A model generated the notes under the pieces. That model saw nothing but the letters and a program-made list of their open reading frames with translations. It was not told the origin of the DNA and made no database searches. Below are positions 1 through 64,000 of a stretch of DNA of 64,000 bases, one piece after another. Numbering within the stretch: position 1 is the stretch's first letter; each line of letters starts with the position of its first letter. Where the stretch lies: positions 434,001-498,000 of the forward strand of contig NZ_RCCK01000011.1 of NCBI RefSeq assembly GCF_003664035.1, written 5' to 3'. The position numbers and the translations under genes were made by a program. The stretch comes from Pedobacter alluvionis. Its GTDB lineage: Bacteria; Bacteroidota; Bacteroidia; Sphingobacteriales; Sphingobacteriaceae.

Positions 1-754
1 AAGTTTGTATGGCGTGGTGCGCTGTTAAATCAAACTGAACCGGAACAATAGAAACATAATTGTTCTCCAATGCCCAAACATCGGTATCTTCTCCCTTGTC
101 GAAATTTTCGAAAACACCCGTTAGCCAATAATATGGGCGTTTGTAAGGATCTGTTCTTTCATCAAATTCTTCCATCCACTTGGCATTGGCCTGGCGGCAA
201 ATCTTAACCCCTTTTAGGTTGTCGCCTTTCGGGAAATTCACATTTAAGAGCGTACCTTCAGGTAAACCATTCGCTAAAACCTGCTCACAGATATTTTTAA
301 TGTATTTTTTGGTATAACTGAAATTGGCATCGGCAGCAAAATCATCGAGAGAGAAACCAATAGATGGAATTCTTTCTATCGCACCCTCTACCGCAGCAGA
401 CATGGTACCCGAGTACAGTACATTAATCGAATTATTTAATCCATGGTTAATTCCTGACACACATAAATCAGGTTTTTTACCTTTAAAAATCTTATTTACG
501 GCAATTTTAACACAATCAACCGGGGTACCGCTGCATTTATACATTTCTACGCCTGCATAAAGATCAACCTTATCAAAACGGATCGGTTTACCTATCGTAA
601 TGGCATGGCCCATCCCACTTTGAGGGCTATCTGGTGCCACCACCACCACATTGCCGAGCTCTTGCATTACTTGCATTAAATTTTTTATCCCCGTAGCTGT
701 AATCCCATCATCATTTACAACTAAAATATTTGGTTTTGTGCCCTGCTTTGTCAT
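1..754 (-). CDS. surE: 5'/3'-nucleotidase SurE, C-terminus cut by window edge
   Basis: Reverse-strand translation from the ATG at 754 gives MTKQGTKPNILVVNDDG..., continuing in frame to the left edge, so 251 residues are visible and the stop lies outside. SurE removes phosphate from nucleoside monophosphates in a metal-dependent reaction. The family's metal-site segments are visible: NDDG at residues 14-17, the VAPDSPQSGMG loop and the CVSGINHG segment with its conserved Asn. Bacteroidetes SurE proteins are about 250-260 residues, so only a few residues are probably missing. The gene is divergent from the M16 protease and the 197-base gap between them holds the protease promoter. The assignment is firm; only the end is unknown. 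Confidence 0.95.
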   Translation of the reverse strand, partial: MTKQGTKPNILVVNDDGITATGIKNLMQVMQELGNVVVVAPDSPQSGMGHAITIGKPIRFDKVDLYAGVEMYKCSGTPVDCVKIAVNKIFKGKKPDLCVSGINHGLNNSINVLYSGTMSAAVEGAIERIPSIGFSLDDFAADANFSYTKKYIKNICEQVLANGLPEGTLLNVNFPKGDNLKGVKICRQANAKWMEEFDERTDPYKRPYYWLTGVFENFDKGEDTDVWALENNYVSIVPVQFDLTAHHAIQT

Positions 755-853
755 GCCCGTAAAAATACAGATTATAAATTCAAGGCACAATAAACCATCA
801 TCTTTATACTAAAACCATTTATTACTGGCTTTTTAGTTTAGAAATTAAAATTA

Positions 854-885
854 TTTCTTTCCCTGCCGGAAAGCATCTATATTTG
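854..885 (+). promoter_or_regulatory. Candidate Bacteroidetes promoter for the M16 protease
   Basis: TATATTTG at 878-885 matches the Bacteroidetes -7 consensus TAnnTTTG exactly. TTTC at 854-857, 20 bases upstream, fits the -33 position (consensus TTTG). Transcription would start near 891, about 85 bases before the chosen start codon at 976. Predicted from sequence only. Confidence 0.5.
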
Positions 886-975
886 AACAAATAACTTATT
901 AAAAATGAAGGCTGTATTTGAGATCATACTTAAACTACCAGGTACGCACTCATGATCATAAAACAAAACCAAACA

Positions 976-3909
976 ATGAAATTCAAACTATTTACTTTAG
1001 CTTGTTTTCTAATTACAGGTTCTTTAGCTAAGGCGCAAACAATCTACCAATGGAAAACAGGAACTTCTGGAGGCTTTACCTACAGATATGTAACTAACGA
1101 TCCAACCAAAACACGTTTTTATACGTTAAAAAACGGTTTGACTGTAATTTTATCTCAAAACAACAAGGAGCCAAATATTACCTACAAAATGGCGGTAAGA
1201 GCGGGCAGTAATACCGATCCGCGCACCAATACCGGTTTGGCACATTACTTAGAACACCTTTTATTTAAAGGAACAGATAAATTTGGAACACTAAATTATG
1301 CCAAAGAGAAACCACTTTTAGACAAGATCGAAGCACTTTACGAAACGTACATCAAAACTACCGATCCTGCCAAACGTAAGGAGATTTATAAAGAAATAGA
1401 CAAAACATCGGGCGAAGCTTCTAACTATTCTATCGCAAACGAATACGATAAAATGATGAAATCGATCGGAAGTAACGCTACCAACGCGCATACCGCTGTA
1501 GAAGAAACCGTTTACGAAGAAGACCTTCCATCAAATGCTATCGATAAATTCCTGGCTGTGCAGGCTGAGCGTTTCCGAAATCCTGTATTCCGTATCTTCC
1601 ATACCGAATTAGAAGCTGTTTACGAAGAGAAAAACATTGGCATGGATAACGATGGTCGTAAAATGTATGAGAAAATGTTATATGCATTGTTTCCAACACA
1701 TAACTACGGCCAACAGACCACCATTGGTACTGTTGAACATTTGAAAAACCCATCCTTAGTCGAAATCAGAAAATATTACAACAAATATTATGTGCCTAAT
1801 AATATGGCCTTAATTATGAGTGGCGATATTAATTATGATGATTTAATTAAAAAAATCGACAAAGATTTTGCTTACATGGTTCCTAAACCATTTGCACTTT
1901 ACAACCCTGCGCCAGAAAAACCATTAACGCAGGTGCAAACGGTTGATATTTACGGTCCAAGTGCCGAAAATATATACGTTGCCTACAGGGGCTTTGCCCA
2001 AAATACCCATCAAAGTTTACTTTTAGATTTAATTGGAAGCATTTTATCTAATGGCAAAGCGGGTTTAATGGACATCAACATTAACCAGCAACAAAAAATG
2101 TTGCGTGCAGGTGCCGGGTATAACTCCATGAAAGATTATGGAATCTTTATTTTATCTGGTTCTCCGAAAGCCGGACAAAGTTTACAAGATGCCCAAAAAT
2201 TATTATTAGAGCAGGTAGAATTGCTTAAAAAAGGCGAGTTCGACGAAAGCCTGATTAAAGCAACCGTTGCCAACATTAAATTGGCCGAACTACAAAGTTT
2301 TGACAATAACGACGTTCGCGCAGATTTTGCAATGAATGCCTTTATCCAGAACCGTGGCACAGAATGGGATAAAACCTTAGCATCAACCGATGCAATGGCC
2401 AAAGTAACCAAAAAGGAAATTGTAGATTTTGCCAACAAGTTTTTCATTAATAACTATGCCGTTATCTTAAAACACAAAGGCGAAGACAAAAGCATTGTTA
2501 AAGTAGAAAAACCTACAATTACAGCAGTAAAAACCAATGCTAACGAAGTTTCGGCATTTACCAAAACCATTATTGATGCTCCGGTAAAACCGATCGCACC
2601 TAAGTTTTTAGATTATACCAAAGACCTTAATTTTGGTAAAGCAGGTATTGCCGATGTAATTGCCATACAAAATACCGAAAATGGCATTTTCCGTATGGGT
2701 TACCGTTTTGATATGGGTTCTTATAACTACAAATTGCTGCCTTATGCTGCACAATACCTATCTTTTTTAAGTACTGATAAATATTCTGCAGAAGATATCA
2801 GCAAAGCATTCTATAATATTGCCTGTAGCTATAACATCAATGTAGGTACCGATGTAACTACCGTTTCTATCACCGGTTTACAAGAGAATTTTGATAAGGC
2901 GGTGGCTTTACTTGAAGATCTTTTAGCACATTGTAAACCAAACGAAAAAGCTTTAGAAGATTTAAAAGGCCGCTTGTTAAAATCAAGGGAAAACAATAAA
3001 TTAAATAAATCGTCAATTCTAAGTGGTTTAATGAGTTATGCACAGTATGGTACAGATAATCCTTTTAATTACGGATTAACTAATGATGAGATCAAAAACA
3101 TGAAATCGGCAGATTTGATTTACATCTTACACAACCTTACCAATTACAAACACACCATTACGTATTACGGGCCTAAAACATTGCCTGCATTTTCTGCTGA
3201 TATTGTAAAAGCACATCCATTGGCAAAAGAATTTACTGATGCGGCACCGCTTAAGAAATTTGTTTATACCAAAACCGATTCGAACAAAGTTTACTTTGCC
3301 GATTACGATATGGTACAGGCAGAAATCCGTTGGGTACGCAATGGCGGCTTATACGATCCGGCTAATGCTGCAAAAATTGATTTATTTAACAACTATTTCG
3401 GTGGTGGCATGGGTTCGGTTGTATTCCAAACCATCCGCGAATCTAAAGCATTGGCTTATTCTACTTTTGCGGTATATTCTTCTCCAAACACCAAAGAGAA
3501 AGAGAATACAATTATTGCTTATGTAGGCACACAGGCCGACAAAATGAATGAAGCTGTAGCGGGTATGAATGAGTTATTAACCACTTTACCTGAGTCTGAT
3601 AAATCATTTGCCTTATCTAAAGCCAATACCTTAAACGGTATTGAAACCAGCCGTATTACTAAAGATGGCATTATCTACAGCTACCTGGCAGATAAAAAAT
3701 TAGGTTTCGATCACGACTCAAGGATTGATGAATATGCCAACTTAAAGCCATTAACGTTTAATGATGTAAAATCATTCCATCAAAGCAACCTCTCGGGCAA
3801 GCCATACAACTATTGTGTTGTTGCGTCAGAGAAAAAAATCAACATGGCCGATTTAGCCAAATTTGGTCCGGTAACTAAATTGAGCCTGGAGCAGATTTTT
3901 GGATACTAG
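976..3909 (+). CDS. M16 family zinc metallopeptidase (insulinase/pitrilysin type)
   Basis: A 977-residue secreted protein. The ATG at 976 is preferred to the in-frame ATG at 952 because it starts a clean signal peptide, MKFKLFTLACFLITGSLAKAQ. The inverted zinc motif HYLEH (HxxEH) lies about 70 residues after the predicted cleavage site, and the downstream ELEAVYEEKN segment can supply the third zinc ligand. Length and layout fit a two-repeat M16 protein with an active N-terminal half and an inactive C-terminal half: the later ESKALAYSTF segment resembles the usual R/Y region of the second half. It probably degrades peptides in the periplasm. It is monocistronic, with its own promoter and a terminator right after it. 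Confidence 0.9.
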   Translation: MKFKLFTLACFLITGSLAKAQTIYQWKTGTSGGFTYRYVTNDPTKTRFYTLKNGLTVILSQNNKEPNITYKMAVRAGSNTDPRTNTGLAHYLEHLLFKGTDKFGTLNYAKEKPLLDKIEALYETYIKTTDPAKRKEIYKEIDKTSGEASNYSIANEYDKMMKSIGSNATNAHTAVEETVYEEDLPSNAIDKFLAVQAERFRNPVFRIFHTELEAVYEEKNIGMDNDGRKMYEKMLYALFPTHNYGQQTTIGTVEHLKNPSLVEIRKYYNKYYVPNNMALIMSGDINYDDLIKKIDKDFAYMVPKPFALYNPAPEKPLTQVQTVDIYGPSAENIYVAYRGFAQNTHQSLLLDLIGSILSNGKAGLMDININQQQKMLRAGAGYNSMKDYGIFILSGSPKAGQSLQDAQKLLLEQVELLKKGEFDESLIKATVANIKLAELQSFDNNDVRADFAMNAFIQNRGTEWDKTLASTDAMAKVTKKEIVDFANKFFINNYAVILKHKGEDKSIVKVEKPTITAVKTNANEVSAFTKTIIDAPVKPIAPKFLDYTKDLNFGKAGIADVIAIQNTENGIFRMGYRFDMGSYNYKLLPYAAQYLSFLSTDKYSAEDISKAFYNIACSYNINVGTDVTTVSITGLQENFDKAVALLEDLLAHCKPNEKALEDLKGRLLKSRENNKLNKSSILSGLMSYAQYGTDNPFNYGLTNDEIKNMKSADLIYILHNLTNYKHTITYYGPKTLPAFSADIVKAHPLAKEFTDAAPLKKFVYTKTDSNKVYFADYDMVQAEIRWVRNGGLYDPANAAKIDLFNNYFGGGMGSVVFQTIRESKALAYSTFAVYSSPNTKEKENTIIAYVGTQADKMNEAVAGMNELLTTLPESDKSFALSKANTLNGIETSRITKDGIIYSYLADKKLGFDHDSRIDEYANLKPLTFNDVKSFHQSNLSGKPYNYCVVASEKKINMADLAKFGPVTKLSLEQIFGY

Positions 3910-3951
3910 TTAAGCTGAAAGACCAAAGCTAAAAGTCTAAAGCTGAAAGAT

Positions 3952-3990
3952 CAAAGCGATTCCCGGAAACGGGATCGCTTTTTTTATTTA
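3952..3990 (+). terminator. Rho-independent terminator after the M16 protease
   Basis: GCGATTCCCG and CGGGATCGC pair around a GAAA-type loop with one bulged T, followed by a run of seven T. The 45 bases before it are a degenerate repeat of the AAAGCTGAAAGAC/AAAGTCTAAAGC type that recurs in other gaps of this window. Confidence 0.75.
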
Positions 3991-4097
3991 GGTAAAATAG
4001 TTCTTTTATAGAGGATAATCGTTCAAATAAATTGAAATGCCAAATACCAACGCTAGTTCAAAGATGTTTCGCTATGAATATTTAATTATCAATAAAG

Positions 4098-4232
4098 GTT
4101 GGGGAAAGCAGTGTTCCGTAGGTTTGTTCGCATTTCTTCAGGCTTTCCGATCCGATCTTTTTGCCCAATACCTAAACGGCCAGGCCGCAAAAAAGGTTCT
4201 TCCCTTCAATCCGGTTTAAAAACGAGATTTGT
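4098..4232. repeat. Dispersed intergenic repeat, family also at 19.2 and 19.5 kb
   Basis: The 370-base gap between the M16 protease and the GH130 gene holds no convincing gene. It carries a repeat with the landmarks GGCTTTCCGATCCGATCTTTTTG, split by a variable centre from GCAAAAAAGG and then CTTCAATCCGGTTTA. The same order (CTTTCCGCT..ATCTTTTTGTG, CAAAAAGGAT, TTGCAATAAGGTTTA) occurs in reverse orientation twice near 19.2-19.7 kb. A 60-codon frame at 4037-4219 runs through it and is treated as chance. Confidence 0.5.
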
Positions 4233-4279
4233 GGTACTATTAGGGCTGTAAAGCATATACCCCCCATCCATAATTACAG

Positions 4280-5329
4280 CTAAGCATATTTCAACTCACT
4301 CAAAATCTCCTTTATCGAAAATTTAGCGCCGCAAACAAATTCATCAGCGGCTCCGTAGTAAATAGTCAGTTCATCTCCATCAACGATGTGGCCGTTGGTA
4401 AACACCACCTCGCCAAAAAAACCATGGAGTTCGTAATCTGCTGTTGGTACCATAATCGGTTCTTCAGTTCTGGCCAGTACTTTCGATGGATCATTTAAAT
4501 CCATTAAAAAAGCACCCAGGCAATATTGATGTTTATCGTTTGCACCGTGGTAGATTTCGAGCCAGCCTTCTGCGGTTTTTAGGGGTGCTGCACCGGCGCC
4601 TACACGGGCACTATCCCAGTGGTTAGGCCTGGTTTTAACAATACACCTGTGTTTGCCCCAATGCATTCCATCGGGAGATTCGGCCAGCCAGATATAATTA
4701 CCACCCAGCGCCACACTACTAGGCCGGTGTAAAGCATAAAATTTACCGTTAACGCATTCTTCAAATATGGCGCAGTCTTTATTATGAGGTGGGATAATCA
4801 TGCCGTGTTTCTCAAAACGCTTCCAATCTTTTGTGGTTCTTAATCCAACGCCTACCCCATGCGCAGATACCGAAGTAAAGGTTAAATAGTAGGTGTTATC
4901 GATTAAGGATACACGGCAATCTTCAATGCCAAAAGTTTCTTCTTCTCCCTCACCTTGTAATAAAGGATAACCGGCTGGTTGATAAAAATGCACACCATCA
5001 TCACTGCAAACCAGCCTTAAATGTGATAGTGTGGTTAAATAATCAGCGCCCTGATAATTGATCACCCTCGGATCGCCAGCATCCAGATCGTGATGATTTT
5101 CTGCTATGGCTATAATTTCAATTCCATTATCTTTCAATACAGGGAAAGAAATAATACCTTGTTTTTGCTCAGGTCTTTCGGCAACCCGTATTAACAGCCA
5201 TGTTTTACCCCCGAATGTAAAAACCCCTGGATTTAAAAGACAAACGATTTCCAGTCCTTCCCTACTGGAATTTAGATCTTTTGGACATAAAATTGGGTTT
5301 TCGGAAAATCTTCTTGCAATATCGGGCAT
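4280..5329 (-). CDS. GH130 family glycosidase / mannoside phosphorylase-like protein
   Basis: A 349-residue protein with the five-bladed propeller features of glycoside hydrolase family 130. Members phosphorolyse or hydrolyse beta-mannosides. Visible family segments include RVAERPEQKQG near residue 50, DAGDPRV near 85, FGIEDCRVSL with the conserved acidic Asp near 135, LHRPSS near 200, and RVGAGAAP followed by YHGA near 245-265. There is no signal peptide, so it is cytoplasmic. The gene follows csbD on the same strand, with a hairpin between them. Whether it is a phosphorylase or a hydrolase, and on which mannoside, cannot be read from the sequence. Confidence 0.85.
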   Translation of the reverse strand: MPDIARRFSENPILCPKDLNSSREGLEIVCLLNPGVFTFGGKTWLLIRVAERPEQKQGIISFPVLKDNGIEIIAIAENHHDLDAGDPRVINYQGADYLTTLSHLRLVCSDDGVHFYQPAGYPLLQGEGEEETFGIEDCRVSLIDNTYYLTFTSVSAHGVGVGLRTTKDWKRFEKHGMIIPPHNKDCAIFEECVNGKFYALHRPSSVALGGNYIWLAESPDGMHWGKHRCIVKTRPNHWDSARVGAGAAPLKTAEGWLEIYHGANDKHQYCLGAFLMDLNDPSKVLARTEEPIMVPTADYELHGFFGEVVFTNGHIVDGDELTIYYGAADEFVCGAKFSIKEILSELKYA

Positions 5330-5346
5330 AAAAAATGTTTTTTAAA

Positions 5347-5380
5347 GCAAAACAGGCGGCCAAATTGACCGCCTGTTTAT
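5347..5380 (-). terminator. Hairpin between csbD and the GH130 gene
   Basis: AAACAGGCGG and CCGCCTGTTT form a perfect 10-bp stem around a short loop. On the minus strand the stem is followed by TTGCTTT, a weak U-tract. It probably ends csbD transcription or lowers read-through into the glycosidase. Confidence 0.6.
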
Positions 5381-5395
5381 CTTATAGAATTGTGA

Positions 5396-5581
5396 CTATA
5401 ATGAGTTAATCCATTTCACAAGTTCATCTCTTCCCTTGCCGGTTTTTTGTTGCAACTTGCCTAACAATTCATCGTCCTGGCCTTCTTCATGTTTTAAATC
5501 ATCATCGGTTAAATCTCCATACGCTTGTTTAACCTTACCTTTTATTTCGTTCCACTTTCCTTTTAATTCTAACTTATCCAT
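5396..5581 (-). CDS. CsbD family stress-response protein
   Basis: A 61-residue hydrophilic protein with the CsbD signature: [19 protein letters not shown] at the N-terminus, followed by an acidic [20 protein letters not shown] stretch. The family is small, abundant under general stress and of unknown biochemical role. There is no signal peptide or membrane segment. The start is the only ATG compatible with the family N-terminus. The gene stands between the SusC gene (divergent) and the GH130 gene. Confidence 0.9.
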
Positions 5582-5779
5582 GCTCGTATTTTTTATGATA
5601 AAATATTCTAATTTCTAAATATAGAACAGTTATCGCCTCTTTTTGTTTTGCTTTGAGCTGATAAAACCAAATAACGGCCTGATTTTGCTTTACTCCACAG
5701 GGTTTTACAGATATTTTTAAGTATATTAAAAAATCATTTCAACAAACTATTCATATTATTAACTAAACTCCTTAATTTG

Positions 5780-8700
5780 ATGAAAAAACTACTCTTAAGT
5801 ATGCTTTTGTCTCTCAGTGTAATTTCGTTTGCTTTCGCACAAGGCAAGGTAATTACCGGGAAAGTTACGTCAGCCTCCGGACCAATTCCAGGCGTTAGCG
5901 TATTTGTAAAAGGCTCACCAGCTAACGGCACGCAGAGTGATGCCTCGGGAGCCTTTAAAATAACCGTAGCAGAGGATGCTAAAACACTTGTTTTTAGCTT
6001 TATTGGTTACAAAACCAAAGAGGTGCCTATTACCGGGCAAAAAATTAACGTAAATCTGGATGAAGAAAACAACACTTTATCAGATGTGGTTGTGGTGGGA
6101 TACGGTACGCAGAATAAACGGGATGTGACGGGATCGGTAGCCTCTGTTAAATCTAAAGATCTGGAGAACTTACCAGTTACGAGTTTTGAGCAAGCCTTAC
6201 AAGGAAAGGCAGCAGGCGTGCAAATTGCAGCACAAAATGGAAAATTAGGTCAGGGGATTACCGTTAGGGTAAGGGGTGCTGCATCAGTAACTGCAGGTAG
6301 CGAGCCGCTTTACATTGTTGACGGAATCCCGATTACTTCTGGTGATTTTTCCAGTACTACTGCATCAACGAGTGCTTTGGCAGATATAAATACCAATGAC
6401 ATCGAATCAATTGAAGTTTTAAAAGATGCATCGGCATCAGCAATTTATGGTGCAAGGGCTTCAAATGGCGTAGTATTGATTACAACAAAACAAGGTAAGG
6501 CAGGCAAAACACTTGTCCAGTTTAATGCATTAGGCGGAGTAAGCTCCCCTTCTAACCATAGGGATTTTTTAAACGCAGAGCAATATGTTCAGCTAGAACG
6601 TAGAGCTGGGCAAGGCGCTGCCAACCAGGATTTCCTTAACGGAGATTATGCAACGTTGCAAGAAGCATTAGATGATTACAGTGAAAGTGTAGAAGCCCGT
6701 TTGAACCGATATTCGGCTGGCAACAATGATTATCAAACTTATAAGGTGAACACGAACTGGGAAGCTGCTTCTTTTCAAGACAAACCTGTTACGCAACAAT
6801 ACGACCTTAATTTAACAGGTGGCAATGAAAAAACTAAGTTCTACATCGGCGGGCAGGCACTAGATCAGCAAGGAATTGTGATTGGAAACAGTTATAAACG
6901 CTACAGCGGCCGATTAAACCTGACTAATAAAGTAACCGACTTTTTAGAAGTAGGTGTTAACCTTAATTTCTCGAACAGCATTAATAACAGGTTATCAAAT
7001 GATAATGCCTTTTCAAGTCCACTACAATCGGTAGCACTTTCGCCGATTACTCCATTTATCGATCCAAGATCGGGCTTAATAAGTGGAAGTTTGCCTGGAG
7101 CAGCTTCAAACTATCCGGTATACTACAATCCATTTATCAGTATAGATAATGCTTTTTATAAAGCAACAGTATACCGAACAATTGGCAAAGCTTTTGCGAA
7201 TATAAATCTTGCTAAGGGATTAAAATTCAGCACTGATTTTTCTATTGACAACTTAAATCAAAACGAAGAAAGTTATTATGGTTCATTAACTTTTAGAAAT
7301 ACAGGCACATCAAATGGATACGGGCAAAATATTTCAACTTTTGTAATTAATGCCAATACTAATAATTTCTTAAGTTATAATACAACTATCGGGAAAAGTG
7401 CTTTTGATGTTATTTTAGGTACAAGTTATCAAAAATCGACCACCAAATACAGCACCATTGAAGGACAGGATTTCCCAAGTGATTCTTACATTAAATTAGG
7501 TTCTGCTGCAACTAAAGTGATTGCAACCAGTAATGAAGGTGCTTTTAGCTTTCTGTCTTATTTCTTTAGGGCCAATTATAAATACAACGACCGTTATTTA
7601 GTGGGCTTTAGTGTAAGGGCTGATGGTTCATCACGTTTTGGAGCCAACAATAGATATGGATATTTCCCGGCAGGTTCATTGGCCTGGATTGCATCTGAAG
7701 AAGATTTCTTAAAACAAAGTGAGACCATCAGTTTATTAAAATTTAGGGCAAGTTACGGTTTAACAGGTAATGCCGAAATTGGTAATTATTCTGCCCGTGG
7801 TTTATTCGCTGGAACAGGGGCATATGGTGGTTTGCCTGGGCAGATTCCTTCGCAAATAGCCAATCCGGATTTAACATGGGAAAAAACCAAACAACTCGAT
7901 ATTGGTTTCGACTTCGGCATCTTAAAAAACAGAATAACAGGAGTTTTTGATTTTTACCAAAAAAATACTACCGATTTATTATTGGACGTTCCGATCCCAC
8001 AAACCACAGGTTTTTCTGTCAAAACCCAAAATTTAGGTTCATTAAAAAATACAGGATTTGAATTGGGCATTAACACCGAAAATTTTGTAGGTGCATTTAA
8101 ATGGTCAACAGCAATAACAGGAGCAATTAACAACAATAAGATTACAGATTTAGGGGGACAGATTTTAAATAGCAATGAAATAAATGCGGCGATTGCGGGG
8201 CAACCGATTGGTGTTTTTTACATCCCAGAATATGCAGGAGTTAACCCAGCTAATGGCGATGCAATTTATTATAAAAACACAGTAGTTGATGGCAATGTAG
8301 ACAGAAGTACAACAAATAACATTAACGATGCACAACGGATTTTTGCAGGCAACCCAAATCCAAAATATACGTTCGGCTTAAACAACACTTTTTCATACAA
8401 GAATTTCGATTTAGGTATATTTTTTCAAGGTGTAAAAGGCAATAAAATCTTTAATGCTGGTGGTCAGTACATGAGCGCTAATGGCTCAAACGGCTATGAT
8501 AATCAAACTGTAGACCAAATGAGCTATTGGAACAAACCAGGTGATATTACATCTGTTCCAGAGCCACGTTTGTTTGCTGGTAATGGCATTGGAAACTCGA
8601 CCAGGTATTTATCTGATGGCTCTTATGTCAGGCTAAAAACGTTAACACTTGGTTATAATTTCCCTACTTCAATATTAACTAAAATTAAATTAAGCAAATT

Positions 8701-8866
8701 AAGGTTATATGCTACGGCTCAAAATCTGCTTACCATAACAGGATATAAAGGCTGGGATCCAGAGGTTAATGCCGATTATCAATCCACAAACATTAATCAA
8801 GGTGTAGATTTTTACTCAGCACCACAACCACGTGTAATTTCATTTGGTATTAACATCGGCCTATAA
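5780..8866 (+). CDS. SusC/RagA family TonB-linked outer membrane receptor
   Basis: A 1028-residue outer membrane transporter. The frame opens with TTG at 5777, but the ATG directly after it at 5780 begins a proper signal peptide (MKKLLLSMLLSLSVISFAFA). Next come a carboxypeptidase-regulatory-like domain at about 22-95, a TonB-box-like DVVVVGYGT stretch, the plug domain (RGAASVTAGSEPLYIVDGIP, and VLKDASASAIYGARASNGVV) and a long beta-barrel ending in an amphipathic strand. It imports a ligand caught by the SusD-like lipoprotein encoded 16 bases downstream. No anti-sigma factor, glycan enzyme or sulfatase is adjacent, so the substrate cannot be inferred. Confidence 0.95.
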   Translation: MKKLLLSMLLSLSVISFAFAQGKVITGKVTSASGPIPGVSVFVKGSPANGTQSDASGAFKITVAEDAKTLVFSFIGYKTKEVPITGQKINVNLDEENNTLSDVVVVGYGTQNKRDVTGSVASVKSKDLENLPVTSFEQALQGKAAGVQIAAQNGKLGQGITVRVRGAASVTAGSEPLYIVDGIPITSGDFSSTTASTSALADINTNDIESIEVLKDASASAIYGARASNGVVLITTKQGKAGKTLVQFNALGGVSSPSNHRDFLNAEQYVQLERRAGQGAANQDFLNGDYATLQEALDDYSESVEARLNRYSAGNNDYQTYKVNTNWEAASFQDKPVTQQYDLNLTGGNEKTKFYIGGQALDQQGIVIGNSYKRYSGRLNLTNKVTDFLEVGVNLNFSNSINNRLSNDNAFSSPLQSVALSPITPFIDPRSGLISGSLPGAASNYPVYYNPFISIDNAFYKATVYRTIGKAFANINLAKGLKFSTDFSIDNLNQNEESYYGSLTFRNTGTSNGYGQNISTFVINANTNNFLSYNTTIGKSAFDVILGTSYQKSTTKYSTIEGQDFPSDSYIKLGSAATKVIATSNEGAFSFLSYFFRANYKYNDRYLVGFSVRADGSSRFGANNRYGYFPAGSLAWIASEEDFLKQSETISLLKFRASYGLTGNAEIGNYSARGLFAGTGAYGGLPGQIPSQIANPDLTWEKTKQLDIGFDFGILKNRITGVFDFYQKNTTDLLLDVPIPQTTGFSVKTQNLGSLKNTGFELGINTENFVGAFKWSTAITGAINNNKITDLGGQILNSNEINAAIAGQPIGVFYIPEYAGVNPANGDAIYYKNTVVDGNVDRSTTNNINDAQRIFAGNPNPKYTFGLNNTFSYKNFDLGIFFQGVKGNKIFNAGGQYMSANGSNGYDNQTVDQMSYWNKPGDITSVPEPRLFAGNGIGNSTRYLSDGSYVRLKTLTLGYNFPTSILTKIKLSKLRLYATAQNLLTITGYKGWDPEVNADYQSTNINQGVDFYSAPQPRVISFGINIGL

Positions 8867-8882
8867 TTAAAAAAAAATCAAA

Positions 8883-10262
8883 ATGAAAAAGACATATATA
8901 AATAATATCATATTTGCTTGCATGTTTTTGATGGCTTTATCTTCGTGCAAAAAACCGCTTGATATAAATCCTATTGATACCGTTGATCAAAAAAATGCTT
9001 TGATCACTTCAAAAGACGTTGAGGGTGCACTGGTTGGTGCATATTCAGATCTTGGTAGCCGTAATTTTTTTGGTGGACGTCCACTCTTGATGACTGATTT
9101 CTTAGCAAATACTGACGCTATTGAATGGTTTGGAACCTACGAGGAACTGACCCAGGCCATCAATAAAAAGCTTTTAAAAACAAATAGCTATGTTGATAAC
9201 GTATGGGCTGCAGGATATACCGCAATTAATGATGCCAATAATGTAATTGCTGCCCTTGATAAAGTAGAACCTGAAAAAAAGAGTAGAGTAGAAGGAGAAG
9301 CTAAATTTATCCGGGGGTCAGCATATTTCGAACTCGTTAGGGTATTTGCAAAAGCCTACAATGATGGTTCTCCAGGCACGAATTTGGGAGTACCAATTGT
9401 GTTAACTCCAACTAACCTCATAAGCGAAGCGAATTATGTAAGTAGGGCTACTGTAGCTGCCGTTTACAATCAGGCGATAACCGATTTAACAGATGCAGAA
9501 GCTAAACTTCCGGCTACTAATGGTTTTTTCGCAACTAAATCTGCAGCAGCTGCAATGCTAGCGAGACTTTATTTACAAATGGGTAATTACAGCGCGGCCG
9601 GGTCAGCCGCAAACCGGGTAATTGCTTCTGGAAATTATCAACTAACAGGTACATACCTTGCTGCTTTCCCTAAAATGCCAGAAAGTGGAAGGCCCGCAAG
9701 ACCTGGAGACAATTCTACTGAAGATGTTTTTGCTGTGCAAGTAACAACGCTTACCGGATTTAATGGTTTTAATGAGTTTTATGGTTCATCAACTTTTGGT
9801 GGACGTGGAGATGCCGTGATATCACAAGATTGGATTGATGAGACTTATGCTCCAGATGATGACAGGATTAATGCTTTTTATGACGATGACGACATGTTTA
9901 CGGCAAAATTCGGGAATCAATTCGGGAATGTTCCGGTTATTAGGCTGGCAGAAATGTATTTAATCAGGGCAGAATCTAATGCACGCTTAGCTCCTGCAGC
10001 ACCAATTGGCAGTATAACACCACTACAAGATCTAACTACAGTTAGAGATAGGGTTGGCTTAACCACAACTACTGCTACTTTAGCAGATATCCTTAATGAA
10101 AGGAAACTTGAATTTGCTTTTGAGGGATTTTCGCTACACGATGCTAAAAGAACACAAACAAATATTGGAAACATACCATGGAATTCTACCAGCTTAGTAT
10201 TCCCGATTCCACAAAGGGAGATTGATGCCAACAAAAATCTGGTTCAAAACCCAGGTTATTGA
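8883..10262 (+). CDS. SusD/RagB family surface lipoprotein
   Basis: A 459-residue lipoprotein with a signal peptide ending in the lipobox ALSSC (Cys at about residue 22). TPR-like helical segments typical of SusD follow, including GEAKFIRGSAYFELVRVFAK and RLAEMYLIRAESNARL, and the protein ends with the family's IPQREIDANKNLVQNPGY. SusD proteins form the lid of the SusC channel and bind the ligand. The 16-base gap to the SusC gene and the strong terminator after it show a two-gene operon. Confidence 0.95.
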   Translation: MKKTYINNIIFACMFLMALSSCKKPLDINPIDTVDQKNALITSKDVEGALVGAYSDLGSRNFFGGRPLLMTDFLANTDAIEWFGTYEELTQAINKKLLKTNSYVDNVWAAGYTAINDANNVIAALDKVEPEKKSRVEGEAKFIRGSAYFELVRVFAKAYNDGSPGTNLGVPIVLTPTNLISEANYVSRATVAAVYNQAITDLTDAEAKLPATNGFFATKSAAAAMLARLYLQMGNYSAAGSAANRVIASGNYQLTGTYLAAFPKMPESGRPARPGDNSTEDVFAVQVTTLTGFNGFNEFYGSSTFGGRGDAVISQDWIDETYAPDDDRINAFYDDDDMFTAKFGNQFGNVPVIRLAEMYLIRAESNARLAPAAPIGSITPLQDLTTVRDRVGLTTTTATLADILNERKLEFAFEGFSLHDAKRTQTNIGNIPWNSTSLVFPIPQREIDANKNLVQNPGY

Positions 10263-10280
10263 AAAATATACTGATTTTGT

Positions 10281-10320
10281 AGTTTCCCAAAAAGCCAGAA
10301 GCTTTTTGGGAAACTTTTAT
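10281..10320 (+). terminator. Terminator of the susC/susD pair
   Basis: AGTTTCCCAAAAAGC at 10281-10295 pairs perfectly over 15 bases with GCTTTTTGGGAAACT at 10301-10315 around a five-base loop. A short T run follows. Its symmetry would let it act in both directions between the convergent susD and protease genes. Confidence 0.85.
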
Positions 10321-10433
10321 TTACAGCAGTTTTAAATTTAGTCTTCAAAATCAATACAGTGCCCCCGATATGAGATTCCAATCATTATTTGAATAAATAC
10401 ACTGAAAAACAGCACCTTAAAACCTGTAAAAGC

Positions 10434-11630
10434 CTATTTTTCGGTATCGAATTTACCACATTTACAGATATAATCCGAGAACAGATAGGTTTGCGTTACC
10501 GTTGAACAAGGATTTGTATATTCAATTTTTATTTCATAATCTTTGCAGGTATTAGGCGTTGCAAATCCGTTTATTATATAAGTACGTCCTCCAGTTTGTT
10601 GTAAACTAAAACTACCATTTGGCAAAACACGCCTGTACCATTTAAAGTCTGTTGTATTATATGCCCCTATAATAGTATGCCTGTTTTGGGGAAAATAACA
10701 GTCATCGTTAAGATAGACACTCCTGTTTTCAGTGTTAACAACTCCATATGAAACGTCAATAGAATCTCTAATTAGTTGTCCACACGAGAGAGAAATATTT
10801 GCAATCAGAAACGCCCGACCATTGGTACCGTTATAAGCAATTTCCGCACTTGTATTCGAGTTATTAATAACAGACGCTATACTTGGATTAGAAATAGTCC
10901 AGTTGATAGTAGCGTCTCCAAGTGATGCTAAAGAAAATATTGAATTATTACAATTTGAGCTTACTCGATTTATTATGGCTTTAATTCCATAAATAGCTCT
11001 GATACCATTCAAATCATCCTGTGCTAGATTTCTTTTAGTTCCACTGTAAAAAGCATTCATGGTTGCACAAGATTCGTTGCTATGGTCTAATCCTAAGGTA
11101 TGGCCAATTTCATGTATAGCAACGCTCATTAAATCAATTCCAAATAGCGGAGATAAAGACCAATTCTCATCATCGTCAAAATGTAAAATAACGTGACTAG
11201 CATTAGAAGTGTAGTATGAGGCATGTGCCAAAACACCACTAGCACCATCGAAAGCATTACCTGCTCCGTCTCCGTGATTGCCCACATACCATCCTATTCT
11301 GATATCTCCCCCACTTGATACTTCTGTAAAAGACAAGTTTGTAACATTAGAAATTAGACCAAAAGCATCGCGTATAGCCTGAAATTCGTCGTTATTTGGA
11401 ATATCTGCTGTGCCATTATCAAATGAATAGGTAAGATTTGATTTATTCCATTTACTACCCGGAAACACAACATATCGTGGAGAAGTTTCACCCACAATGA
11501 TAGGGCCGTTATCGATTTTTACACCAGTTCCATTTTCAGTTGCTTTTTTTTCAATTGTTTTATCTTTTTGACAGGAACCATACAAAAGAATTGCCGCGCA
11601 TATAAGCAGCAAGAAAGATTTTTTCTTCAT
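10434..11630 (-). CDS. Matrixin-type (M10) zinc metalloprotease lipoprotein
   Basis: A 398-residue protein whose signal peptide ends in the lipobox LYGSC (Cys20), so it is probably lipid-anchored. The catalytic zinc motif HEIGHTLGLDH lies at residues 173-183 and is followed by CATMN as the Met-turn. Upstream, NHGDGAGNAFDGASGVLAHA (119-138) matches the structural metal-binding loop of matrixins. The catalytic domain ends near 215. The remaining 180 residues contain an Ig-like segment and a Cys-rich end (NPCSTVT..YICKCG). No cysteine-switch propeptide motif is visible. Its substrate is unknown; a role on host or matrix proteins is only a possibility. Confidence 0.88.
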   Translation of the reverse strand: MKKKSFLLLICAAILLYGSCQKDKTIEKKATENGTGVKIDNGPIIVGETSPRYVVFPGSKWNKSNLTYSFDNGTADIPNNDEFQAIRDAFGLISNVTNLSFTEVSSGGDIRIGWYVGNHGDGAGNAFDGASGVLAHASYYTSNASHVILHFDDDENWSLSPLFGIDLMSVAIHEIGHTLGLDHSNESCATMNAFYSGTKRNLAQDDLNGIRAIYGIKAIINRVSSNCNNSIFSLASLGDATINWTISNPSIASVINNSNTSAEIAYNGTNGRAFLIANISLSCGQLIRDSIDVSYGVVNTENRSVYLNDDCYFPQNRHTIIGAYNTTDFKWYRRVLPNGSFSLQQTGGRTYIINGFATPNTCKDYEIKIEYTNPCSTVTQTYLFSDYICKCGKFDTEK

Positions 11631-11844
11631 AGTTAATTTAGACTAGCGTGTTACCAAACAAATATAAACACAAATAACTACAAATCAAGAACTTACAACA
11701 CAAAAAAAATCATAACAGCAAATAAAAAAAGTCATTAAAAAAATAACACCAAAGATCTAATACCATAAACCAGAATTCCGATTTCATCGCAAATCTATAT
11801 TTCGCTTTTCAAGTATCAATTAAAAACCCTCAATTCATGTAAAC

Positions 11845-11984
11845 AAGAAAGAGGCTGTCTCATAAATTGTAATTCAATTGAATTTGTCATGTTGAGCCTG
11901 TCGAAACGCCTTGTAAGACATTAAAACAGGTCCTTCGACAAGCTCAGGATGACAATTCTATATTTATGAGAAGCCTCTTCTTCA
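11845..11984. repeat. Nested inverted-repeat element (MITE-like) in the acs/protease gap
   Basis: The 369-base gap holds no gene but a symmetric element. The outer arms are AAAGAGGCTGTCTCATAAAT (from 11848) and the inverted ATTTATGAGAAGCCTCTTC (11962-11980). The inner arms are GTCATGTTGAGCCTGTCGAA (11886-11905) and TTCGACAAGCTCAGGATGAC (11933-11952). The inner arms are of the same kind as the GTCATCTCGACTGAAG..CTCAGGATGACA repeat at 31.3 kb. It could fold into a long hairpin that ends acs transcription. No transposase is present. Confidence 0.7.
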
Positions 11985-11999
11985 TTATAAAAACTATTA

Positions 12000-13895
12000 T
12001 TAAAGCTTCTTAGCAGCTTCAATAATTTCTTCTACCACTCCCGGATCAAGCAAGGTAGAAGTATCGCCTAAATTAGCTGTATCTCCTTCAGCAATTTTAC
12101 GCAGAATCCTACGCATAATTTTTCCCGAACGTGTTTTGGGTAAACCAGAAACAAACAATATTTTATCAGGCTTGGCAATCGCGCCAATTACGCGGGTAAC
12201 CGTTTGTAATATATCTTTTTTAGATAATTCTGCTTCACTATGCATTTCCGGGTAGATTACAAAAGCATAAATCCCCTGCCCTTTTACATCGTGCGGATAA
12301 CCCACAACTGCACTTTCTACCACCCCGGCATGCATGTTAATGGCATTTTCTACTTCAGCGGTGCCAATCCTATGCCCCGAAACGTTTAATACATCATCAA
12401 CACGACCGGTAATCCGATAATAACCATCTTCATCACGCAAACAGCCATCACCAGTAAAGTATAAATTCTCGTAAGTAGAAAAATAAGTCTGTTTACAACG
12501 CTCGTGGTCGCCGTAAGTAGTACGTAACATGCCCGGCCAGGGGAATTTAATACACAGATTTCCCATTACGCCATTTCCTTCAATTTCATTTCCGTTTTCA
12601 TCTACCAAAATCGGTTGAATACCCGGTAAAGGCAATGTGGCAAAGCTAGGTTTGGTAGGTGTGACGGTAGCAATAGGCGAAATCATAATCCCTCCGGTTT
12701 CTGTCTGCCACCAGGTATCAACAATAGGCGCTTTGCCATGACCGATTTTCTCATCGAACCAATGCCATGCCTCTTCATTAATGGGTTCTCCTACCGAGCC
12801 TAAAACGCGGATTGAGCTTAGATCTTTGCCGTTTAAGGGATCTTCACCAAAACTCATTAAAGAACGGATGGCTGTAGGCGCGGTATATAAGGTATTTACT
12901 TTGTGTTTTTCTACAATATCCCAAAAGCGAGATGGGCTTGGGTAAGTCGGGATCCCTTCGAAAAGCACAGAAGTTGCACCTTGTGAAAGCGGTCCGTAAA
13001 TGATATAAGAGTGACCGGTAATCCAGCCAATATCGGCTGTACAAAAATAAACCTCACCAGGCTGGTAATTAAACACATTAGAGAAGGTATAACCCGCATA
13101 AACCATATAACCTCCACAGGTATGCACCACACCTTTGGGTTTGCCTGTAGAACCAGATGTGTAGAGAATGAATAACATATCTTCTGCATCCATTTCTTCC
13201 GCTTCACAGATATCATTTACGTGTTTAACTTCATCTTCCCACCATACATCCCTGCCTTTCAGCATGGAAACAGGTGTACGAACGTGGGTTAATACAATAC
13301 ATTTTTCTACGGTTGGGCAACCAATTAAGGCATCGTCAATTACATCTTTTAAAGGAATCTGCTTGTTGCCACGATAAGAACCATCGGCCGTAATAACCAC
13401 CTTACACTGCGAATCGTTAATCCTGTCGGCGATAGATTTAGCAGAAAATCCGCCAAAAATTACCGAGTGAACAGCACCAATCCGGGCACAGGCCAAAACA
13501 GCAATAGCCAGTTCCGGCACCATTGGCATGTAAATACAAATACGGTCGCCCTTTTTGGCACCATTACGTTTTAAAACGTTGGCAAAACGGCAAACACGCT
13601 CATGCAACATTTTATAAGTATAAGTAACACTTTCTTCTTCCGGGTTATTGGGTTCCCAAACAATGGCTGGTTTATCTCCATTGGTAGCCAAATGCCGGTC
13701 TAAACAATTTTCGGTGATATTAAGTTTAGCACCTTCAAACCACTTGATATTTGGTTCGTTAAAGTTCCAGGATAATACCTTGAACCATGGCTTGCGCCAT
13801 TGAAAGTTCTGCGCCACTTCGCCCCAAAACTGCTCAGGGTTTTCTACGCTTTTCTTATAATCTTCTTCGTATTGCTTGAAAGATGTAATTTGCAT
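12000..13895 (-). CDS. acs: Acetyl-CoA synthetase
   Basis: A 631-residue AMP-forming acetate-CoA ligase that makes acetyl-CoA from acetate, ATP and CoA. The motifs are complete: YTSGSTGKPKGVVHT (phosphate-binding P-loop), WWQTETGG, the SGHRIGTAEVE hinge region, and PKTRSGKIMRRILRK near the C-terminus, which contains the lysine whose acetylation inactivates the family. N-terminal ACAS domain features (PEQFWGEVAQNFQWRKPW) are present. Length and order match bacterial Acs. It stands alone on the minus strand and is cytoplasmic. Confidence 0.97.
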   Translation of the reverse strand: MQITSFKQYEEDYKKSVENPEQFWGEVAQNFQWRKPWFKVLSWNFNEPNIKWFEGAKLNITENCLDRHLATNGDKPAIVWEPNNPEEESVTYTYKMLHERVCRFANVLKRNGAKKGDRICIYMPMVPELAIAVLACARIGAVHSVIFGGFSAKSIADRINDSQCKVVITADGSYRGNKQIPLKDVIDDALIGCPTVEKCIVLTHVRTPVSMLKGRDVWWEDEVKHVNDICEAEEMDAEDMLFILYTSGSTGKPKGVVHTCGGYMVYAGYTFSNVFNYQPGEVYFCTADIGWITGHSYIIYGPLSQGATSVLFEGIPTYPSPSRFWDIVEKHKVNTLYTAPTAIRSLMSFGEDPLNGKDLSSIRVLGSVGEPINEEAWHWFDEKIGHGKAPIVDTWWQTETGGIMISPIATVTPTKPSFATLPLPGIQPILVDENGNEIEGNGVMGNLCIKFPWPGMLRTTYGDHERCKQTYFSTYENLYFTGDGCLRDEDGYYRITGRVDDVLNVSGHRIGTAEVENAINMHAGVVESAVVGYPHDVKGQGIYAFVIYPEMHSEAELSKKDILQTVTRVIGAIAKPDKILFVSGLPKTRSGKIMRRILRKIAEGDTANLGDTSTLLDPGVVEEIIEAAKKL

Positions 13896-14113
13896 TGCTC
13901 GTTCTTATGTATTGTATTAGTGGGGCTAATTTAAATAAATAATAATAAGGAGAAATAGTCTAATCGTATCAAAATGAATATCGAACGTTTGATTTGCAAT
14001 ATTTATTTTTAATCCAGGTAAGATCTGAAGATTTTAATATCGGGCATTAACAACCATTACACAAACCTTCTCCACTTATTGAAGAATAATTATAAAAATA
14101 ATTAGCTAGGCTA

Positions 14114-14144
14114 TTGCTGTTTACAATTATTATTCAGATATTTG
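14114..14144 (+). promoter_or_regulatory. Candidate promoter of the rpmB-rpmG-DUF4295 operon
   Basis: TTG at 14114-14116 is separated by 20 bases from GATATTTG at 14137-14144, one base off the TAnnTTTG consensus and followed by CACAC as in many Bacteroidetes ribosomal promoters. It lies 53 bases before rpmB. The rest of the 301-base gap from 13896 shows nothing else recognisable. Confidence 0.5.
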
Positions 14145-14196
14145 CACACTCTTAAAAAAATTAAGCGGACGATATTAACAACTATATTTACAAGTC

Positions 14197-14430
14197 ATGT
14201 CAAGAGTTTGTGATTTAACAGGAAAAAAAGCAATGGTAGGTAACAACGTTTCTCACTCAAACGTTAAAACCAAACGCAAATTTTACCCAAACCTACAACT
14301 TCAGAAATTTTATATTCCTGAAGAAAACCGTTGGATTACGTTGAAAGTTTCTACTTCAGCGATTAAAACCATCAATAAAGTGGGCATTAGCGAAGCAATT
14401 AACCGTTTCGTAAAAAAAGGATTTTTGTAA
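14197..14430 (+). CDS. rpmB: 50S ribosomal protein L28
   Basis: A 77-residue protein beginning [20 protein letters not shown], the typical bL28 start (CDLTGK), with the basic [11 protein letters not shown] segment and the C-terminal [15 protein letters not shown]. It is a structural component of the large ribosomal subunit. It is the first gene of a conserved Bacteroidetes block followed by rpmG, a DUF4295 gene and ftsY. The Cys-x2-4-Cys zinc pair of some L28 proteins is absent; only one Cys is visible. Confidence 0.97.
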
Positions 14431-14474
14431 AAAACATTAACTGTTGAGATTAACAGTTTTCAATTTATATTAAA

Positions 14475-14657
14475 ATGGCAAAAAAAGGTAACAGAGTTCA
14501 GGTTATTTTAGAATGTACTGAACATAAAGAAAGTGGCATGCCAGGTATGTCTAGATATATTTCTACCAAAAACCGTAAAAACACTACTGAAAGATTAGAA
14601 TTGAAAAAATTCAATCCGGTATTGAGAAAAGTAACCGTACATAAAGAAATTAAATAG
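14475..14657 (+). CDS. rpmG: 50S ribosomal protein L33
   Basis: A 60-residue basic protein, [18 protein letters not shown]..., with the bL33 landmarks ([39 protein letters not shown]). It lacks the two C-x-x-C zinc pairs, so it is a zinc-independent L33. The gene lies 44 bases after rpmB, and a spacer made of degenerate intergenic repeat separates it from the DUF4295 gene. Confidence 0.97.
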
Positions 14658-14754
14658 GTTAAGAATAAAAGACCAAAGCTTAAAGACTAATGCATTTGCA
14701 AGTCTCAAATCTAATGTCTGATATCTCAAATCTAATAATTAAAATTATAAGAAC
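14658..14754. repeat. Degenerate repeat spacer inside the ribosomal operon
   Basis: The 97 bases between rpmG and the DUF4295 gene consist of AAAGACCAAAGCTTAAAGACT-like and GTCTCAAATCTAATGTCTGATATCTCAAATCT-like words (each a few bases different). The same vocabulary occurs after the M16 protease at 3.9 kb and inside the deacetylase gene at 24.2 kb. Confidence 0.55.
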
Positions 14755-14910
14755 ATGGCAAAGAAAGTAGTTGCAACCCTTAAAACAGGTACAGGTAAAG
14801 AATATTCGAAAGTAATTACAATGGTAAAATCACCAAAAACTGGTGCTTACTCATTCAAAGAACTTATCGTACACAACGACCACGTAAAAGATGCTATTGC
14901 ATCTAAATAA
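14755..14910 (+). CDS. DUF4295 small basic protein
   Basis: A 51-residue protein too short for many gene finders, beginning MAKKVVATLKTGTGKEYSKV and ending HVKDAIASK. It matches the DUF4295 family, conserved in Bacteroidetes immediately after rpmG. Its size, basic charge and position suggest a ribosome-associated protein. From memory, a Bacteroidetes-specific large-subunit protein has been modelled in a Flavobacterium ribosome structure, and this could be that protein; I cannot confirm it here. A terminator follows, so ftsY further on no longer shares this transcript cleanly. Confidence 0.9.
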   Translation: MAKKVVATLKTGTGKEYSKVITMVKSPKTGAYSFKELIVHNDHVKDAIASK

Positions 14911-14937
14911 GGTTAATATTTTTTAATATTAAAAATA

Positions 14938-14977
14938 TTAAAGGCCGTTCCGTTTTAACCGGAAGGGCTTTTTTTGT
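14938..14977 (+). terminator. Terminator after the DUF4295 gene
   Basis: AAGGCCGTTCCG and CGGAAGGGCTT pair with a short internal mismatch around TTTTAAC, then a run of seven T. It marks the end of the rpmB operon before the inserted toxin-antitoxin pair. Confidence 0.7.
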
Positions 14978-15007
14978 TAGTGAAATTTACCTTAGGAAAT
15001 AATTGAT

Positions 15008-15015
15008 TATCTTTG
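15008..15015 (+). promoter_or_regulatory. Candidate -7 element of the toxin-antitoxin pair
   Basis: TATCTTTG matches TAnnTTTG exactly, 14 bases before the antitoxin ATG at 15030. The transcript would therefore have almost no leader. No good -33 box is visible at the usual distance. Its position between the terminator and the start codon supports independent transcription of the pair. Confidence 0.45.
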
Positions 15016-15029
15016 AAAAAAGCATAACC

Positions 15030-15257
15030 ATGGAAGCGTATAAGTTTAAAGCAAAAGTTTCTGAAAACGGAACTATTGTTGTTCCTGACGGATTTGATAT
15101 AAAAAACAAAGAAGTTGAGGTGATTATTTTGGATGAAGTAATTCAAAATGCACCAAAAAAGAAGATGAAAGATTTTCTTGAAAAATTTTCCGGAGTCTTG
15201 GAAGGGATTGATCCGGATACAGCTAAATACGACTATCTTATGGACAAGCATAAGTAA
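15030..15257 (+). CDS. Probable antitoxin of a VapBC-like pair
   Basis: A 75-residue protein from the ATG at 15030, MEAYKFKAKVSENGTIVVPD.... A longer frame opens with TTG at 15003, but that start would lie upstream of the -7 element at 15008-15015. The N-terminal half has the short beta-strand pattern of AbrB-like or DUF2281-like antitoxins (KFKAKVSENGTIVVP, KEVEVIILDE). The charged C-terminal half (KKKMKDFLEKFSGVLEG) would wrap the toxin. The next gene, a PIN toxin, starts on the base after its stop. The function is inferred from this pairing. Confidence 0.75.
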   Translation: MEAYKFKAKVSENGTIVVPDGFDIKNKEVEVIILDEVIQNAPKKKMKDFLEKFSGVLEGIDPDTAKYDYLMDKHK

Positions 15258-15671
15258 ATGAATATTCTATTTGACACTAATATTTTTATAGATATAAGTC
15301 TTAAAAGGCATCCTTTTTTTGATGATTCTTTCAAGGCTCTGACCAAAATTGATGACACAAATATAAATGGATTCATTTTGGCTTCAACTTTTACTGATAT
15401 ATATTACATCTGCAAAAAAAACATAGGTCACGCTAAAACAATAGATATTCTTCTTACGCTTATAAGTACGATAAATATTCTTGGCATTAATAAAGATACA
15501 ATCATCTTCGCAATCCATTCTAATTTTTCAGATTTTGAGGATGCAGTACAAAATGCTGCTGCAGAACTAAATCAGATTGATCTTATTATAACCAGAAATA
15601 CAAAAGATTTCAAAGGCGGTAAAATACCTGCACAAACACCTACCGATTTCCTAAAAAAAACATACAAATAA
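15258..15671 (+). CDS. PIN-domain ribonuclease toxin, VapC-like
   Basis: A 137-residue single PIN domain. The acidic metal-binding residues are in the family positions: D6 in FDTN, D47 in TFTDIYY (where Glu is more common), D92 and D95 in SDFEDAVQ, and D117 in TRNTKDFK. PIN toxins cleave tRNA or other RNA when their antitoxin is lost. The gene abuts the antitoxin and ends three bases before ftsY, so it may be cotranscribed with ftsY. Because DUF4295 and ftsY are usually neighbours in this phylum, the pair looks inserted. Confidence 0.85.
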   Translation: MNILFDTNIFIDISLKRHPFFDDSFKALTKIDDTNINGFILASTFTDIYYICKKNIGHAKTIDILLTLISTINILGINKDTIIFAIHSNFSDFEDAVQNAAAELNQIDLIITRNTKDFKGGKIPAQTPTDFLKKTYK

Positions 15672-15674
15672 CTA

Positions 15675-16637
15675 ATGGGTTTATTCGATTTTTTCAAAAA
15701 GAAAGAAACTGCACCTGAAGCTCAGGAAGCACTGGATAAAGGTTTAGAGAAAACTAAAGACGGTTTCTTTAATAAAATTACCAAAGCTGTAGCAGGAAAA
15801 TCTTCTGTTGATGATGAAGTGCTCGATAATCTGGAAGAAGTTCTGGTAACTTCTGATGTAGGCGTAAGTACCACCTTAAAAATTATCAAACGGATCGAAG
15901 AGCGTGTTGCCAAAGATAAATATCTTAACACCTCTGAACTCAACTTTATTCTACGTGATGAGATCCAGTTGCTTTTATCTGAAAACAACAGTAACGATTT
16001 CCGTCAGTTCGAATATGGCGACCATAAACCTTATGTAATTATGGTGGTTGGCGTAAATGGTGTGGGCAAAACCACCACCATTGGGAAGCTGTCGCATAAA
16101 CTTAAAGAATCGGGGCTAAAAGTAGTATTAGGTGCTGCCGATACCTTTAGGGCTGCGGCCGTTGAACAGATTAAACTTTGGGGCGAACGCGTTGGCGTAA
16201 GGGTGGTGGCACAGGCTATGGGATCTGATCCTGCTTCAGTGGCTTTTGACACTTTACAATCGGCCGTTGCCAGTAACGAAGATGTCGTAATTATCGATAC
16301 CGCTGGCCGTTTACACAATAAAATCGGCTTAATGAACGAGCTGGGTAAAATTAAACAGGTAATGCAAAAGGTAGTACCAGGTGCACCGCACGAAATTTTA
16401 CTGGTATTAGATGCCTCGACCGGACAAAATGCCTTTGAACAATGCAAACAGTTTACCGAAGCTACTGATGTGAATGCATTAGCCATTACAAAATTAGACG
16501 GAACGGCAAAAGGCGGTGTAGTAATCGGAATTTCTGATCAATTCAGAATTCCTGTTAAATATATCGGTGTAGGAGAAAAAATAGGCGATTTACAGCTTTT
16601 TGATAAGAAAGAGTTTGTGAATAGTTTATTTAAATAA
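15675..16637 (+). CDS. ftsY: Signal recognition particle receptor FtsY
   Basis: A 320-residue SRP GTPase. The NG domain is complete: GVNGVGKTTTIGKL (G1), DTFRAAAVEQ, DTAGRLHN (G3), TKLDGTAKGG (G4/G5) and the final GVGEKIGDLQLFDKKEF. The acidic A domain is reduced to about 20 residues (MGLFDFFKKKETAPEAQEAL), as usual in Bacteroidetes. It docks ribosomes with SRP at the inner membrane. It starts three bases after the PIN toxin gene. Confidence 0.97.
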   Translation: MGLFDFFKKKETAPEAQEALDKGLEKTKDGFFNKITKAVAGKSSVDDEVLDNLEEVLVTSDVGVSTTLKIIKRIEERVAKDKYLNTSELNFILRDEIQLLLSENNSNDFRQFEYGDHKPYVIMVVGVNGVGKTTTIGKLSHKLKESGLKVVLGAADTFRAAAVEQIKLWGERVGVRVVAQAMGSDPASVAFDTLQSAVASNEDVVIIDTAGRLHNKIGLMNELGKIKQVMQKVVPGAPHEILLVLDASTGQNAFEQCKQFTEATDVNALAITKLDGTAKGGVVIGISDQFRIPVKYIGVGEKIGDLQLFDKKEFVNSLFK

Positions 16638-16644
16638 CACTTCG

Positions 16645-16713
16645 TGGTTGATTTCACCGATTTAAGTGATTACGCCGATTAGTGGATTTCACAGATTTTA
16701 TATAGATTTATAT
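16645..16713. repeat. Left flank repeat of the GxxExxY gene
   Basis: The flank contains GATTTCACCGATTTAAG, GATTACGCCGATTAG and GATTTCACAGATTTTA in succession. An inverted version (AATCACCGAAATCG, then AATCGGTGGAATC) lies on the other side of the gene at about 17127-17170. The arrangement suggests terminal repeats of a small mobile unit. Confidence 0.5.
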
Positions 16714-17088
16714 ATGATCGAATATGAAAAAGACACCTTAACACAAACCATTATAGGCTGTTGTTATGAAGTTCATAATCAGTTAGGTCCGGGATTTCTG
16801 GAGAAAATATACGTTAATGCGCTAAAAATTAAACTTCAACAGGCAGGTTTAAATTACACGGCAGAAAAAGAATTCAGTGTTGTATTTGAAAACATTGTAA
16901 TAGGAAAATTCAGATGTGATCTTTTTGTTGAAAATAAAGTAATTGTAGAATTAAAATCGGTTACAGGATATCAACCTAAGTTATTTCAAAGTCAACTTAT
17001 ATCATACTTAAAAGCGAGCAAAATTAAAACCGGATTATTGATTAACTTTGGAAACACAAGCTGTGAGGTAAAACGCTTATCTATTTAG
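16714..17088 (+). CDS. GxxExxY family protein
   Basis: A 124-residue protein from the ATG at 16714, MIEYEKDTLTQTIIGCCYEV.... A start at 16666 would translate the flanking repeat, so it is not used. The family signature is GFLEKIY (GxxExxY) near residue 30. The rest has a PD-(D/E)xK nuclease-like strand pattern: RCDLFVENKVIVELKSV, with Asp, Glu and Lys in the usual order. The biochemical function of the family is not established. Genes of this family are often scattered as several copies and associated with repeats, as here. It interrupts the ftsY-rimO neighbourhood. Confidence 0.88.
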   Translation: MIEYEKDTLTQTIIGCCYEVHNQLGPGFLEKIYVNALKIKLQQAGLNYTAEKEFSVVFENIVIGKFRCDLFVENKVIVELKSVTGYQPKLFQSQLISYLKASKIKTGLLINFGNTSCEVKRLSI

Positions 17089-17126
17089 CAGCACAATAGG
17101 CATAAAAACCTTAATCTATTAATCCA

Positions 17127-17170
17127 ATCATAAGATTAATCACCGAAATCGTTAATAATCGGTGGAATCA
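17127..17170. repeat. Right flank repeat of the GxxExxY gene
   Basis: Read on the minus strand it gives GATTCCACCGATTATTAACG and then GATTTCGGTGATTAATC, resembling the left flank GATTTCACCGATTTAAG and GATTACGCCGATTAG in opposite orientation. Confidence 0.45.
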
Positions 17171-17178
17171 TACACAAT

Positions 17179-18510
17179 ATGAATACCAAAATAGTAAGAA
17201 GTAAAAGCGCAGTTAAACAGCCTAAAATTAATGTAATTACATTAGGTTGTTCTAAAAACATATACGATTCGGAAGTGTTGATGGGACAGTTGCGTGGCAA
17301 CAACTTAAATGTTGTACACGAATCAGACAAGATGGGTAAAGATGATATCGTTGTAATTAATACCTGCGGTTTTATCGACAATGCTAAACAGGAATCAATT
17401 GATACCATCCTTCAGTTCAGCGAACTTAAAGAAGCTGGTAAAATTGGTAAGGTTGTAGTTACAGGCTGCCTTTCTGAGCGTTATAAACCCGAACTGGAAT
17501 CGGAAATTACCAACGTGGATGCCTTTTTCGGCACTAACGACCTGCAGAATATATTACATGAGTTAGGCGCTAACTATAAACACGAGCTGATTGGCGAGCG
17601 TTTATTAACCACTCCTTCTCATTTTGCTTATTTCAAAATTGCCGAAGGCTGTAACCGTCCCTGCTCTTTCTGCGCCATTCCTTTAATGCGTGGCAAGCAC
17701 ATGAGCAAGCCGATGGAAGAACTGGTTAACGAAGCTAAAATACTGGCCAAAAACGGCACCAAAGAACTGATTTTAATTGCTCAGGACCTTACTTATTACG
17801 GATTAGACCTTTACGGCGTACGTAAATTAGACGAGCTGATGCGTCGCCTGTCGGATGTTCCCGGAATCGAATGGATCCGTTTGCAATACGCCTACCCTTC
17901 TGGTTTCCCAATGGAAATTTTAGACGCCATGAATGAGCGCGACAACATCTGCAACTATCTGGATATGCCACTACAGCACATTACCGATAACATGCTAAAA
18001 TCGATGCGTCGCGGTACCACTAAACAGAAAACCATCGATCTTGTTAACCAGATTAGAGATAAAGTTCCGAATATTGCTATGCGTACCACTTTAATCTGTG
18101 GTTATCCTGGCGAAACTGAATATGATTTTGAAGAAATGAAGGAATGGGTTGCCGAAACCAAATTCGATCGTTTAGGCTGCTTTACCTACTCGCATGAAGA
18201 AAAAACACATGCCCATAGTTTGGTTGATGATATCCCTGATGAAGTTAAACAACAACGTGTTGATGATATCATGGAAATACAACAAGGCATTTCGTTTGAT
18301 ATCAACCAGGAAAAAGTAGGCAAAACCTTCAAAGTGCTAATTGATAAAAAAGAAGGTGATTTTTTTGTAGGTAGAACTGAGTTTGATTCGCCTGAAGTTG
18401 ACAATGAAGTTTTAATCGACGCTGCAACAGGTTACGCTGCTAATGGAAGTTTTGTTAATGTAAAAGTTGACAGAGCAGAAGATTTCGATTTATACGGAAA
18501 AATCGTTTAA
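17179..18510 (+). CDS. rimO: Ribosomal protein S12 methylthiotransferase RimO
   Basis: A 443-residue radical-SAM enzyme that adds a methylthio group to the conserved aspartate of ribosomal protein S12. The N-terminal cluster cysteines are C24 (TLGCSKN), C63 (NTCGF) and C97 (TGCLSE). The radical-SAM triad C158/C162/C165 lies in GCNRPCSFCAIP, and the C-terminus carries a TRAM-like domain. It is RimO rather than MiaB because of the LGCSKNIYDSEVLMGQL start and the length. It is followed by a strong terminator. Confidence 0.96.
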   Translation: MNTKIVRSKSAVKQPKINVITLGCSKNIYDSEVLMGQLRGNNLNVVHESDKMGKDDIVVINTCGFIDNAKQESIDTILQFSELKEAGKIGKVVVTGCLSERYKPELESEITNVDAFFGTNDLQNILHELGANYKHELIGERLLTTPSHFAYFKIAEGCNRPCSFCAIPLMRGKHMSKPMEELVNEAKILAKNGTKELILIAQDLTYYGLDLYGVRKLDELMRRLSDVPGIEWIRLQYAYPSGFPMEILDAMNERDNICNYLDMPLQHITDNMLKSMRRGTTKQKTIDLVNQIRDKVPNIAMRTTLICGYPGETEYDFEEMKEWVAETKFDRLGCFTYSHEEKTHAHSLVDDIPDEVKQQRVDDIMEIQQGISFDINQEKVGKTFKVLIDKKEGDFFVGRTEFDSPEVDNEVLIDAATGYAANGSFVNVKVDRAEDFDLYGKIV

Positions 18511-18528
18511 TAAAAAACTTAATCAATT

Positions 18529-18563
18529 AAAAATCCCAAGAGTAAGCCTCTTGGGATTTTTTG
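18529..18563 (+). terminator. Terminator after rimO
   Basis: AAAATCCCAAGAG and CTCTTGGGATTTT pair perfectly around TAAGC, followed by T's. This is a classic intrinsic terminator. Confidence 0.85.
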
Positions 18564-18708
18564 TTTTAAGACTATAATCATACCTTTTAGGAAGTGCCAT
18601 ATATTATTTAAGGCATTTCGATGTTTCCCCTATCCAAGCTCAATACAAATTGAGCCTAAGGTTGACAAACTTTTAGGAAAACTTATTTTATGATATAGTG
18701 CATTTTAC

Positions 18709-19053
18709 TTAGTTTTTTGATGCTGGTCTGGTCTTAATCTGACTAGGTTTTAACCAGATTTTAGCTCCTTTTGAGTTTACATAGTATTTCTCATTTTTTG
18801 CATTGATATAAACATCAGAACCATCTGGTGCCATTTTGCCTTTCCAGGTTTTATCAGCAACTTTCGAACTACCTTTTACCGCTACTTCAGCAGTTTTATT
18901 CCCTACCGATTTAGCACCTTTACCGATTGCTTTTCCGGTATGATCTATTGCTTTACCTACCTCAGTTTTTTTCTTTTCCTGTGCGCTCACACTAAGGGTT
19001 ACACCGCCAATTAAGGCCATTGATAATAAACCCATTACTAATTTCTTTTTCAT
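18709..19053 (-). CDS. Small secreted basic protein, function unknown
   Basis: A 114-residue protein starting at the ATG at 19053. An upstream start would add a nonsignal extension before MKKKLVMGLLSMALIGGVTL, which is a clear signal peptide cut after SVSAQ. The mature part is Lys/Gly/Ala-rich with an amphipathic run (VGKAIDHTGKAIGKGAKSVG). It ends with DVYINAKNEKYYVNSKGAKI, which resembles the short basic repeat called PBCV-specific basic adaptor, though the match is by eye only. It is probably periplasmic. The gene is monocistronic and convergent with rimO. Confidence 0.75.
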   Translation of the reverse strand: MKKKLVMGLLSMALIGGVTLSVSAQEKKKTEVGKAIDHTGKAIGKGAKSVGNKTAEVAVKGSSKVADKTWKGKMAPDGSDVYINAKNEKYYVNSKGAKIWLKPSQIKTRPASKN

Positions 19054-19206
19054 GACAGCTATATTTTTATTTAACTGATAATGATAACAGTTCGCCACCT
19101 CTTTTGTTTGATAGCAAAGTATTTATTAATAAATGTTATTACAGGATTTTTTGAGATTAGGAAACGTAATTTTCAGGATGTTTTTTAAAGTGCAGGGTAA
19201 TCAGTT

Positions 19207-19377
19207 TGGTTGTTCCTTATACTACGTCTTGTTAAATAAACCTTATTGCAGCGGCTATACTTTTTGGTGCACAAACAAGAATGTTTCCACTAAACCCTCA
19301 CAAAAAGATAGTAGCGAAAAGAAGGACTGCACTAACCGAAAAGCAATGAGCCTGCTTTTCAATAAAAAATAAAGATT
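19207..19377. repeat. Dispersed repeat, copy 1 of a local direct pair
   Basis: Landmarks are GGTTGTTCCTTATACTACGT, AAATAAACCTTATTGCAGCGG, CAAACAAGAATGTTTCCACTAA and AGAAGGACTGCACTAACCG. The same words in the same order recur at 19534-19700. The 676-base gap between 19054 and 19729 contains no convincing gene; a frame at 19133-19372 runs through this repeat. Confidence 0.7.
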
Positions 19378-19382
19378 TGTTT

Positions 19383-19480
19383 TTGAAGCGCAAGTGCAGT
19401 GGCATTTATTAAGGTTTGTTCCCGTGCTTCGCTATATCCCTCCGCTTCGCTTCAGGGATGCCGCTGCGCCCGGGGCTATA
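19383..19480 (-). repeat. Copy of the AGCCCCGGGCGCAGCGGCAT repeat family
   Basis: On the minus strand the order is AGCCCCGGGCGCAGCGGCAT, CCCTGAAGCG, AGCACGGGAACAAACCTTAA and CTTGCGCTTCAAAA. Two further copies lie on the plus strand at 30961-31060 and 31456-31556. Here it sits between the two copies of the 19.2/19.5 kb repeat. Confidence 0.75.
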
Positions 19481-19533
19481 AAACACTTTTACTGCAAAGA
19501 AGAAAATACGAAACGTCTATAACAGGCAAAGCG

Positions 19534-19700
19534 TTAATTGTTCCTTACACTGTCCTCTGTTAAATAAACCTTATTGCAGCGGTTATCCTTTTTGGCACAC
19601 AAACAAGAATGTTTCCACTAAGCTCTCACAAAAAGATAATAGCGGAAAGAAGGACTGCCCTAACCGACGGGTACAAAACCTGCTTTACAAAAGAATCAAA
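19534..19700. repeat. Dispersed repeat, copy 2 of a local direct pair
   Basis: It repeats the copy at 19207-19377 with many substitutions: TTGTTCCTTACACTGTCCTC, AAATAAACCTTATTGCAGCGG, CAAACAAGAATGTTTCCACTAA and AGAAGGACTGCCCTAACCG. A transposed-and-decayed or MITE-like origin is plausible; no transposase is nearby. Confidence 0.7.
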
Positions 19701-19729
19701 ATCACTATAATTATTGACCTACGCTAATT

Positions 19730-20728
19730 TTAGTTTAATTTCTCCGCCAATAGCTTCATTTCTATCTGTGGCGATCGTTTCTCATAAATAATGCTATACA
19801 CAGCCTTACAGATAGGCATGTCTACATTATACTCCTGGTTTTTGATGTGCATACATTTTGCGGCATAATAACCTTCGGCTACCATATTCATTTCTAACTG
19901 TGCCGATTTTACGGTATATCCCTTGCCCACCATGTTCCCAAAAGTACGGTTGCGGCTGAACTGTGAATAGGCCGTTACGAGCAAATCGCCCAGATAGGCT
20001 GATTCTTTAATATCTCGATCAATGGGATGAACCAAATCTACAAAACGTTCGATTTCCCGTATGGCGTTGCTAATGAGCACGGCCTGAAAGTTATCGCCAT
20101 AACCTATGCCATGGCAAATGCCACTTGCTACGGCGTAAATATTCTTTAAAACCGCAGCGTATTCTGTACCGAAAATATCGTCAGAAACATTAGTTTTAAT
20201 GTAGCGTGTATTTAAAATCGAGGCAAATGCGGACGCTTTATCAACATCGGTACAGGCAATGGTTAGGTAAGAAAGTTTCTCGAAAGCTACTTCTTCGGCA
20301 TGGCAGGGGCCACTTACCACAAGAATATCGTGATAAGGGATGTTGTATTTTTCGTTCAAAAATTCGCCGATAATCAGGTTATCTTCGGGTACGATTCCCT
20401 TAATGGCAGATACTATTTTCTTACCTCTTAAATCTTCAGGAGTTATAGCAGACAGTGTTTCCTTTAAAAAAGCTGCAGGAACATTTAAAATAACAAAATC
20501 AGCTGATTTTATAATCGAACTGATATCAGACGAGATATTGTCCTGATTGAGCTTTAGCTCAACAGAACTGAGGTAGTGAGGATTGTGTTTAAATTTTTTA
20601 ATGTGTTCAATGGCTGTTTCGTTACGCATCCACCAAAAAATCTCTTTCTCAGACAAATTATCTGCAAGCATTTTTACGATGGCAGTAGCCCAGCTTCCGC
20701 CCCCTATCATTGCTATTTTAGGTACCAT
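19730..20728 (-). CDS. gpsA: NAD(P)-dependent glycerol-3-phosphate dehydrogenase
   Basis: A 332-residue enzyme that reduces dihydroxyacetone phosphate to sn-glycerol 3-phosphate for phospholipid synthesis. The N-terminal Rossmann motif IGGGSWATAI, the VSAIKGI and SGPCHAEEVA segments and the catalytic-lysine region AAVLKNIYAVASGI are present, as is the C-terminal VEGYYAAKCMHIK. Length fits the family. It is cytoplasmic. The gap to the efflux adaptor upstream is filled with repeat, so it is probably not in that operon. Confidence 0.96.
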   Translation of the reverse strand: MVPKIAMIGGGSWATAIVKMLADNLSEKEIFWWMRNETAIEHIKKFKHNPHYLSSVELKLNQDNISSDISSIIKSADFVILNVPAAFLKETLSAITPEDLRGKKIVSAIKGIVPEDNLIIGEFLNEKYNIPYHDILVVSGPCHAEEVAFEKLSYLTIACTDVDKASAFASILNTRYIKTNVSDDIFGTEYAAVLKNIYAVASGICHGIGYGDNFQAVLISNAIREIERFVDLVHPIDRDIKESAYLGDLLVTAYSQFSRNRTFGNMVGKGYTVKSAQLEMNMVAEGYYAAKCMHIKNQEYNVDMPICKAVYSIIYEKRSPQIEMKLLAEKLN

Positions 20729-20737
20729 GATTATATA

Positions 20738-20875
20738 AAAGGTTTAAGGTAAAAGGTGTAAAACTCTTTTTCAAAAGATATAAGGCAAAAGGTGTAAGGC
20801 TTAAGGTTAGGCTTAATGCACTATACCTTAAATCTTACACCCTAAACCTTAGGAATACACCTTAAACAACGCAAG
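20738..20875. repeat. Degenerate AAGGTGTAAGG / CCTTACACC repeat
   Basis: Words such as AAAGGTTTAAGGTAAAAGGT, AAGGCAAAAGGTGTAAGG and the complementary CTTACACCCTAAACCTTA and ACACCTTAAAC occur in both orientations, so the stretch could fold into an imperfect hairpin. It fills the gap between gpsA and the efflux adaptor. Confidence 0.6.
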
Positions 20876-20902
20876 TTACTATTTCTTGCTATTATTTATA
20901 AA

Positions 20903-22243
20903 CTACTTCTTTCCGTCTTTGCTAAACAATTGGTCTTTAGCTGTTTTTTCTACAACCATACCGTCTTTCAATTTGTTCTGAATGGCAGAATAAGGACCAG
21001 TTACAACTTCATCTGCGGCTTTAACACCCGATTTTACAATAATGAACTGATCGTTCTGGATACCCGTTGTCACCTCTGTTTTTTTAACTTTTTTACTTTT
21101 AGCATCGTAAGTGTAAACATATTGCTTTACCTTTTTGTCGGTAAGTTTCGATTTCTGTTTATCGGTATTTTCCTGGTTGCCCTGGGTATTGTTGCTACCA
21201 CCCGATTTTGCATTATCAGTAAACACCGCCTGGATTGGAATAGCCAATCCGGTTAACGATTCGCTTTCAATATCAACCGTTGCCGACATGCCCGGACGGA
21301 AAATAGATTGTTGTTTGCCTTCCATTTCTTCGGTAATCCTGATTTTTACAGAAAAATTGGTTACCTGATCTACTGAGGTTGATACTGCAGTACCCACTGC
21401 TGTTGATGAACTAGCAATTTCGGTAACCACACCTCTGAATTTCTTATCAGAAAATGCGTCAACCTCAATCGAAGCTTTATCGCCAACTTTAACGCGGGTA
21501 ATGTCGTTCTCGTTTACATCAACATTAACTTCCATAGATGAAAGATTAGAAATACGCATAATCTCGGTACCTGCCATTTGCGAAGTTCCCAAAATACGGT
21601 CGCCAAGCTCAATTGATAATTTAGAAACCACACCATCAACGGGTGCATATATAGTGGTTTTAGCTAAGTTAGCACCCGCTTCTTTAACATTTGCACCAGT
21701 TTGCTCTAAAGTAAATTTGGCGCCGGTAACATTTTCTTTTGCACTGGCCAAATTTGCTTTAGCGGTTAAAAACGCCGCTTTAGCCGAATCGAACTCTGAA
21801 GCTGAAATTACTTTTTTATTAAAAAGCTCAACATTACGTTTGTAGGTAGCTTCAGCATTCACAAAATTAGCCTGATTTTGGGCAAGCTGTTGTTGCGCTG
21901 CAGCTACACTTGCTTTTTGTGCATTAAAACTAGCTACTGTTCTTTCGTATCCCGATTGTAAAACATCCGGACGCACTTTACAAAGTAATTGACCGGCTTT
22001 AACAATATCGCCCTCTTTCACTTTTAATTCTACCACCTCTCCCGATACCTCAGAACTTAATTTGACTTCTGTTTCTGGCTGTATTTTACCACTTGCGGTT
22101 ACGGTTTCCACAACAGTTTTATCTGATGCTTTTTCTGTAGTTACTTTTTCGGTTTTATTACCCCCGATAACTCCAGTTAGCGCAAGTATAGCTAGAAAAG
22201 CTACAATAGCAACTATGGTAATAATAACATGCTTCAGTTTCAT
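20903..22243 (-). CDS. Efflux periplasmic adaptor subunit (HlyD/MacA-like)
   Basis: A 446-residue membrane-fusion protein with one N-terminal membrane anchor (VIITIVAIVAFLAILALTGV). A first lipoyl half follows (SGEVVELKVKEGDIVKAGQL), then a long Ala/Gln-rich coiled coil at about 100-190 and a second lipoyl half (KTTIYAPVDGVVSKLSIELG). The C-terminal third has a beta-barrel and a low-complexity Asn/Gln/Lys linker near 350. It would join an inner-membrane transporter to TolC. The tolC-like gene lies just upstream, but no permease is in the window, so the partner must be encoded elsewhere or beyond gpsA. Confidence 0.9.
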   Translation of the reverse strand: MKLKHVIITIVAIVAFLAILALTGVIGGNKTEKVTTEKASDKTVVETVTASGKIQPETEVKLSSEVSGEVVELKVKEGDIVKAGQLLCKVRPDVLQSGYERTVASFNAQKASVAAAQQQLAQNQANFVNAEATYKRNVELFNKKVISASEFDSAKAAFLTAKANLASAKENVTGAKFTLEQTGANVKEAGANLAKTTIYAPVDGVVSKLSIELGDRILGTSQMAGTEIMRISNLSSMEVNVDVNENDITRVKVGDKASIEVDAFSDKKFRGVVTEIASSSTAVGTAVSTSVDQVTNFSVKIRITEEMEGKQQSIFRPGMSATVDIESESLTGLAIPIQAVFTDNAKSGGSNNTQGNQENTDKQKSKLTDKKVKQYVYTYDAKSKKVKKTEVTTGIQNDQFIIVKSGVKAADEVVTGPYSAIQNKLKDGMVVEKTAKDQLFSKDGKK

Positions 22244-22344
22244 AATTTATTGTATTTCGTTTGTTTGTATTAAAGTTGTAATGTTTGAAAGTTAAAAGCT
22301 ATTAATGTTGAACTGCATTAGTACTTCCAGCTTTAGTTTTTTTC

Positions 22345-23691
22345 TTAAAAAACAATTTGTTTGCCCAAATAGTAATCAATTACTTTGGCACGGAACAATA
22401 AATCGTATTTTGCTAAGATAAAATCTATTTCTGCTTTATTTTTATTGGTTTGTGCTGTACTGTAATCTAAAGAGTTTACTAAACCAACAGCATAACGTTG
22501 CTCGATAACATAAAAGGCATCTTTTTGTGCCTGAAAAGCATTTTGGGTAGAAGAATACCTGCTTTGTGCGGCATTTAAATCGGCAACAGCCTGATTGATT
22601 ACTTTGATCAGGTTGTTTTTAGAGATTTGCTCATCTGTTTTGCGCTGCTCGAATACTATTTTAGCCTTTCTTACGGTCGACCTGGTGGTAAAACCATTAA
22701 AAATAGGAATTGAAATACCCATATTAATTGATTTACCGAAGTTGTCAGACAGTTGACTAAAAAATGGACTGTTTCCAGGGAAAGCAAACTGGTACTGATA
22801 GAAAGATCCTAAACCTCCTCCAAAAGTAACTTTAGGGTAATAACTACCTTTGGCTACATCAATTGCTTTTTCAGCTGCTTTTGTATTTAAACTTGCCAAT
22901 TTGATATCGGGAAAAGTATTTAAAGCCTGGCTGTAAATATCACTTGGCACATAATTATTCTGAATGTTATTCAATTCGTTAACCAATGGCGGCTGTACCT
23001 TAAATGTCATTGGCGGCTGAATTTCCATTAATTGTCCTAAAGTTAAATAGGATATTGTCAACTGATTCTGCGCATTGGTTAGATTAAGTTCAGCGGTTGC
23101 AGCCTGCGATTTGGCCTGCGAAATATCGGCTAAAGTTTTATTACCAACATCCAAAAGGGCCTGTTCTCTTTTTAAAGTAGAATTAGCTACGTCTAATTGT
23201 TGCTGCGTAGCTTTAACCTGGTCCTGGTTATTTAAAACCTGCAGATAAGCGGTTACCACCTGCAGAATAAGATCATTTTTTACTTTGTCTACATTGGTTT
23301 GATCTACGGCCAGCAATAACTTATTCTGTCTGATCTGATTCAGTTGAGCACCACCTCCAAATACCTGCACATTCGCAGATACATTAGGGTTTAAGGTATA
23401 ATTTTGTGTATTTAGAAATAACCCTGATGTTACCTGGCTCCTTCCCCACTGCATAGATTGGTTAACAGAACCATTTACAGTAGGCAATAAAGCATTTTTA
23501 GACTGGCGTACATTTTCTTCGCTAAGCGCGGCATTAAATGCGGCTTGTTTGATGTTTAGATTGTTTTTTAATGTGTTTTCGACCGCTTGTTGAATGCTGA
23601 TCACTTCCTGAGCCTTAATTTGCTGATTAAAACTTAATGCCACTAATAACGCAGATCCGGTAATTAACTTATTCTTGGTAAACATCTTCAT
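22345..23691 (-). CDS. TolC family outer membrane efflux protein
   Basis: A 448-residue protein from the ATG at 23691. Earlier in-frame starts would precede the TAGATTTG promoter element. The signal peptide is MKMFTKNKLITGSALLVALS with the cut after IKAQ. Two related halves with long coiled-coil helices are visible, each with the VQQAVENTLKNN-type and NAAEKAIDVAKGSYYP-type segments of TolC. It forms the outer-membrane exit duct for the adaptor encoded 100 bases downstream. Confidence 0.92.
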   Translation of the reverse strand: MKMFTKNKLITGSALLVALSFNQQIKAQEVISIQQAVENTLKNNLNIKQAAFNAALSEENVRQSKNALLPTVNGSVNQSMQWGRSQVTSGLFLNTQNYTLNPNVSANVQVFGGGAQLNQIRQNKLLLAVDQTNVDKVKNDLILQVVTAYLQVLNNQDQVKATQQQLDVANSTLKREQALLDVGNKTLADISQAKSQAATAELNLTNAQNQLTISYLTLGQLMEIQPPMTFKVQPPLVNELNNIQNNYVPSDIYSQALNTFPDIKLASLNTKAAEKAIDVAKGSYYPKVTFGGGLGSFYQYQFAFPGNSPFFSQLSDNFGKSINMGISIPIFNGFTTRSTVRKAKIVFEQRKTDEQISKNNLIKVINQAVADLNAAQSRYSSTQNAFQAQKDAFYVIEQRYAVGLVNSLDYSTAQTNKNKAEIDFILAKYDLLFRAKVIDYYLGKQIVF

Positions 23692-23700
23692 AATTTGTTT

Positions 23701-23732
23701 CAAATCTATATAAACAACTTTAATAATTTCAA
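23701..23732 (-). promoter_or_regulatory. Candidate tolC promoter
   Basis: On the minus strand TTG (23732-23730) is followed after 21 bases by TAGATTTG (23708-23701), an exact TAnnTTTG. It lies 10 bases from the chosen tolC ATG, which supports that start. Confidence 0.6.
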
Positions 23733-23757
23733 TCTGTTCAGGCATTTACTAACTTTG
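23727..23757 (+). promoter_or_regulatory. Candidate promoter of the polysaccharide deacetylase
   Basis: TAACTTTG at 23750-23757 is an exact TAnnTTTG, with TTTC 19 bases upstream at 23727-23730. The ATG at 23765 follows after seven bases, so the mRNA would be nearly leaderless. Its -33 region overlaps that of the divergent tolC promoter. Confidence 0.55.
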
Positions 23758-23764
23758 AACTTAA

Positions 23765-24442
23765 ATGTACCTGATCAAATCACCGCTTCTGCTAAAATGG
23801 TATTATCCATCACTGTTATGGAATAAATCCCGCACCGAAAAAGTTATTTATCTGACCTTTGACGATGGACCCATAGCCAATGTTACAGATTTTGTATTAA
23901 AAACTTTAAAAGTCTTCAATGCTAAAGCTACATTTTTTTGCATCGGTGATAATATTGTTAAACACCCCGAAGTTTTTGAACGCGTCAAAACCGACGGACA
24001 TGCCATTGGCAACCATACTTTCAATCATTTAAAAGGCTGGAAAACCGATGATGAAACCTACCTTCAAAACACAATAAAATGCCAGGAACTTACGAAAACT
24101 GAGCTTTTCCGCCCACCTTACGGGAGGATCAAGAAAAGTCAGATTCTGAGCCTGAAGTCCAAAGTCCGGAGTCCGGAGTCAATATCCCAAAATCCACAAG
24201 CTGACTCAAATCTCAAATCTCAAATCTCAAATCTCAAAATCGTAATGTGGGATGTACTTAGCGGCGATTTCGACACTAAACTCTCACCCGAAAAATGTTA
24301 TCAAAATGTGATTAAACATACCGAAAATGGTTCTATAATTGTATTTCATGATAGTTTAAAAGCATTTGACCGTTTATCTTACGCACTTCCCAAAGTATTG
24401 GCTTATTTTACTGAAAAAGGTTTTACGTTTTCAACGCTTTAG
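23765..24442 (+). CDS. Polysaccharide deacetylase (NodB family) with an in-frame repeat insertion
   Basis: A 225-residue NodB-fold deacetylase that removes acetyl groups from amino sugars of peptidoglycan or other polysaccharide. All five motifs are present: TFDDGP (D33, D34), HTFNH (H84, H88), RPPYGR (116-121), MWDVLSGDFD and FHDS (H195). Between RPPYGR and MWDV the protein carries about 33 extra residues (126-158), encoded by intergenic-type repeat DNA including 7-base units. In other family members this stretch is only a few residues long. No signal peptide is evident. Whether the enlarged loop is tolerated is unknown, but the frame is intact. Confidence 0.88.
   Translation: MYLIKSPLLLKWYYPSLLWNKSRTEKVIYLTFDDGPIANVTDFVLKTLKVFNAKATFFCIGDNIVKHPEVFERVKTDGHAIGNHTFNHLKGWKTDDETYLQNTIKCQELTKTELFRPPYGRIKKSQILSLKSKVRSPESISQNPQADSNLKSQISNLKIVMWDVLSGDFDTKLSPEKCYQNVIKHTENGSIIVFHDSLKAFDRLSYALPKVLAYFTEKGFTFSTL
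24137..24238. repeat. Repeat inside the deacetylase gene
   Basis: It contains AAGTCCAAAGTCCGGAGTC words, then four exact CTCAAAT heptamers (24205-24232) plus CTCAAAAT. The same vocabulary is otherwise seen only between genes (3.9, 14.7, 30.8 kb). Its length keeps the reading frame. Confidence 0.8.
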
Positions 24443-24607
24443 CCTTAAGCTAATCTTATGCCAAGGCCCACAACACACATCAACAAACTGAATATTAACG
24501 AATTAACATATTATAAAATAAATAAGTGTTCAAAATCGTACAAATATGTCCGTTAATGAACGCTTATGGAATAATCAGTTCTTTTTCATCATCAGTTGAA
24601 AACTGAT

Positions 24608-25237
24608 ATGCTAAACGGCCTCCTGAAGATAAAATATTATCTACTGATTTTTTCCCTGGTTCTGATAGCCTGCAATACTCGTATTGAACAGGGTTTTGAA
24701 ATAATCCCTCCCGGTTTAAATTCGACAGAGAACCTGATCAAGGGGATACGACCGGACAAAGATTATCAATACTGGGCCTGCATCCGGCAGGATTTTAGTG
24801 GCAAAATTCATCCAGAAACTGAGATTATAACAGGGCATGGAAACATTTCTTATTTTATGAATATAAAGTTTGACCAACCAAATTCAGGATTTTTATTCAA
24901 AATGTGGGAAGGTTATTTTTATATCGCCTACATTGAAAACGATAGCGTGAAATTGGTTACAAACAAAACGCAGTTGATCAGATTTATCGGAAAAATAGAT
25001 AATCTCGAAGAAGCTTTATTACTCGCCGAACTCGATAATTTAGAGGTTGACTACACCCGGGATATTGGTGGATCTTACAAAAAAACCAAAAAAGGATTTG
25101 AATTTTATTTGACAAAATTTTACAAATGCCCGGTAAAAACAGAACCATATCGGGTAAGTATTGATATTGCAGGGGATATAAAAGCTAAAAGTTTAGGTTT
25201 TTATTATAACATTGATAACAATATCTGTTTAGATTAA
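24608..25237 (+). CDS. Uncharacterised lipoprotein
   Basis: A 209-residue protein starting at the ATG at 24608; an upstream TTG at 24596 is less likely. The N-terminal hydrophobic stretch ends in the lipobox LVLIAC (Cys at about residue 22), so it should be lipid-anchored. No domain is recognised. The mature part is rich in aromatic residues and beta-strand-like (YWACIRQDFSG, FLFKMWEGYFYIAYIENDSV) with two Cys pairs possible. Neighbours give no functional hint; it is likely monocistronic. Confidence 0.7.
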   Translation: MLNGLLKIKYYLLIFSLVLIACNTRIEQGFEIIPPGLNSTENLIKGIRPDKDYQYWACIRQDFSGKIHPETEIITGHGNISYFMNIKFDQPNSGFLFKMWEGYFYIAYIENDSVKLVTNKTQLIRFIGKIDNLEEALLLAELDNLEVDYTRDIGGSYKKTKKGFEFYLTKFYKCPVKTEPYRVSIDIAGDIKAKSLGFYYNIDNNICLD

Positions 25238-25427
25238 TGATTCAGCGCTCTGTGATAAACCTTTACTTTTATCGGAAATATCAGGCGATTCAAAAGCATC
25301 AATCCACGTTCTGTTTTCATATTTAATATGCTTTTAAAGCCTATCATTTACACCTTTGGCAGTTGTTTAGAATAATTCCAAATTACTCAATCGCCTGCCT
25401 AAATTACATTTAAGGGTTGTTTTTTGC

Positions 25428-25435
25428 TATTTTTG
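25428..25435 (+). promoter_or_regulatory. Candidate -7 element for acnB
   Basis: TATTTTTG matches TAnnTTTG exactly, with TTA at 25404-25406 in the weak -33 position. Transcription would leave a leader of about 130 bases before the ATG at 25571. Nothing else was recognised in the 333-base gap 25238-25570. Confidence 0.4.
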
Positions 25436-25570
25436 TTTTAACCAAAAAATTGTGCCCTATTGGCTCAATAAACGCAAATTAATATACAAAAGCAGTATTC
25501 TTTTTTTTTGTAAAAAGTGGGTGTACATTTTATTGCACAACCTGATCACAAAAAGAATAAACTATCCAAG

Positions 25571-28336
25571 ATGAGTATTTATAACGATTATATCCAGGAG
25601 ATTGAAGAGAGAAAAGCACAAGGTCTTCACCCTAAACCTATTGATGGCGCTGAATTATTAAGTGAAATCATTGATCAAATCAAAAATGTAAATAATTTTA
25701 ACAGGGCAGATGCTGTTAATTTTTTCATATACAACACCTTGCCGGGCACTACCGGAGCAGCTGGTGTAAAAGCAGAGTTTTTAAAAGAAATTATTTTAGG
25801 CGGAACTATCGTTGCAGAAATAACACCTGACTTTGCTTTCGAATTGTTATCGCACATGAAGGGTGGATCTTCTATCAAAGTACTATTAGACATTGCTTTA
25901 GCCGACAATGGTGATAAAGCCCATAAAGCCGCTGATGTACTTAAAACACAAGTTTACTTGTACGATGCCGATACCGATCGTTTAAAAGAAGCTTACAACA
26001 ATGGCAATGCCATTGCTAAAGAAATATTAGAAAGTTATGCCAGGGCTGAATTCTTCACTAAACTTCCTGAAGTAGCAGAAGAAATTAAAGTGGTTACTTT
26101 TATTGCTGGTATTGGCGATATTTCTACAGATTTATTGTCACCAGGTAACCAGGCACACTCCCGCTCAGATCGTGAATTGCATGGTAAATGTATGATTACG
26201 CCAGAGGCACAAGAGGAAATTAAAGCATTGCAGGCAGAACACCCTGATAAAAGTGTAATGCTGGTAGCTGAAAAAGGCACCATGGGTGTAGGTTCCTCGC
26301 GGATGTCGGGTGTAAACAATGTGGCACTGTGGACGGGCAAAAGATCCAGCCCTTATATCCCATTTGTAAATATCGCGCCAATTGTAGGTGGTACCAATGG
26401 TATTTCTCCAATTTTTTTAACCACAGTTGATGTAACTGGTGGTATTGGTATCGACCTTAAAAACTGGGTAAAGAAAACCGATGAGAATGGCAATGTTATC
26501 CGTAACGAAAATGACGAGCCAATTTTAGAGCAGGTTTACTCCATAGAAACGGGCACGGTACTTACCATTAATACCAGAACCAAAAAATTATATAATGGAG
26601 ATCAGGAGTTGATCGACATTTCAAAAGCGCTGACACCACAAAAGATGGAATTTATCAAAGCTGGCGGTTCTTATGCCATTGTTTTTGGTAAAAAAATCCA
26701 AACTTTTGCAGCTAAAACATTAGGCATTGAAGTTTCAGCAGTATTTGCTCCGGCGAAAGAGGTATCTGTAGAAGGGCAAGGTTTAACTGCTGTAGAGAAA
26801 ATATTTAACAGAAATGCTGTAGGTTTAACACAAGGCAAAGTTTTACATGCCGGTTCTGATGTTCGTGTTGAAGTAAACATCGTAGGTTCGCAAGATACTA
26901 CCGGTTTAATGACGGCTCAGGAATTAGAGGCAATGGCTGCTACAGTGATTTCTCCAATTGTTGATGGCGCATATCAATCGGGTTGCCATACGGCATCTGT
27001 TTGGGACAAAAAAGCACAGGCAAATATCCCTAAACTGATGAAGTTTATGAATGATTTCGGGGTAATTACTGCCCGCGACCCTAAAGGGGAATATCATTCG
27101 ATGACCGATGTTATTCACAAAGTATTAAACGATATTACCATTGATGAGTGGGCAATCATCATCGGTGGCGACTCGCATACCCGTATGTCTAAAGGTGTGG
27201 CATTCGGCGCAGATTCTGGTACAGTAGCATTAGCATTGGCAACAGGTGAGGCTTCTATGCCAATTCCGGAGTCAGTAAAAGTAACCTTCAAAGGTGAAAT
27301 GAAACAACACATGGATTTCCGTGATGTAGTTCATGCGACGCAATTACAAATGCTGCAGCAGTTTGATGGTGAAAACGTATTCCAGGGCCGTATCATTGAG
27401 GTACATATCGGCACTTTATTAGCTGATCAGGCCTTTACCTTTACCGATTGGACTGCTGAAATGAAAGCAAAAGCGTCTATCTGTATTTCGCAGGACGATA
27501 CTTTAATCCAATCGTTAGAAATTGCCAAAAACCGTATTCAAATCATGATAGACAAAGGTATGGACAACCATAACCAGGTTTTACAAGGTTTGATTAATAA
27601 AGCAAACAAACGTATTGAGGAAATTAAAACTGGTATTAAACCAGCTTTAATGCCAGACGATAATGCTAAATATTATGCTGAGGTTGTAATCGATCTTGAT
27701 CTAATTGAAGAACCAATGATTGCCGATCCGGATGTGAATAACGCAGATGTTTCTAAACGTTATACACACGATACCATCAGAGATTTAACTTATTATGGTG
27801 GCGATAAAAAAGTAGATCTTGGTTTCGTTGGCTCATGCATGGTGCATAAAGATGACTTGAAAATCGTTTCTCAAATGTTAAAAAACATAGAGACGCAGAC
27901 CGGTAAAGTAGAATTCAAAGCGCCATTGGTAGTTGCAGCCCCTACTTACAACATCATTGATGAACTGAAAGCAGAAGGTGATTGGGAATACTTACAAAGA
28001 TATTCTGGATTTGAGTTCAGCGATGCGTTACCTAAAGCTGCAGCGCGTACCGAATATGAGAACATCATGTATTTAGAGCGTCCGGGTTGTAACCTTTGTA
28101 TGGGTAACCAGGAGAAAGCGGCTAAAGGCGATACGGTAATGGCTACTTCGACCCGTTTATTTCAGGGTCGTGTGGTAGAAGATAAAGATGGTAAAAAAGG
28201 AGAGTCTTTACTGGCTTCAACCCCGGTAGTGGTTCTTTCAGCTATCCTGGGTCGTATTCCGAGCATTGAAGAATATAAATTGGCAGTAGAAGGGATTAAC
28301 TTAACCAAGTTTACTCCTATTTCTACAAAACAATAA
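25571..28336 (+). CDS. acnB: Aconitate hydratase B / 2-methylisocitrate dehydratase
   Basis: A 921-residue AcnB-type aconitase from the ATG at 25571 (MSIYNDYIQEIEERKAQGL); the frame extends upstream but without family sequence. AcnB has its swivel domain at the N-terminus, preceded by a HEAT-like domain, which fits this order. The 4Fe-4S ligands are C756 (GSCMVH) and C840/C843 (GCNLC). It interconverts citrate and isocitrate and, in many bacteria, acts on 2-methylisocitrate. It is about 55 residues longer than the E. coli enzyme. A mitochondrial-type aconitase follows 191 bases downstream. Confidence 0.95.
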   Translation: MSIYNDYIQEIEERKAQGLHPKPIDGAELLSEIIDQIKNVNNFNRADAVNFFIYNTLPGTTGAAGVKAEFLKEIILGGTIVAEITPDFAFELLSHMKGGSSIKVLLDIALADNGDKAHKAADVLKTQVYLYDADTDRLKEAYNNGNAIAKEILESYARAEFFTKLPEVAEEIKVVTFIAGIGDISTDLLSPGNQAHSRSDRELHGKCMITPEAQEEIKALQAEHPDKSVMLVAEKGTMGVGSSRMSGVNNVALWTGKRSSPYIPFVNIAPIVGGTNGISPIFLTTVDVTGGIGIDLKNWVKKTDENGNVIRNENDEPILEQVYSIETGTVLTINTRTKKLYNGDQELIDISKALTPQKMEFIKAGGSYAIVFGKKIQTFAAKTLGIEVSAVFAPAKEVSVEGQGLTAVEKIFNRNAVGLTQGKVLHAGSDVRVEVNIVGSQDTTGLMTAQELEAMAATVISPIVDGAYQSGCHTASVWDKKAQANIPKLMKFMNDFGVITARDPKGEYHSMTDVIHKVLNDITIDEWAIIIGGDSHTRMSKGVAFGADSGTVALALATGEASMPIPESVKVTFKGEMKQHMDFRDVVHATQLQMLQQFDGENVFQGRIIEVHIGTLLADQAFTFTDWTAEMKAKASICISQDDTLIQSLEIAKNRIQIMIDKGMDNHNQVLQGLINKANKRIEEIKTGIKPALMPDDNAKYYAEVVIDLDLIEEPMIADPDVNNADVSKRYTHDTIRDLTYYGGDKKVDLGFVGSCMVHKDDLKIVSQMLKNIETQTGKVEFKAPLVVAAPTYNIIDELKAEGDWEYLQRYSGFEFSDALPKAAARTEYENIMYLERPGCNLCMGNQEKAAKGDTVMATSTRLFQGRVVEDKDGKKGESLLASTPVVVLSAILGRIPSIEEYKLAVEGINLTKFTPISTKQ

Positions 28337-28367
28337 GAACAAAAAAACATATTATTTGTTAAACCTT

Positions 28368-28403
28368 ATAAAAGGCTATCCGAGAGATCTGGTAGCCTTT
28401 TAT
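28368..28403 (+). terminator. Terminator between the two aconitase genes
   Basis: ATAAAAGGCTA and TAGCCTTTTAT form a perfect 11-bp stem around CCGAGAGATCTGG-like loop bases, followed by TTTG. It suggests that the two aconitase genes are separate transcription units. Confidence 0.7.
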
Positions 28404-28527
28404 TTTGCAGAATAGTTGCATAGAATGGTTTTAAATAAGATATTATGACAAATCTCAAAAATAAATCTGTTTAAAATTGTTTAATTTAGATAGTACCTTA
28501 TTGACAATAATTATAAAAAATTAAAGT

Positions 28528-30810
28528 ATGGCTTTTGATATAGACATGATTAAAAAGGTGTATGCAAACTTTGGTAGCCGCGTAGAGGCTGCGCGTAAAG
28601 TTGTTGGCAGACCTTTAACATTATCTGAAAAAATATTGTATGCACACCTTTGGGATGGAGATCCTAAAAAGGCGTTTAAGCGTGGTTCTGATTACGTAGA
28701 CTTTGCACCAGACCGCGTAGCGATGCAGGATGCTACTGCGCAGATGGCTTTATTGCAGTTTATGCAAGCGGGTCGTCCGCAAGTTGCAGTTCCTTCAACA
28801 GTTCACTGCGATCACCTGATTACGGCTAAAGAAGGCGCTGCTATAGATTTACCACATGCCAAAACAGAAAGTGCCGAAGTTTTTGATTTCTTATCTTCTG
28901 TATCCAATAAATACGGTATTGGTTTCTGGAAACCAGGGGCTGGTATTATCCACCAGGTAGTTTTAGAGAATTATGCTTTCCCGGGTGGAATGATGATTGG
29001 TACCGACTCGCACACAGTAAATGCTGGTGGTTTAGGTATGGTTGCGATTGGTGTTGGTGGTGCTGATGCGTGTGATGTAATGGCAGGTTTGCCTTGGGAG
29101 CTTAAATTCCCTAAGTTAATCGGTGTAAAACTAACCGGTAAATTAAATGGCTGGACTGCAGCCAAAGATGTAATCCTTAAAGTGGCTGGTATTCTGACTG
29201 TAAAAGGTGGTACCGGTGCTATTGTAGAATATTTTGGCGATGGTGCCACTTCAATGAGCTGTACCGGAAAAGGTACCATTTGTAATATGGGTGCCGAAAT
29301 TGGTGCAACCACTTCTACTTTCGGTTACGACGAGAGCATGGAGCGTTACTTACGCGCTACCGGCAGAAATGAAGTTGCTGATGAAGCAAACAAAATTGCG
29401 GCTTACCTAACCGGCGATGCCGAAGTATATGCTGATCCTGAAAATTATTTCGATCAGGTTATTGAGATCGATTTAGATACTTTAGAGCCTTACTTAAACG
29501 GTCCTTTTACACCAGATTTAGCTACTCCGGTTTCTCAAATGAAAGTTGAGGCAGAGAAAAATGGCTGGCCATTAAAAGTGGAGTGGGGCTTAATTGGGTC
29601 TTGTACCAACTCTTCTTATGAGGATTTATCAAGGGCAGCGTCTATTGCCAACCAGGCAATTGCAAAAGGTTTGGTAACCAAATCTGCTTTCGGTATCAAC
29701 CCTGGATCTGAGCAGGTACGTTACACGGCAGATCGTGATGGTTTCTTAAAAACTTTCGAAGATTTAGACGCAACAATCTTTACCAATGCCTGCGGACCAT
29801 GTATTGGTATGTGGGATCGTACAGGTGCAGAGAAAGCAGAAAAAAACACCATTGTACACTCTTTTAACAGGAATTTTGCTAAACGTGCTGATGGCAACCC
29901 TAATACTTTCGCTTTTGTGGCTTCGCCAGAAATGGTTGCTGCTATTGCCATTTCGGGTAATTTAGGATTTAATCCATTAACGGATACCTTAACTAACGAT
30001 AAAGGCGAACAGGTTAAATTAGATCCACCTACCGGCTTTGAATTGCCAACAAAAGGTTTCGCTGTAGAAGATGCGGGTTACCAGGCACCAGCAGCTGATG
30101 GTTCATCAGTTCAGGTTTTGGTTTCTCCAACCTCACACCGTTTACAATTATTAGATCCGTTTACCCCATGGGAAGGCACAGACCTTAAAGGATTAAAACT
30201 TTTAATCAAAGCTAAAGGTAAATGTACAACAGATCATATCTCAATGGCTGGTCCGTGGTTAAAATTCCGTGGTCACCTGGATAACATCTCTAACAACATG
30301 TTAATTGGTGCAGTTAACTACTTCAACGATAAAACCGATAATGTTAAAAACGAATTAACTGGCGAATATGGCCCTGTTCCGGCTACCCAACGTGATTATA
30401 AAGCTGCTGGTTTAGGATCAATTGTAGTAGGCGACGAAAACTACGGCGAAGGTTCATCTCGTGAGCATGCAGCCATGGAGCCACGTCACCTGGGCGTTCG
30501 CGCGGTATTGGTAAAATCGTTTGCCCGTATCCACGAAACCAACCTGAAGAAACAAGGTATGTTAGGTTTAACCTTTGCAGATAAAGATGATTACGACAAA
30601 ATTTTAGAAGATGATACCATCGATATCTTAGGCTTAACAGAATTTGCTCCAGATAAACCATTAACATTGGTATTACATCATTCTGATGGCTCTACCGAAC
30701 AGTTTGCGGTTAACCACAGTTATAATGATCAACAAATTGAATGGTTTAAGGCTGGTGGTGCATTAAATATCATCAGAGCTGAGGCAGCGGCTAAGGCAGG
30801 GCTTAGTTAG
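28528..30810 (+). CDS. Aconitate hydratase, mitochondrial type
   Basis: A 760-residue aconitase of the eukaryotic mitochondrial type, structurally distinct from AcnB because its swivel domain is C-terminal. Cluster ligands are C359 (GSCTNSS), C422 and C425 ([10 protein letters not shown]), almost the same numbering as the mitochondrial enzyme. Substrate-binding segments such as [11 protein letters not shown] and [18 protein letters not shown] are intact. It catalyses citrate-isocitrate interconversion in the TCA cycle. Having it beside acnB suggests condition-specific use, for example under oxidative stress or iron limitation, but this is inference. Confidence 0.95.
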
Positions 30811-30841
30811 TCCTGAGTCCGAAGTCTTTAGTCTAAAATAT

Positions 30842-30877
30842 CAATCCCGTTCTGTTAATTCAGACCGGGATTTTTCG
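30842..30877 (+). terminator. Terminator after the mitochondrial-type aconitase
   Basis: AATCCCGTTCTG pairs with CAGACCGGGATT (one G-T pair) around TTAATT, followed by five T. A second version of this hairpin and its left flank lies at about 31200-31276. Confidence 0.7.
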
Positions 30878-30960
30878 TTACAATTACCCATTACACAAAT
30901 TATATGAGAGGCGTCACCATGAATTTATTTCAGGGTCTATATGGCAGAAAATTAACTTTC

Positions 30961-31060
30961 TAGCCCCGAACGCAGCGGCATCCCTGAAGCGTAGCGCAAG
31001 AATACAGCGCAGCACGGGAACAAACTTTAATAGTGGTTCCTGCCTTTGCGCTTCAAAAAA
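30961..31060 (+). repeat. Repeat of the AGCCCCGGGCGCAGCGGCAT family
   Basis: The order is TAGCCCCGAACGCAGCGGCA, TCCCTGAAGCG, AGCACGGGAACAAACTTTAA, TGCGCTTCAAAAAA. Its relatives are at 31456-31556 and, inverted, at 19383-19480. The 757-base gap 30811-31567 has no gene and is built almost wholly of repeats. Confidence 0.75.
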
Positions 31061-31199
31061 TAAAATAAATAGTTTCCTTATTTTTTTGGAAAGCAGTTAC
31101 AATAGTTCTTAGGGTTGGGCTGGCCCCGCTAATTCTGCTGCTGGTTAGAAAAAAACCAGCATTCGCGTATATCGGGTTTAGATGGCAAAGACAGTAATA

Positions 31200-31276
31200 G
31201 TCTTGAGGCGGACGTCCGAAGCCTAGAGTCTACATATTGAATTCCCGTTTTGTTAATTCAGAACGGGAATTTTTAT
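31200..31276 (+). repeat. Second copy of the aconitase terminator hairpin
   Basis: ACGTCCGAAGCCTAGAGTC then AATTCCCGTTTTG-TTAATT-CAGAACGGGAATT copies the arrangement at 30813-30877 (CCGAAGTCTTTAGTC then the hairpin), with several substitutions. It has a T run and would also work as a terminator. Confidence 0.65.
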
Positions 31277-31302
31277 AGCGAAAATGCTTTTTTTAATAAA
31301 GA

Positions 31303-31413
31303 GTCGTCATCTCGACTGAAGTGCAACGAAACGGAGAGATCTATCAAGATAGATTTCATTCTAAATCCCATAAAATCGTTTTAAAAGTCCTTCCACTATG
31401 CTCAGGATGACAA
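31303..31413. repeat. GTCATCTCGACTGAAG ... CTCAGGATGACA repeat
   Basis: The arms GTCATCTCGACTGAAGTG and CACTATGCTCAGGATGAC are related to the inner arms of the element at 11.9 kb. The centre GGAGAGATCTATCAAGATAG contains a short palindrome. It is a dispersed element with no coding potential. Confidence 0.6.
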
Positions 31414-31455
31414 TTGTGAGGGGAAATTCACCTTAATAGCAGCAAAGAGGCTTTT

Positions 31456-31556
31456 TAGCCCCGGGCGCAGCGGCATCCCTGAAGCGCAGCGTAAGGATAC
31501 AGCGAAGAACGGGAACAAGCCTTAATAGCTGCCTCTGATCTTGCGCTTCAAAAAAT
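31456..31556 (+). repeat. Repeat of the AGCCCCGGGCGCAGCGGCAT family, third copy
   Basis: AGCCCCGGGCGCAGCGGCAT, CCCTGAAGCGCAGCG, GAACGGGAACAAGCCTTAAT and TTGCGCTTCAAAAAA match the copies at 30961-31060 and 19383-19480. It ends 12 bases before the downstream convergent gene. Confidence 0.75.
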
Positions 31557-31567
31557 GTAAAATTTAT

Positions 31568-31999
31568 CTACTTAAACTCATAACCACAATCGTAACAATG
31601 GTTGCATTTATTGGCTTTAATTGGAGTAGTAAGTGTTAAAAAAGCAAGTATAGTTGCCCAAATACTATATTTTTTATCAGTAGCCATTCCATAGCCCACA
31701 TTGGTAGATCCACATTTCTCACAAACTGTTTTATCTGCTGCTTCTTCATCAACAACTTGATCTGATGATTCAAAAGCTAAACTATTGTCTTCAGCCAGTA
31801 AAGCATTGATGGCTTCCACGTCTCTTTCAAAAACAATGAGTTTAACACCGCCAATGGCCTGGTTGTAAAGCGGATTTAGTGTTGCAACATTTTCATCGGC
31901 CAGGAAACAGGCAAATCCGCTATCTTCCAATTTAGCTTTAATAATATTGGCCTCCATTGGATTATAATAAGTGCTGTACACTACTGTTCTATCATTCAT
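31568..31999 (-). CDS. DUF2007 protein with C-terminal zinc ribbon
   Basis: A 143-residue protein. Residues 1-70 (TVVYSTYYNPMEANIIKAKL, GVKLIVFERDVEAINALL) match the DUF2007 domain, a small alpha/beta fold called a putative signal-transducing domain. An acidic linker follows, then a zinc ribbon formed by CEKCG and CNHCYDCGYEF, split by one hydrophobic segment (IWATILAFLTLTTPI). A TATGTTTG element ends four bases before the ATG, so the message may be leaderless. The physiological role is unknown. Confidence 0.85.
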   Translation of the reverse strand: MNDRTVVYSTYYNPMEANIIKAKLEDSGFACFLADENVATLNPLYNQAIGGVKLIVFERDVEAINALLAEDNSLAFESSDQVVDEEAADKTVCEKCGSTNVGYGMATDKKYSIWATILAFLTLTTPIKANKCNHCYDCGYEFK

Positions 32000-32003
32000 A
32001 TTC

Positions 32004-32011
32004 CAAACATA
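32004..32011 (-). promoter_or_regulatory. Candidate -7 element of the DUF2007 gene
   Basis: On the minus strand TATGTTTG is an exact TAnnTTTG, only four bases before the ATG at 31999, implying a leaderless transcript. No clear -33 box was found. Confidence 0.35.
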
Positions 32012-32053
32012 AGAATTTGTTTAATGATGAACATGAAAACAGTAAACGATTAA

Positions 32054-33391
32054 CTAACTTTTCAGAAATTCTTTCCACCAATAGCCCGAATCTTTAATGG
32101 TACGCTCTTGTGTTTTAAAGTCGTTATAGACCAGTCCAAACCTTGCTGTAAAACCCTCTGCCCATTCAAAATTATCCATAAGTGTCCAGGCCATGTAGCC
32201 AGTAATATTTATCCCTTCATTTTTGAGTTTTAGCAGCGCGCCCAGGTAAAGTTTAAAATATTCAATCCGTTCCGGATCTTCTACCCTTTTATCTGTCAAT
32301 TTATCGTGATAGGCTGCACCATTTTCAGTAATCATGATATTTTTAACATTGGGATAAGCAGCAAACTGTTTTACAATATTATAAAAGCTATCGGCATTAA
32401 TCTCCCAGCCCATCGCAGTGTGTGGCTTTTTCCGGCTTTTGGCCTTTACTTCCCAAGCCTGAATTACCGGAATAAAAGCATTATACTTAACTACTAAAGG
32501 AAAGTAATTCTGAAGTCCGATAAAATCAAAATCAAATTTCATCCTTTCCTGCAGTCGCCAGGTGCCATATTCGATCTGAAATTTCTCCAACACATCCCAA
32601 TCTGCTGTAGGAAAGCCCATGCCTAGTGTAGGTTCTACAAACAAACGGTTCATGAGACAGTCTACGCGTTTAGCGGTGAGGATATCGCTATCACTTTGTG
32701 TATTAGGGATAATTTCCGAACAGGAAAAAGTAGTGCCAATATTGGCCTTGTTAATTTCTGCACGTAAAATTTTACCACCTTCTGCCTGTGCCAAAGCCGT
32801 ATGTAATACTGCAGGGAAAAAATTGCTCAAACCTGTTTTCCCGGGAGCATGAATACCAAGCATATACCCTAATGATGTATAACCAAAAGGCTCGTTCAAT
32901 ACAATCCAGTTTTTTACTTTATCTCCATATTCTAATGCACAAATGCTCACAAAGGCATTAAAGGCAGCATTGATGCTAAAGCTTGTCCAGCCGCCCTCAT
33001 CTTCCAGTGCCTGCGGTAAATCCCAGTGATAAAGTGTAACATAAGGTGTAATTCCATGTGTTAAACATTCGTCAATAAGATTGTGGTAAAAACGGATACC
33101 TTCCTGATTTATTTCTCCCCTTCCGCTGGGCAAAATCCTAGACCAGGCAATAGAAAACCTAAAAACTTTAAAGCCTAGTAATTTTACTAAAGCTATATCT
33201 TCGGTATATCGGTGATAAAAATCGCAGGCAGGATCTAATTTGTGACTCTTCTTTATTTTGCCGTTTTTTGCCGTAAAAGTATCCCAAATGGAAGGGCCTT
33301 TACCGTACTGGGTTGCTGTGCCTTCTATCTGCGCAGCAGCAGTAGCCACCCCCCATAAAAAATCCTGACCAAAATCGCTTGCCTTAACCAT
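32054..33391 (-). CDS. GH1 family beta-glucosidase
   Basis: A 445-residue glycoside hydrolase family 1 enzyme that cleaves terminal beta-glucosyl (or beta-galactosyl) residues. The acid/base glutamate is E167 in VLNEPFGY and the nucleophile is E356 in ITENG. The N-terminal FLWGVATAAAQIEG and C-terminal WTLMDNFEWAEGFTARFGLV are diagnostic. There is no signal peptide, so the enzyme is cytoplasmic and would act on imported oligosaccharides. It stands alone. Confidence 0.95.
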   Translation of the reverse strand: MVKASDFGQDFLWGVATAAAQIEGTATQYGKGPSIWDTFTAKNGKIKKSHKLDPACDFYHRYTEDIALVKLLGFKVFRFSIAWSRILPSGRGEINQEGIRFYHNLIDECLTHGITPYVTLYHWDLPQALEDEGGWTSFSINAAFNAFVSICALEYGDKVKNWIVLNEPFGYTSLGYMLGIHAPGKTGLSNFFPAVLHTALAQAEGGKILRAEINKANIGTTFSCSEIIPNTQSDSDILTAKRVDCLMNRLFVEPTLGMGFPTADWDVLEKFQIEYGTWRLQERMKFDFDFIGLQNYFPLVVKYNAFIPVIQAWEVKAKSRKKPHTAMGWEINADSFYNIVKQFAAYPNVKNIMITENGAAYHDKLTDKRVEDPERIEYFKLYLGALLKLKNEGINITGYMAWTLMDNFEWAEGFTARFGLVYNDFKTQERTIKDSGYWWKEFLKS

Positions 33392-33601
33392 TGTTATCCA
33401 TTATTTGCCATAAGTTGCGAGTTTAATATTAACAAATCATTAAGCGCTAAATTTTAATTTAAAGATCTTATCATTTTAAAAAGAAAACGAGACCTCTGCC
33501 CTTAATAGTATTAAACAACTTAAAATCTTAAAACAACCAAATATTAATTCAACAATTACGGATTAATGAAATTGAATGAAAAATAGACATTTCTTTATAG
33601 T

Positions 33602-33625
33602 ATCAGATGGTAACATCTAACACCT
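33602..33625. repeat. Decayed CAGATG-GTAA-CATCTG hairpin
   Basis: ATCAGATG-GTAA-CATCTAAC resembles the two perfect hairpins at 45.6 kb (CTGTCAGATG-GNAA-CATCTGACAG) but has lost pairing at its ends. It may be an old copy of the same short palindromic repeat. Confidence 0.5.
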
Positions 33626-33643
33626 CTTACATATCACTAACTA

Positions 33644-35458
33644 TCAATCCAAAGTCAATCCTATTTCTTTCAATAAGATTGCTGCATTAAAAGTTTTGCA
33701 CGGTCCGTATTTTAGCAAATAATCAAATCTCATTTCTCCCTCCGTAATCTGGATATCAAAATGGAAATTACGGACGGTTTCGGGGTAATCTACAATCAGA
33801 TCTGCTAATTGCAAATCGTGAGTGGCAAAGAGTGCAGGAGTTTTTTCGGTAATCAGCTTTTGTATAAAAACTTTTGACCCTAAATATTTATCCCGGCTAT
33901 TTGTACCCCGCAGCATTTCGTCAATCAATACAAAAGTATCTTTATCCTTTACAACATTATCCAGAATCATCTTCAAACGGTTGAGCTCTGCCTTAAAAGT
34001 AGAGGTACTTTCGTTCAGCGAATCTTTAATCCGCATATAAGTATTGATCGAAAAAACAGATAATTGCATCGTTTTGGCACATACCGGCGCACCGGCATAA
34101 GCCAATACCATATTGATACCCAGCGTACGTAAAAAAGTACTTTTGCCGGCCATGTTAGAGCCCGTTACAATATCAACCGTTGGTTTTGCCTCCAAATGAA
34201 AATCGTTGTTTACCCTTACTTGCCCGTTAATAAGCGGATGACCAATGTGTGTGGTGGTTAATGCAAACTGATCGGCAAGCACCGGAAAAACCCAATCAGT
34301 TTGATTATAGGCAGTCGTCGCTAACGAGATCAGTTCTTCAAAATCGCCTAAATGGTCAAGGGCCGAAATCACATCCTTTGATGAAGATTTATACCAACGA
34401 TCTAAACTGATGCAGCATTTTAAATCCCAGAGCAAAAGTGCATTCAATATACCTCCAACGAGAATATTCAGCCTGGCATCAAAATTCTGGATAATTTTAG
34501 ATAGCCCTTTAATTTCTTTGCTTACCGGGATTTTTGAGTCCAGTAAACTCAAAATATACGAACTTTTCCAGCTTTGATTTTCCGTCCACAAAATAGCACT
34601 GGCGTAACCATTTAACAGATTCGAACTTCCACCGAAAGTGTAAAAAACCTTATTGATTTTTGAACCTAATAAAACGTTCCATCCCGTATGGATTATAAAT
34701 AAAAGTGCCAGTACTTTCCAAAAAACACTGCTAATAAGAATTGCCGCTAAAATTAAACCTACCGAAATATACGGTACCAGCTTGACGTAAAACCTCAAAA
34801 AACTACCCTTTACAAATTCCAGTTGAGCACCCAACTGGTGTTTAAGCTGTATTTTAATCTGCTCTATTTTATCGGGGTCGTAACCATGCAGATTAGCCCT
34901 AAAGCTATACGTTTCTGTTATCTTATCTTTTATTTCTTTTATGGCTTCCTGGCGGCGTAATATCGTATCTCTCGTCGATTTTTCTGCGAAATTTTTAGCC
35001 AGAATATTATTCCCACTTTTGGTACTACAGCGGTTAATCAGGGCAAACAGTGATGCGGCACCAAAAATATCAAGGTCGGAAGTGTAAGGATGCAGCTCTG
35101 ATTCGAATGCCTGACCATGGTCGTATCCGTTCGCAGCACCATTCAATATGTTCCATTCATTCTGGTAAACCCATAAAAGTTGTTTTTTATAGTCGATATC
35201 GCGGTCGAGCTGGCTTTGTCTGCGCACAATAAAGACGAAAGCAATTACCGGCAGTAACAAACAAATTTGGATTAATGTGCGCAGGCTGTCGTCTGCCGAG
35301 CGAAGCAGCAAAACGAAAAATAAAATTTCTGCCAAAAACAAACCTATGCGAAGGAAGGAAAGTTGATCGATTAGTTTTTTTGTTTGATCTATATCTGTAG
35401 TAACCTCTTTTATTTTATCCTGGTAACCGGCAATTATTTCTTCTTGTTGTTTCAGCAT
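33644..35458 (-). CDS. Membrane-anchored MutS-like ATPase
   Basis: A 604-residue protein with the MutS core and ATPase domains but no mismatch-recognition domain. It begins with a coiled coil, then has two predicted membrane segments (about 37-53 and 62-78) and a third hydrophobic region at 229-258. The Walker A motif GSNMAGKS is at 433-440, and the Walker B region is VLIDEMLRGTNSRD. MutS-like proteins of this layout are common in Bacteroidetes and poorly characterised; annotation as a mismatch repair protein is not justified by the sequence. It is divergent from rlmH. Confidence 0.88.
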   Translation of the reverse strand: MLKQQEEIIAGYQDKIKEVTTDIDQTKKLIDQLSFLRIGLFLAEILFFVLLLRSADDSLRTLIQICLLLPVIAFVFIVRRQSQLDRDIDYKKQLLWVYQNEWNILNGAANGYDHGQAFESELHPYTSDLDIFGAASLFALINRCSTKSGNNILAKNFAEKSTRDTILRRQEAIKEIKDKITETYSFRANLHGYDPDKIEQIKIQLKHQLGAQLEFVKGSFLRFYVKLVPYISVGLILAAILISSVFWKVLALLFIIHTGWNVLLGSKINKVFYTFGGSSNLLNGYASAILWTENQSWKSSYILSLLDSKIPVSKEIKGLSKIIQNFDARLNILVGGILNALLLWDLKCCISLDRWYKSSSKDVISALDHLGDFEELISLATTAYNQTDWVFPVLADQFALTTTHIGHPLINGQVRVNNDFHLEAKPTVDIVTGSNMAGKSTFLRTLGINMVLAYAGAPVCAKTMQLSVFSINTYMRIKDSLNESTSTFKAELNRLKMILDNVVKDKDTFVLIDEMLRGTNSRDKYLGSKVFIQKLITEKTPALFATHDLQLADLIVDYPETVRNFHFDIQITEGEMRFDYLLKYGPCKTFNAAILLKEIGLTLD

Positions 35459-35502
35459 GATTTTTATTTAGTATATGTTTCCGAAGTGATCAGATGGATA
35501 GA

Positions 35503-35535
35503 TTGTAGTTTTTGTTACAATTTTATCTAAGTTTG
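35503..35535 (+). promoter_or_regulatory. Candidate rlmH promoter
   Basis: TTG (35503-35505) is followed after 22 bases by TAAGTTTG (35528-35535), an exact TAnnTTTG. The rlmH ATG lies 34 bases further on. Confidence 0.5.
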
Positions 35536-35569
35536 AATCTCGAAATTCTAAAGATAGGCAAAATATTAA

Positions 35570-36043
35570 ATGAAGATTACCCTGATCGCGATTGGCAAAA
35601 CAGAAGATAAATATTTAATTGAAGGGATTGATAAATACATCAACCGCCTGAAACATTATATTAATTTTAGTTTTTTGGCCATACCTGATGTAAAAAACGT
35701 TAAAAACCTGAGTGAGGCGCAACAAAAAGCAAAGGAAGCAGAACTCCTGCACAAACAAATTAATAATGGGGATGTTGTTATTTTGTTGGATGAGAAAGGA
35801 AAAAAATATTCATCTGTAGAATTTTCAAACTACCTGAATAAACAGATGGTGGCCAGTATACAACATTTAATTTTTATCATTGGAGGCCCATACGGATTTG
35901 ATGAAACCATTTACAAAAGAGCAAATGGTTTAATTTCCTTATCTGATATGACCTTTTCTCATCAGATGATCAGATTGTTTTTTGTAGAGCAGCTTTACCG
36001 GGGATTTAGTATTTTAAAAGGAGAACCTTATCATCACGCTTAG
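35570..36043 (+). CDS. rlmH: 23S rRNA pseudouridine-1915 N3-methyltransferase
   Basis: A 157-residue SPOUT-class methyltransferase that modifies the pseudouridine at position 1915 of 23S rRNA. The start MKITLIAIGKTEDKYLIEGI, the knot segment FIIGGPYGFD and the C-terminal SHQMIRLFFVEQLYRGFSIL with the final EPYHHA are characteristic. Length is standard. The gene is divergent from the MutS-like gene. Confidence 0.96.
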   Translation: MKITLIAIGKTEDKYLIEGIDKYINRLKHYINFSFLAIPDVKNVKNLSEAQQKAKEAELLHKQINNGDVVILLDEKGKKYSSVEFSNYLNKQMVASIQHLIFIIGGPYGFDETIYKRANGLISLSDMTFSHQMIRLFFVEQLYRGFSILKGEPYHHA

Positions 36044-36126
36044 AGATGGAAATGTTTGAGTAAGATGGACTATCTGAATGAGATATGGAAAAGACGAATT
36101 AAAATCATCATTAAATAAAAGAAATT

Positions 36127-36255
36127 ATGATATTAGATAAATACAAACGGGAATACAGATATAAAAGCAACCAAAACCGCAACAATAAATACTTATGGAT
36201 CAGCATTATTGCCTCTTTAGTGATTGTAGCTTTGCTTTGGTATTTCTTAGATTAA
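36127..36255 (+). CDS. Small single-pass membrane protein (42 residues)
   Basis: A frame of 42 codons that length cutoffs would miss. The protein starts MILDKYKREYRYKSNQNRNN, a basic N-terminal half, and ends with one membrane helix (LWISIIASLVIVALLWYFL). Positive-inside logic puts the N-terminus in the cytoplasm. It lies 83 bases after rlmH, on the same strand, and is followed at once by a terminator, so rlmH and this gene probably share a transcript. No family is recognised. Confidence 0.6.
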   Translation: MILDKYKREYRYKSNQNRNNKYLWISIIASLVIVALLWYFLD

Positions 36256-36261
36256 ACCCAT

Positions 36262-36297
36262 AAAAAAACACCAGACATATAGCCTGGTGTTCTCTAT
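36262..36297. terminator. Bidirectional terminator
   Basis: AACACCAG and CTGGTGTT form the stem, with an A run on the left and T's on the right. It serves the 42-residue gene on the plus strand and the DUF5606 gene, which ends at 36314, on the minus strand. Confidence 0.7.
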
Positions 36298-36313
36298 AAT
36301 AATTAAATAAAGC

Positions 36314-36856
36314 TTAAACGCCTTTTTTACTTGTCATGCTTGCTTTTTTAGCTGGAGCTGAGGTTTTAGTAGTCGCTTTAGCACTTGCCGAAGCTTTAGA
36401 TCCTGTAGCTTTTAGTTTTTTATCTGAAGCTGCTTTTTCTTCTGATAATTTAACTTCTGCTGGTGTACCCGGAGTTTCCGGAGTTTCTTCAGTAAACAAA
36501 GGCAGATCTTTTAATAAGTTATACCAGGTAATAATTTTCTTCATATCTGAAGCATAAACTTTCTCCTGATCGTGACCTGGAGCTACTTCAAGGAAATAAG
36601 CACGTAAATCACCTTTTAAATCAGGAGTAGATCCTTTAGCAGAAATTTTAGCAAAAATATCAGCCAGTTTAATTTCTTCATCTTCACCATACACGGTAAT
36701 ATCTTCTAATGAAGCTAATTTTGTGTTGGTGATGTTGGCTACAACCTTAGTTTTTTGAGCATCTAAGCCCTCTAAAATGTAACCTACTTTATTTTGTCCA
36801 ACCAGTTTAAATAAACCTGGTCTGCCGGATACGGCAACAATTCCTCTTAAATTCAT
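36314..36856 (-). CDS. DUF5606 domain protein
   Basis: A 180-residue protein from the ATG at 36856 (MNLRGIVAVSGRPGLFKLVG). The frame extends 21 codons upstream, but those codons are translated intergenic repeat. Residues 1-135 form the DUF5606 region conserved in Bacteroidetes. The last 50 residues are a low-complexity Ala/Lys/Ser/Thr tail (KASASAKATTKTSAPAKK) resembling histone-like basic tails. Function is unknown; cytoplasmic. It precedes a hairpin shared with the convergent small gene. Confidence 0.85.
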   Translation of the reverse strand: MNLRGIVAVSGRPGLFKLVGQNKVGYILEGLDAQKTKVVANITNTKLASLEDITVYGEDEEIKLADIFAKISAKGSTPDLKGDLRAYFLEVAPGHDQEKVYASDMKKIITWYNLLKDLPLFTEETPETPGTPAEVKLSEEKAASDKKLKATGSKASASAKATTKTSAPAKKASMTSKKGV

Positions 36857-36859
36857 ATT

Positions 36860-36990
36860 ATGTGTGTTTAGCGGTTGGTGTTTGGCGTTTAGCGTATAAT
36901 ACGCACCCACCAAACGCATCGCGTTTTCTAGTGTTTTAAAACCTCAATATTGAGCAATTGGCATCAGCGCTAACCGCTTATCGCCAAACG
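36860..36990. repeat. GTTTAGCG / GTTTGGCG degenerate repeat
   Basis: The stretch GTTTAGCGGTTGGTGTTTGG, then GCGTTTAGCGTATAATACG, and later CGCTAACCGCTTATCGCC and CAAACGCTTTGCG repeats one short word in both orientations. The same word (GGCGTTTGGCGTATAATTAA) appears at 43973. It has no independent coding potential. Confidence 0.55.
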
Positions 36991-36999
36991 CTTTGCGCA

Positions 37000-37461
37000 C
37001 TAATCTTCTAAAACTTCAATGTTTACAATCTTATCGCCCTGACGGATATCATCAACAAGATCTACATTTTCGATAACTTTACCAAAACAGGTATGGTTAC
37101 GGTCTAAATGAGCGGTATTTGTTCTGCTATGGCAGATAAAAAATTGAGAACCACCAGTATTACGGCCAGCATGGGCCATAGATAAAACACCACGATCGTG
37201 GTATTGATTTTCTCCGTCCAATTCGCAATCAATTTTATAACCTGGGCCACCAGTACCTGCCAAATGTGCTTTAGCTGGGTCTTTTGAATTTGGACATCCG
37301 CCCTGAACCATAAAGTTAGGAATTACACGGTGAAAAGTTACACCATCATAAAAGCCTTCTTTAGCTAGTTTTTTAAAGTTTGCAACGGCTTTTGGCGCAT
37401 CATTTTCGTAGAATTCTACGGTCATATCGCCTTTGTCTGTTTTTATTATTGCTTTACTCAT
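37000..37461 (-). CDS. Peptidyl-prolyl cis-trans isomerase, cyclophilin type
   Basis: A 153-residue cyclophilin. Active-site segments are FHRVIPNFMVQGG (the catalytic Arg and the FMxQ loop), SMAHAGRNTGGSQFFI and HLDRNHTCFGKV. There is no signal peptide, so it is cytoplasmic and close to PpiB. On the minus strand a TATTTTTG element lies at 37535-37528, about 67 bases before the ATG. It assists protein folding at proline bonds. Confidence 0.95.
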   Translation of the reverse strand: MSKAIIKTDKGDMTVEFYENDAPKAVANFKKLAKEGFYDGVTFHRVIPNFMVQGGCPNSKDPAKAHLAGTGGPGYKIDCELDGENQYHDRGVLSMAHAGRNTGGSQFFICHSRTNTAHLDRNHTCFGKVIENVDLVDDIRQGDKIVNIEVLED

Positions 37462-37527
37462 ATCAATATCGGTACTAATTTTAAATTTTCTTCCCCTAAA
37501 AAACTTTCATATTTTTTTAATAGAGGG

Positions 37528-37535
37528 CAAAAATA
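37528..37535 (-). promoter_or_regulatory. Candidate -7 element of the cyclophilin gene
   Basis: On the minus strand TATTTTTG is an exact TAnnTTTG at a plausible distance from the ATG at 37461. The -33 region is not clear. Confidence 0.4.
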
Positions 37536-37616
37536 ACAAAATTGTATAACTTATAACACCATTAAATTTTTCTATACAGTTTAAATGCGGTATTTTAGTG
37601 TTTTAAGCATACTGAT

Positions 37617-38876
37617 TTGATAAAGAAATATTATATCCTGTTCATCTGCCTGCTTTGCTCCCTTGGACTCAGGGCTTCTTCTCTGTTAATTTATATGGAT
37701 GAAGACCAAAAAAACCACCTTAAAGCTTATGGTATAGCTTATTGGACGATTAGCAAACAATTGGAGGTTGACTGGCTCTTAAACTATCGTGGAGGAAGCT
37801 TTTTAATTAAATACAATAAAACAGTTGAAGATGAGCTTAAAATCCGCGGGGTATCATACGAAGTAATGGCCGATGGAAAGGTAACCAATCTTTTAAACGA
37901 AATCAGCGATCCTGCCGTAAATATGGAAATGGTTAAACTGGAAAAAATACCAAAAATTGCAGTTTACTCTCCAAAAAGCAAATTACCCTGGGATGATGCG
38001 GTTACACTCGTTTTAACTTACGCCGAAATTCCTTATGAGGTAATTTATGATGACGATATCCTTCAGGACAAACTGAGCAAATACGATTGGCTGCACTTAC
38101 ACCACGAAGATTTTACCGGGCAGTACGGGCGTTTCTGGGCTAATTTCAGGTATGCAACCTGGTACCAGGAAGATGTAAAAAACCAGGAAAATTTAGCCAA
38201 ACGCATGGGATATAAAAAGGTTTCTGAAATGAAACTAGCCGTTGCCAAACACATTAAAGAATACTGTGCCGGTGGTGGTTTTTTGTTTGCCATGTGCTCT
38301 GGTACTGATAGTTTCGACATAGCCGTTGCCGCCGATGGGGTAGATATTTGTGCCCAGATGTTTGATGGCGATGCCGCAGATCCGAATGCACAAAGTAAAC
38401 TGGATTTTAACAAAACACTGGCTTTCCAGAATTTTAAGTTAGACAACAACCCGATGAATTATGAGTTTTCGGATATAGATGTTACCCAAACCCGTACACT
38501 GAACCAGACTAATGATTATTTTACTTTATTTGATTTTTCTGCCAAGTGGGATCTTGTTCCAACCATGCTTACCCAGGATCATGATAAGGTAATTAAGGGT
38601 TTTATGGGACAAACCACAGCATTTAAAAAAAGCTTAGTAAAAACAAGTGTAACTGTTTTAGGTGAAAATAAAGGCGCTGCAGAGGTAAGATATCTACATG
38701 GAGAAATTGGCAAAGGCCAGTTTACTTTTTACGGCGGGCACGATCCGGAAGATTATCAGCACGCTGTAGGCGATCCGCCAACAGATTTAAATCTTCATCC
38801 TAATTCTCCGGGTTACCGTTTAATTTTAAACAATGTACTTTTCCCGGCGGCAAAAAAGAAACCTCAAAAAACATAA
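37617..38876 (+). CDS. Periplasmic protein often mislabelled asparagine synthetase B
   Basis: A 419-residue protein with a signal peptide (IKKYYILFICLLCSLGLRAS). No ATG lies in frame between the upstream stop at 37596 and the end of the signal sequence, so TTG at 37617 is the likely start. The sequence matches a Bacteroidetes family that databases label asparagine synthetase B. Neither the N-terminal Cys glutaminase domain nor the ATP-binding SGGLDS motif of AsnB is present, so that label is unsupported. Conserved-looking stretches are LHHEDFTGQYGRFW, FLFAMCSGTDSFD and the closing FYGGHDPEDYQH, reminiscent of a glutamine-amidotransferase-like fold. True function is unknown. Confidence 0.75.
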   Translation: MIKKYYILFICLLCSLGLRASSLLIYMDEDQKNHLKAYGIAYWTISKQLEVDWLLNYRGGSFLIKYNKTVEDELKIRGVSYEVMADGKVTNLLNEISDPAVNMEMVKLEKIPKIAVYSPKSKLPWDDAVTLVLTYAEIPYEVIYDDDILQDKLSKYDWLHLHHEDFTGQYGRFWANFRYATWYQEDVKNQENLAKRMGYKKVSEMKLAVAKHIKEYCAGGGFLFAMCSGTDSFDIAVAADGVDICAQMFDGDAADPNAQSKLDFNKTLAFQNFKLDNNPMNYEFSDIDVTQTRTLNQTNDYFTLFDFSAKWDLVPTMLTQDHDKVIKGFMGQTTAFKKSLVKTSVTVLGENKGAAEVRYLHGEIGKGQFTFYGGHDPEDYQHAVGDPPTDLNLHPNSPGYRLILNNVLFPAAKKKPQKT

Positions 38877-39071
38877 ACAATCAGAATTTAACTCCTGGCA
38901 TTATTCCTTTTGAGTTTAAAAAATTGTTAATTCTCCGCTATATTCCTGTTATGTATACACTAAATGGCTCCTCATACCATTTTTGAGCCAGATCATAACC
39001 ATACTTAATCTGTACAAGAATCATACTGGTAACCAATATTTTAGCCAACAAACTGTAACACGTTTGATACT

Positions 39072-39088
39072 TTGGCACAGCTTTTGGA
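39072..39088 (+). promoter_or_regulatory. Sigma-54-like -24/-12 element upstream of the beta-barrel gene
   Basis: TTGGCAC-AGCTT-TTGGA has GG at 39074-39075 and GG at 39086-39087, the exact GG-N10-GC spacing of sigma-54 promoters apart from the last base. It is 73 bases before the ATG at 39161. The rest of the 284-base gap shows no other element. A functional sigma-54 site is a hypothesis. Confidence 0.4.
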
Positions 39089-39160
39089 TTAGCATGGACA
39101 ATTAACAAGCAGGATAAAACCTGAAAATTTTAAACAAGATTTTTATAAAAGAAAAATATC

Positions 39161-39868
39161 ATGAAAAAGTTACTATTAAGCGCATCGATCATTTTATTGG
39201 CAACAGGTGCTTTTGCTCAAAACAACATGACTGGTAGTGATGCGAGATTTGGAATAAAAGCCGGAGTAAACTTGGCAAGATTTCACGCAAGCGGTACTGA
39301 TGGCAGTACGTCATTCAACGACAATGCAAAGGACAATGTAGGCTTTAATGTTACCGCATTTGCTGATTTCGGTGTAGGAAACAATTTCTTCATTCAACCT
39401 GGAGTATCCTTGCAGAATAAAGGTAGCAAATTTGAGGAAACAACAACAGTTGGTGGCATTACCAATACAACCACTAACAAAGTAAATTTGATGGCTATTG
39501 AAGTACCTGTAAATGCAGTTTTCAGAATTCCTACAGGTGATGCCGGTGCTGTACAAATTTCAGCAGGCCCTTATGTTGGATTTAACATATCAGGAAAAAA
39601 CAAATTCGAAACAGTTACAAATGGTGGCGCTGCTACAGGAACAATGTCTGATGAAAATGATTTAAAATTTGGTTCAACTACCGATAAAAACTATTCGTCT
39701 ACAGAGTTTGGTGCCAACTTTGGTTTAGCATATCGTACCAACTCAGGATTTTTAGTGGGTGCTAATTATGGTTTAGGTTTATCAAACTTGGTACCCAAAG
39801 ATTCTAGATCTGGTGATGGTAAATTAACTAACCGCGTATTAGGTTTCTCAGTTGGTTATTCGTTCTAA
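39161..39868 (+). CDS. Outer membrane beta-barrel protein, PorT-like
   Basis: A 235-residue protein with the signal peptide MKKLLLSASIILLATGAFAQ and an eight-strand barrel pattern: RFGIKAGVNLARF, NVTAFADFGVGNNFFIQPGV, VEVPVNAVFRI-like strands and the last strand VLGFSVGYSF with C-terminal Phe. It fits the OMP_b-brl_2 family (porin family protein). Ligand and role are unknown. It may be under sigma-54-type control, and it is followed by a strong bidirectional terminator. Confidence 0.88.
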   Translation: MKKLLLSASIILLATGAFAQNNMTGSDARFGIKAGVNLARFHASGTDGSTSFNDNAKDNVGFNVTAFADFGVGNNFFIQPGVSLQNKGSKFEETTTVGGITNTTTNKVNLMAIEVPVNAVFRIPTGDAGAVQISAGPYVGFNISGKNKFETVTNGGAATGTMSDENDLKFGSTTDKNYSSTEFGANFGLAYRTNSGFLVGANYGLGLSNLVPKDSRSGDGKLTNRVLGFSVGYSF

Positions 39869-39886
39869 GCGAAAGGCCTTAAAAGC

Positions 39887-39926
39887 AAAAGCCTCCCAGA
39901 TTTTTTAAATCTGGGAGGCTTTTTTA
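39887..39926. terminator. Bidirectional terminator
   Basis: AAAGCCTCCCAGATTT pairs perfectly with AAATCTGGGAGGCTTT around TTT, with an A run before and a T run after. It separates the convergent beta-barrel and Porin_10 genes. Confidence 0.88.
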
Positions 39927-39938
39927 TGCTTTATTATT

Positions 39939-41945
39939 TTAGTCGTAAAAATTCCAGCTTACCCCAAATTTTAATAAGGCATCTTGCATAGGGTACCTGT
40001 TTACGGTATAATAACCTGGTTGAAATAAACCCTGATTTATAAAATCATATTTCACAAAAATATTAGCTCTTTTTAAATTTGCCTTAAAAAAGACATCAAT
40101 TACTGGTCTTGAGACCAGATTTACTGGATTTTGCTCATCAATATAAAACTGAGCCGTTGCCGGTGAATATAAGTAATTTGCATATTCTGAATTATACCTC
40201 ACATCAAATCCCACATTAGCTTTTAATACTTTGAAAAACGTATTATTAAAATATATACTGTTATAAGTATAAAGTTCCGGTGTTCTTAATAACGCATTTT
40301 TATCTGTTTTTTGATAAGCGATATAGTTTTCCATCACAAACTTACCAAACCTGGTTTTCTTTGATACATCCAACCTGATTAAGCTAATATCCGCCGTAGC
40401 TTGTTTTGGTAAAATAGCAGTTGTATTATTGGTCTGATCAGCAGCAAAATAAACATAGTTACTGGTTAAGTAATAGTTGGCTCCTGCGGTAAAACCATAT
40501 TTATCATTGATATAGTTGAATGATAAATTGGCTATTTTAGTATTCTTAAAATCGCTGTTTGTCCATTGGTAATGATTGCCGTGATAGTAATTAAAGATAG
40601 CCGCCGGCGTTTGGTTTTGCGCGTATGCCCCCAATTCAATTCTTCCGATGGTTTTACCTAAAAGGATTTTACTCTTTGCCTCATATAAATAATCGCCGGC
40701 ATTTTCACCTTGCAAAATTTGTTGTACATCTAAATTGAAATCGATATTATTAGAGAACCGATAACCTGCTGCACCTAAAATGGTAATGTTCTGATAAGCA
40801 AATCTACTTTGTTCGTAATTGGTTCCATCTTGTTTTATGCCAAGATATTCATGTTTGTAATAATCGTGCCTTATGCCTGCATCAACCTTTAATTCATTTT
40901 TAATCACCGAACTATTTTTGGGTCTTAAGAAGAAACTATAAATAAATTCATTTTTAATATGTTTTACGTGGGTCGAATCATTGGTAAATACTGTACTCGC
41001 AATACCGGGAGGCAGCACATTATTAACATCAGTTCCATTTTTGTAAAAATCAAAACTGTCGTTATTATACTCAAAGGTATACGAAACCTTATTGGTTGGC
41101 AAAACCGCATTGTTCACATTCGCAGAGGTATCTATCCTCCCTACATAATAGGTTTGCTTTAAGAAAATGGTATTTTTACGGTAAAGATTTCTTGAGTCTG
41201 ATAAATTTATGGGCTCTGCTTCTCTGTCAATTTTAGAATAGCCTGGATCGAATAAACCTGTAGCTACTGTAGAACCATTCTCGTAGGCACGCATGGTGTT
41301 AAAAATTGCCGATGCCCACATATTATAACGTTTACTCGGCGATTGGTACCAGGAAAATACAGCGACATTCAGATTATCGCCCCGCTGCCTGGCATAAAAA
41401 CCCTTAGAATCGCCACGGTTAAAATTAACCCCAACGTTCCAGTTTTTTTTAATATTCTGTGTATGAATCGCCCTAAAAAGCTGTTCTTTTTGACCTGCAC
41501 TCACAAAATATAAACTGGTAAACGGGGTTCTGGCCTGATAGTAAATAATATCTTCTGGCGTTAAGGCATAATAATCAAGCGAGTGAAATCCTGCATCAAA
41601 TCCAATCCTCTTACTCGGCTCGTACAATAAAGGCCTCGCTGCCAAGCCCATATTACCATTGCTAATGGTTGGGTGCAGGGGTTGTAAAAGCGGACTATAA
41701 TTCTGAATATTTGTTGTGGAGGTATCTAAGGGCAGCAATACAATGCTATCTTTACTTAGTGATAACTTTGTAAACCGGATATATTTTGCGGTAAAAACAA
41801 CTGAGTCCTTTCCCGAATCTAATTTTTTCCGAACAGAATCGAGTTCCTTATTGGTACCAACACTCGTCTTTAAATCTTGTGCAAATGCTTTGTTGATGCC
41901 TAGCAGCAGGAACAGAAAAAAACAGATTTTAACGGCTTGATGCAT
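39939..41945 (-). CDS. Putative porin (Porin_10 type)
   Basis: A 668-residue outer membrane protein with a signal peptide (AVKICFFLFLLLGINKAFAQ). Conserved N-terminal features of the Bacteroidetes putative porin family are present: SKRIGFDAGFHSLDYYAL, IIYYQARTPFTSLYFVSAGQ and NWNVGVNFNRGDSKGFY. A long series of amphipathic strands follows and ends in LLKFGVSWNFYD. The gene starts one base after punA ends, so it is translationally linked to punA and lpxK. Family function is not established experimentally. Confidence 0.88.
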   Translation of the reverse strand: MHQAVKICFFLFLLLGINKAFAQDLKTSVGTNKELDSVRKKLDSGKDSVVFTAKYIRFTKLSLSKDSIVLLPLDTSTTNIQNYSPLLQPLHPTISNGNMGLAARPLLYEPSKRIGFDAGFHSLDYYALTPEDIIYYQARTPFTSLYFVSAGQKEQLFRAIHTQNIKKNWNVGVNFNRGDSKGFYARQRGDNLNVAVFSWYQSPSKRYNMWASAIFNTMRAYENGSTVATGLFDPGYSKIDREAEPINLSDSRNLYRKNTIFLKQTYYVGRIDTSANVNNAVLPTNKVSYTFEYNNDSFDFYKNGTDVNNVLPPGIASTVFTNDSTHVKHIKNEFIYSFFLRPKNSSVIKNELKVDAGIRHDYYKHEYLGIKQDGTNYEQSRFAYQNITILGAAGYRFSNNIDFNLDVQQILQGENAGDYLYEAKSKILLGKTIGRIELGAYAQNQTPAAIFNYYHGNHYQWTNSDFKNTKIANLSFNYINDKYGFTAGANYYLTSNYVYFAADQTNNTTAILPKQATADISLIRLDVSKKTRFGKFVMENYIAYQKTDKNALLRTPELYTYNSIYFNNTFFKVLKANVGFDVRYNSEYANYLYSPATAQFYIDEQNPVNLVSRPVIDVFFKANLKRANIFVKYDFINQGLFQPGYYTVNRYPMQDALLKFGVSWNFYD

Positions 41946-41946
41946 C

Positions 41947-42762
41947 TTATAATTCAGAAATTAAGCGGGTTAAAATCTCAGTCATTTTAGGCTCTGCCTT
42001 AGCCGCTGCTTCTAAAATTTCATCTAAATTAAAAGGCTGCAAGTCTTCCGGAAAACCTTCATCCGTTAATACGGAGATGGCAAAAACAGGTAAACCAGCA
42101 TGGTTGGCCACAATAACTTCAGGCACGGTACTCATGCCAACGGCATCAGCGCCAATTAAACGCAGGTATTTGTATTCGGCTTTGGTTTCTAAATTCGGAC
42201 CAGAAACCGCGACGTATACCCCTTTATGGCACTTAATATCAACACCTTTAGCGATCTCCAGCGCTTTGGCTATGATATCGCGTTTATAGGGCTGGCTCAT
42301 ATCCGGGAAACGTGGCCCTAATTCGCTCTCAATTAAGCCTCGCAATGGGTTATCTGGTTGCAGATTAATATGATCGTCAATAATCATTAAATCGCCCTTT
42401 TTAAACTCAGGATTTAATGAGCCCGCAGCATTTGATACAATTAAGTTTTCAATACCCAAACCTTTCATCACCCTAACCGGGAAGGTGATCTGTTGCATGC
42501 TATAACCTTCGTAATAATGTAAGCGCCCCTGCATGGCAATAATCTTCTTCCCGTTCAATGTTCCAAAAATTAATTTCCCACTGTGGAACTCTAAAGTAGA
42601 AATTGGAAAATTTGGGATATTAGAATACATCAGCTGATGCTCTATTTCGATTTCTTTTACCAGGCCACCCAAACCAGTACCTAAAATAATGCCTATTTCT
42701 GGCTTAAAGTTCTCTGTTTTACGTTTTATGTATTCAACGGTTTCTTCTATTGCTCTTAACAT
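41947..42762 (-). CDS. punA: Purine-nucleoside phosphorylase
   Basis: A 271-residue trimeric-type PNP that splits purine nucleosides with phosphate. The phosphate-binding IILGTGLGG, the GRLHYYEGYSMQQITFPVRV segment, the VSNAAGSLNPEFKKGDLMII stretch and the purine-site region SGPNLETKAEYKYLRLIGAD..GMSTVPEVIVANHAG are intact. The start overlaps the lpxK end by 29 bases. It is cytoplasmic. Confidence 0.95.
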   Translation of the reverse strand: MLRAIEETVEYIKRKTENFKPEIGIILGTGLGGLVKEIEIEHQLMYSNIPNFPISTLEFHSGKLIFGTLNGKKIIAMQGRLHYYEGYSMQQITFPVRVMKGLGIENLIVSNAAGSLNPEFKKGDLMIIDDHINLQPDNPLRGLIESELGPRFPDMSQPYKRDIIAKALEIAKGVDIKCHKGVYVAVSGPNLETKAEYKYLRLIGADAVGMSTVPEVIVANHAGLPVFAISVLTDEGFPEDLQPFNLDEILEAAAKAEPKMTEILTRLISEL

Positions 42763-43795
42763 AGTTTAAAATGAGTTCGTCAAAGGTAATCTTATCTTCT
42801 TCAAATAATTCAACCTCAATGGGTAAATAATATACAGGTAAATCTAGCAGTAAATCTTCAAATCCGGTAGCTCTTAAACGCTTGCTATCCTTTTCTGTTG
42901 TGATAATGATTTTATCTTTTTTAGTACTGGCCATAAAAACCGATTTAAACTTTTTAATATCATCATTTTTAAAAGCATAATGATCAGGAAATTCTTCGTG
43001 TTTAATGGTTTCAGCATATTTTTCAAGCTCTTCTATTAAAGTGTCCGGATTTGCAATTCCGGTGAGCAGGAAAATTTCAAAATCTTTAATCGACTCAAGC
43101 GCGCGACTTTCGTTACGGTATAAATGGATAAGATCACCATACTTTAAATAAGAATGTAATACTGGTTGATTGCTATTTGGCTGTAGTTCATTTATTGAGG
43201 CCTGTTGCGCAACATGTAACAACGGAACCGGCGATTTTGTGACCAACAATATATTGGCCCTTTTGCGTGAGGAGAAAACATCCCTTAAATTTCCTGCTGG
43301 CAATAAAAACTGTAAAGTACCCAACTTTCTAAACTCGAAAAGCAAAATGTTAAATCCAGCATTTACCGCGCGGTGCTGAAAGGCATCATCAAGGATAATT
43401 AAATCATGATTTTTTTTCAACTGTTTAATCCCATGCACACGGTCTTCACAAACGGCAACGGTAACAGCTGCAAATTTTTGATGGTACTGTAAAGGTTCAT
43501 CGCCTATCGTTTCGGCAGTTGCAGTATTATCGGCAATTATAAACCCTTTCGTTTTACGGCCATAACCCCTGCTCAGTATGGCTATTTTATAATCGGCCAA
43601 CAACCTTACTAAATATTCTGTTGTTGGTGTTTTACCTGATCCGCCAACGGCTAAATTGCCTACACAGATTACTGGTAAATCAAACTTTGTGGCACGCATA
43701 ATTCCCCAGTCGTAAAGTTTTTTACGGAGCATAATGGCCATTCCATAAATGACTGAAAAAGGAAGCAGTAAAAGGCGCAGATAGTTAAGTAGCAT
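42734..43795 (-). CDS. lpxK: Tetraacyldisaccharide 4'-kinase
   Basis: A 353-residue lipid A kinase that phosphorylates the 4' position of the disaccharide precursor at the inner membrane. The P-loop region is VGNLAVGGSGKTPTTEYLVR, followed by SRGYGRKTKGF and the DDAFQHRAV acidic motif. The N-terminus has a hydrophobic membrane-association stretch (LRLLLLPFSVIYGMAIML). It heads the lpxK-punA-porin operon. Confidence 0.95.
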   Translation of the reverse strand: MLLNYLRLLLLPFSVIYGMAIMLRKKLYDWGIMRATKFDLPVICVGNLAVGGSGKTPTTEYLVRLLADYKIAILSRGYGRKTKGFIIADNTATAETIGDEPLQYHQKFAAVTVAVCEDRVHGIKQLKKNHDLIILDDAFQHRAVNAGFNILLFEFRKLGTLQFLLPAGNLRDVFSSRKRANILLVTKSPVPLLHVAQQASINELQPNSNQPVLHSYLKYGDLIHLYRNESRALESIKDFEIFLLTGIANPDTLIEELEKYAETIKHEEFPDHYAFKNDDIKKFKSVFMASTKKDKIIITTEKDSKRLRATGFEDLLLDLPVYYLPIEVELFEEDKITFDELILNYVKSNRRNR

Positions 43796-43869
43796 ATCGT
43801 AGGTTCAAAAATACTGATTATTTAAAAAAGAAAGGCATAACTTGGTCTGATGCCCAATAGAGCAACCAC

Positions 43870-44000
43870 CGGGCGAGGGAAATGGTTTGGAAAGATGTAA
43901 AATGGAAGATGGAATGACCAATAATCAGTTTCCAGTGATCTATAATCGAAACTAAGTGAGAGTTTGAAGCTAGGCGTTTGGCGTATAATTAACGAATGAA
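43870..44000. repeat. Degenerate intergenic repeat words
   Basis: GGAAAGATGTAAAATGGAAG with ATGGAATGACC, and the GGCGTTTGGCGTATAATTAA word shared with 36.9 kb, occupy the first part of the 482-base gap 43796-44277. No gene is seen in this part. Confidence 0.4.
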
Positions 44001-44009
44001 CCGATGAAT

Positions 44010-44191
44010 TTAAAATTGTTCCAAAATATCTTGATCCGATTTATAGGTTTGGACAATTACTTTCGGAATCGTTAAGTTATGCTTTTGATAGAGTATTGCC
44101 CAAAACCCGACATCATTCTTTTTAGGATATCTCTTTAAATTACAAAAATATACTGAATTAAGTTGGGCACTCGGCGCAGGGAGCTTGGGGT
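44010..44191 (-). pseudogene. Possible gene remnant on the minus strand
   Basis: Reading the minus strand down to the stop at 44012-44010 gives about 60 open codons that include NLKRYPKKNDVGFWAILYQK and end in YKSDQDILEQF. The composition looks protein-like rather than random, but there is no start codon after the upstream stop (TGA, at about 44195-44193). It may be the C-terminal end of a lost gene. No family is recognised, and a chance open frame cannot be excluded. Confidence 0.3.
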
Positions 44192-44277
44192 CAGTTAGCC
44201 ATGACCAACTAACAAAATTTATTCAACCATATTTTATTTTTTATTATTATCATTGTTATCTACCAAAACATATTTTA

Positions 44278-45417
44278 ATGTCACCGAACAAAAGATTAGT
44301 AGTGGGCCAGGGCCAGATCAGTGGATATATTTCTATTTTTTTAGCTGTATTGGCCTTGTTGGGTATTCTCTGTTTTCATTATCCAGAGAAATTAACCACG
44401 CCAGAATTCCGTGAAATATACACGAAAAACAGCATGGAGGTTTTAATGCTTGGTGGTGTTATAGGCTGTTTCTTCTTTTCATTACTAAGCTTAATCCTCA
44501 GTAAAAAACTAAAATGGGCCTGGCCAGGCTTTGTGCTTGGCGCTTTTGCCGTAATATTCGGCGCTTTAAGTGTAGAAGGTAGAGATGTAGCCAAATCGAA
44601 CTGGCATTTTGGCTTGGATTGGATGATTTTAGATCTTCTTTTAATGGTGGCTATTTTTGTACCCTTAGAATTATTCTTTCCAAAAAACAATGGACAAACC
44701 AAATTCCACGAAGAATGGCGTACCGATTTAACCTATTTTGTCATCAGCCATTTGTTCATACAATTTTTCGGTATCATTACGCAAAAGCCTGCCGTATTAT
44801 TTTTTGGCTGGATGGGATTAGATAAATTGCATAGCTGGGTGCAGGGCCTCCCATTTATAGTGGCGCTGTTTTTAGCTTTTTTCAGTACCGATTTGTTTCA
44901 GTATTGGGCACATCGTTTCTTCCATACAAGGGTAGCTTTATGGCGTTTCCACTCCATACACCATTCTACACAGAATATGGATTGGCTGGCCGGAAGCCGT
45001 ACCCATTTTATCGACATCTTTTTTACCAGGGCTATGACTTTCATCCCGCTTTATGTGCTGGGCTTTTCATCTACCGTTTTCAATGTGTACATTATATTTA
45101 TTGCCATCCATGCGGTACTCATACATGCCAATACCAGGGTTAATTTTGGCCCATTAAAATACATATTCACTACCCCTCAATATCACCATTGGCACCACTG
45201 CGAAGACCCTAGATATTATGGACATAATTTCGCTTCAATATTCCCCTTTATTGATATGATATTCGGCACCTATCATTTACCAGGCAAAGAATGGCCAGCC
45301 GGAACAGGTGTACATGAAGCCTCTTATCCGAAAGGTTTTGTTAAACAATCTATTTATCCCTTTACTAAAAGTCCGTTTGATACCGATTTGAATATGGAAG
45401 AAAGAAGCGATAGATAA
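44278..45417 (+). CDS. Fatty acid hydroxylase / sterol desaturase family membrane protein
   Basis: A 379-residue integral membrane protein from the ATG at 44278; the longer frame from 44185 has no family sequence before it. At least five hydrophobic helices are visible. The histidine clusters that bind the di-iron centre are HRFFH, HSIHHST and HHWHHCE, in the standard order of the superfamily. Such enzymes hydroxylate or desaturate lipid chains in the inner membrane. It might act on the product of the polyketide operon that begins 391 bases downstream, but the gap contains repeats and the link is speculative. Confidence 0.88.
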   Translation: MSPNKRLVVGQGQISGYISIFLAVLALLGILCFHYPEKLTTPEFREIYTKNSMEVLMLGGVIGCFFFSLLSLILSKKLKWAWPGFVLGAFAVIFGALSVEGRDVAKSNWHFGLDWMILDLLLMVAIFVPLELFFPKNNGQTKFHEEWRTDLTYFVISHLFIQFFGIITQKPAVLFFGWMGLDKLHSWVQGLPFIVALFLAFFSTDLFQYWAHRFFHTRVALWRFHSIHHSTQNMDWLAGSRTHFIDIFFTRAMTFIPLYVLGFSSTVFNVYIIFIAIHAVLIHANTRVNFGPLKYIFTTPQYHHWHHCEDPRYYGHNFASIFPFIDMIFGTYHLPGKEWPAGTGVHEASYPKGFVKQSIYPFTKSPFDTDLNMEERSDR

Positions 45418-45578
45418 GGTAAATTGGTTTGAAAACTAACGCAGGTAAGGATCATATTGCATAAAGGTTTTTAGGAAAGCAATGTCTGCAAGTATTATCA
45501 ACGTTAGTCGGGCTCTCCCGCTTAATCAAAACTGGTTGTGCTATTATTGAAGGTTTTGAACCCAAACTGATAACATTC

Positions 45579-45689
45579 CTGTCAGATGGCAACATCTGAC
45601 AGCACGCTAAACGAGGGAATCGTATAACTATTTCTGCGCTCGTTTGGAAACGAGCGCAAACGAAACTGTCAGATGGTAACATCTGACAG
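45579..45689. repeat. Three-hairpin REP-like element
   Basis: CTGTCAGATG-GCAA-CATCTGACAG (45579-45602) and CTGTCAGATG-GTAA-CATCTGACAG (45666-45689) are perfect 10-bp hairpins in direct repeat. Between them lies a different perfect 11-bp hairpin, TGCGCTCGTTT-GG-AAACGAGCGCA (45635-45658). The layout matches composite extragenic palindromes mobilised by REP-associated transposases, though none is in the window. The open frame across it at 45452-45682 is not considered a gene. The 391-base gap has no other feature. Confidence 0.75.
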
Positions 45690-45808
45690 CACCTGGCATA
45701 CCCAACTTGGCATCTCTGTGTTTTTCTCTCCGTGGCCTCTGTGGTTAAAGAAGCTTAAATGGAACAAACGCCTTATTAAAACGTTATATTAGCGTTCCAT
45801 CTTAGAAT

Positions 45809-46939
45809 ATGCAGAGCGAAACAGAAATTTTAATTATTGGTGGTGGACTGGCAGGTTTAACAGCCGCACTTCACCTGAATAAGGTGGGGTTAAAGGTTAC
45901 ATTGATCGAGAAAGATACTTATCCACACCATAAAGTTTGCGGCGAATATATTTCGAACGAGGTACTACCTTATTTTGAATGGCTCGGCCTGGATATCGAA
46001 AACCTTGCCCCTGCAATCATCAGCGACCTGCTTTTCACTTCAAACCTTGGTAAAAGTATACAAATAAAATTACCGCTCGGTGGTTTTGGTCTAAGCAGAT
46101 ATACCATCGATTATTATTTGTATACCGAACTAATGAGGAGAAAAGTAAACATCGTTCATGATCGCGTTGTAGAAATAAAATTCACCCATAATCAATTTAC
46201 AGTAGAAACTGCTAACAACACTTTTGTTGCTGCTTATGTTATTGGCGCTTATGGAAAACGATCGGCCATCGACATTAAGCTAAACCGGAGTTTCATTAAT
46301 AAACAATCACCCTATCTGGCAGTTAAAGCACATTACCAAGCCGATTTCCCGAATAACGTGGTTAGCCTGCATAATTTCGAAGGTGGTTATTGCGGCGTTT
46401 CAAAAGTTGAAAATGACCGGCTGAATATCTGTTATCTGGCCAATTACGAAAGTTTTAAAAAGCATAAAAACTTGCTTGCCTTCCAGGAAAACGTGCTCTA
46501 TAAAAACAGGTATCTGAAATCTATTTTCGAAAATGCAACAAGTTTATTCGATGTTCCGTTAACCATCAGTCAGATTTCTTTTGAGGCTAAAGAACCTGTA
46601 AATAACCATATTTTAATGATTGGCGATACTGCCGGTTTGATTCATCCACTTTGTGGAAACGGCATGGCCATGGCCATTCATAGTGCCAAAATTGTTTCAG
46701 AACTTTTGCATAAAAGAATCGAAGGCCACATCAGTTCGCGTGAAGCACTGGAAAAAAATTACATCGCATATTGGAACAGGGAATTTAAAAGCCGCTTAAA
46801 AACGGGGAGAATGTTATCTTCCTTGCTGAGAAATCCTAAATTCGAAAGTTTAGCCATGAATGCATTGACTAAAATGCCCTTTCTGCTCCATAAAATAATT
46901 AAAAAAACACATGGCAAACCCATTACAACTTCATCATAA
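45809..46939 (+). CDS. FAD-dependent oxidoreductase of the polyketide operon
   Basis: A 376-residue flavoprotein of the geranylgeranyl-reductase / halogenase-like monooxygenase superfamily. The dinucleotide motif GGGLAG is at 11-16 and is followed by IEKDTYPHHKVCGEYIS, a segment typical of reductases such as those acting on isoprenoids. The FAD-binding GDTAGLIHPLCGNGMAMAIH comes near residue 272. It is the first gene of the operon, and its stop codon abuts the next ATG. It may reduce, hydroxylate or cyclise the polyketide product; the reaction cannot be decided from sequence. Confidence 0.88.
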   Translation: MQSETEILIIGGGLAGLTAALHLNKVGLKVTLIEKDTYPHHKVCGEYISNEVLPYFEWLGLDIENLAPAIISDLLFTSNLGKSIQIKLPLGGFGLSRYTIDYYLYTELMRRKVNIVHDRVVEIKFTHNQFTVETANNTFVAAYVIGAYGKRSAIDIKLNRSFINKQSPYLAVKAHYQADFPNNVVSLHNFEGGYCGVSKVENDRLNICYLANYESFKKHKNLLAFQENVLYKNRYLKSIFENATSLFDVPLTISQISFEAKEPVNNHILMIGDTAGLIHPLCGNGMAMAIHSAKIVSELLHKRIEGHISSREALEKNYIAYWNREFKSRLKTGRMLSSLLRNPKFESLAMNALTKMPFLLHKIIKKTHGKPITTSS

Positions 46940-47653
46940 ATGCCAGTAGATACCACATTTAGAAGCACAGCACCAGAAATTATGGATGATTTCGCCATGG
47001 AAGGTGAAATATTACGCGATGCATTAGACAAGATAGCCAGCATTAACCAACTCCTTGGTGGTAATAATGTTACGCTCGATGGAGTTAAAACTTTAATCAA
47101 GGGCAAACCATTTGATCAGGTTATACGTATTACCGATATCGGTTGTGGAAATGGAGATATGTTACGGACCCTGGCCGATTATGCAAAAAAACAAGGTTTA
47201 CATTTTATTTTAAAAGGGATAGATGCCAATAAATTCACCATAAATCATGCAGAAAGTTTATCTGCAAACTACCCGAATATCACCTATGCCTGTAGCGATA
47301 TTTTTGAGGATTTAACTAAAGATGAACCCTGCGACATTATGCTCTGCACATTGACGTTACATCATTTTAAAGATGAAGAAATTATTGATTTGCTAAACAA
47401 TTTTAAACGATCGGCAAAAATGGGTATTGTGATAAACGACCTGCAAAGAAGTGCAGTAGCCTATTACCTGTTTAAAGCATTGTGTTATGTTTTCCGTTTA
47501 AATGATATGTCGAGAGAAGATGGTTTAGTGTCCATTCTGCGTGGGTTTAAAAGGGCAGATTTGCTTAAATACAGCAAACAATTAAAGCTAAAATCGAGTT
47601 CAATAAAATGGAAATGGGCTTTCCGCTACCAATGGATAATTAAAACAATATGA
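46940..47653 (+). CDS. SAM-dependent methyltransferase of the polyketide operon
   Basis: A 237-residue class I methyltransferase. Motif I is ITDIGCGNGD (residues 64-73), followed by an acidic post-I strand (LKGIDANKFTI) and motif IV-like CDIMLCTLTLHHFKDEE. A final helix-rich part with basic residues could touch a lipid-like substrate. It starts directly on the base after the oxidoreductase stop and overlaps the polyketide synthase by four bases. It would methylate the polyketide or a tailoring intermediate. Confidence 0.88.
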   Translation: MPVDTTFRSTAPEIMDDFAMEGEILRDALDKIASINQLLGGNNVTLDGVKTLIKGKPFDQVIRITDIGCGNGDMLRTLADYAKKQGLHFILKGIDANKFTINHAESLSANYPNITYACSDIFEDLTKDEPCDIMLCTLTLHHFKDEEIIDLLNNFKRSAKMGIVINDLQRSAVAYYLFKALCYVFRLNDMSREDGLVSILRGFKRADLLKYSKQLKLKSSSIKWKWAFRYQWIIKTI

Positions 47654-48702
47654 GCGTAACCGTAAAAGCAGTAAGTAAAGCCTTGCCCGAGTTTTGGAGG
47701 TCAACCGATGAAATTTTGCCGTTTCTGGATATTTGGCTAAAAGATCAGGACGATCGTTTTATCCGAAAAGTAAAAAAGATTTTTGAAAGCGCAGCAGTAG
47801 ATAAAAGGTACTCGATCATGTCGCCCGAAGAGGTTTTTAGTGATTTAAGTTTTGAAGAGCGAAATAACATTTATGTAAGAGAAGGGATAAAGCTGGGTGC
47901 TAAATGTTTGGAAACTGCACTCGAAAAAGCCAATTGGAAAGCTCAGGATTTAGATTACATTATTACGGTAAGCTGTACGGGAATCATGATCCCTTCTTTA
48001 GATGCCTATCTGATCAACTTACTTAAGCTTCGCCAAGATATCGTGCGCCTGCCGGTTACCGAAATGGGTTGTGCAGCAGGTGTATCAGGCATGATTTACG
48101 CAAAGAATTTTCTAAAAGCCAATCCAGGCAAACGGGCAGCAGTTATTGCAGTAGAATCGCCAACGGCAACTTTTCAATTAAACGATTTTTCGATGGCCAA
48201 CATTGTAAGTGCCGCAATATTTGGCGATGGGGCTGCCTGTGTACTGTTAAGTTCGAATGAAGATGATGGCGGACCAGAGATTTTGGCTGAAGAAATGTAC
48301 CATTTTTATGATGCTGAAGAGATGATGGGATTTAAACTTACCAATACCGGGCTGCAAATGGTACTGGATGTGGCCGTTCCTGAAACCATTGCCAATCATT
48401 TCCCCAATATCATCCATCCATTTTTGGCAAAAAACGGATTTCAGATTAACGATATAGACCATTTGATCTTCCATCCGGGAGGAAAAAAGATTATCCAGAT
48501 TGTTGAAGAATTATTTGGACAACTTGGTAAAAACATAGATGAAACAAAGGAAGTTTTAAGGCTCTATGGAAACATGAGCAGCGCAACAGTTCTCTATGTT
48601 TTAGAACGGATTATGGACAAAAAGCCAATGCCGGGAGAAAAAGGGCTGATGTTAAGCTTCGGCCCGGGATTTTCAGCACAACGCATACTTTTACAATGGT
48701 AA
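47650..48702 (+). CDS. Type III polyketide synthase
   Basis: A 350-residue chalcone-synthase-like homodimeric enzyme that condenses a starter acyl group with malonyl units. The catalytic triad is complete: C141 in EMGCAAGV, H275 in FHPGGKK and N308 in YGNMSSAT. The C-terminal GPGFSAQRILL is also conserved. Bacterial relatives make alkylpyrones or alkylresorcinols from fatty acyl starters. Because the operon supplies its own fatty-acid-type ketosynthase, dehydratase and carrier protein, a carrier-bound starter is likely. The product is not predictable. Confidence 0.93.
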   Translation: MSVTVKAVSKALPEFWRSTDEILPFLDIWLKDQDDRFIRKVKKIFESAAVDKRYSIMSPEEVFSDLSFEERNNIYVREGIKLGAKCLETALEKANWKAQDLDYIITVSCTGIMIPSLDAYLINLLKLRQDIVRLPVTEMGCAAGVSGMIYAKNFLKANPGKRAAVIAVESPTATFQLNDFSMANIVSAAIFGDGAACVLLSSNEDDGGPEILAEEMYHFYDAEEMMGFKLTNTGLQMVLDVAVPETIANHFPNIIHPFLAKNGFQINDIDHLIFHPGGKKIIQIVEELFGQLGKNIDETKEVLRLYGNMSSATVLYVLERIMDKKPMPGEKGLMLSFGPGFSAQRILLQW

Positions 48703-48732
48703 CCATTCAATAATTCAATCAATCATTCAACT

Positions 48733-49179
48733 ATGAATCCACAAGAAATATTAGATAAACTGCCTTACGGTAAATCTTTTCTTTTTGTTGATGAGTTATT
48801 GCACGTTGATGAAAATGGAGCAAAAGGTACTTATACTTATGCTAAGGATCTACCATTTTACGAAGGTCATTTTAAAAACCGTCCTCTTACCCCCGCAGTA
48901 ATCCTTACCGAAACCATGGCACAGATTGGTTTGGTTTGTTTAGGCATCTACCTGTTAAAAAACATGGAAACTGATCAAAACATAGCCATTGCCATGACAT
49001 CAAATGCTATCGATTTTTTAAAACCGGTAACACCGGAAGAAAAAGTTACCGTAACGAGCGAGAAAATATATTTCAGGTTTAATAAACTGAGTTGCAAGGT
49101 AAAAATGGAAAATGCAGCAGGCGAGATGGTTTGCAAAGGAAATATTTCCGGAATGTTAATTTCGAAAGAAAATGAATAA
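48733..49179 (+). CDS. Beta-hydroxyacyl-ACP dehydratase, FabZ-like
   Basis: A 148-residue hot-dog fold protein. The catalytic His and Glu are H46 in GHFKNRP and E60 in LTETMAQ, spaced as in FabZ. It dehydrates beta-hydroxyacyl chains on a carrier protein. It lies 30 bases after the polyketide synthase and its end overlaps the ketosynthase start by eight bases, so it is part of the same operon. It is not the housekeeping FabZ, since no lipid A or fatty acid genes surround it. Confidence 0.88.
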   Translation: MNPQEILDKLPYGKSFLFVDELLHVDENGAKGTYTYAKDLPFYEGHFKNRPLTPAVILTETMAQIGLVCLGIYLLKNMETDQNIAIAMTSNAIDFLKPVTPEEKVTVTSEKIYFRFNKLSCKVKMENAAGEMVCKGNISGMLISKENE

Positions 49180-50449
49180 CAGAGTTGTAATTACAGGTTT
49201 AGGCGTATGCTCACCTAATGGCGTTACCCTGGCTGAGTTTTCTGACACCATAAAAAAAGGACTCTCCGGGGTCAGTCATCAGCCCGATTTGGAAGCCTTA
49301 AACTTCTCTTGCCAGATAGCAGGCAAACCAGTACTTAGCGACGAGCGCATCAACGAATATTTTACACCACTTGAATTACGAAACTTAAATAGTACCGGAA
49401 TTATATATGGTGTTATTGCCGGACTGGATGCCTGGAAGGATGCGGGTTTGAACATCGAGAACAATGACGAACCCGACTGGGATAGCGGTACCATTTTCGG
49501 AACCGGCACATCCGGGATAGATAAATTTAGATGGGCAATTAACAAGATAGATGCGCTTGAAATTAAAAAACTGGGCAGTTCAGTCGTAATACAAACCATG
49601 GCCAGCGGCGTAAGCGCTTTTATTAGTGGGAAACTTGGCTTAGGAAACCAGGTAAGCACCAATTCATCTGCCTGCGCAACAGGAGTCGAAAGTATATTGC
49701 TGGCTTATGAAAGAATTAAAACCGGTCAGGCCACAAGGATGTTAGCAGGGAGCACCAGCGACAGTGGCCCTTATATTTGGGGTGGTTTTGATGCCATGAA
49801 GGTTTGCACTTTTAAACATAACCACGAACCGGAAAAAGGTAGCCGTCCAATGAGTGCAACAGCAAGTGGCTTTGTACCTGGAAGCGGTGCAGGTGCTTTG
49901 GTATTAGAATCGCTCGAAAGTGCAATGGCAAGAAAAGCCAGAATTTATGGCGAGGTACTTGGCGGACATATCAATTCTGGTGGTCAGCGGGGTTTAGGCA
50001 CCATGACAGCCCCTAACCCCATTGCAGTACAGCGTTGCATAAAGGCTGCTTTACAAAATGCAGGTATAGAAGCACACGAAATAGATGTAATTAACGGCCA
50101 CCTTACCGCAACAACTAAAGATGCGCTCGAAATAGAAAACTGGAAAACGGCCCTGCAATTACCCACTGATGATTTTCCATACATCAATTCTTTGAAAAGT
50201 ATGATTGGTCATTGTATTGCAGCGTCAGGGAGTATAGAATGTGTTGCGTCAATACTAGAACTTTCGGAGGGTTTTATATTTCCCAATATTAATTGCGAAG
50301 ACTTAAACCCTGAAATTACGGCTTTAATTGATGCGAAATGCATTCCACAAACAGTAATTCATCAACCATTTAATATCTTAGCTAAAGCAAGTTTTGGTTT
50401 TGGCGATATTAATGCCTGCATTATTTTTAAAAAATACACCCATGAATAA
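49172..50449 (+). CDS. Beta-ketoacyl-ACP synthase, FabF-like
   Basis: A 425-residue condensing enzyme with the Cys-His-His site: C168 in SSACATG, H310 in NGHLTATT and H347 in KSMIGHCIAASG. The second motif differs from the usual AHGTST, which marks it as a specialised rather than housekeeping synthase. It would elongate the acyl chain on the operon's own carrier protein. It overlaps its upstream and downstream neighbours by eight bases each. Confidence 0.9.
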   Translation: MNNRVVITGLGVCSPNGVTLAEFSDTIKKGLSGVSHQPDLEALNFSCQIAGKPVLSDERINEYFTPLELRNLNSTGIIYGVIAGLDAWKDAGLNIENNDEPDWDSGTIFGTGTSGIDKFRWAINKIDALEIKKLGSSVVIQTMASGVSAFISGKLGLGNQVSTNSSACATGVESILLAYERIKTGQATRMLAGSTSDSGPYIWGGFDAMKVCTFKHNHEPEKGSRPMSATASGFVPGSGAGALVLESLESAMARKARIYGEVLGGHINSGGQRGLGTMTAPNPIAVQRCIKAALQNAGIEAHEIDVINGHLTATTKDALEIENWKTALQLPTDDFPYINSLKSMIGHCIAASGSIECVASILELSEGFIFPNINCEDLNPEITALIDAKCIPQTVIHQPFNILAKASFGFGDINACIIFKKYTHE

Positions 50450-50702
50450 AGAAGAGATCATCGAAGCCTTAAAAACAATTGTTCAGCCTTACAGCGAAGA
50501 GTCAACAGCATTGACACAGATTGACGAAAACACCGATTTTATTAATGATTTGAAAATAAATTCGGCTAACCTGGTTGATATTGTCCTGGATATTGAAGAG
50601 AAATTTAACATCGAAATAGACAATGATTCGATGGCTAAAATGCTCAACGTAAAAGCCACAACCGAAATTATTGCCCAGAAGCTTGAAGCACATGCTGGGT
50701 AA
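50442..50702 (+). CDS. Acyl carrier protein of the polyketide operon
   Basis: An 86-residue acidic four-helix carrier protein. The frame extends upstream to 50394, but the ATG at 50442 starts the family sequence (MNKEEIIEALKTIVQPY). The attachment serine is S41 in LKINSANLVD, where most carriers have DSL; the neighbours are Asn and Ala. It overlaps the ketosynthase by eight bases and the phosphopantetheinyl transferase by eleven, so translation is coupled. It carries the growing acyl chain. Confidence 0.88.
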   Translation: MNKEEIIEALKTIVQPYSEESTALTQIDENTDFINDLKINSANLVDIVLDIEEKFNIEIDNDSMAKMLNVKATTEIIAQKLEAHAG

Positions 50703-51156
50703 CGACATCGTTGATCTGGACCTGGCTAAAATCCAAAGTAACTGGAGGCGTAAAAACTACCTCAATAAAATTTTCACAGCGGAAGAACAGCTATTGATTA
50801 CTTCAGCAGAAAAACCCGATGAAGTGGTATGGCTGTTGTGGAGCATGAAAGAATCGGCCTATAAAATTCATAACAGAAAAACAGGCATCCGGAATTTCGC
50901 CCCTAAAAGTTTAAACTGTACCGTTTATGCCAGCGCTAGTGAGATAAAAGGTAAGGTAAGCATTGATAACGATACTTACTTTACTAAAAGTGACATTCAG
51001 TTACAATATATTCATACCATTGCTGCTCCTGTTTATAGCAGACTGGAAGAAATTAAAGTAGCCATTTACGAGTTACCAAATCATCCACATGATTATAAAC
51101 GCACTAAACCAGGCTCAATTAGTCACCATGGACAATATTTGGCTTTAGTATATTAA
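50692..51156 (+). CDS. 4'-phosphopantetheinyl transferase
   Basis: A 154-residue Sfp/AcpS-superfamily enzyme that loads the 4'-phosphopantetheine arm onto the carrier protein. The start at 50692 (MLGNDIVDLDLAKIQ) is preferred to a TTG at 50671. The magnesium and CoA motifs are GNDIVDLD and WSMKESAYK (residues 50-58), both intact. It is the last gene of the operon and its product most probably activates the adjacent carrier. Confidence 0.9.
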   Translation: MLGNDIVDLDLAKIQSNWRRKNYLNKIFTAEEQLLITSAEKPDEVVWLLWSMKESAYKIHNRKTGIRNFAPKSLNCTVYASASEIKGKVSIDNDTYFTKSDIQLQYIHTIAAPVYSRLEEIKVAIYELPNHPHDYKRTKPGSISHHGQYLALVY

Positions 51157-51197
51157 TAAGCTTATGTTTTAAAGGTTAAAAAGACTGACCTGATAAA

Positions 51198-52289
51198 CTA
51201 AAAGAGCTTATGAAATGATATTTGATGCTTAATTTTAAATTCGCTCAATTCATCACAACTCCCAGTTTGTTCGGGGTATTTTTCTAATCCACATTTATTA
51301 ACATCAAAATTCCATTTATCTATATCTGCACCTATTTGACGGAATACAAATATTTCATCATTTGTTGAATAGGAATTTCTGCCAATTATTTGTTTTGCAC
51401 TTATAGATCCAGAAAAGAGTTCATTATTTAGATAAGAATAATCATAAAATAAAAAATGCTTTTTATTTACATATTGTTCGTAATACCGGGATTGTTTCAA
51501 TGAATTAGTTTTTTTATCCAAAATCCATAGGTAAGAAACCAAAAGCTTTTCATTGGCAGAAAGATTTCCTTTAATATTAATAACGGTATTAATACTATCA
51601 GATTTAATACTTTCTTCTGTAATATTTAACTTTACGAGCTCATAGAAATGATTTGGCAATAACCCCAAACGCAATTTAATTTGAGGATTACTCCCATAAG
51701 TTACCTTCGGACGGCTATTTGAATTAATCGGATTACAAGCGTAATCAATATTTAATTTTACTTTTTTACTGCTACCAGCGATAATAAGACCTTCTAAATC
51801 AGGACAGTTCAGGTTTAATAAGCCTTCGTTTAATAAGATAACCTTTTCGTTATTCCGAACAACAGACTGCCTCAAAAAAACCTTCGCGTTGAAAGCATTT
51901 GGATTTAATTGCAGAAAGGATACGCTCAACAATGAATCAATTGTTTTTCGTTTGTTAAAACTTATTTGAACATCATCCAATTGGAATGTCTTTGCTGTTA
52001 AAACGATATTTTTCTGCAAGGAATCAGTTAAAACAACAGCGGAAGTTTCATAAAAAGGAAAAGTTACCTCCAATGTATCACCAAATTTGGCACTGGCTTC
52101 AAAATAACCAGATGCATCACAATTGCCAACATGTTTGCCGGAAATTATTATTGAGGCACCTATTAAAGGTTCTTTACCATCAAAAACATACCCTGTAAGG
52201 TAAAATGACTGTGCATCAACATTAACAGAAAATAGAAAAAACAAAATCGCTAAAAAAACATTTTTAGCGTTACATATATAGTTAAACAT
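51198..52289 (-). CDS. Secreted protein with carboxypeptidase-regulatory-like domain
   Basis: A 363-residue protein with a signal peptide (AKNVFLAILFFLFSVNVDAQ). Residues 30-100 form a carboxypeptidase-regulatory-like (transthyretin-like) fold: LTGYVFDGKEPLIGASIIIS, with the GNCDASGYFEASAKFGDTLEV strand pair shortly after. The remaining 260 residues are beta-rich and unassigned. It is not followed by a SusC barrel, so it is a stand-alone surface or periplasmic protein. It lies downstream of the double-glycine peptide genes, beyond a hairpin, on the same strand. Proteins of this type near peptide exporters might act in receptor or assembly roles, but that is inference. Confidence 0.75.
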   Translation of the reverse strand: MFNYICNAKNVFLAILFFLFSVNVDAQSFYLTGYVFDGKEPLIGASIIISGKHVGNCDASGYFEASAKFGDTLEVTFPFYETSAVVLTDSLQKNIVLTAKTFQLDDVQISFNKRKTIDSLLSVSFLQLNPNAFNAKVFLRQSVVRNNEKVILLNEGLLNLNCPDLEGLIIAGSSKKVKLNIDYACNPINSNSRPKVTYGSNPQIKLRLGLLPNHFYELVKLNITEESIKSDSINTVINIKGNLSANEKLLVSYLWILDKKTNSLKQSRYYEQYVNKKHFLFYDYSYLNNELFSGSISAKQIIGRNSYSTNDEIFVFRQIGADIDKWNFDVNKCGLEKYPEQTGSCDELSEFKIKHQISFHKLF

Positions 52290-52309
52290 AAGATGGTTGT
52301 AAGTGAAGT

Positions 52310-52338
52310 AAAAGAGCAGGTATTTGCCCTGCTCTTTT
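52310..52338 (-). terminator. Terminator after the two small precursor genes
   Basis: AAAAGAGCAGG and CCTGCTCTTTT form an 11-bp stem around TATTTGC-like loop bases. It ends the precursor unit before the carboxypeptidase-regulatory-like gene, with a short T run on the minus strand. Confidence 0.7.
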
Positions 52339-52345
52339 CGTTTAA

Positions 52346-52528
52346 TTATTTTCCATGTGCTCCATCTGAGCCTAAGGTAAGTCCAATATTATCCTGTAAC
52401 CAATGATAAGCGTCATCCAAAGCATTACCAACTGCTTCAAATGCTCTGCTAAACCAGCTTCCACCATCAATTGACTTCATTTCTGTTAAAGATAATTCTT
52501 CAACCTCATATTTTTTAAGATTTTTCAT
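52346..52528 (-). CDS. Double-glycine leader peptide precursor A
   Basis: A 60-residue precursor. Residues 1-23 are a classic double-glycine leader (KKYEVEELSLTEMKSIDGG) recognised by C39 peptidases. The 37-residue mature part starts SWFSRAFEAVGNAL and ends SDGAHGK, has no Cys and looks amphipathic-helical. The mature start SWFSRAF resembles SWIGRAW of the precursor gene 62 bases upstream, so the two are paralogs. It is probably processed and exported by the PCAT transporter encoded upstream on the same strand. Bacteriocin or signal role is not decided. Confidence 0.8.
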   Translation of the reverse strand: MKNLKKYEVEELSLTEMKSIDGGSWFSRAFEAVGNALDDAYHWLQDNIGLTLGSDGAHGK

Positions 52529-52590
52529 ATTGTATTTTTTAATTAGTTTTAGGCCTGCTATTTAGACCATCCGGTTTATATTTTAGTTAT

Positions 52591-52770
52591 TTATAGGTTT
52601 GAGGTTGGATCGGCGCCTACCACATCGGTAACAATTTCATGCACTACATCCAAAACAAACTCTTTTATCGAATTCCACGCCCTGCCAATCCAGCTGCCTC
52701 CTTCAACAAGAGATATTTCTGAGAAGCTCATCTCCTGAACATTTAAGTTCTCTAGATTTAATTTTTTCAC
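52591..52770 (-). CDS. Double-glycine leader peptide precursor B (GTG start)
   Basis: A 59-residue frame starting with GTG at 52770 and easily missed. The leader is KKLNLENLNVQEMSFSEISL followed by VEGG (Gly-Gly at 24-25). The mature 34 residues begin SWIGRAWNSIKEFVLD and end DPTSNL, with no Cys. It is paralogous to precursor A in the mature part and to precursors D and G in the leader (VQEM/VKEM). Its 5' leader contains CGAAAAGCCTTTAACGAGTA, nearly the same as the leader of precursor D. It follows the HTH gene on the same strand. Confidence 0.78.
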   Translation of the reverse strand: MKKLNLENLNVQEMSFSEISLVEGGSWIGRAWNSIKEFVLDVVHEIVTDVVGADPTSNL

Positions 52771-52779
52771 AATTTAGAT

Positions 52780-52832
52780 TTTATTGATTTCACCTACTCG
52801 TTAAAGGCTTTTCGGTATACGCCTTTTTGTTG
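52780..52832 (-). promoter_or_regulatory. Conserved 5' leader of precursor B
   Basis: On the minus strand AAAAAGGCGTATACC-GAAAAGCCTTTAACGAGTA can fold AAAGGC against GCCTTT. Close versions precede precursor D (57358-57400) and precursor G (58590-58630), pointing to a shared mRNA leader. Confidence 0.5.
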
Positions 52833-52845
52833 CAACGGTACTAAA

Positions 52846-53169
52846 TTACTTTTGCTCACTATACAAAAAAAGGAGTGGATAATTTTGCTGATAAAAAAAA
52901 CCAACATTTATATCCGTTAACTCCTGAGGCTTTAAAACCGTAAAATCGGCCCTAATATTTACTTCGAATGCCTGGGTATAATAATATGTTTGTAACTGTC
53001 GCGAGTATTCTATCGGAGCGCCCATTAATTTCAACTCATCTAATACCACGTATAGTCGCGAGGTAGAAATTGATAATCTTCTTGCTAAATTTTCAGGAGC
53101 ACCTGTACGGCTTTCTTTTATCAATTTGTGAATGATCTTAATGCGATCGATGTATTCTAATAGTTTCAT
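52846..53169 (-). CDS. Winged-helix DNA-binding regulator of the peptide locus
   Basis: A 107-residue protein with an N-terminal helix-turn-helix of the HTH_11/DeoR type: DRIKIIHKLIKESRTGAPEN, then LARRLSISTSRLYVVLDELK as the recognition region. A short wing follows (MGAPIEYSRQLQTYYYTQ). No effector domain is attached; the remaining 35 residues are unassigned. It lies 15 bases after the exporter gene and just before the precursor genes, so it probably controls them. The target site is unknown. Confidence 0.82.
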   Translation of the reverse strand: MKLLEYIDRIKIIHKLIKESRTGAPENLARRLSISTSRLYVVLDELKLMGAPIEYSRQLQTYYYTQAFEVNIRADFTVLKPQELTDINVGFFYQQNYPLLFLYSEQK

Positions 53170-53184
53170 AGTACAGGCGGATGA

Positions 53185-55386
53185 TTAAATGCTATCTCTT
53201 ACAAATTCAAGTGAGGGTGTTATCAGACTTGGTAGGTCATCATCGCCAAATTGCTGTCTCCATAAATTAGCATAATACCCATTTGCCATCATCATTTCAG
53301 TATGGCTCCCCTCTTCTACAACCTTTCCTTTATCTAATACTATAATCTGATCAGCCTTTCTAATCGTAGGTAACCGATGCGCAATGATGATGATTGTTTT
53401 CTTTTGCATCCTTAGCAAATCGATTGTTCGCTGCACATACTGCTCTGAAGCTGAATCTAAAGAGGAAGTAGCTTCATCCAGAATTAAAATTTCAGGATTA
53501 CGGTATAGTGCCCTCGCTATGGCGATCCGTTGTTTTTGTCCACCTGATAAAGAGGCACCGTTTTCACCTAAATAAGTCTGAAAACCTTCTGGCAAAGCTT
53601 CAATAAAATCGATAATCCCCAATTGTGTACAAATACTAATAATCTGTTGCATATCTGGCTCATAATCGCCAATGGCAATATTTTCGATTACATTTCCTGC
53701 AAAAAGATCAATTTTTTGTGGCACAACACTTAATAAATTTCTTAAAGAGGCATTGTTCAAATACTTAAGCGCATGATTACCAATAAAAATATTGCCTGAT
53801 TGTATGGGATAAATATTTTGTAGCAAAGACATTAAGGTAGATTTACCGGATCCACTCTCCCCAACAATAGCGGTAAAACTTCCGGCCTTAATCATTAGAT
53901 TTAGATCATCAAACACATTAACGCGACTCCCATATCTAAAGGCTACATGTTCAAATCTGATATCGCCCATTAATTCTTTGGTGAGGAAAACGCCAGATGA
54001 ATTTTGTTCAATTTCCAAATCCATGATTTCAAACAAACGATCAGAGGCGATCATGGCATCTTGAATAGATTTGTTTGCTCCAATTAAGGAAGTAGCAGGA
54101 CCAGTAAAATAACCGATTAATGTATAGAAAGAGAATAATTCACCAGGGGTAATTTCGCCGTCTAAAACATAACCGGCACCCACCCAAAGTAAAACGATTG
54201 TAAGCATACGGGCAATAACCTCGGTTGATGTGCCAGAGAAAACAGAGTTTAATCCAGATTTATAAATTGTTCTGAGCAGACCTATAAAATGAGTCTCTGT
54301 TTTTTCATTTGTAAATCTTTCTAAGCCAAATCTTTTAATTGTGGCTACATTATTTAAACCCTCTACCAATTGCGATTCTAACTCGGCCGATCCCTCCATT
54401 AACCTGCGCTGCATTTTTTTGTTTAATTTATTGCTAATGAAATAAATCAATAAATACAATGGAATAACAGCCAACATCATTAAGGCCAGTTTCCAATAGT
54501 AACTGAACATTAAAATAAAAGAGAACACCACAATAAAGCCGTTTACCACCAGGTTAATGGAAACATCGTTTATAAAAGCCCTTATTTTAACCGCATCGTT
54601 AACCCTCGAAATAATTTCGCCCACCCTCATGGTATCGAAAAATTGTTGAGGCAGTTTTAAGAGATGTTTATAGTAACCCAAGATCAAGCGGGCATCTATC
54701 TGTTGCCCCGTACGGATGGTAAAAATAGTTTTAGCGGTGCCTATAAACAATTGCAGCGCTAAAATGGCTACCATCATTAAGCTCATTAAATTAAGCAGGT
54801 TCCGGTTACCTTCTACCAAAACATGATCAGTTATTTTTTGAACAAAAACAGAGGTAGATAGCCCAAGTATGGTATAAATCAAAGCACCAAAAAGTGCCTG
54901 TGTTACAATGCTTTTATGTGGTTTAATCAGGTTCCAAAAACGGCTTTTAGTATCAACCTTTTCATTGCCTTGTTTAAAGCCTTCATCAGGCAATAACAGC
55001 ACCAGTACACCTGTCCATTCGCTTGTAAATTCATCAATGGTTTTGCGGTCTATTTTTCCATCGCCGGGATCCATTACTTCGACGTATTTATCCGTTACCT
55101 TATAAATAACCACATAATGCTGCAATTGCTTATTTACTACTACATGAGCAATTGCCGGTAGTGGAATTTTAGAAAGACTATCTAAATTGCCCCTTACCCC
55201 TTTTGCTTCAAAACCCAGTTTATTTGCCGCTTCTATCAAACCTAAAACATTGGTTCCTTTTTGATCAGTGCTGGCCAATTGGCGGATCCGCGCAACAGGC
55301 ATTTTCAATTTATAAAATGCAGCTATAGATGCCAAACACGCAGCACCACAATCGGTAATATCGCGTTGTTTTATTAGTGTAGGCAT
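53185..55386 (-). CDS. Peptidase-containing ABC transporter (C39 PCAT)
   Basis: A 733-residue exporter that cuts double-glycine leaders and pumps the mature peptide out. The start at 55386 (MPTLIKQRDITDCGAACLAS) is used because the longer frame only adds translated repeat sequence. The C39 peptidase domain has C13, H90 and D106 (DCGAAC, LQHYVV, DPGDG), so it should be active. Six membrane helices follow at about 155-440. The ATPase has GESGSGKST, LSGGQKQRIAIARAL and ILILDEATSS. It works with the HlyD-family protein encoded upstream. Confidence 0.95.
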   Translation of the reverse strand: MPTLIKQRDITDCGAACLASIAAFYKLKMPVARIRQLASTDQKGTNVLGLIEAANKLGFEAKGVRGNLDSLSKIPLPAIAHVVVNKQLQHYVVIYKVTDKYVEVMDPGDGKIDRKTIDEFTSEWTGVLVLLLPDEGFKQGNEKVDTKSRFWNLIKPHKSIVTQALFGALIYTILGLSTSVFVQKITDHVLVEGNRNLLNLMSLMMVAILALQLFIGTAKTIFTIRTGQQIDARLILGYYKHLLKLPQQFFDTMRVGEIISRVNDAVKIRAFINDVSINLVVNGFIVVFSFILMFSYYWKLALMMLAVIPLYLLIYFISNKLNKKMQRRLMEGSAELESQLVEGLNNVATIKRFGLERFTNEKTETHFIGLLRTIYKSGLNSVFSGTSTEVIARMLTIVLLWVGAGYVLDGEITPGELFSFYTLIGYFTGPATSLIGANKSIQDAMIASDRLFEIMDLEIEQNSSGVFLTKELMGDIRFEHVAFRYGSRVNVFDDLNLMIKAGSFTAIVGESGSGKSTLMSLLQNIYPIQSGNIFIGNHALKYLNNASLRNLLSVVPQKIDLFAGNVIENIAIGDYEPDMQQIISICTQLGIIDFIEALPEGFQTYLGENGASLSGGQKQRIAIARALYRNPEILILDEATSSLDSASEQYVQRTIDLLRMQKKTIIIIAHRLPTIRKADQIIVLDKGKVVEEGSHTEMMMANGYYANLWRQQFGDDDLPSLITPSLEFVRDSI

Positions 55387-55450
55387 TAGAGGTGAGATGT
55401 AAGATGTAAGAATGGAGATATGAAATTTGAATTTTTTCTGCTTTAGTCTT
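55387..55450. repeat. Degenerate repeat between the fusion protein and the PCAT gene
   Basis: GAGATGTAAGATGTAAGAATGGAG and TGCTTTAGTCTTTTAGCTTTTAG-like words belong to the same low-complexity intergenic vocabulary as 14.7 and 43.9 kb. It keeps an open frame upstream of the PCAT start, so a naive start call adds 27 residues. Confidence 0.5.
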
Positions 55451-56617
55451 TTAGCTTTTAGCTCCATTCGGGTTTAACCAATCATCAACTTTATCATAAA
55501 GCAATTGATATAGGTTTCGTTTGGCAATAGTAAAGTGTGCATTAAAGGTCATACCTTTTTTTACCTGGCCTTTATAACCGTTTTTTAATTTCAAATAATC
55601 CCTATCCAATTTACACTTCACTTTAAAATAAGGACTCTGGTTAATCAATATAATATCGTCTGAAATATCGGCTACTATACCAGCAAGCAAACCCCATTGG
55701 TTATAGTTAAAAGCATCGATCTGAAACCTGACGGTTTGCCCGGTTTTAATTAAACCGATATCTGAAGGTTTAACATAGCAAATGGCAAGTAAAGCACTAT
55801 CTGGCGATATTTCGCCTATTTTCTGATTGGCAGAAATGAAAGAACCCAATTGTAAGCCCGACAGATTTTGTACCGTGCCAGAAATCCCTGCAGTTAAGTG
55901 ATATAGTTTCTCCTGCTCGGTAAGCTGGATCTTCTGACTATCCAGATCTTTGAGTTCTTTTCTATATTGATTCGATTCGGTTTGCCACTGTGTTTTATAT
56001 TTCCTGGCAACCATTTTAAAATCGGAAAGTGCCTGTTCGTAATTAAATTTATATTGCTCATACTCTGCTTCGGTAACTACCCTCTTACTGAAAAGAATCT
56101 CATACCTTTTATAAATTTTGTAGGCCTGTTCGCGCGCATTTAATGCATTTTGAATCTGCTCTGCGTATTGTTGCCAGCTTGCGGCATACAGGCCGGTCTG
56201 CAATGCAGGTTGCCCGGCATTGCTTAAATCGACCAATTTTAAGAGAAGGAGCGCATCATTTAATAAATCTTTTAATTCCCGCGAGCGGGTATTCAAAATC
56301 ACGTTTTGTGTTTCGGGTACGGTAGGATCAATATTTAAAAGGAGCTGTCCTTTTTTTATTTTTTTGTTATCGGTTAAATTAATCAAGGTAATTTTCCCGG
56401 CCACTGGCGCCAGCAGTTCTGCCCTTTCGATATTACTCTGCAAAGAACCATTCCCCTTAACGCTTACTGTGGTATAAATAAAAGGCAGGGCCGTAAAAGC
56501 GACAAGAATGAATAATATGGTGGCAGAATAAATAATTTGCGTACGTACCTTAGTATGGTGTAAAAAAATGATGGCGTTATCTTCGAAATTCGCATCTTCT
56601 GTAAAAGGCATAATCAT
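55451..56617 (-). CDS. HlyD family membrane-fusion protein for peptide export
   Basis: A 388-residue protein from the ATG at 56617 (a second ATG at 56611 is equally possible; the frame opens further upstream only with TTG). A single N-terminal membrane helix is at about 25-45 (IIYSATILFILVAFTALPFI). It is followed by a lipoyl half (RAELLAPVAGKITLINLTDN), a coiled coil at about 95-210 and the second half with the HlyD barrel (ISPDSALLAICYVKPSDIGL). Together with the PCAT it forms a type I-like export channel for the double-glycine peptides. TolC partners are encoded elsewhere, for example at 22.3 kb. Confidence 0.9.
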   Translation of the reverse strand: MIMPFTEDANFEDNAIIFLHHTKVRTQIIYSATILFILVAFTALPFIYTTVSVKGNGSLQSNIERAELLAPVAGKITLINLTDNKKIKKGQLLLNIDPTVPETQNVILNTRSRELKDLLNDALLLLKLVDLSNAGQPALQTGLYAASWQQYAEQIQNALNAREQAYKIYKRYEILFSKRVVTEAEYEQYKFNYEQALSDFKMVARKYKTQWQTESNQYRKELKDLDSQKIQLTEQEKLYHLTAGISGTVQNLSGLQLGSFISANQKIGEISPDSALLAICYVKPSDIGLIKTGQTVRFQIDAFNYNQWGLLAGIVADISDDIILINQSPYFKVKCKLDRDYLKLKNGYKGQVKKGMTFNAHFTIAKRNLYQLLYDKVDDWLNPNGAKS

Positions 56618-56662
56618 CAATGGCTTGGTTAAGACCAAGTTTGTGATTATTATTTTATACCA

Positions 56663-56700
56663 GAAAAAAGATACACGAAAGGGGATATTGTAGGGATGAA
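56663..56700 (-). promoter_or_regulatory. Conserved regulatory box, copy A (upstream of the fusion protein)
   Basis: In plus-strand order GAAAAAAGATACACGAAAGG then GGATATTGTAGGGATGAA. Near-identical boxes are at 57443-57480, 57867-57904 and 58676-58712. On the minus strand it contains GTGTATCTTTTTTC, in which TATCTTTT differs by one base from the -7 consensus TAnnTTTG. It lies about 50 bases before the fusion protein start, so exporter and precursors may share one regulator. Confidence 0.6.
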
Positions 56701-56727
56701 TCTGTTTTGATCTTTAGAAAATAAAAA

Positions 56728-56760
56728 AACCGATAGATGTACTAATTACATCTATCGGTT
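56728..56760 (-). terminator. Terminator of peptide cassette 2
   Basis: AACCGATAGATGT and ACATCTATCGGTT form a perfect 13-bp stem around ACTAATT. On the minus strand it is followed by a T7 run. A near copy is at 57929-57961, after cassette 1. Confidence 0.85.
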
Positions 56761-56807
56761 AACTACTTAAATACTATTTTAGAAATATTGCAATATTTAA
56801 CAATTAA

Positions 56808-56948
56808 TTACTTTTTTATACTAATGTTAAAGTCTTTAGCAAAACTCCGCCCAAAAGATTCAGTAATTTCGCCCAACACAAAAACAAGCAAAACAATAGC
56901 AATTACAGTAGATAGTGCTTTTGCATTTTTTTTAATAATATTATTCAT
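56808..56948 (-). CDS. Leaderless membrane peptide of cassette 2 (putative immunity peptide)
   Basis: A 46-residue product with no double-glycine leader. It starts MNNIIKKNAKALSTVIAIVL, has one membrane helix at about 12-27, and ends GRSFAKDFNISIKK. Its segment GEITESFGRSFAKDF aligns with GEVAESAGRAYRKEF, the C-terminus of precursor C encoded 41 bases upstream. The same relation holds between its counterpart in cassette 1 and precursor F. It also shares the MNxxIxK start and overall size with that counterpart. Position, size and similarity suggest a dedicated immunity peptide, but a leaderless active peptide is an alternative. Confidence 0.65.
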   Translation of the reverse strand: MNNIIKKNAKALSTVIAIVLLVFVLGEITESFGRSFAKDFNISIKK

Positions 56949-56989
56949 ATTGCCTAAAATTAAAACGTACTTTAAAAATTCTATTTTTT

Positions 56990-57157
56990 TTACAAAAATT
57001 CTTTCCTATAAGCTCTTCCTGCTGATTCTGCCACTTCTCCGGCTAGATAAACAAGTCCACCAATTGCTGCAAAAACCTGCCAAATTCCTCCAACTATATT
57101 TTTCTTTTCCACCAAAGTTAATTCTTTAACTTCTAATTTTTTAAAATCTACTTTCAT
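56990..57157 (-). CDS. Double-glycine peptide precursor C (cassette 2)
   Basis: A 55-residue precursor. The leader is KKLEVKELTLVEKKNIVGG (Gly-Gly at 23-24). The mature 31 residues, starting IWQVFAAIGGLVYLAGEVAE and ending RKEFL, are hydrophobic with small-residue spacing (GG..LAG...AG) suited to helix packing in membranes. There is no Cys. It is the second gene of a cassette D-C-membrane peptide, 17 bases after gene D. A pore-forming two-peptide bacteriocin subunit is the simplest idea; not demonstrated. Confidence 0.75.
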   Translation of the reverse strand: MKVDFKKLEVKELTLVEKKNIVGGIWQVFAAIGGLVYLAGEVAESAGRAYRKEFL

Positions 57158-57174
57158 TTTATATCTATTTTTTT

Positions 57175-57339
57175 TTATAAAGCATTACATTGACAGCCCT
57201 TTTCAAATTTCTCGATTAGGTAGGCAGAACCGGGTGCCATAAAATATAGCCAAATTGGAACATTACCCCCACTTATTTTATCCATCTCTTTAGTATCCAT
57301 CTCCTGAACACCAAAATTGCTTAATTCTAATTTTTTCAT
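57175..57339 (-). CDS. Double-glycine peptide precursor D (cassette 2)
   Basis: A 54-residue precursor with the leader KKLELSNFGVQEMDTKEMDK then ISGG (Gly-Gly at 24-25). The mature 29 residues start NVPIWLYFMAPGSAYLI and end KGCQCNAL. It is the only cassette peptide with cysteines (CQC). The leader closely resembles that of precursor G in cassette 1 (VKEMDAKEM), which marks D and G as equivalents. It is the first gene after the copied promoter block. Probably exported by the PCAT. Confidence 0.75.
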   Translation of the reverse strand: MKKLELSNFGVQEMDTKEMDKISGGNVPIWLYFMAPGSAYLIEKFEKGCQCNAL

Positions 57340-57641
57340 TTCGTTTAATTTAAATTTTTGTTTCTTACTCTTTAAAGGCTTTTCAGGTTCCGCCTATGTT
57401 GGCCTAACATGAAACAAGTATCTAATTTTAAAATTCGACTCCGAAAAAAGATACACTAAAAGGGTTATTCTAGTGATGAAAAGGCTGGATTAAGAGAGTT
57501 GGTAATGAATTTCACCATGAAAACTAAAGCCTACCAGCAATGAATGATAGGGATTTACACACTTCATGAGCTAAATGCCGGTAATTTATTTCATACACGC
57601 ATTAAACTCAATTGTAATTAATGGAAACATTCTAACCTTTA
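57340..57641 (-). promoter_or_regulatory. Promoter and 5' leader block of cassette 2, with box copy B
   Basis: On the minus strand the block runs from box B (57480-57443; plus-strand order GAAAAAAGATACACTAAAAG, GGTTATTCTAGTGATGAA) through AATTTTAAAATTAGATACTT and GTTTCATG to the leader GGCGGAACCTGAAAAGCCTT just before precursor D. The same order is found before cassette 1 and, less well kept, before the 35-residue gene. The left part 57481-57641 holds nothing recognisable. Confidence 0.6.
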
Positions 57642-57749
57642 TTAGTGGCTAACATAATATGCCGCCTTACCAATAAAATAACCACCTAAATAAGTTATTC
57701 CTATTAGGGCAAAAGCTAGAAAGATAAATAGCAAAAGGTTATTTTTCAT
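57642..57749 (-). CDS. Orphan 35-residue membrane peptide
   Basis: A short frame, MKNNLLLFIFLAFALIGITY and then LGGYFIGKAAYYVSH, with one membrane helix and no leader. It has its own upstream block with box C and a degenerate version of the shared 5' leader, but no double-glycine precursors beside it. Size and position recall the leaderless peptides of cassettes 1 and 2, so it may be what is left of a third cassette. As the shortest frame here, its reality rests on the conserved upstream block. Confidence 0.5.
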   Translation of the reverse strand: MKNNLLLFIFLAFALIGITYLGGYFIGKAAYYVSH

Positions 57750-57779
57750 AGGATTTTGAGATGAGTTGTTTTAATTAAA

Positions 57780-57904
57780 TTTTGATTTCATGGCTTCCTA
57801 CTTGTTTCAGATTCTGTCTACCTGAGCATAACATAAAACAAGTATCTAATTTTAGAATTTATAGAGCAAAAAAGATACACGAAATGGTGTATTGTAGGGA
57901 TGAA
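57780..57904 (-). promoter_or_regulatory. Promoter block of the 35-residue gene, with box copy C
   Basis: Box C at 57904-57867 (plus-strand order CAAAAAAGATACACGAAATG, GTGTATTGTAGGGATGAA) is followed on the minus strand by AATTCTAAAATTAGATACTT and GTTTTATG, then a diverged leader. The box is closest to copy A. Confidence 0.55.
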
Positions 57905-57928
57905 AAGGCTTTTGATCTTTAAAATAAA

Positions 57929-57961
57929 AACCGATAGACGTATTGATAACATCTATCGGTT
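57929..57961 (-). terminator. Terminator of peptide cassette 1
   Basis: AACCGATAGACGT and ACATCTATCGGTT pair over 13 positions with one G-T pair, followed on the minus strand by TTTTTATTTT. Together with the flanking bases it is a copy of the cassette 2 terminator at 56728-56760. Confidence 0.85.
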
Positions 57962-57993
57962 AACTATTTAAACGCTATTTTAAGGAAGAGTGA

Positions 57994-58134
57994 TTAGAGG
58001 GATAGTGCAGCAACTGCATAATCTTTCCCATGTTCAAAACCAAACCTAAACAGCTCAAATGATAAATAAGTAAGAAGTACAAGAAATAACACAAACAGGT
58101 AAATCCTGTCTTCTTTTGTAATTGAATGATTCAT
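57994..58134 (-). CDS. Leaderless membrane peptide of cassette 1 (putative immunity peptide)
   Basis: A 46-residue product, MNHSITKEDRIYLFVLFLVL..., with a single membrane helix and no double-glycine leader. Its segment ELFRFGFEHGKDYAVAAL resembles QLFKFGWDAGVAAAK, the C-terminus of precursor F encoded 52 bases upstream. It corresponds in length, start (MNxxIxK) and position to the leaderless peptide of cassette 2. The resemblance of each to its own neighbour suggests specific recognition, as expected for immunity. No experimental family is recognised. Confidence 0.65.
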   Translation of the reverse strand: MNHSITKEDRIYLFVLFLVLLTYLSFELFRFGFEHGKDYAVAALSL

Positions 58135-58186
58135 AATATTAAATTTATGCTAGTTACCTATCTTACCAATTGTTGCATACAAAAAC

Positions 58187-58378
58187 TTACTTAGCCGCAG
58201 CTACACCTGCATCCCAACCAAATTTAAACAGCTGGTAGCTTAATGCTGTAGCACCAACAACTAAACCTAATAATCCAAGTATGCCTCCATTTGTTTCAAT
58301 AATTTCTTGCTCTGATAACTCTTTAAGATTATCAATTTTTATTGAATTCAATTTACTAATTTTATTTAAAGATTTCAT
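58187..58378 (-). CDS. Double-glycine peptide precursor F (cassette 1)
   Basis: A 63-residue precursor with a longer leader ending LKELSEQEIIETNGG (Gly-Gly at 31-32). The mature 31 residues, ILGLLGLVVGATALSYQLFK and then FGWDAGVAAAK, are strongly hydrophobic with Gly-rich helix-packing spacing and no Cys. It is the second precursor of cassette 1, 29 bases after gene G. It is equivalent to precursor C of cassette 2 by position and mature length. Confidence 0.78.
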   Translation of the reverse strand: MKSLNKISKLNSIKIDNLKELSEQEIIETNGGILGLLGLVVGATALSYQLFKFGWDAGVAAAK

Positions 58379-58407
58379 AATATGTCAATTTTATTTGTTT
58401 AATTTTT

Positions 58408-58572
58408 TTAACCATGACTTTTAATAGCCTGCAGTGCTTTTTCATAAATGAAGCCCGAAATCCACCCAGTAATTGGAAGAGTAAGCAATCCTAGCATCCC
58501 TCCATTTTTTTCAACCATCTCTTTAGCATCCATCTCCTTAACATCAAATCTTTCTAATTCTAAGTTTTTCAT
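58408..58572 (-). CDS. Double-glycine peptide precursor G (cassette 1)
   Basis: A 54-residue precursor with the leader KNLELERFDVKEMDAKEMVE then KNGG (Gly-Gly at 24-25). The mature 29 residues start MLGLLTLPITGWISGFIYEK and end IKSHG, hydrophobic at first with GWISG spacing and basic at the end. It is the first gene after the copied promoter block and the equivalent of precursor D. No Cys. Its leader is nearly interchangeable with that of D, so both should be substrates of the same C39 peptidase. Confidence 0.76.
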   Translation of the reverse strand: MKNLELERFDVKEMDAKEMVEKNGGMLGLLTLPITGWISGFIYEKALQAIKSHG

Positions 58573-58712
58573 TTCGTTTAATTTAAATTTTTGATTCTTA
58601 CTCTTTTCAGGCTTTTCAGGTTCCGTCTATGTTGGCCTAGCATGAAACAAGTATCTAATTTTAAAATTCGACTCAGAAAAAAGATACACTAAAAGCCCTT
58701 TTATAAGGACAA
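58573..58712 (-). promoter_or_regulatory. Promoter and 5' leader block of cassette 1, with box copy D
   Basis: Box D (58712-58676; plus-strand GAAAAAAGATACACTAAAAG, then a diverged half) leads on the minus strand into AATTTTAAAATTAGATACTT, GTTTCATGCTAGGCCAACAT and AGACGGAACCTGAAAAGCCT, then the start of precursor G. It is nearly the same as the cassette 2 block, so the cassettes were duplicated with their control region. The S41 pseudogene starts in the opposite direction from the same gap. Confidence 0.62.
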
Positions 58713-58851
58713 AAAGAGATATAACATCAGAAATAGTTTAAATCAGTGCCAATAGATATTACATTTCCCTCAAGATAAGACAATACAAATATGTATTTTA
58801 AAATAGTTCATACTTTGTGGATAAATATCTACTATAATTGTAATTAAAACT

Positions 58852-60264
58852 ATGAAAAAAATTATCTTCTACTTATTGCTCTTATTCCCGTTTTATAATT
58901 TACAAGCCCAGAACTGTAATTGCGGTGATAATTTTAATTATCTTACTAATAGAATAACAAAAAATTATGTTGGCTATGCCGATAAAGTAACGCCTGCAAA
59001 TAGCCAACAGTTTAAAAAATTCACAGATAGTCTGCAACAGGTAGCCAATCAGGCCAACCAATACAAGTGTTTAAGTTTATGCCGGGAATGGTTAGATTTT
59101 TTCAAAGATAAACACATATCATTTGGGATGGATTTTGATAAATTGGATCCAGATTCTGTAAGAAGTTTTTTTGCTAATGAAGAAAAAAGCACTTGGACAG
59201 AGAGCACATTTAAATCCTATCTTGAACAAAATAAAGAAGCCCTGGATAGCATTGAAGGAATTTGGAGCGTTGGCATATATGAAGTTGGGATTGTTAAAGA
59301 CAAAAAGTCCGATCAGTTTATAGGTTTTATACTAAAGGCAGACTCTGTAAGATGGATGCCTCAACAGATCAAATTTAGATTGGCAAAAAAGGATAATCAA
59401 TATTAAACCATTTTCTTTGCTGGAGGGGATCATTCAGAGCAACACCCAATACTTTTGAAAACTAGAGATGTTTTAGATTTCGGAATATTCGGAAAGTGGA
59501 TGAGGAGCCCCAAACTACTCCCTGCTACACTTAAAAAAGAAATTGACCTTTCGCCAAAATTTAAGGTTTTGGACCATGAAACCGCATTATTTGAAATGCC
59601 ATCTTTTGGCAAACTAGAATATGTAGCCCCAACAGCTGCATTAATTAAAAAGAATGAAAACATATTAAAAAACACCAAACATTTAATTATCGATTTAAGA
59701 AATAATGGCGGTGGATCTGTTCTGGTATACGAAAAGTTAATGCCCTACCTTTATACCAACCCTATACTAAAAGAAGGCGGATATGTTCTGGCAACACCAG
59801 AAAACATTAAAGATAGCGGTTACGCTAAAGAATATCCCGAAACCTCTGACAGCATAAGAAACGTTTTTAAAAAATACCTGACCGAGTTAAAAGCTCACCA
59901 GGGAGAAATGTATAAGCTATATCCAATAGATACCATCAAGTTTAAAACTATTTCAAAAAACCCTGAACGTGTTTCATTTCTTGTTAATCGGGGTACGGGA
60001 AGCGCTGCTGAAATGTTTTTACTGGAAGCTAAACAAAGTAAAAAAGTGAAACTCTATGGTGAACATTCATCTGGAGCTGTAGACTACACTGAATTTGTTA
60101 AAGTAGAAATGCCATGTAAATTCTACACGCTTTATTACCCTACCTGTAAATCTTTAAGATTACCAGATTATCCCTTAGATAATATTGGTATCAAGCCTAA
60201 TGTAACAATACCTGCCGATGTTACCGATTGGATTGATTTTGTAAAGAAGTATAAAACTAAATAA
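58852..60264 (+). pseudogene. S41 family peptidase, interrupted by one in-frame stop
   Basis: The frame from 58852 encodes a signal peptide (KKIIFYLLLLFPFYNLQAQ), the NCNCGDNFNYL start, and the family sequence up to KKDNQY, then TAA at 59404-59406 (codon 185). The same frame then continues open to 60264 with the expected C-terminal part: HLIIDLRNNGGGSV, RGTGSAAEMFLLEAKQSKKV. The intact paralog at 60649-62070 has AAA (Lys) where this copy has TAA, so one substitution broke the gene. Read-through or internal start at 59455 (TTG) could still give fragments. It was a peptidase of the C-terminal processing/tricorn-like S41 type. Confidence 0.85.
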
Positions 60265-60317
60265 CGGCTCTGTACTTAAGCCTTACAATCTATTGGTTTG
60301 ATATATATAAACAGCCG

Positions 60318-60337
60318 TTTGGTGTATATTTTTTGGC
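60318..60337 (+). promoter_or_regulatory. Element upstream of the Gly-Gly precursor H resembling the cassette box
   Basis: TTTGGTGTATATTTTTTGGC resembles the minus-strand reading of the cassette boxes (TTTCGTGTATCTTTTTTGC). CCTTACAAT lies 36 bases upstream at about 60282, recalling CCCTACAATA of the boxes but at a different distance. It may be bound by the same regulator. Confidence 0.4.
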
Positions 60338-60396
60338 TATCGCATTAAGAAATAACACCTTTAAGCACATTTATTTAACCATCTAACATTACAATT

Positions 60397-60573
60397 ATGA
60401 AAAACAAAAAATTAGAAAAAAAGACTTTATTTGTTTTTAAGAAGAACAACTTGACCAATTTGACGAAAGAGCAAATGACGAGAATTAATGGAGGTGGTCC
60501 TACTGGCGGCAATGATCCTTCAGCAGGAGTAACTTGCCCAGAAAGAACAGTAAACCAAACAGTTAGCGAATAG
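60397..60573 (+). CDS. Gly-Gly-motif peptide precursor H
   Basis: A 58-residue precursor with a lysine-rich start (MKNKKLEKKTLFVFKKNNLT) and NLTKEQMTRINGGG as a leader end, the style of Bacteroidetes natural-product precursors. The 24-25 residue remainder, PTGGNDPSAGVTCPERTVNQ and then TVSE, has one Cys and several Thr/Ser. It differs from the cassette peptides in being hydrophilic. It lies between the two S41 genes on the plus strand and ahead of a LytS/LytTR pair, so a signalling peptide is plausible. Lanthipeptide-like modification is not supported, as no LanB/LanC or LanM gene is visible. Confidence 0.72.
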   Translation: MKNKKLEKKTLFVFKKNNLTNLTKEQMTRINGGGPTGGNDPSAGVTCPERTVNQTVSE

Positions 60574-60648
60574 GGGTGCTAAAAACAACTTAGAGCTGGG
60601 TTATATTTCCCATTTACTACCTATTTAATATCTTCCTATTTATTAATA

Positions 60649-62070
60649 ATGAAATATATAGTTTGTTTTCTTTGCTTATTTTTATTTACTCTTAATTTAA
60701 GTGCCCAAAATTGTAACTGTGATGATAATTTTCGCTTCTTAGCAGAAAAAATCAAAAAAAATTATATTGGTTATCCTGATAAGGTAAATTCTTCAAATCA
60801 GTTACAATTTCAAAAATTCACTGATAGTTTACAACACATTGCTTCTGTTTCTAATCCTTATAGGTGTTTAAGCTTAATTAGAGAATGGTTAGATTTTTTC
60901 AAAGATAAACACATATCATTTGGGATGGAATTTGATAAATTGGATCCAGCTTCTGTAAGAAGTTTTTTTGCTAATGAAGAAAAAACAACTTGGACAGAAA
61001 AGCGTTTTAAATCTTACTTGCAAGAAAATAATAAAACTCTAGATAGTATAGAAGGAATTTGGAATTATGGGATGTATGAAATTGGAGTTGTTAAAGATAA
61101 CACCAAAAAAAATATTGAATTTATTGGTTTTGTGATAAAAGCAGATAGCGTACGATGGATACCACAACAAATAAAATTTAAAATCGCGAAGACTGACAAT
61201 CAGTATAAAACTATTTACTACAGCGCGGGTGATCATTCGGTTAATTACCCAGCTTTAATTAAACAGAATGACGTACTAGATTTTGGTTTTTTAGGAAAAT
61301 GGGTAAGAGGAGAAAGAAAAGCTAAAACTATCCCCCCTGCTGCATACATTGAACCTGATTTAATGGCCAGTTTAAAAAAATTAGATGACCAAACAATTCT
61401 CCTTTCACTTCCTTCTTTCAATTCAAAGTATAAAACAAGAATAGATAGTTTAATCGAGAGAAATAAAGATAATTTAGCTAATACTAAACATCTAATTATT
61501 GATGTTCGTAACAATTCTGGAGGAACAACGGGTTGTTTTGAAAAAATAATACCTTATTTATATACTAACCCCATACATATTGATGGTGGTATCGTATTAG
61601 CTACAGATGACAATATTCGTGATTGTTATGAAAAAGATTATCCATATGCATCAGCAGCTTCAAAAAAAGAATTAAAAAAGAGTGCAAAAAAATTGAGAGC
61701 TAATTTAAATAAATTTTACCCACTTTATAAATCCAGTACACTGAAACTATCGAAAACATTAAAAAATCCCGAACGTGTTTCAATTCTAATTAACGGGAAT
61801 ACAGCAAGCAGTGGAGAATTATTTATTTTAAGAGCAGAACAAAGTAAAAAAGTAACTTTATTTGGACAAAATACTGCTGGAAGCGTTGATTATGGCGAAA
61901 TGGTAATCACTCATCCTCCTTGTAGCTTTTTCACTCTTGTTTATCCAGTAGCAAAATCACTACACGCCATAAAACGACCATTAGATAATATAGGAATAAC
62001 TCCAAATGTAATTATTCCTAATCAAGAAGTTGATTGGGTCGACTATGTAAAAAACTATAAAAGTAACTAA
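60649..62070 (+). CDS. S41 family peptidase, intact paralog
   Basis: A 473-residue secreted protein with the signal peptide MKYIVCFLCLFLFTLNLSAQ and a Cys-rich start (NCNCDDNFRFL). The S41 core has HLIIDVRNNSGGTTG near residue 282, the nucleophile region NGNTASSGELFILRA (Ser at about 387) and the lysine region EQSKKVTLFGQNTAG. It probably cuts peptides or protein C-termini in the periplasm or outside. Its stop overlaps the sensor kinase start by one base (TAATG), so peptidase, kinase and regulator are one operon. It may process precursor H, encoded just upstream; that is inference. Confidence 0.88.
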   Translation: MKYIVCFLCLFLFTLNLSAQNCNCDDNFRFLAEKIKKNYIGYPDKVNSSNQLQFQKFTDSLQHIASVSNPYRCLSLIREWLDFFKDKHISFGMEFDKLDPASVRSFFANEEKTTWTEKRFKSYLQENNKTLDSIEGIWNYGMYEIGVVKDNTKKNIEFIGFVIKADSVRWIPQQIKFKIAKTDNQYKTIYYSAGDHSVNYPALIKQNDVLDFGFLGKWVRGERKAKTIPPAAYIEPDLMASLKKLDDQTILLSLPSFNSKYKTRIDSLIERNKDNLANTKHLIIDVRNNSGGTTGCFEKIIPYLYTNPIHIDGGIVLATDDNIRDCYEKDYPYASAASKKELKKSAKKLRANLNKFYPLYKSSTLKLSKTLKNPERVSILINGNTASSGELFILRAEQSKKVTLFGQNTAGSVDYGEMVITHPPCSFFTLVYPVAKSLHAIKRPLDNIGITPNVIIPNQEVDWVDYVKNYKSN

Positions 62071-63200
62071 TGATAAAGCATAACTATAGAGTAGTTACAT
62101 ATCACTTAATATTTTGGGTGATTTATATATTACTAAATAATATTTTGACGTATGCTCAAGATCCTAAAAGCTATATTTTCAATATTGGAGACATTTTTAT
62201 CTTTCAAATTCCGAATATTTGTACTGTATATTTATGCATATTAGCATGTAGAAAATATACCAACCCGCTAAAACCATTTCCCTTGTTCTTAGGAATCACT
62301 ATTGTTTTCGCGTTCTCTTACCTCCTATGGTATACTATGACTTATCATATTAGGCCCTATGTTAATGCGAATGGATCAACTCCACCCCCATTCAATTTTA
62401 TAAATTACGGGGCAGCTGTACTTTTGGTTTTTATTCGGTATTCAATTATAGGTATCGGCTACCATTTTGCCTCTGAAGGAATTAAACGTGAACGAAAACT
62501 GCGCCTCATTGAAAAAGAAAAACATGAAGCAGAATATGCCTTTCTCCGCGCACAGATTAATCCTCACTTTTTAAACAACACGCTGAATTTCTTTTTCGCA
62601 AAATCGTTACCCTTATCTCAGGAGCTTGCCGATGGCATTATGACCCTCAGTAAAATTATGCGCTATTCCCTGGAAATGGATAAAGATGACCGCATGACCT
62701 TAATAGACGAGGAAATTGAGCATATTAAAAATGTAATTAAAATTAATCAGCTTCGTTTCAATAACAAATTACAGATCGATTTTAATGTGAATGGTAAGAC
62801 TGATAATGTAAGACTGATTCCATTAATTCTAATCACCATTGTAGAGAATATCTTAAAACATGGTGATTGCACAGATAAGTTGCACCCTGTTAAAATTACT
62901 TTAAACATTAACGAAATCGATCATAACATCTGTCTAACCACCTGGAATAAAAAGAAAAATGGCCCTAAAGAACTGTCAAGTGGTATAGGTATGGAAAACA
63001 TAAAGAAAAGACTCGCAAATCATTACAAAAAAGGGGTTGCATTAAATATTAATGAAACCGAGATTGATTACAGTCTTGAATTAACTTTGCCTTACAATAA
63101 GGTTACTGATCACCAGGAAAAACCAAGCTCATTTGATAATTTAGGCTTTTTGGAACATTTCAAGATACCACAAATTAAACCTCAACCATATACCTCATGA
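62070..63200 (+). CDS. LytS-type sensor histidine kinase
   Basis: A 376-residue membrane kinase. About four membrane helices occupy residues 10-135 (YHLIFWVIYILLNNIL, PLFLGITIVFAFSYLLW, AAVLLVFIRYSIIGIG). The His_kinase box AQINPHFLNNTLNF has the phospho-acceptor H166, and the ATPase has IVENILKHG and GIGMENIKKRL. It has no periplasmic sensor domain of note, like many peptide-sensing kinases. It overlaps the regulator by four bases. Confidence 0.93.
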   Translation: MIKHNYRVVTYHLIFWVIYILLNNILTYAQDPKSYIFNIGDIFIFQIPNICTVYLCILACRKYTNPLKPFPLFLGITIVFAFSYLLWYTMTYHIRPYVNANGSTPPPFNFINYGAAVLLVFIRYSIIGIGYHFASEGIKRERKLRLIEKEKHEAEYAFLRAQINPHFLNNTLNFFFAKSLPLSQELADGIMTLSKIMRYSLEMDKDDRMTLIDEEIEHIKNVIKINQLRFNNKLQIDFNVNGKTDNVRLIPLILITIVENILKHGDCTDKLHPVKITLNINEIDHNICLTTWNKKKNGPKELSSGIGMENIKKRLANHYKKGVALNINETEIDYSLELTLPYNKVTDHQEKPSSFDNLGFLEHFKIPQIKPQPYTS

Positions 63201-63922
63201 TTAAGTGCATTATTGTTGATGACGAAGACCATGCCATTGAAGTAATACAACATTACCTGAAATCAGTTGCTGCCATACAGATCACCGCAACATTTATCAA
63301 TCCGATTGATGCATTAAGCTTTTTGAGTAGCAATCCGGTAGATCTCATTTTTTTAGATATTCATATGCCAGGAATATCAGGAATTGATTTTATCCAAACG
63401 ATGAATAACAAAGACGCACAGGTGATACTTACTACTGCCTATAAAGAGTTTGCTACCGCTGGTTTTGATCTTGATGTGGTTGATTATTTAGTTAAACCTA
63501 TCCCGCTGCCGCGTTTTTTACAAGCAATAAACAAGGCTCAAAAGATAATTCACTCTAAAAAAGCCAATATACCGGCTAAGCAGCAGGATGATGATTATTT
63601 TATGGTTAAAACAGAGGCTAAAGGTAAAATGCTTAAAATTAATATCGCTGAAATTGATTTTGTTGAAGGAATGAAAAATTATATCGCTTTTCACCATAAT
63701 GGGATGAGAACGCTTGCGCTCCTAACCATGAAGGATGTAGAGGAAAGATTACCCAAAACACAATTTATCCGGGTGCAGAAATCGTTTATAGTGGCACTTA
63801 ATAAAATCACTTCAATAGATGGGAACAGGATTATTTTAAAAGGTATTTCGGCTGAAATATTAATTGGCGAAACCTATCGGAGAGATTTTTTGGATATGAT
63901 GAAGCAAAAGCTGCTTTTATAA
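63197..63922 (+). CDS. LytTR family response regulator
   Basis: A 241-residue regulator with a receiver domain (VDDEDHAIEVIQHYL, phospho-acceptor D54 in FLDIHMPG, Lys in DYLVKPI) and a LytTR DNA-binding domain from about 140 (INIAEIDFVEGMKNYIAFHH, LPKTQFIRVQKSFIVALNKI). LytTR proteins commonly control bacteriocin and peptide-pheromone genes. Its likely targets include the boxes upstream of the peptide cassettes, but no binding data exist. The remaining 78 bases of the window show nothing. Confidence 0.94.
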   Translation: MIKCIIVDDEDHAIEVIQHYLKSVAAIQITATFINPIDALSFLSSNPVDLIFLDIHMPGISGIDFIQTMNNKDAQVILTTAYKEFATAGFDLDVVDYLVKPIPLPRFLQAINKAQKIIHSKKANIPAKQQDDDYFMVKTEAKGKMLKINIAEIDFVEGMKNYIAFHHNGMRTLALLTMKDVEERLPKTQFIRVQKSFIVALNKITSIDGNRIILKGISAEILIGETYRRDFLDMMKQKLLL

Positions 63923-64000
63923 CCAGAGTTTACAAATTCCTGCCGCCCTGTTAAAGTTGACAACTCTACCTGCAAAGCCTAACTACCCGGATTTTAACCG

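Follow-up and report, generated by a model that had tools for sequence, protein, structure and literature searches.

Two-peptide bacteriocin-like cassettes of Pedobacter alluvionis encode putative immunity peptides resembling half of one of their own toxins

Upstream of an exporter operon in Pedobacter alluvionis, two cassettes each encode a pair of double-glycine precursors and a leaderless membrane peptide, the tail of which appears to replicate the C-terminal half of one of the two putative toxins. There is good reason for confidence that these units are bacteriocin cassettes provided with their own immunity. The fuller explanation, in which a two-peptide bacteriocin is accompanied by an immunity factor, this factor is a toxin-copying decoy and the cassettes are exchangeable, is considered probable. 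All positions refer to the window, that is, the whole stretch of 64,000 nucleotides that was analysed.

Organization of the locus

All cassette units lie on the minus strand upstream of the HlyD/C39-peptidase exporter, with one promoter box each. Cassette 1 begins with an exact copy of the 13-mer GTGTATCTTTTTT (58677-58689), and its shared promoter and 5' region, which forms part of a 218-nt repeat (D1), extends to about 58573. This region is followed by G (58408-58572), the 54-residue double-glycine precursor of the partner peptide, with a leader ending in KNGG; by F (58187-58378), a 63-residue double-glycine precursor whose C-half is apparently copied by E; by E itself (57994-58134), a leaderless 46-residue peptide with a single transmembrane (TM) segment and the putative immunity peptide of the cassette; and by a terminator consisting of a hairpin and a U-run (57921-57962). 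The middle unit possesses its own exact box (57868-57880) and then a leaderless TM peptide of 35 residues (57642-57749), an orphan immunity candidate with neither precursor nor toxin in the unit. In cassette 2, an exact box (57444-57456) precedes D (57175-57339), the 54-residue double-glycine precursor of the partner peptide, ending in GCQCNAL; C (56990-57157), a double-glycine precursor of 55 residues whose C-half is apparently copied by B; B (56808-56948), again a leaderless single-TM peptide of 46 residues and the putative immunity peptide; and a second terminator of the same hairpin and U-run type (56720-56761). A fourth exact box (56664-56676) serves the exporter operon and is located just before hlyD, the gene for a HlyD-type adaptor (55451-56611, minus strand; HlyD_3, E-value 2.3e-14). 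The operon also encodes a C39-peptidase ABC exporter, or PCAT (53185-55467, minus strand), recognized by its domain matches (Peptidase_C39, E-value 3.2e-36, and ABC_membrane, E-value 8e-51, with 53185-55380 scanned) and expected to remove the double-glycine leaders. The six minus-strand ORFs proposed in an earlier sequence-only reading of this DNA (G, F, E, D, C and B) are all present where that reading placed them, and so are its two cassettes, but the third unit and the fourth box had been missed.

The same reading attributed the same flanking control elements and a closing terminator to both cassettes, and this was borne out. The 218-nt repeat, spanning the promoter, the 5' UTR and the first leader codons, is 87% identical between the cassettes, and the terminators are 85% identical across 62 nt; their hairpins reach -18.0 kcal/mol in cassette 1 and -19.4 kcal/mol in cassette 2 (z -6.6 and -8.8), with 0/200 shuffles as good in either case. 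The similarity of the flanks is far beyond chance. There are 5 exact copies of GTGTATCTTTTTT in the 6.04-Mb genome, 4 of them inside these 2 kb and the fifth within a gene that, by eye, is transketolase-like. In 13 of the 16 loci that were mapped, the distance from an exact box to the start of the hlyD query downstream of it is 65-67 nt. When both cassettes are aligned globally, the opening five 40-column blocks match at 27-39 positions out of 40, the blocks at 760-840 at 32/40 and 31/40, and the final 16 columns at 5; for the 14 intervening blocks the range is 10-23/40. The mature cores are unrelated (p 0.27 for G vs D and 0.86 for F vs C), and F and C differ in length (63 vs 55 residues) and in leader. 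What had been presented as a duplication with the same sizes and leader types therefore holds for the frame only: the two cassettes are near-identical frames of promoter, leader start and terminator around unrelated peptides, and no simple duplication. The unrelated contents, the orphan third unit and the copying of a toxin tail were all overlooked at that stage.

Relationship to class IIb and other bacteriocins

The G/F and D/C pairs are most likely two-peptide, class IIb-like bacteriocins. As in known class IIb bacteriocins, each pair is formed by neighbouring small genes that both encode a double-glycine leader, and a C39-peptidase ABC exporter with its accessory protein is present. GxxxG-like motifs can be read in the cores of G (GWISG), F (GLVVG and GWDAG) and C (AAIGG and AESAG), D having only a weak one (APGSA), and the mature cores comprise 29-31 residues. 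The bit scores of F (15.6) and D (16.3) with TIGR03949 are below its cut-off of 21.5, that of D with TIGR01847 (15.5) is below 15.7, and the scan of the ten small peptides against family models, Pfam included, gave no match over cut-off, nor any PF02517 match for E, B or the 35-residue peptide. The curated models are not reached, and the pairs are therefore called class IIb-like; the class IIb idea of the sequence-only reading is supported by its surroundings, namely the C39 exporter, HlyD, the His_kinase/LytTR pair and the PF02517 neighbours. The position of the membrane peptide, its toxin likeness and its retention would fit a dedicated immunity gene; D/C pairs without B also exist. Known class IIb bacteriocins such as carnobacteriocin XY, lactococcin G and the plantaricins likewise combine two adjacent double-glycine precursors and GxxxG-like motifs with a neighbouring membrane immunity gene (a putative one in the present cassettes) or Abi/CPBP protein, a C39 exporter and a kinase/regulator nearby. 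Unlike them, the Pedobacter cassettes belong to Gram-negative Bacteroidota, seem to be exchanged behind one promoter box, carry a membrane peptide that apparently copies a toxin C-half and escape the family models.

Two Gram-negative systems offer further points of comparison. Bacteroidetocins, as described in PMC6671954, also come from Bacteroidetes, have double-glycine leaders and are associated with a C39 exporter. They differ in consisting of a class IIa-like peptide, encoded together with a 5-TM protein as well as a thiol oxidoreductase, and the authors of that report see no immunity protein. The Cdz system of Caulobacter, according to PMC5380434, is alike in that the bacteriocin consists of two proteins exported by a type I system and that a small immunity protein resides in the inner membrane; it differs in its contact-dependent, 84- and 86-residue glycine-zipper proteins and in the three TM segments predicted for CdzI.

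Similarity between the membrane peptides and the toxins

Alignment within the cassettes shows that the tails of E and B reproduce the C-terminal half of a toxin from their own cassette (F for E, C for B), each tail being preceded by a TM segment of greater hydrophobicity. E matches the F core (TALSYQLFKFGWDAG and TYLSFELFRFGFEHG) with a score of 47 and B matches the C core across 24 columns with a score of 60, both being the top values among 10 cassettes. Genome searches link B and C in a weak reciprocal manner (E-value 0.077 from B to C and 0.082 from C to B). In ten non-redundant cassettes, own-cassette TM/toxin similarity has a mean of 43.1 vs 23.9 (sd 3.0) in shuffled pairings, and 0/200,000 shuffled pairings reach the observed value, in a set whose loci were also the source of the copying idea and which keeps doubtful ORFs (37 residues in L072, 30 residues in L084) and a precursor ending in AG (L071) admitted through an added pattern. 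The matter of whether such likeness is a by-product of hydrophobic composition was raised by the leniency of shuffle tests on TM segments and by the resemblance of E to B, which also scores 47. This reading is very improbable and largely refuted, given that the permutation between real cassettes keeps composition, that the own-cassette matches are ungapped or contain one gap and are strongest in the C-half, and that the likeness recurred outside the set from which the idea was formed, in a Flavobacteriaceae MAG (L250) and in exporter loci of other families. The E-B likeness itself is left uninterpreted, because the shuffle destroys the TM segments and makes its null unfair.

When the 39 TM ORFs located close to a double-glycine peptide are tested one by one, 8 of them, seven different ones with one outside the genus, outscore every unrelated core, and 5 of the 26 marked as non-redundant have p<0.01. 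The other 31, many of them orphans or doubtful ORFs, do not, including several from apparent cassettes (L034, p 0.12; L037, 0.073; L163, 0.11; L084, 0.12 and 0.20; L072, 0.32; L078, 0.58). One of seven new TM ORFs, that of L250, outscores the unrelated cores, and across 40 exporter loci of other families 3/8 TM ORFs, in two loci, outscore all 118-120 unrelated cores, 6 of these 8 ORFs coming from one locus. The toxin-copying pattern thus recurs in loci from other families, and not every cassette obeys it.

C-half identity amounts to 71/158 vs a mean of 26.1 and a maximum of 44 in 500 mismatched pairings, calculated on ten aligned pairs in which L037, L072 and L084 of the permutation set were replaced by L184 (chosen by eye), L161 and L250 (found in scans), so the comparisons of C-half and charge are descriptions of the pattern rather than tests of it. 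Each of the ten TM peptides has one hydrophobic segment; the N-flank carries a charge of +1 to +4 (amino terminus counted) and the C-flank of -1 to +2, which lends weak support to an N-in/C-out orientation. An exchange of small for bulky residues in the N-half was rejected as a signal, being largely a matter of composition (40 vs 29.8 expected; 9/500 mismatched sets as high). The 35-residue peptide scores at best 30 against the local toxins (p 0.37) and 48 against a toxin core from elsewhere, and a likeness of its tail YLGGYFIGKAAYYVSH to the L034 core AAGYYIGKAWYHSTH was noted by eye. Among the weak matches of the search with E, the five inspected (L124, L125, L126, L130 and L131) hold no recognisable TM peptide of the E kind and were attributed to chance; the same search also gave L127, L128, L129 and L132, and a separate one the weak matches L094-L100.

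A known counterpart is CbnZ, the immunity peptide of the two-peptide carnobacteriocin XY, with 42 residues, one TM segment and N-in/C-out orientation as described in PMC6957408. E and B share with CbnZ, for which this orientation was shown, the single TM segment, the lack of a leader and a gene located after two toxin genes. CbnZ scores 28 against CbnX and 17 against CbnY, and 10/83 and 68/83 unrelated cores do as well, so these scores do not support CbnZ as a toxin mimic; unlike CbnZ, E and B outscore unrelated toxins against their own F and C. For ABP-118, the gap after its two peptides has no plus-strand ORF of at least 28 residues, and so it offered no second small immunity gene for comparison. 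It would be possible, with a clearly lower probability, that the bacteriocin assignment is right and that the membrane peptide acts as CbnZ does by an unrelated route, its likeness reflecting ancestry from a duplicated leaderless toxin gene or a shared receptor. CbnZ is accepted as an immunity peptide with one TM segment, and its likeness to CbnX and CbnY is not significant; for LagC, PMC6957408 gives a proposal that it touches the toxin as well as the receptor. Against this, several unrelated toxin families preserve the likeness, which lies mainly in the C-half, and purifying selection on the TM peptides (pooled pN/pS 0.42-0.47 in four families) points to function.

Cassettes in related genomes

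Among 15 congeners with an orthologous exporter the cassette set differs, and in one of them none lies upstream. In the sister genome (G136), three of the four precursors are broken, G by an early frameshift/stop and D and C by interruptions; E and B are both intact, and the 35-residue peptide is present in two copies. In five other genomes the site has retained genes of immunity type but neither a toxin nor an intact exporter; two of these relics (L133 and L134) were found through the search with B, the unbiased share being 3/15 usable sites after exclusion, from 20 stretches, of L143, L150, L153, L154 and L155, where pruA was not found beside the PPTase gene. The intact E and B of the sister genome and the relic genes lend support to the earlier suggestion that the membrane peptide is an immunity factor. 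Comparison of these sites shows that cassettes apparently replace one another downstream of a shared promoter box and that immunity genes can, as it seems, outlive their toxins.

Proteins of the Abi/CPBP family (PF02517), a known bacteriocin immunity family of putative proteases, were matched by 8 of 10 larger ORFs scanned. Five are found directly after double-glycine precursors (L072, L038, L079, L078 and L081), with an extra small ORF between precursors and gene in L072 and L081, and the remaining three are in units without precursor (two, L037) or in a relic (L142). With 152-296 residues in the set scanned, they differ from E and B (46 residues, outside PF02517), and, within the same islands, sibling cassettes carry them in the place of the membrane peptide. 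A role of the membrane peptide as a third toxin or pore subunit, in the manner of a leaderless bacteriocin, might be suggested by its small size, its hydrophobic and toxin-like character and its presence in the precursors' own unit. Such a role is highly unlikely for a peptide without the Gly-Gly leader for the exporter, which persists where the precursors are broken or gone and for which PF02517 proteins substitute.

Trios of a similar kind are also found in Chryseobacterium (L184) and the Flavobacteriaceae MAG (L250); in the latter, the first peptide is a relative of D (7/13, GCxCN) and the second a relative of C (13/19). In G009 and G148 (loci L035 and L073), a terminator and hlyD come directly after the D/C pair with no B between, and a search of both genomes with B found none at an E-value of 0.1. 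The check suggested by the sequence-only reading, whether homologs occur without the trio order, had a mixed outcome, and lone membrane peptides are common.

Proposed mechanism and significance

According to the preferred explanation, each full cassette would provide a two-peptide bacteriocin with double-glycine leaders together with its own immunity. Genes, leaders and gene order suggest that the adjacent C39 exporter cleaves both precursors after Gly-Gly and exports them. By analogy with class IIb bacteriocins, the mature peptides would enter the inner membrane of related bacteria, where packing against each other through Gly/Ala helix faces would make it leak. The leaderless single-pass peptide encoded by the third gene would stay in the producer, where its toxin-like tail, on the outer face of the membrane, may bind the partner peptide or a shared docking site to give a dead complex. 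Since this tail reads as a copy of the toxin C-half, the peptide would most likely protect as a decoy subunit, and the chances of the decoy mechanism are considered roughly even. Slightly less assured is the generalization that Bacteroidota possess an undescribed form of self-protection, in which a leaderless decoy copies the docking half of one toxin subunit, orphan copies constitute immunity arrays in non-producers and cassettes exchangeable behind one promoter box drive an arms race. No description of leaderless decoy immunity was found in the literature searched, most subscription journals being outside its scope. The poison/antidote system of the fission-yeast wtf genes, as presented in PMC6283613, also relies on a protective protein that shares sequence with the poison; wtf is a eukaryotic intracellular driver, and the likeness is one of principle only.

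Immunity to two-peptide bacteriocins is called a mystery as regards its mechanism in PMC6957408, and a peptide of about 46 residues carrying half the sequence of its toxin would be a simple answer for one group. If the decoy reading is true, cognate toxin and immunity pairs would be matchable by sequence alone. The cassettes also point to a reservoir of antibacterial peptide genes of 30-60 residues in environmental Bacteroidota, and show that immunity-type genes are retained in bacteria from which the toxin has disappeared or in which it was never present.

Possible regulation

A His_kinase and a LytTR response regulator are encoded in the same island on the plus strand (62070-63922, from domain matches), and this pair is a possible regulator of the promoter boxes. 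Double-glycine peptides can serve as pheromones, and with a LytTR two-component system within the island the cassette peptides might be taken as signals for this pair, the membrane peptide modulating their sensing. This is an unlikely reading of cassettes whose many unrelated peptide pairs rely on a single exporter type and have PF02517 partners, and which undergo exchange behind one promoter. A separate double-glycine peptide, encoded at 60397-60573, is a better pheromone candidate than the cassette peptides.

Architecture of the cassette array

The six open reading frames (ORFs) proposed by the sequence-only reading were all found on the minus strand: the double-glycine precursors G (58408-58572) and F (58187-58378) with the leaderless 46-aa membrane peptide E (57994-58134) in cassette 1, and the precursors D (57175-57339) and C (56990-57157) with the membrane peptide B (56808-56948) in cassette 2. 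They belong to an array that runs box-G-F-E-terminator, box-35-aa membrane peptide, box-D-C-B-terminator and box-hlyD-C39 exporter gene. The box, a 13-base promoter element (GTGTATCTTTTTT), has five copies genome-wide, four of them in this array and the fifth inside a transketolase-like gene (named by eye). The two terminator folds have energies of -18.0 and -19.4 kcal/mol, equalled by 0/200 shuffles for each. In the cassette promoters of the window the box continues into AAAATTAGATACTTG, with GTATCT and AGATAC forming an inverted repeat; in other genomes ATATCCAATACTTG often replaces AAAATTAGATACTTG downstream of the box, and the hlyD promoter version diverges 3' of it.

The proposed duplication of the cassettes holds for their frame (promoter, 5' UTR, first leader and terminator) but not for the mature cores that follow the Gly-Gly site, which are unrelated (G/D p 0.27, F/C p 0.86). 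Between cassettes 1 and 2, 27-39 of every 40 positions match in the blocks of the first 200 columns, and 32/40 and 31/40 near the end, whereas the blocks between these frame ends match at just 10-23/40. The middle unit carries box and membrane peptide without a precursor.

Exporter islands and conservation of the trio

HlyD matches at E 1e-140 were obtained in 24 of 145 genomes of the genus; in 16 of them, counting the own genome, identity is 71% or more. Upstream of hlyD, precursor or membrane-peptide genes are present in 15 of these 16 loci, in a set that varies by genome with some single cassettes in common; none was seen there in L080. The exact box lies 65-67 nt 5' of the hlyD query start in 13/16 loci and has two mismatches in L078 and L079, while none was seen before hlyD of L080. 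Among the best 80 of 364 relatives in a named-genome scan, close exporters appeared in Pedobacter borealis, P. ginsenosidimutans, P. petrophilus and P. chinensis, and one of 65% identity in Chryseobacterium polytrichastri (L184). At 65% identity, the HlyD of L184 is closer than that of many Pedobacter loci and adjoins a trio homologous to that of the Pedobacter locus L073, so that horizontal transfer between families is probable. In Mucilaginibacter-type loci (L157, L158, L159), related exporters are accompanied by a row of six single double-glycine precursors that no membrane peptide matches; this is cargo of another kind for this exporter family.

As to whether the trio stays together, its order recurs in L250 and L184, but D/C homologs occur without B in L035 and L073. 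In L250 the D-C-B order is kept, with 13/19 (C) and 7/13 (D) identical residues, equalled by no unrelated core, and 5/20 for the B counterpart, a value reached by 1/134 cores. The L073 trio is found in L184 with 19/27, 27/34 and 15/40 identical residues, the L184 TM peptide having been spotted by eye within a longer ORF. In L035 and L073 the terminator and hlyD box come directly 3' of the D/C homologs, which in L073 have 22/28 and 19/27 identical residues, and a search with B gave no match in their genomes at E 0.1; either B is not needed there or protection comes from elsewhere.

Resemblance of the membrane peptide to its toxin

The tail of E resembles F and that of B resembles C, a likeness that is the new element of the finding; no description of it was found in the papers searched, which cover the literature in part. 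Across ten non-redundant cassettes, picked by a fixed rule (one L071 precursor being admitted through an added pattern), the mean similarity score of membrane peptide and toxin core within a cassette was 43.1 versus 23.9 (sd 3.0) under shuffled pairings, with 0/200,000 shuffles as high. The own cassette ranked first in 6/10, third in L037, L072 and L084, and fourth in L034. Since these same loci had suggested the likeness, further tests matter. A per-peptide test covered 58 loci, 38 from the genus and 20 from elsewhere. Of the 39 TM ORFs lying no more than 1 kb from a double-glycine peptide, 8 outscored every unrelated core, seven of them distinct and one (L161) outside the genus; p<0.01 was reached by 5 of the 26 marked non-redundant. 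Many of the 31 TM ORFs that failed to outscore every unrelated core are orphans or doubtful ORFs, yet some lie in apparent cassettes. Among the 78 loci of the named-genome scan, 1/7 new TM ORFs passed (L250, a Flavobacteriaceae MAG). A check on fresh data used 40 C39 exporter loci belonging to other families in the class and scored leaders somewhat more strictly; 3/8 TM ORFs near a double-glycine peptide, in L261 and L282, outscored all unrelated cores, six of the eight coming from one locus. Over ten aligned pairs, identity to the C-terminal half of the toxin was 71/158 versus a mean of 26.1 (maximum 44) in 500 mismatched sets, and to the N-terminal half 38/155 versus 25.7, a comparison that is descriptive rather than a test because L037, L072 and L084 were omitted and L184, L161 and L250 added.

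Retention of membrane peptides and the third slot

The membrane peptides are more likely immunity factors than toxins. In the sister genome G136 (HlyD 97%), frameshifts or stops break the G, D and C precursor genes early on, whereas E and B, which differ by one and two residues, remain intact, as does F. The PPTase-pruA site was compared across 17 genomes that lack an intact exporter there. It is empty in 11, including L137, where a 34-aa hydrophobic ORF was taken as chance; five retain immunity-type genes without a convincing precursor, and L144 holds a double-glycine peptide, a CarboxypepD_reg-type protein and a LytTR fragment. The five comprise L133 and L134 (TM peptides alone, in L134 with a GTG-start relative of B), L147 and L149 (TM peptides and other small ORFs, in L147 with a LytTR gene) and L142 (a PF02517 gene with exporter and regulator fragments). 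As L133 and L134 were discovered through the B search, the unbiased relic count is 3/15. Pooled pN/pS of four TM-peptide families was 0.42-0.47. Tandem TM peptides, without adjoining toxin in L078 and L134 and with toxins in the locus in L072 and L282, resemble immunity arrays.

A family scan of ten larger ORFs from islands and relics gave eight matches to PF02517 (Abi/CPBP); the 123-aa ORF of L035 had a weak LptD_N match and the 128-aa ORF of L147 no family match. Five of the eight follow double-glycine precursors (L072, L038, L079, L078, L081), with an extra small ORF in between in L072 and L081; two lie in L037, in units without precursor, and one in the L142 relic. Proteins of the Abi family are known to provide immunity to two-peptide bacteriocins (PMC6957408).

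Proposed mechanism

The finding is real, and its context supports the bacteriocin reading. What the sequences show is how the genes are ordered, their leaders and exporter, a promoter box in common, cassette sets that differ between genomes, membrane-peptide tails that copy a toxin, and retention of the membrane peptides. The precursors would be cleaved and exported, the peptide pair may form a pore, and the membrane peptide would confer immunity, possibly protecting as a decoy subunit. CbnZ, described as having 42 aa and one TM segment (N-in/C-out) and raising resistance 250-fold, proves that immunity to a two-peptide bacteriocin can rest on a peptide of this size (PMC6957408). CbnZ does not prove mimicry: its scores are 28 with CbnX and 17 with CbnY, equalled by 10/83 and 68/83 unrelated cores, respectively.

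Other genes of the island and its border

The exporter is followed by a small winged-helix-like gene (52846-53169) and then by another pair of double-glycine peptides on the minus strand (52591-52770 and 52346-52528), also present in L033, L071 and L074; a 363-aa CarboxypepD_reg-type protein (51198-52289) comes next. On the plus strand, a first S41-peptidase-like gene (58852-60264) is split into ORFs of 184 and 269 aa, against single ORFs of ~470 aa for its relatives in L071 and L033, and looks like a pseudogene here; the second (60649-62070) is in one piece. Between them, upstream of a His_kinase/LytTR pair, lies a 58-aa double-glycine peptide (60397-60573, plus strand) that differs in type from the others and may act as the inducer of this two-component system. 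A plus-strand run at 45809-51156, comprising by eye ketosynthase, acyl carrier protein, 4'-phosphopantetheinyl transferase, oxidoreductase and methyltransferase genes, is like flexirubin or aryl polyene biosynthesis and marks one border of the island.
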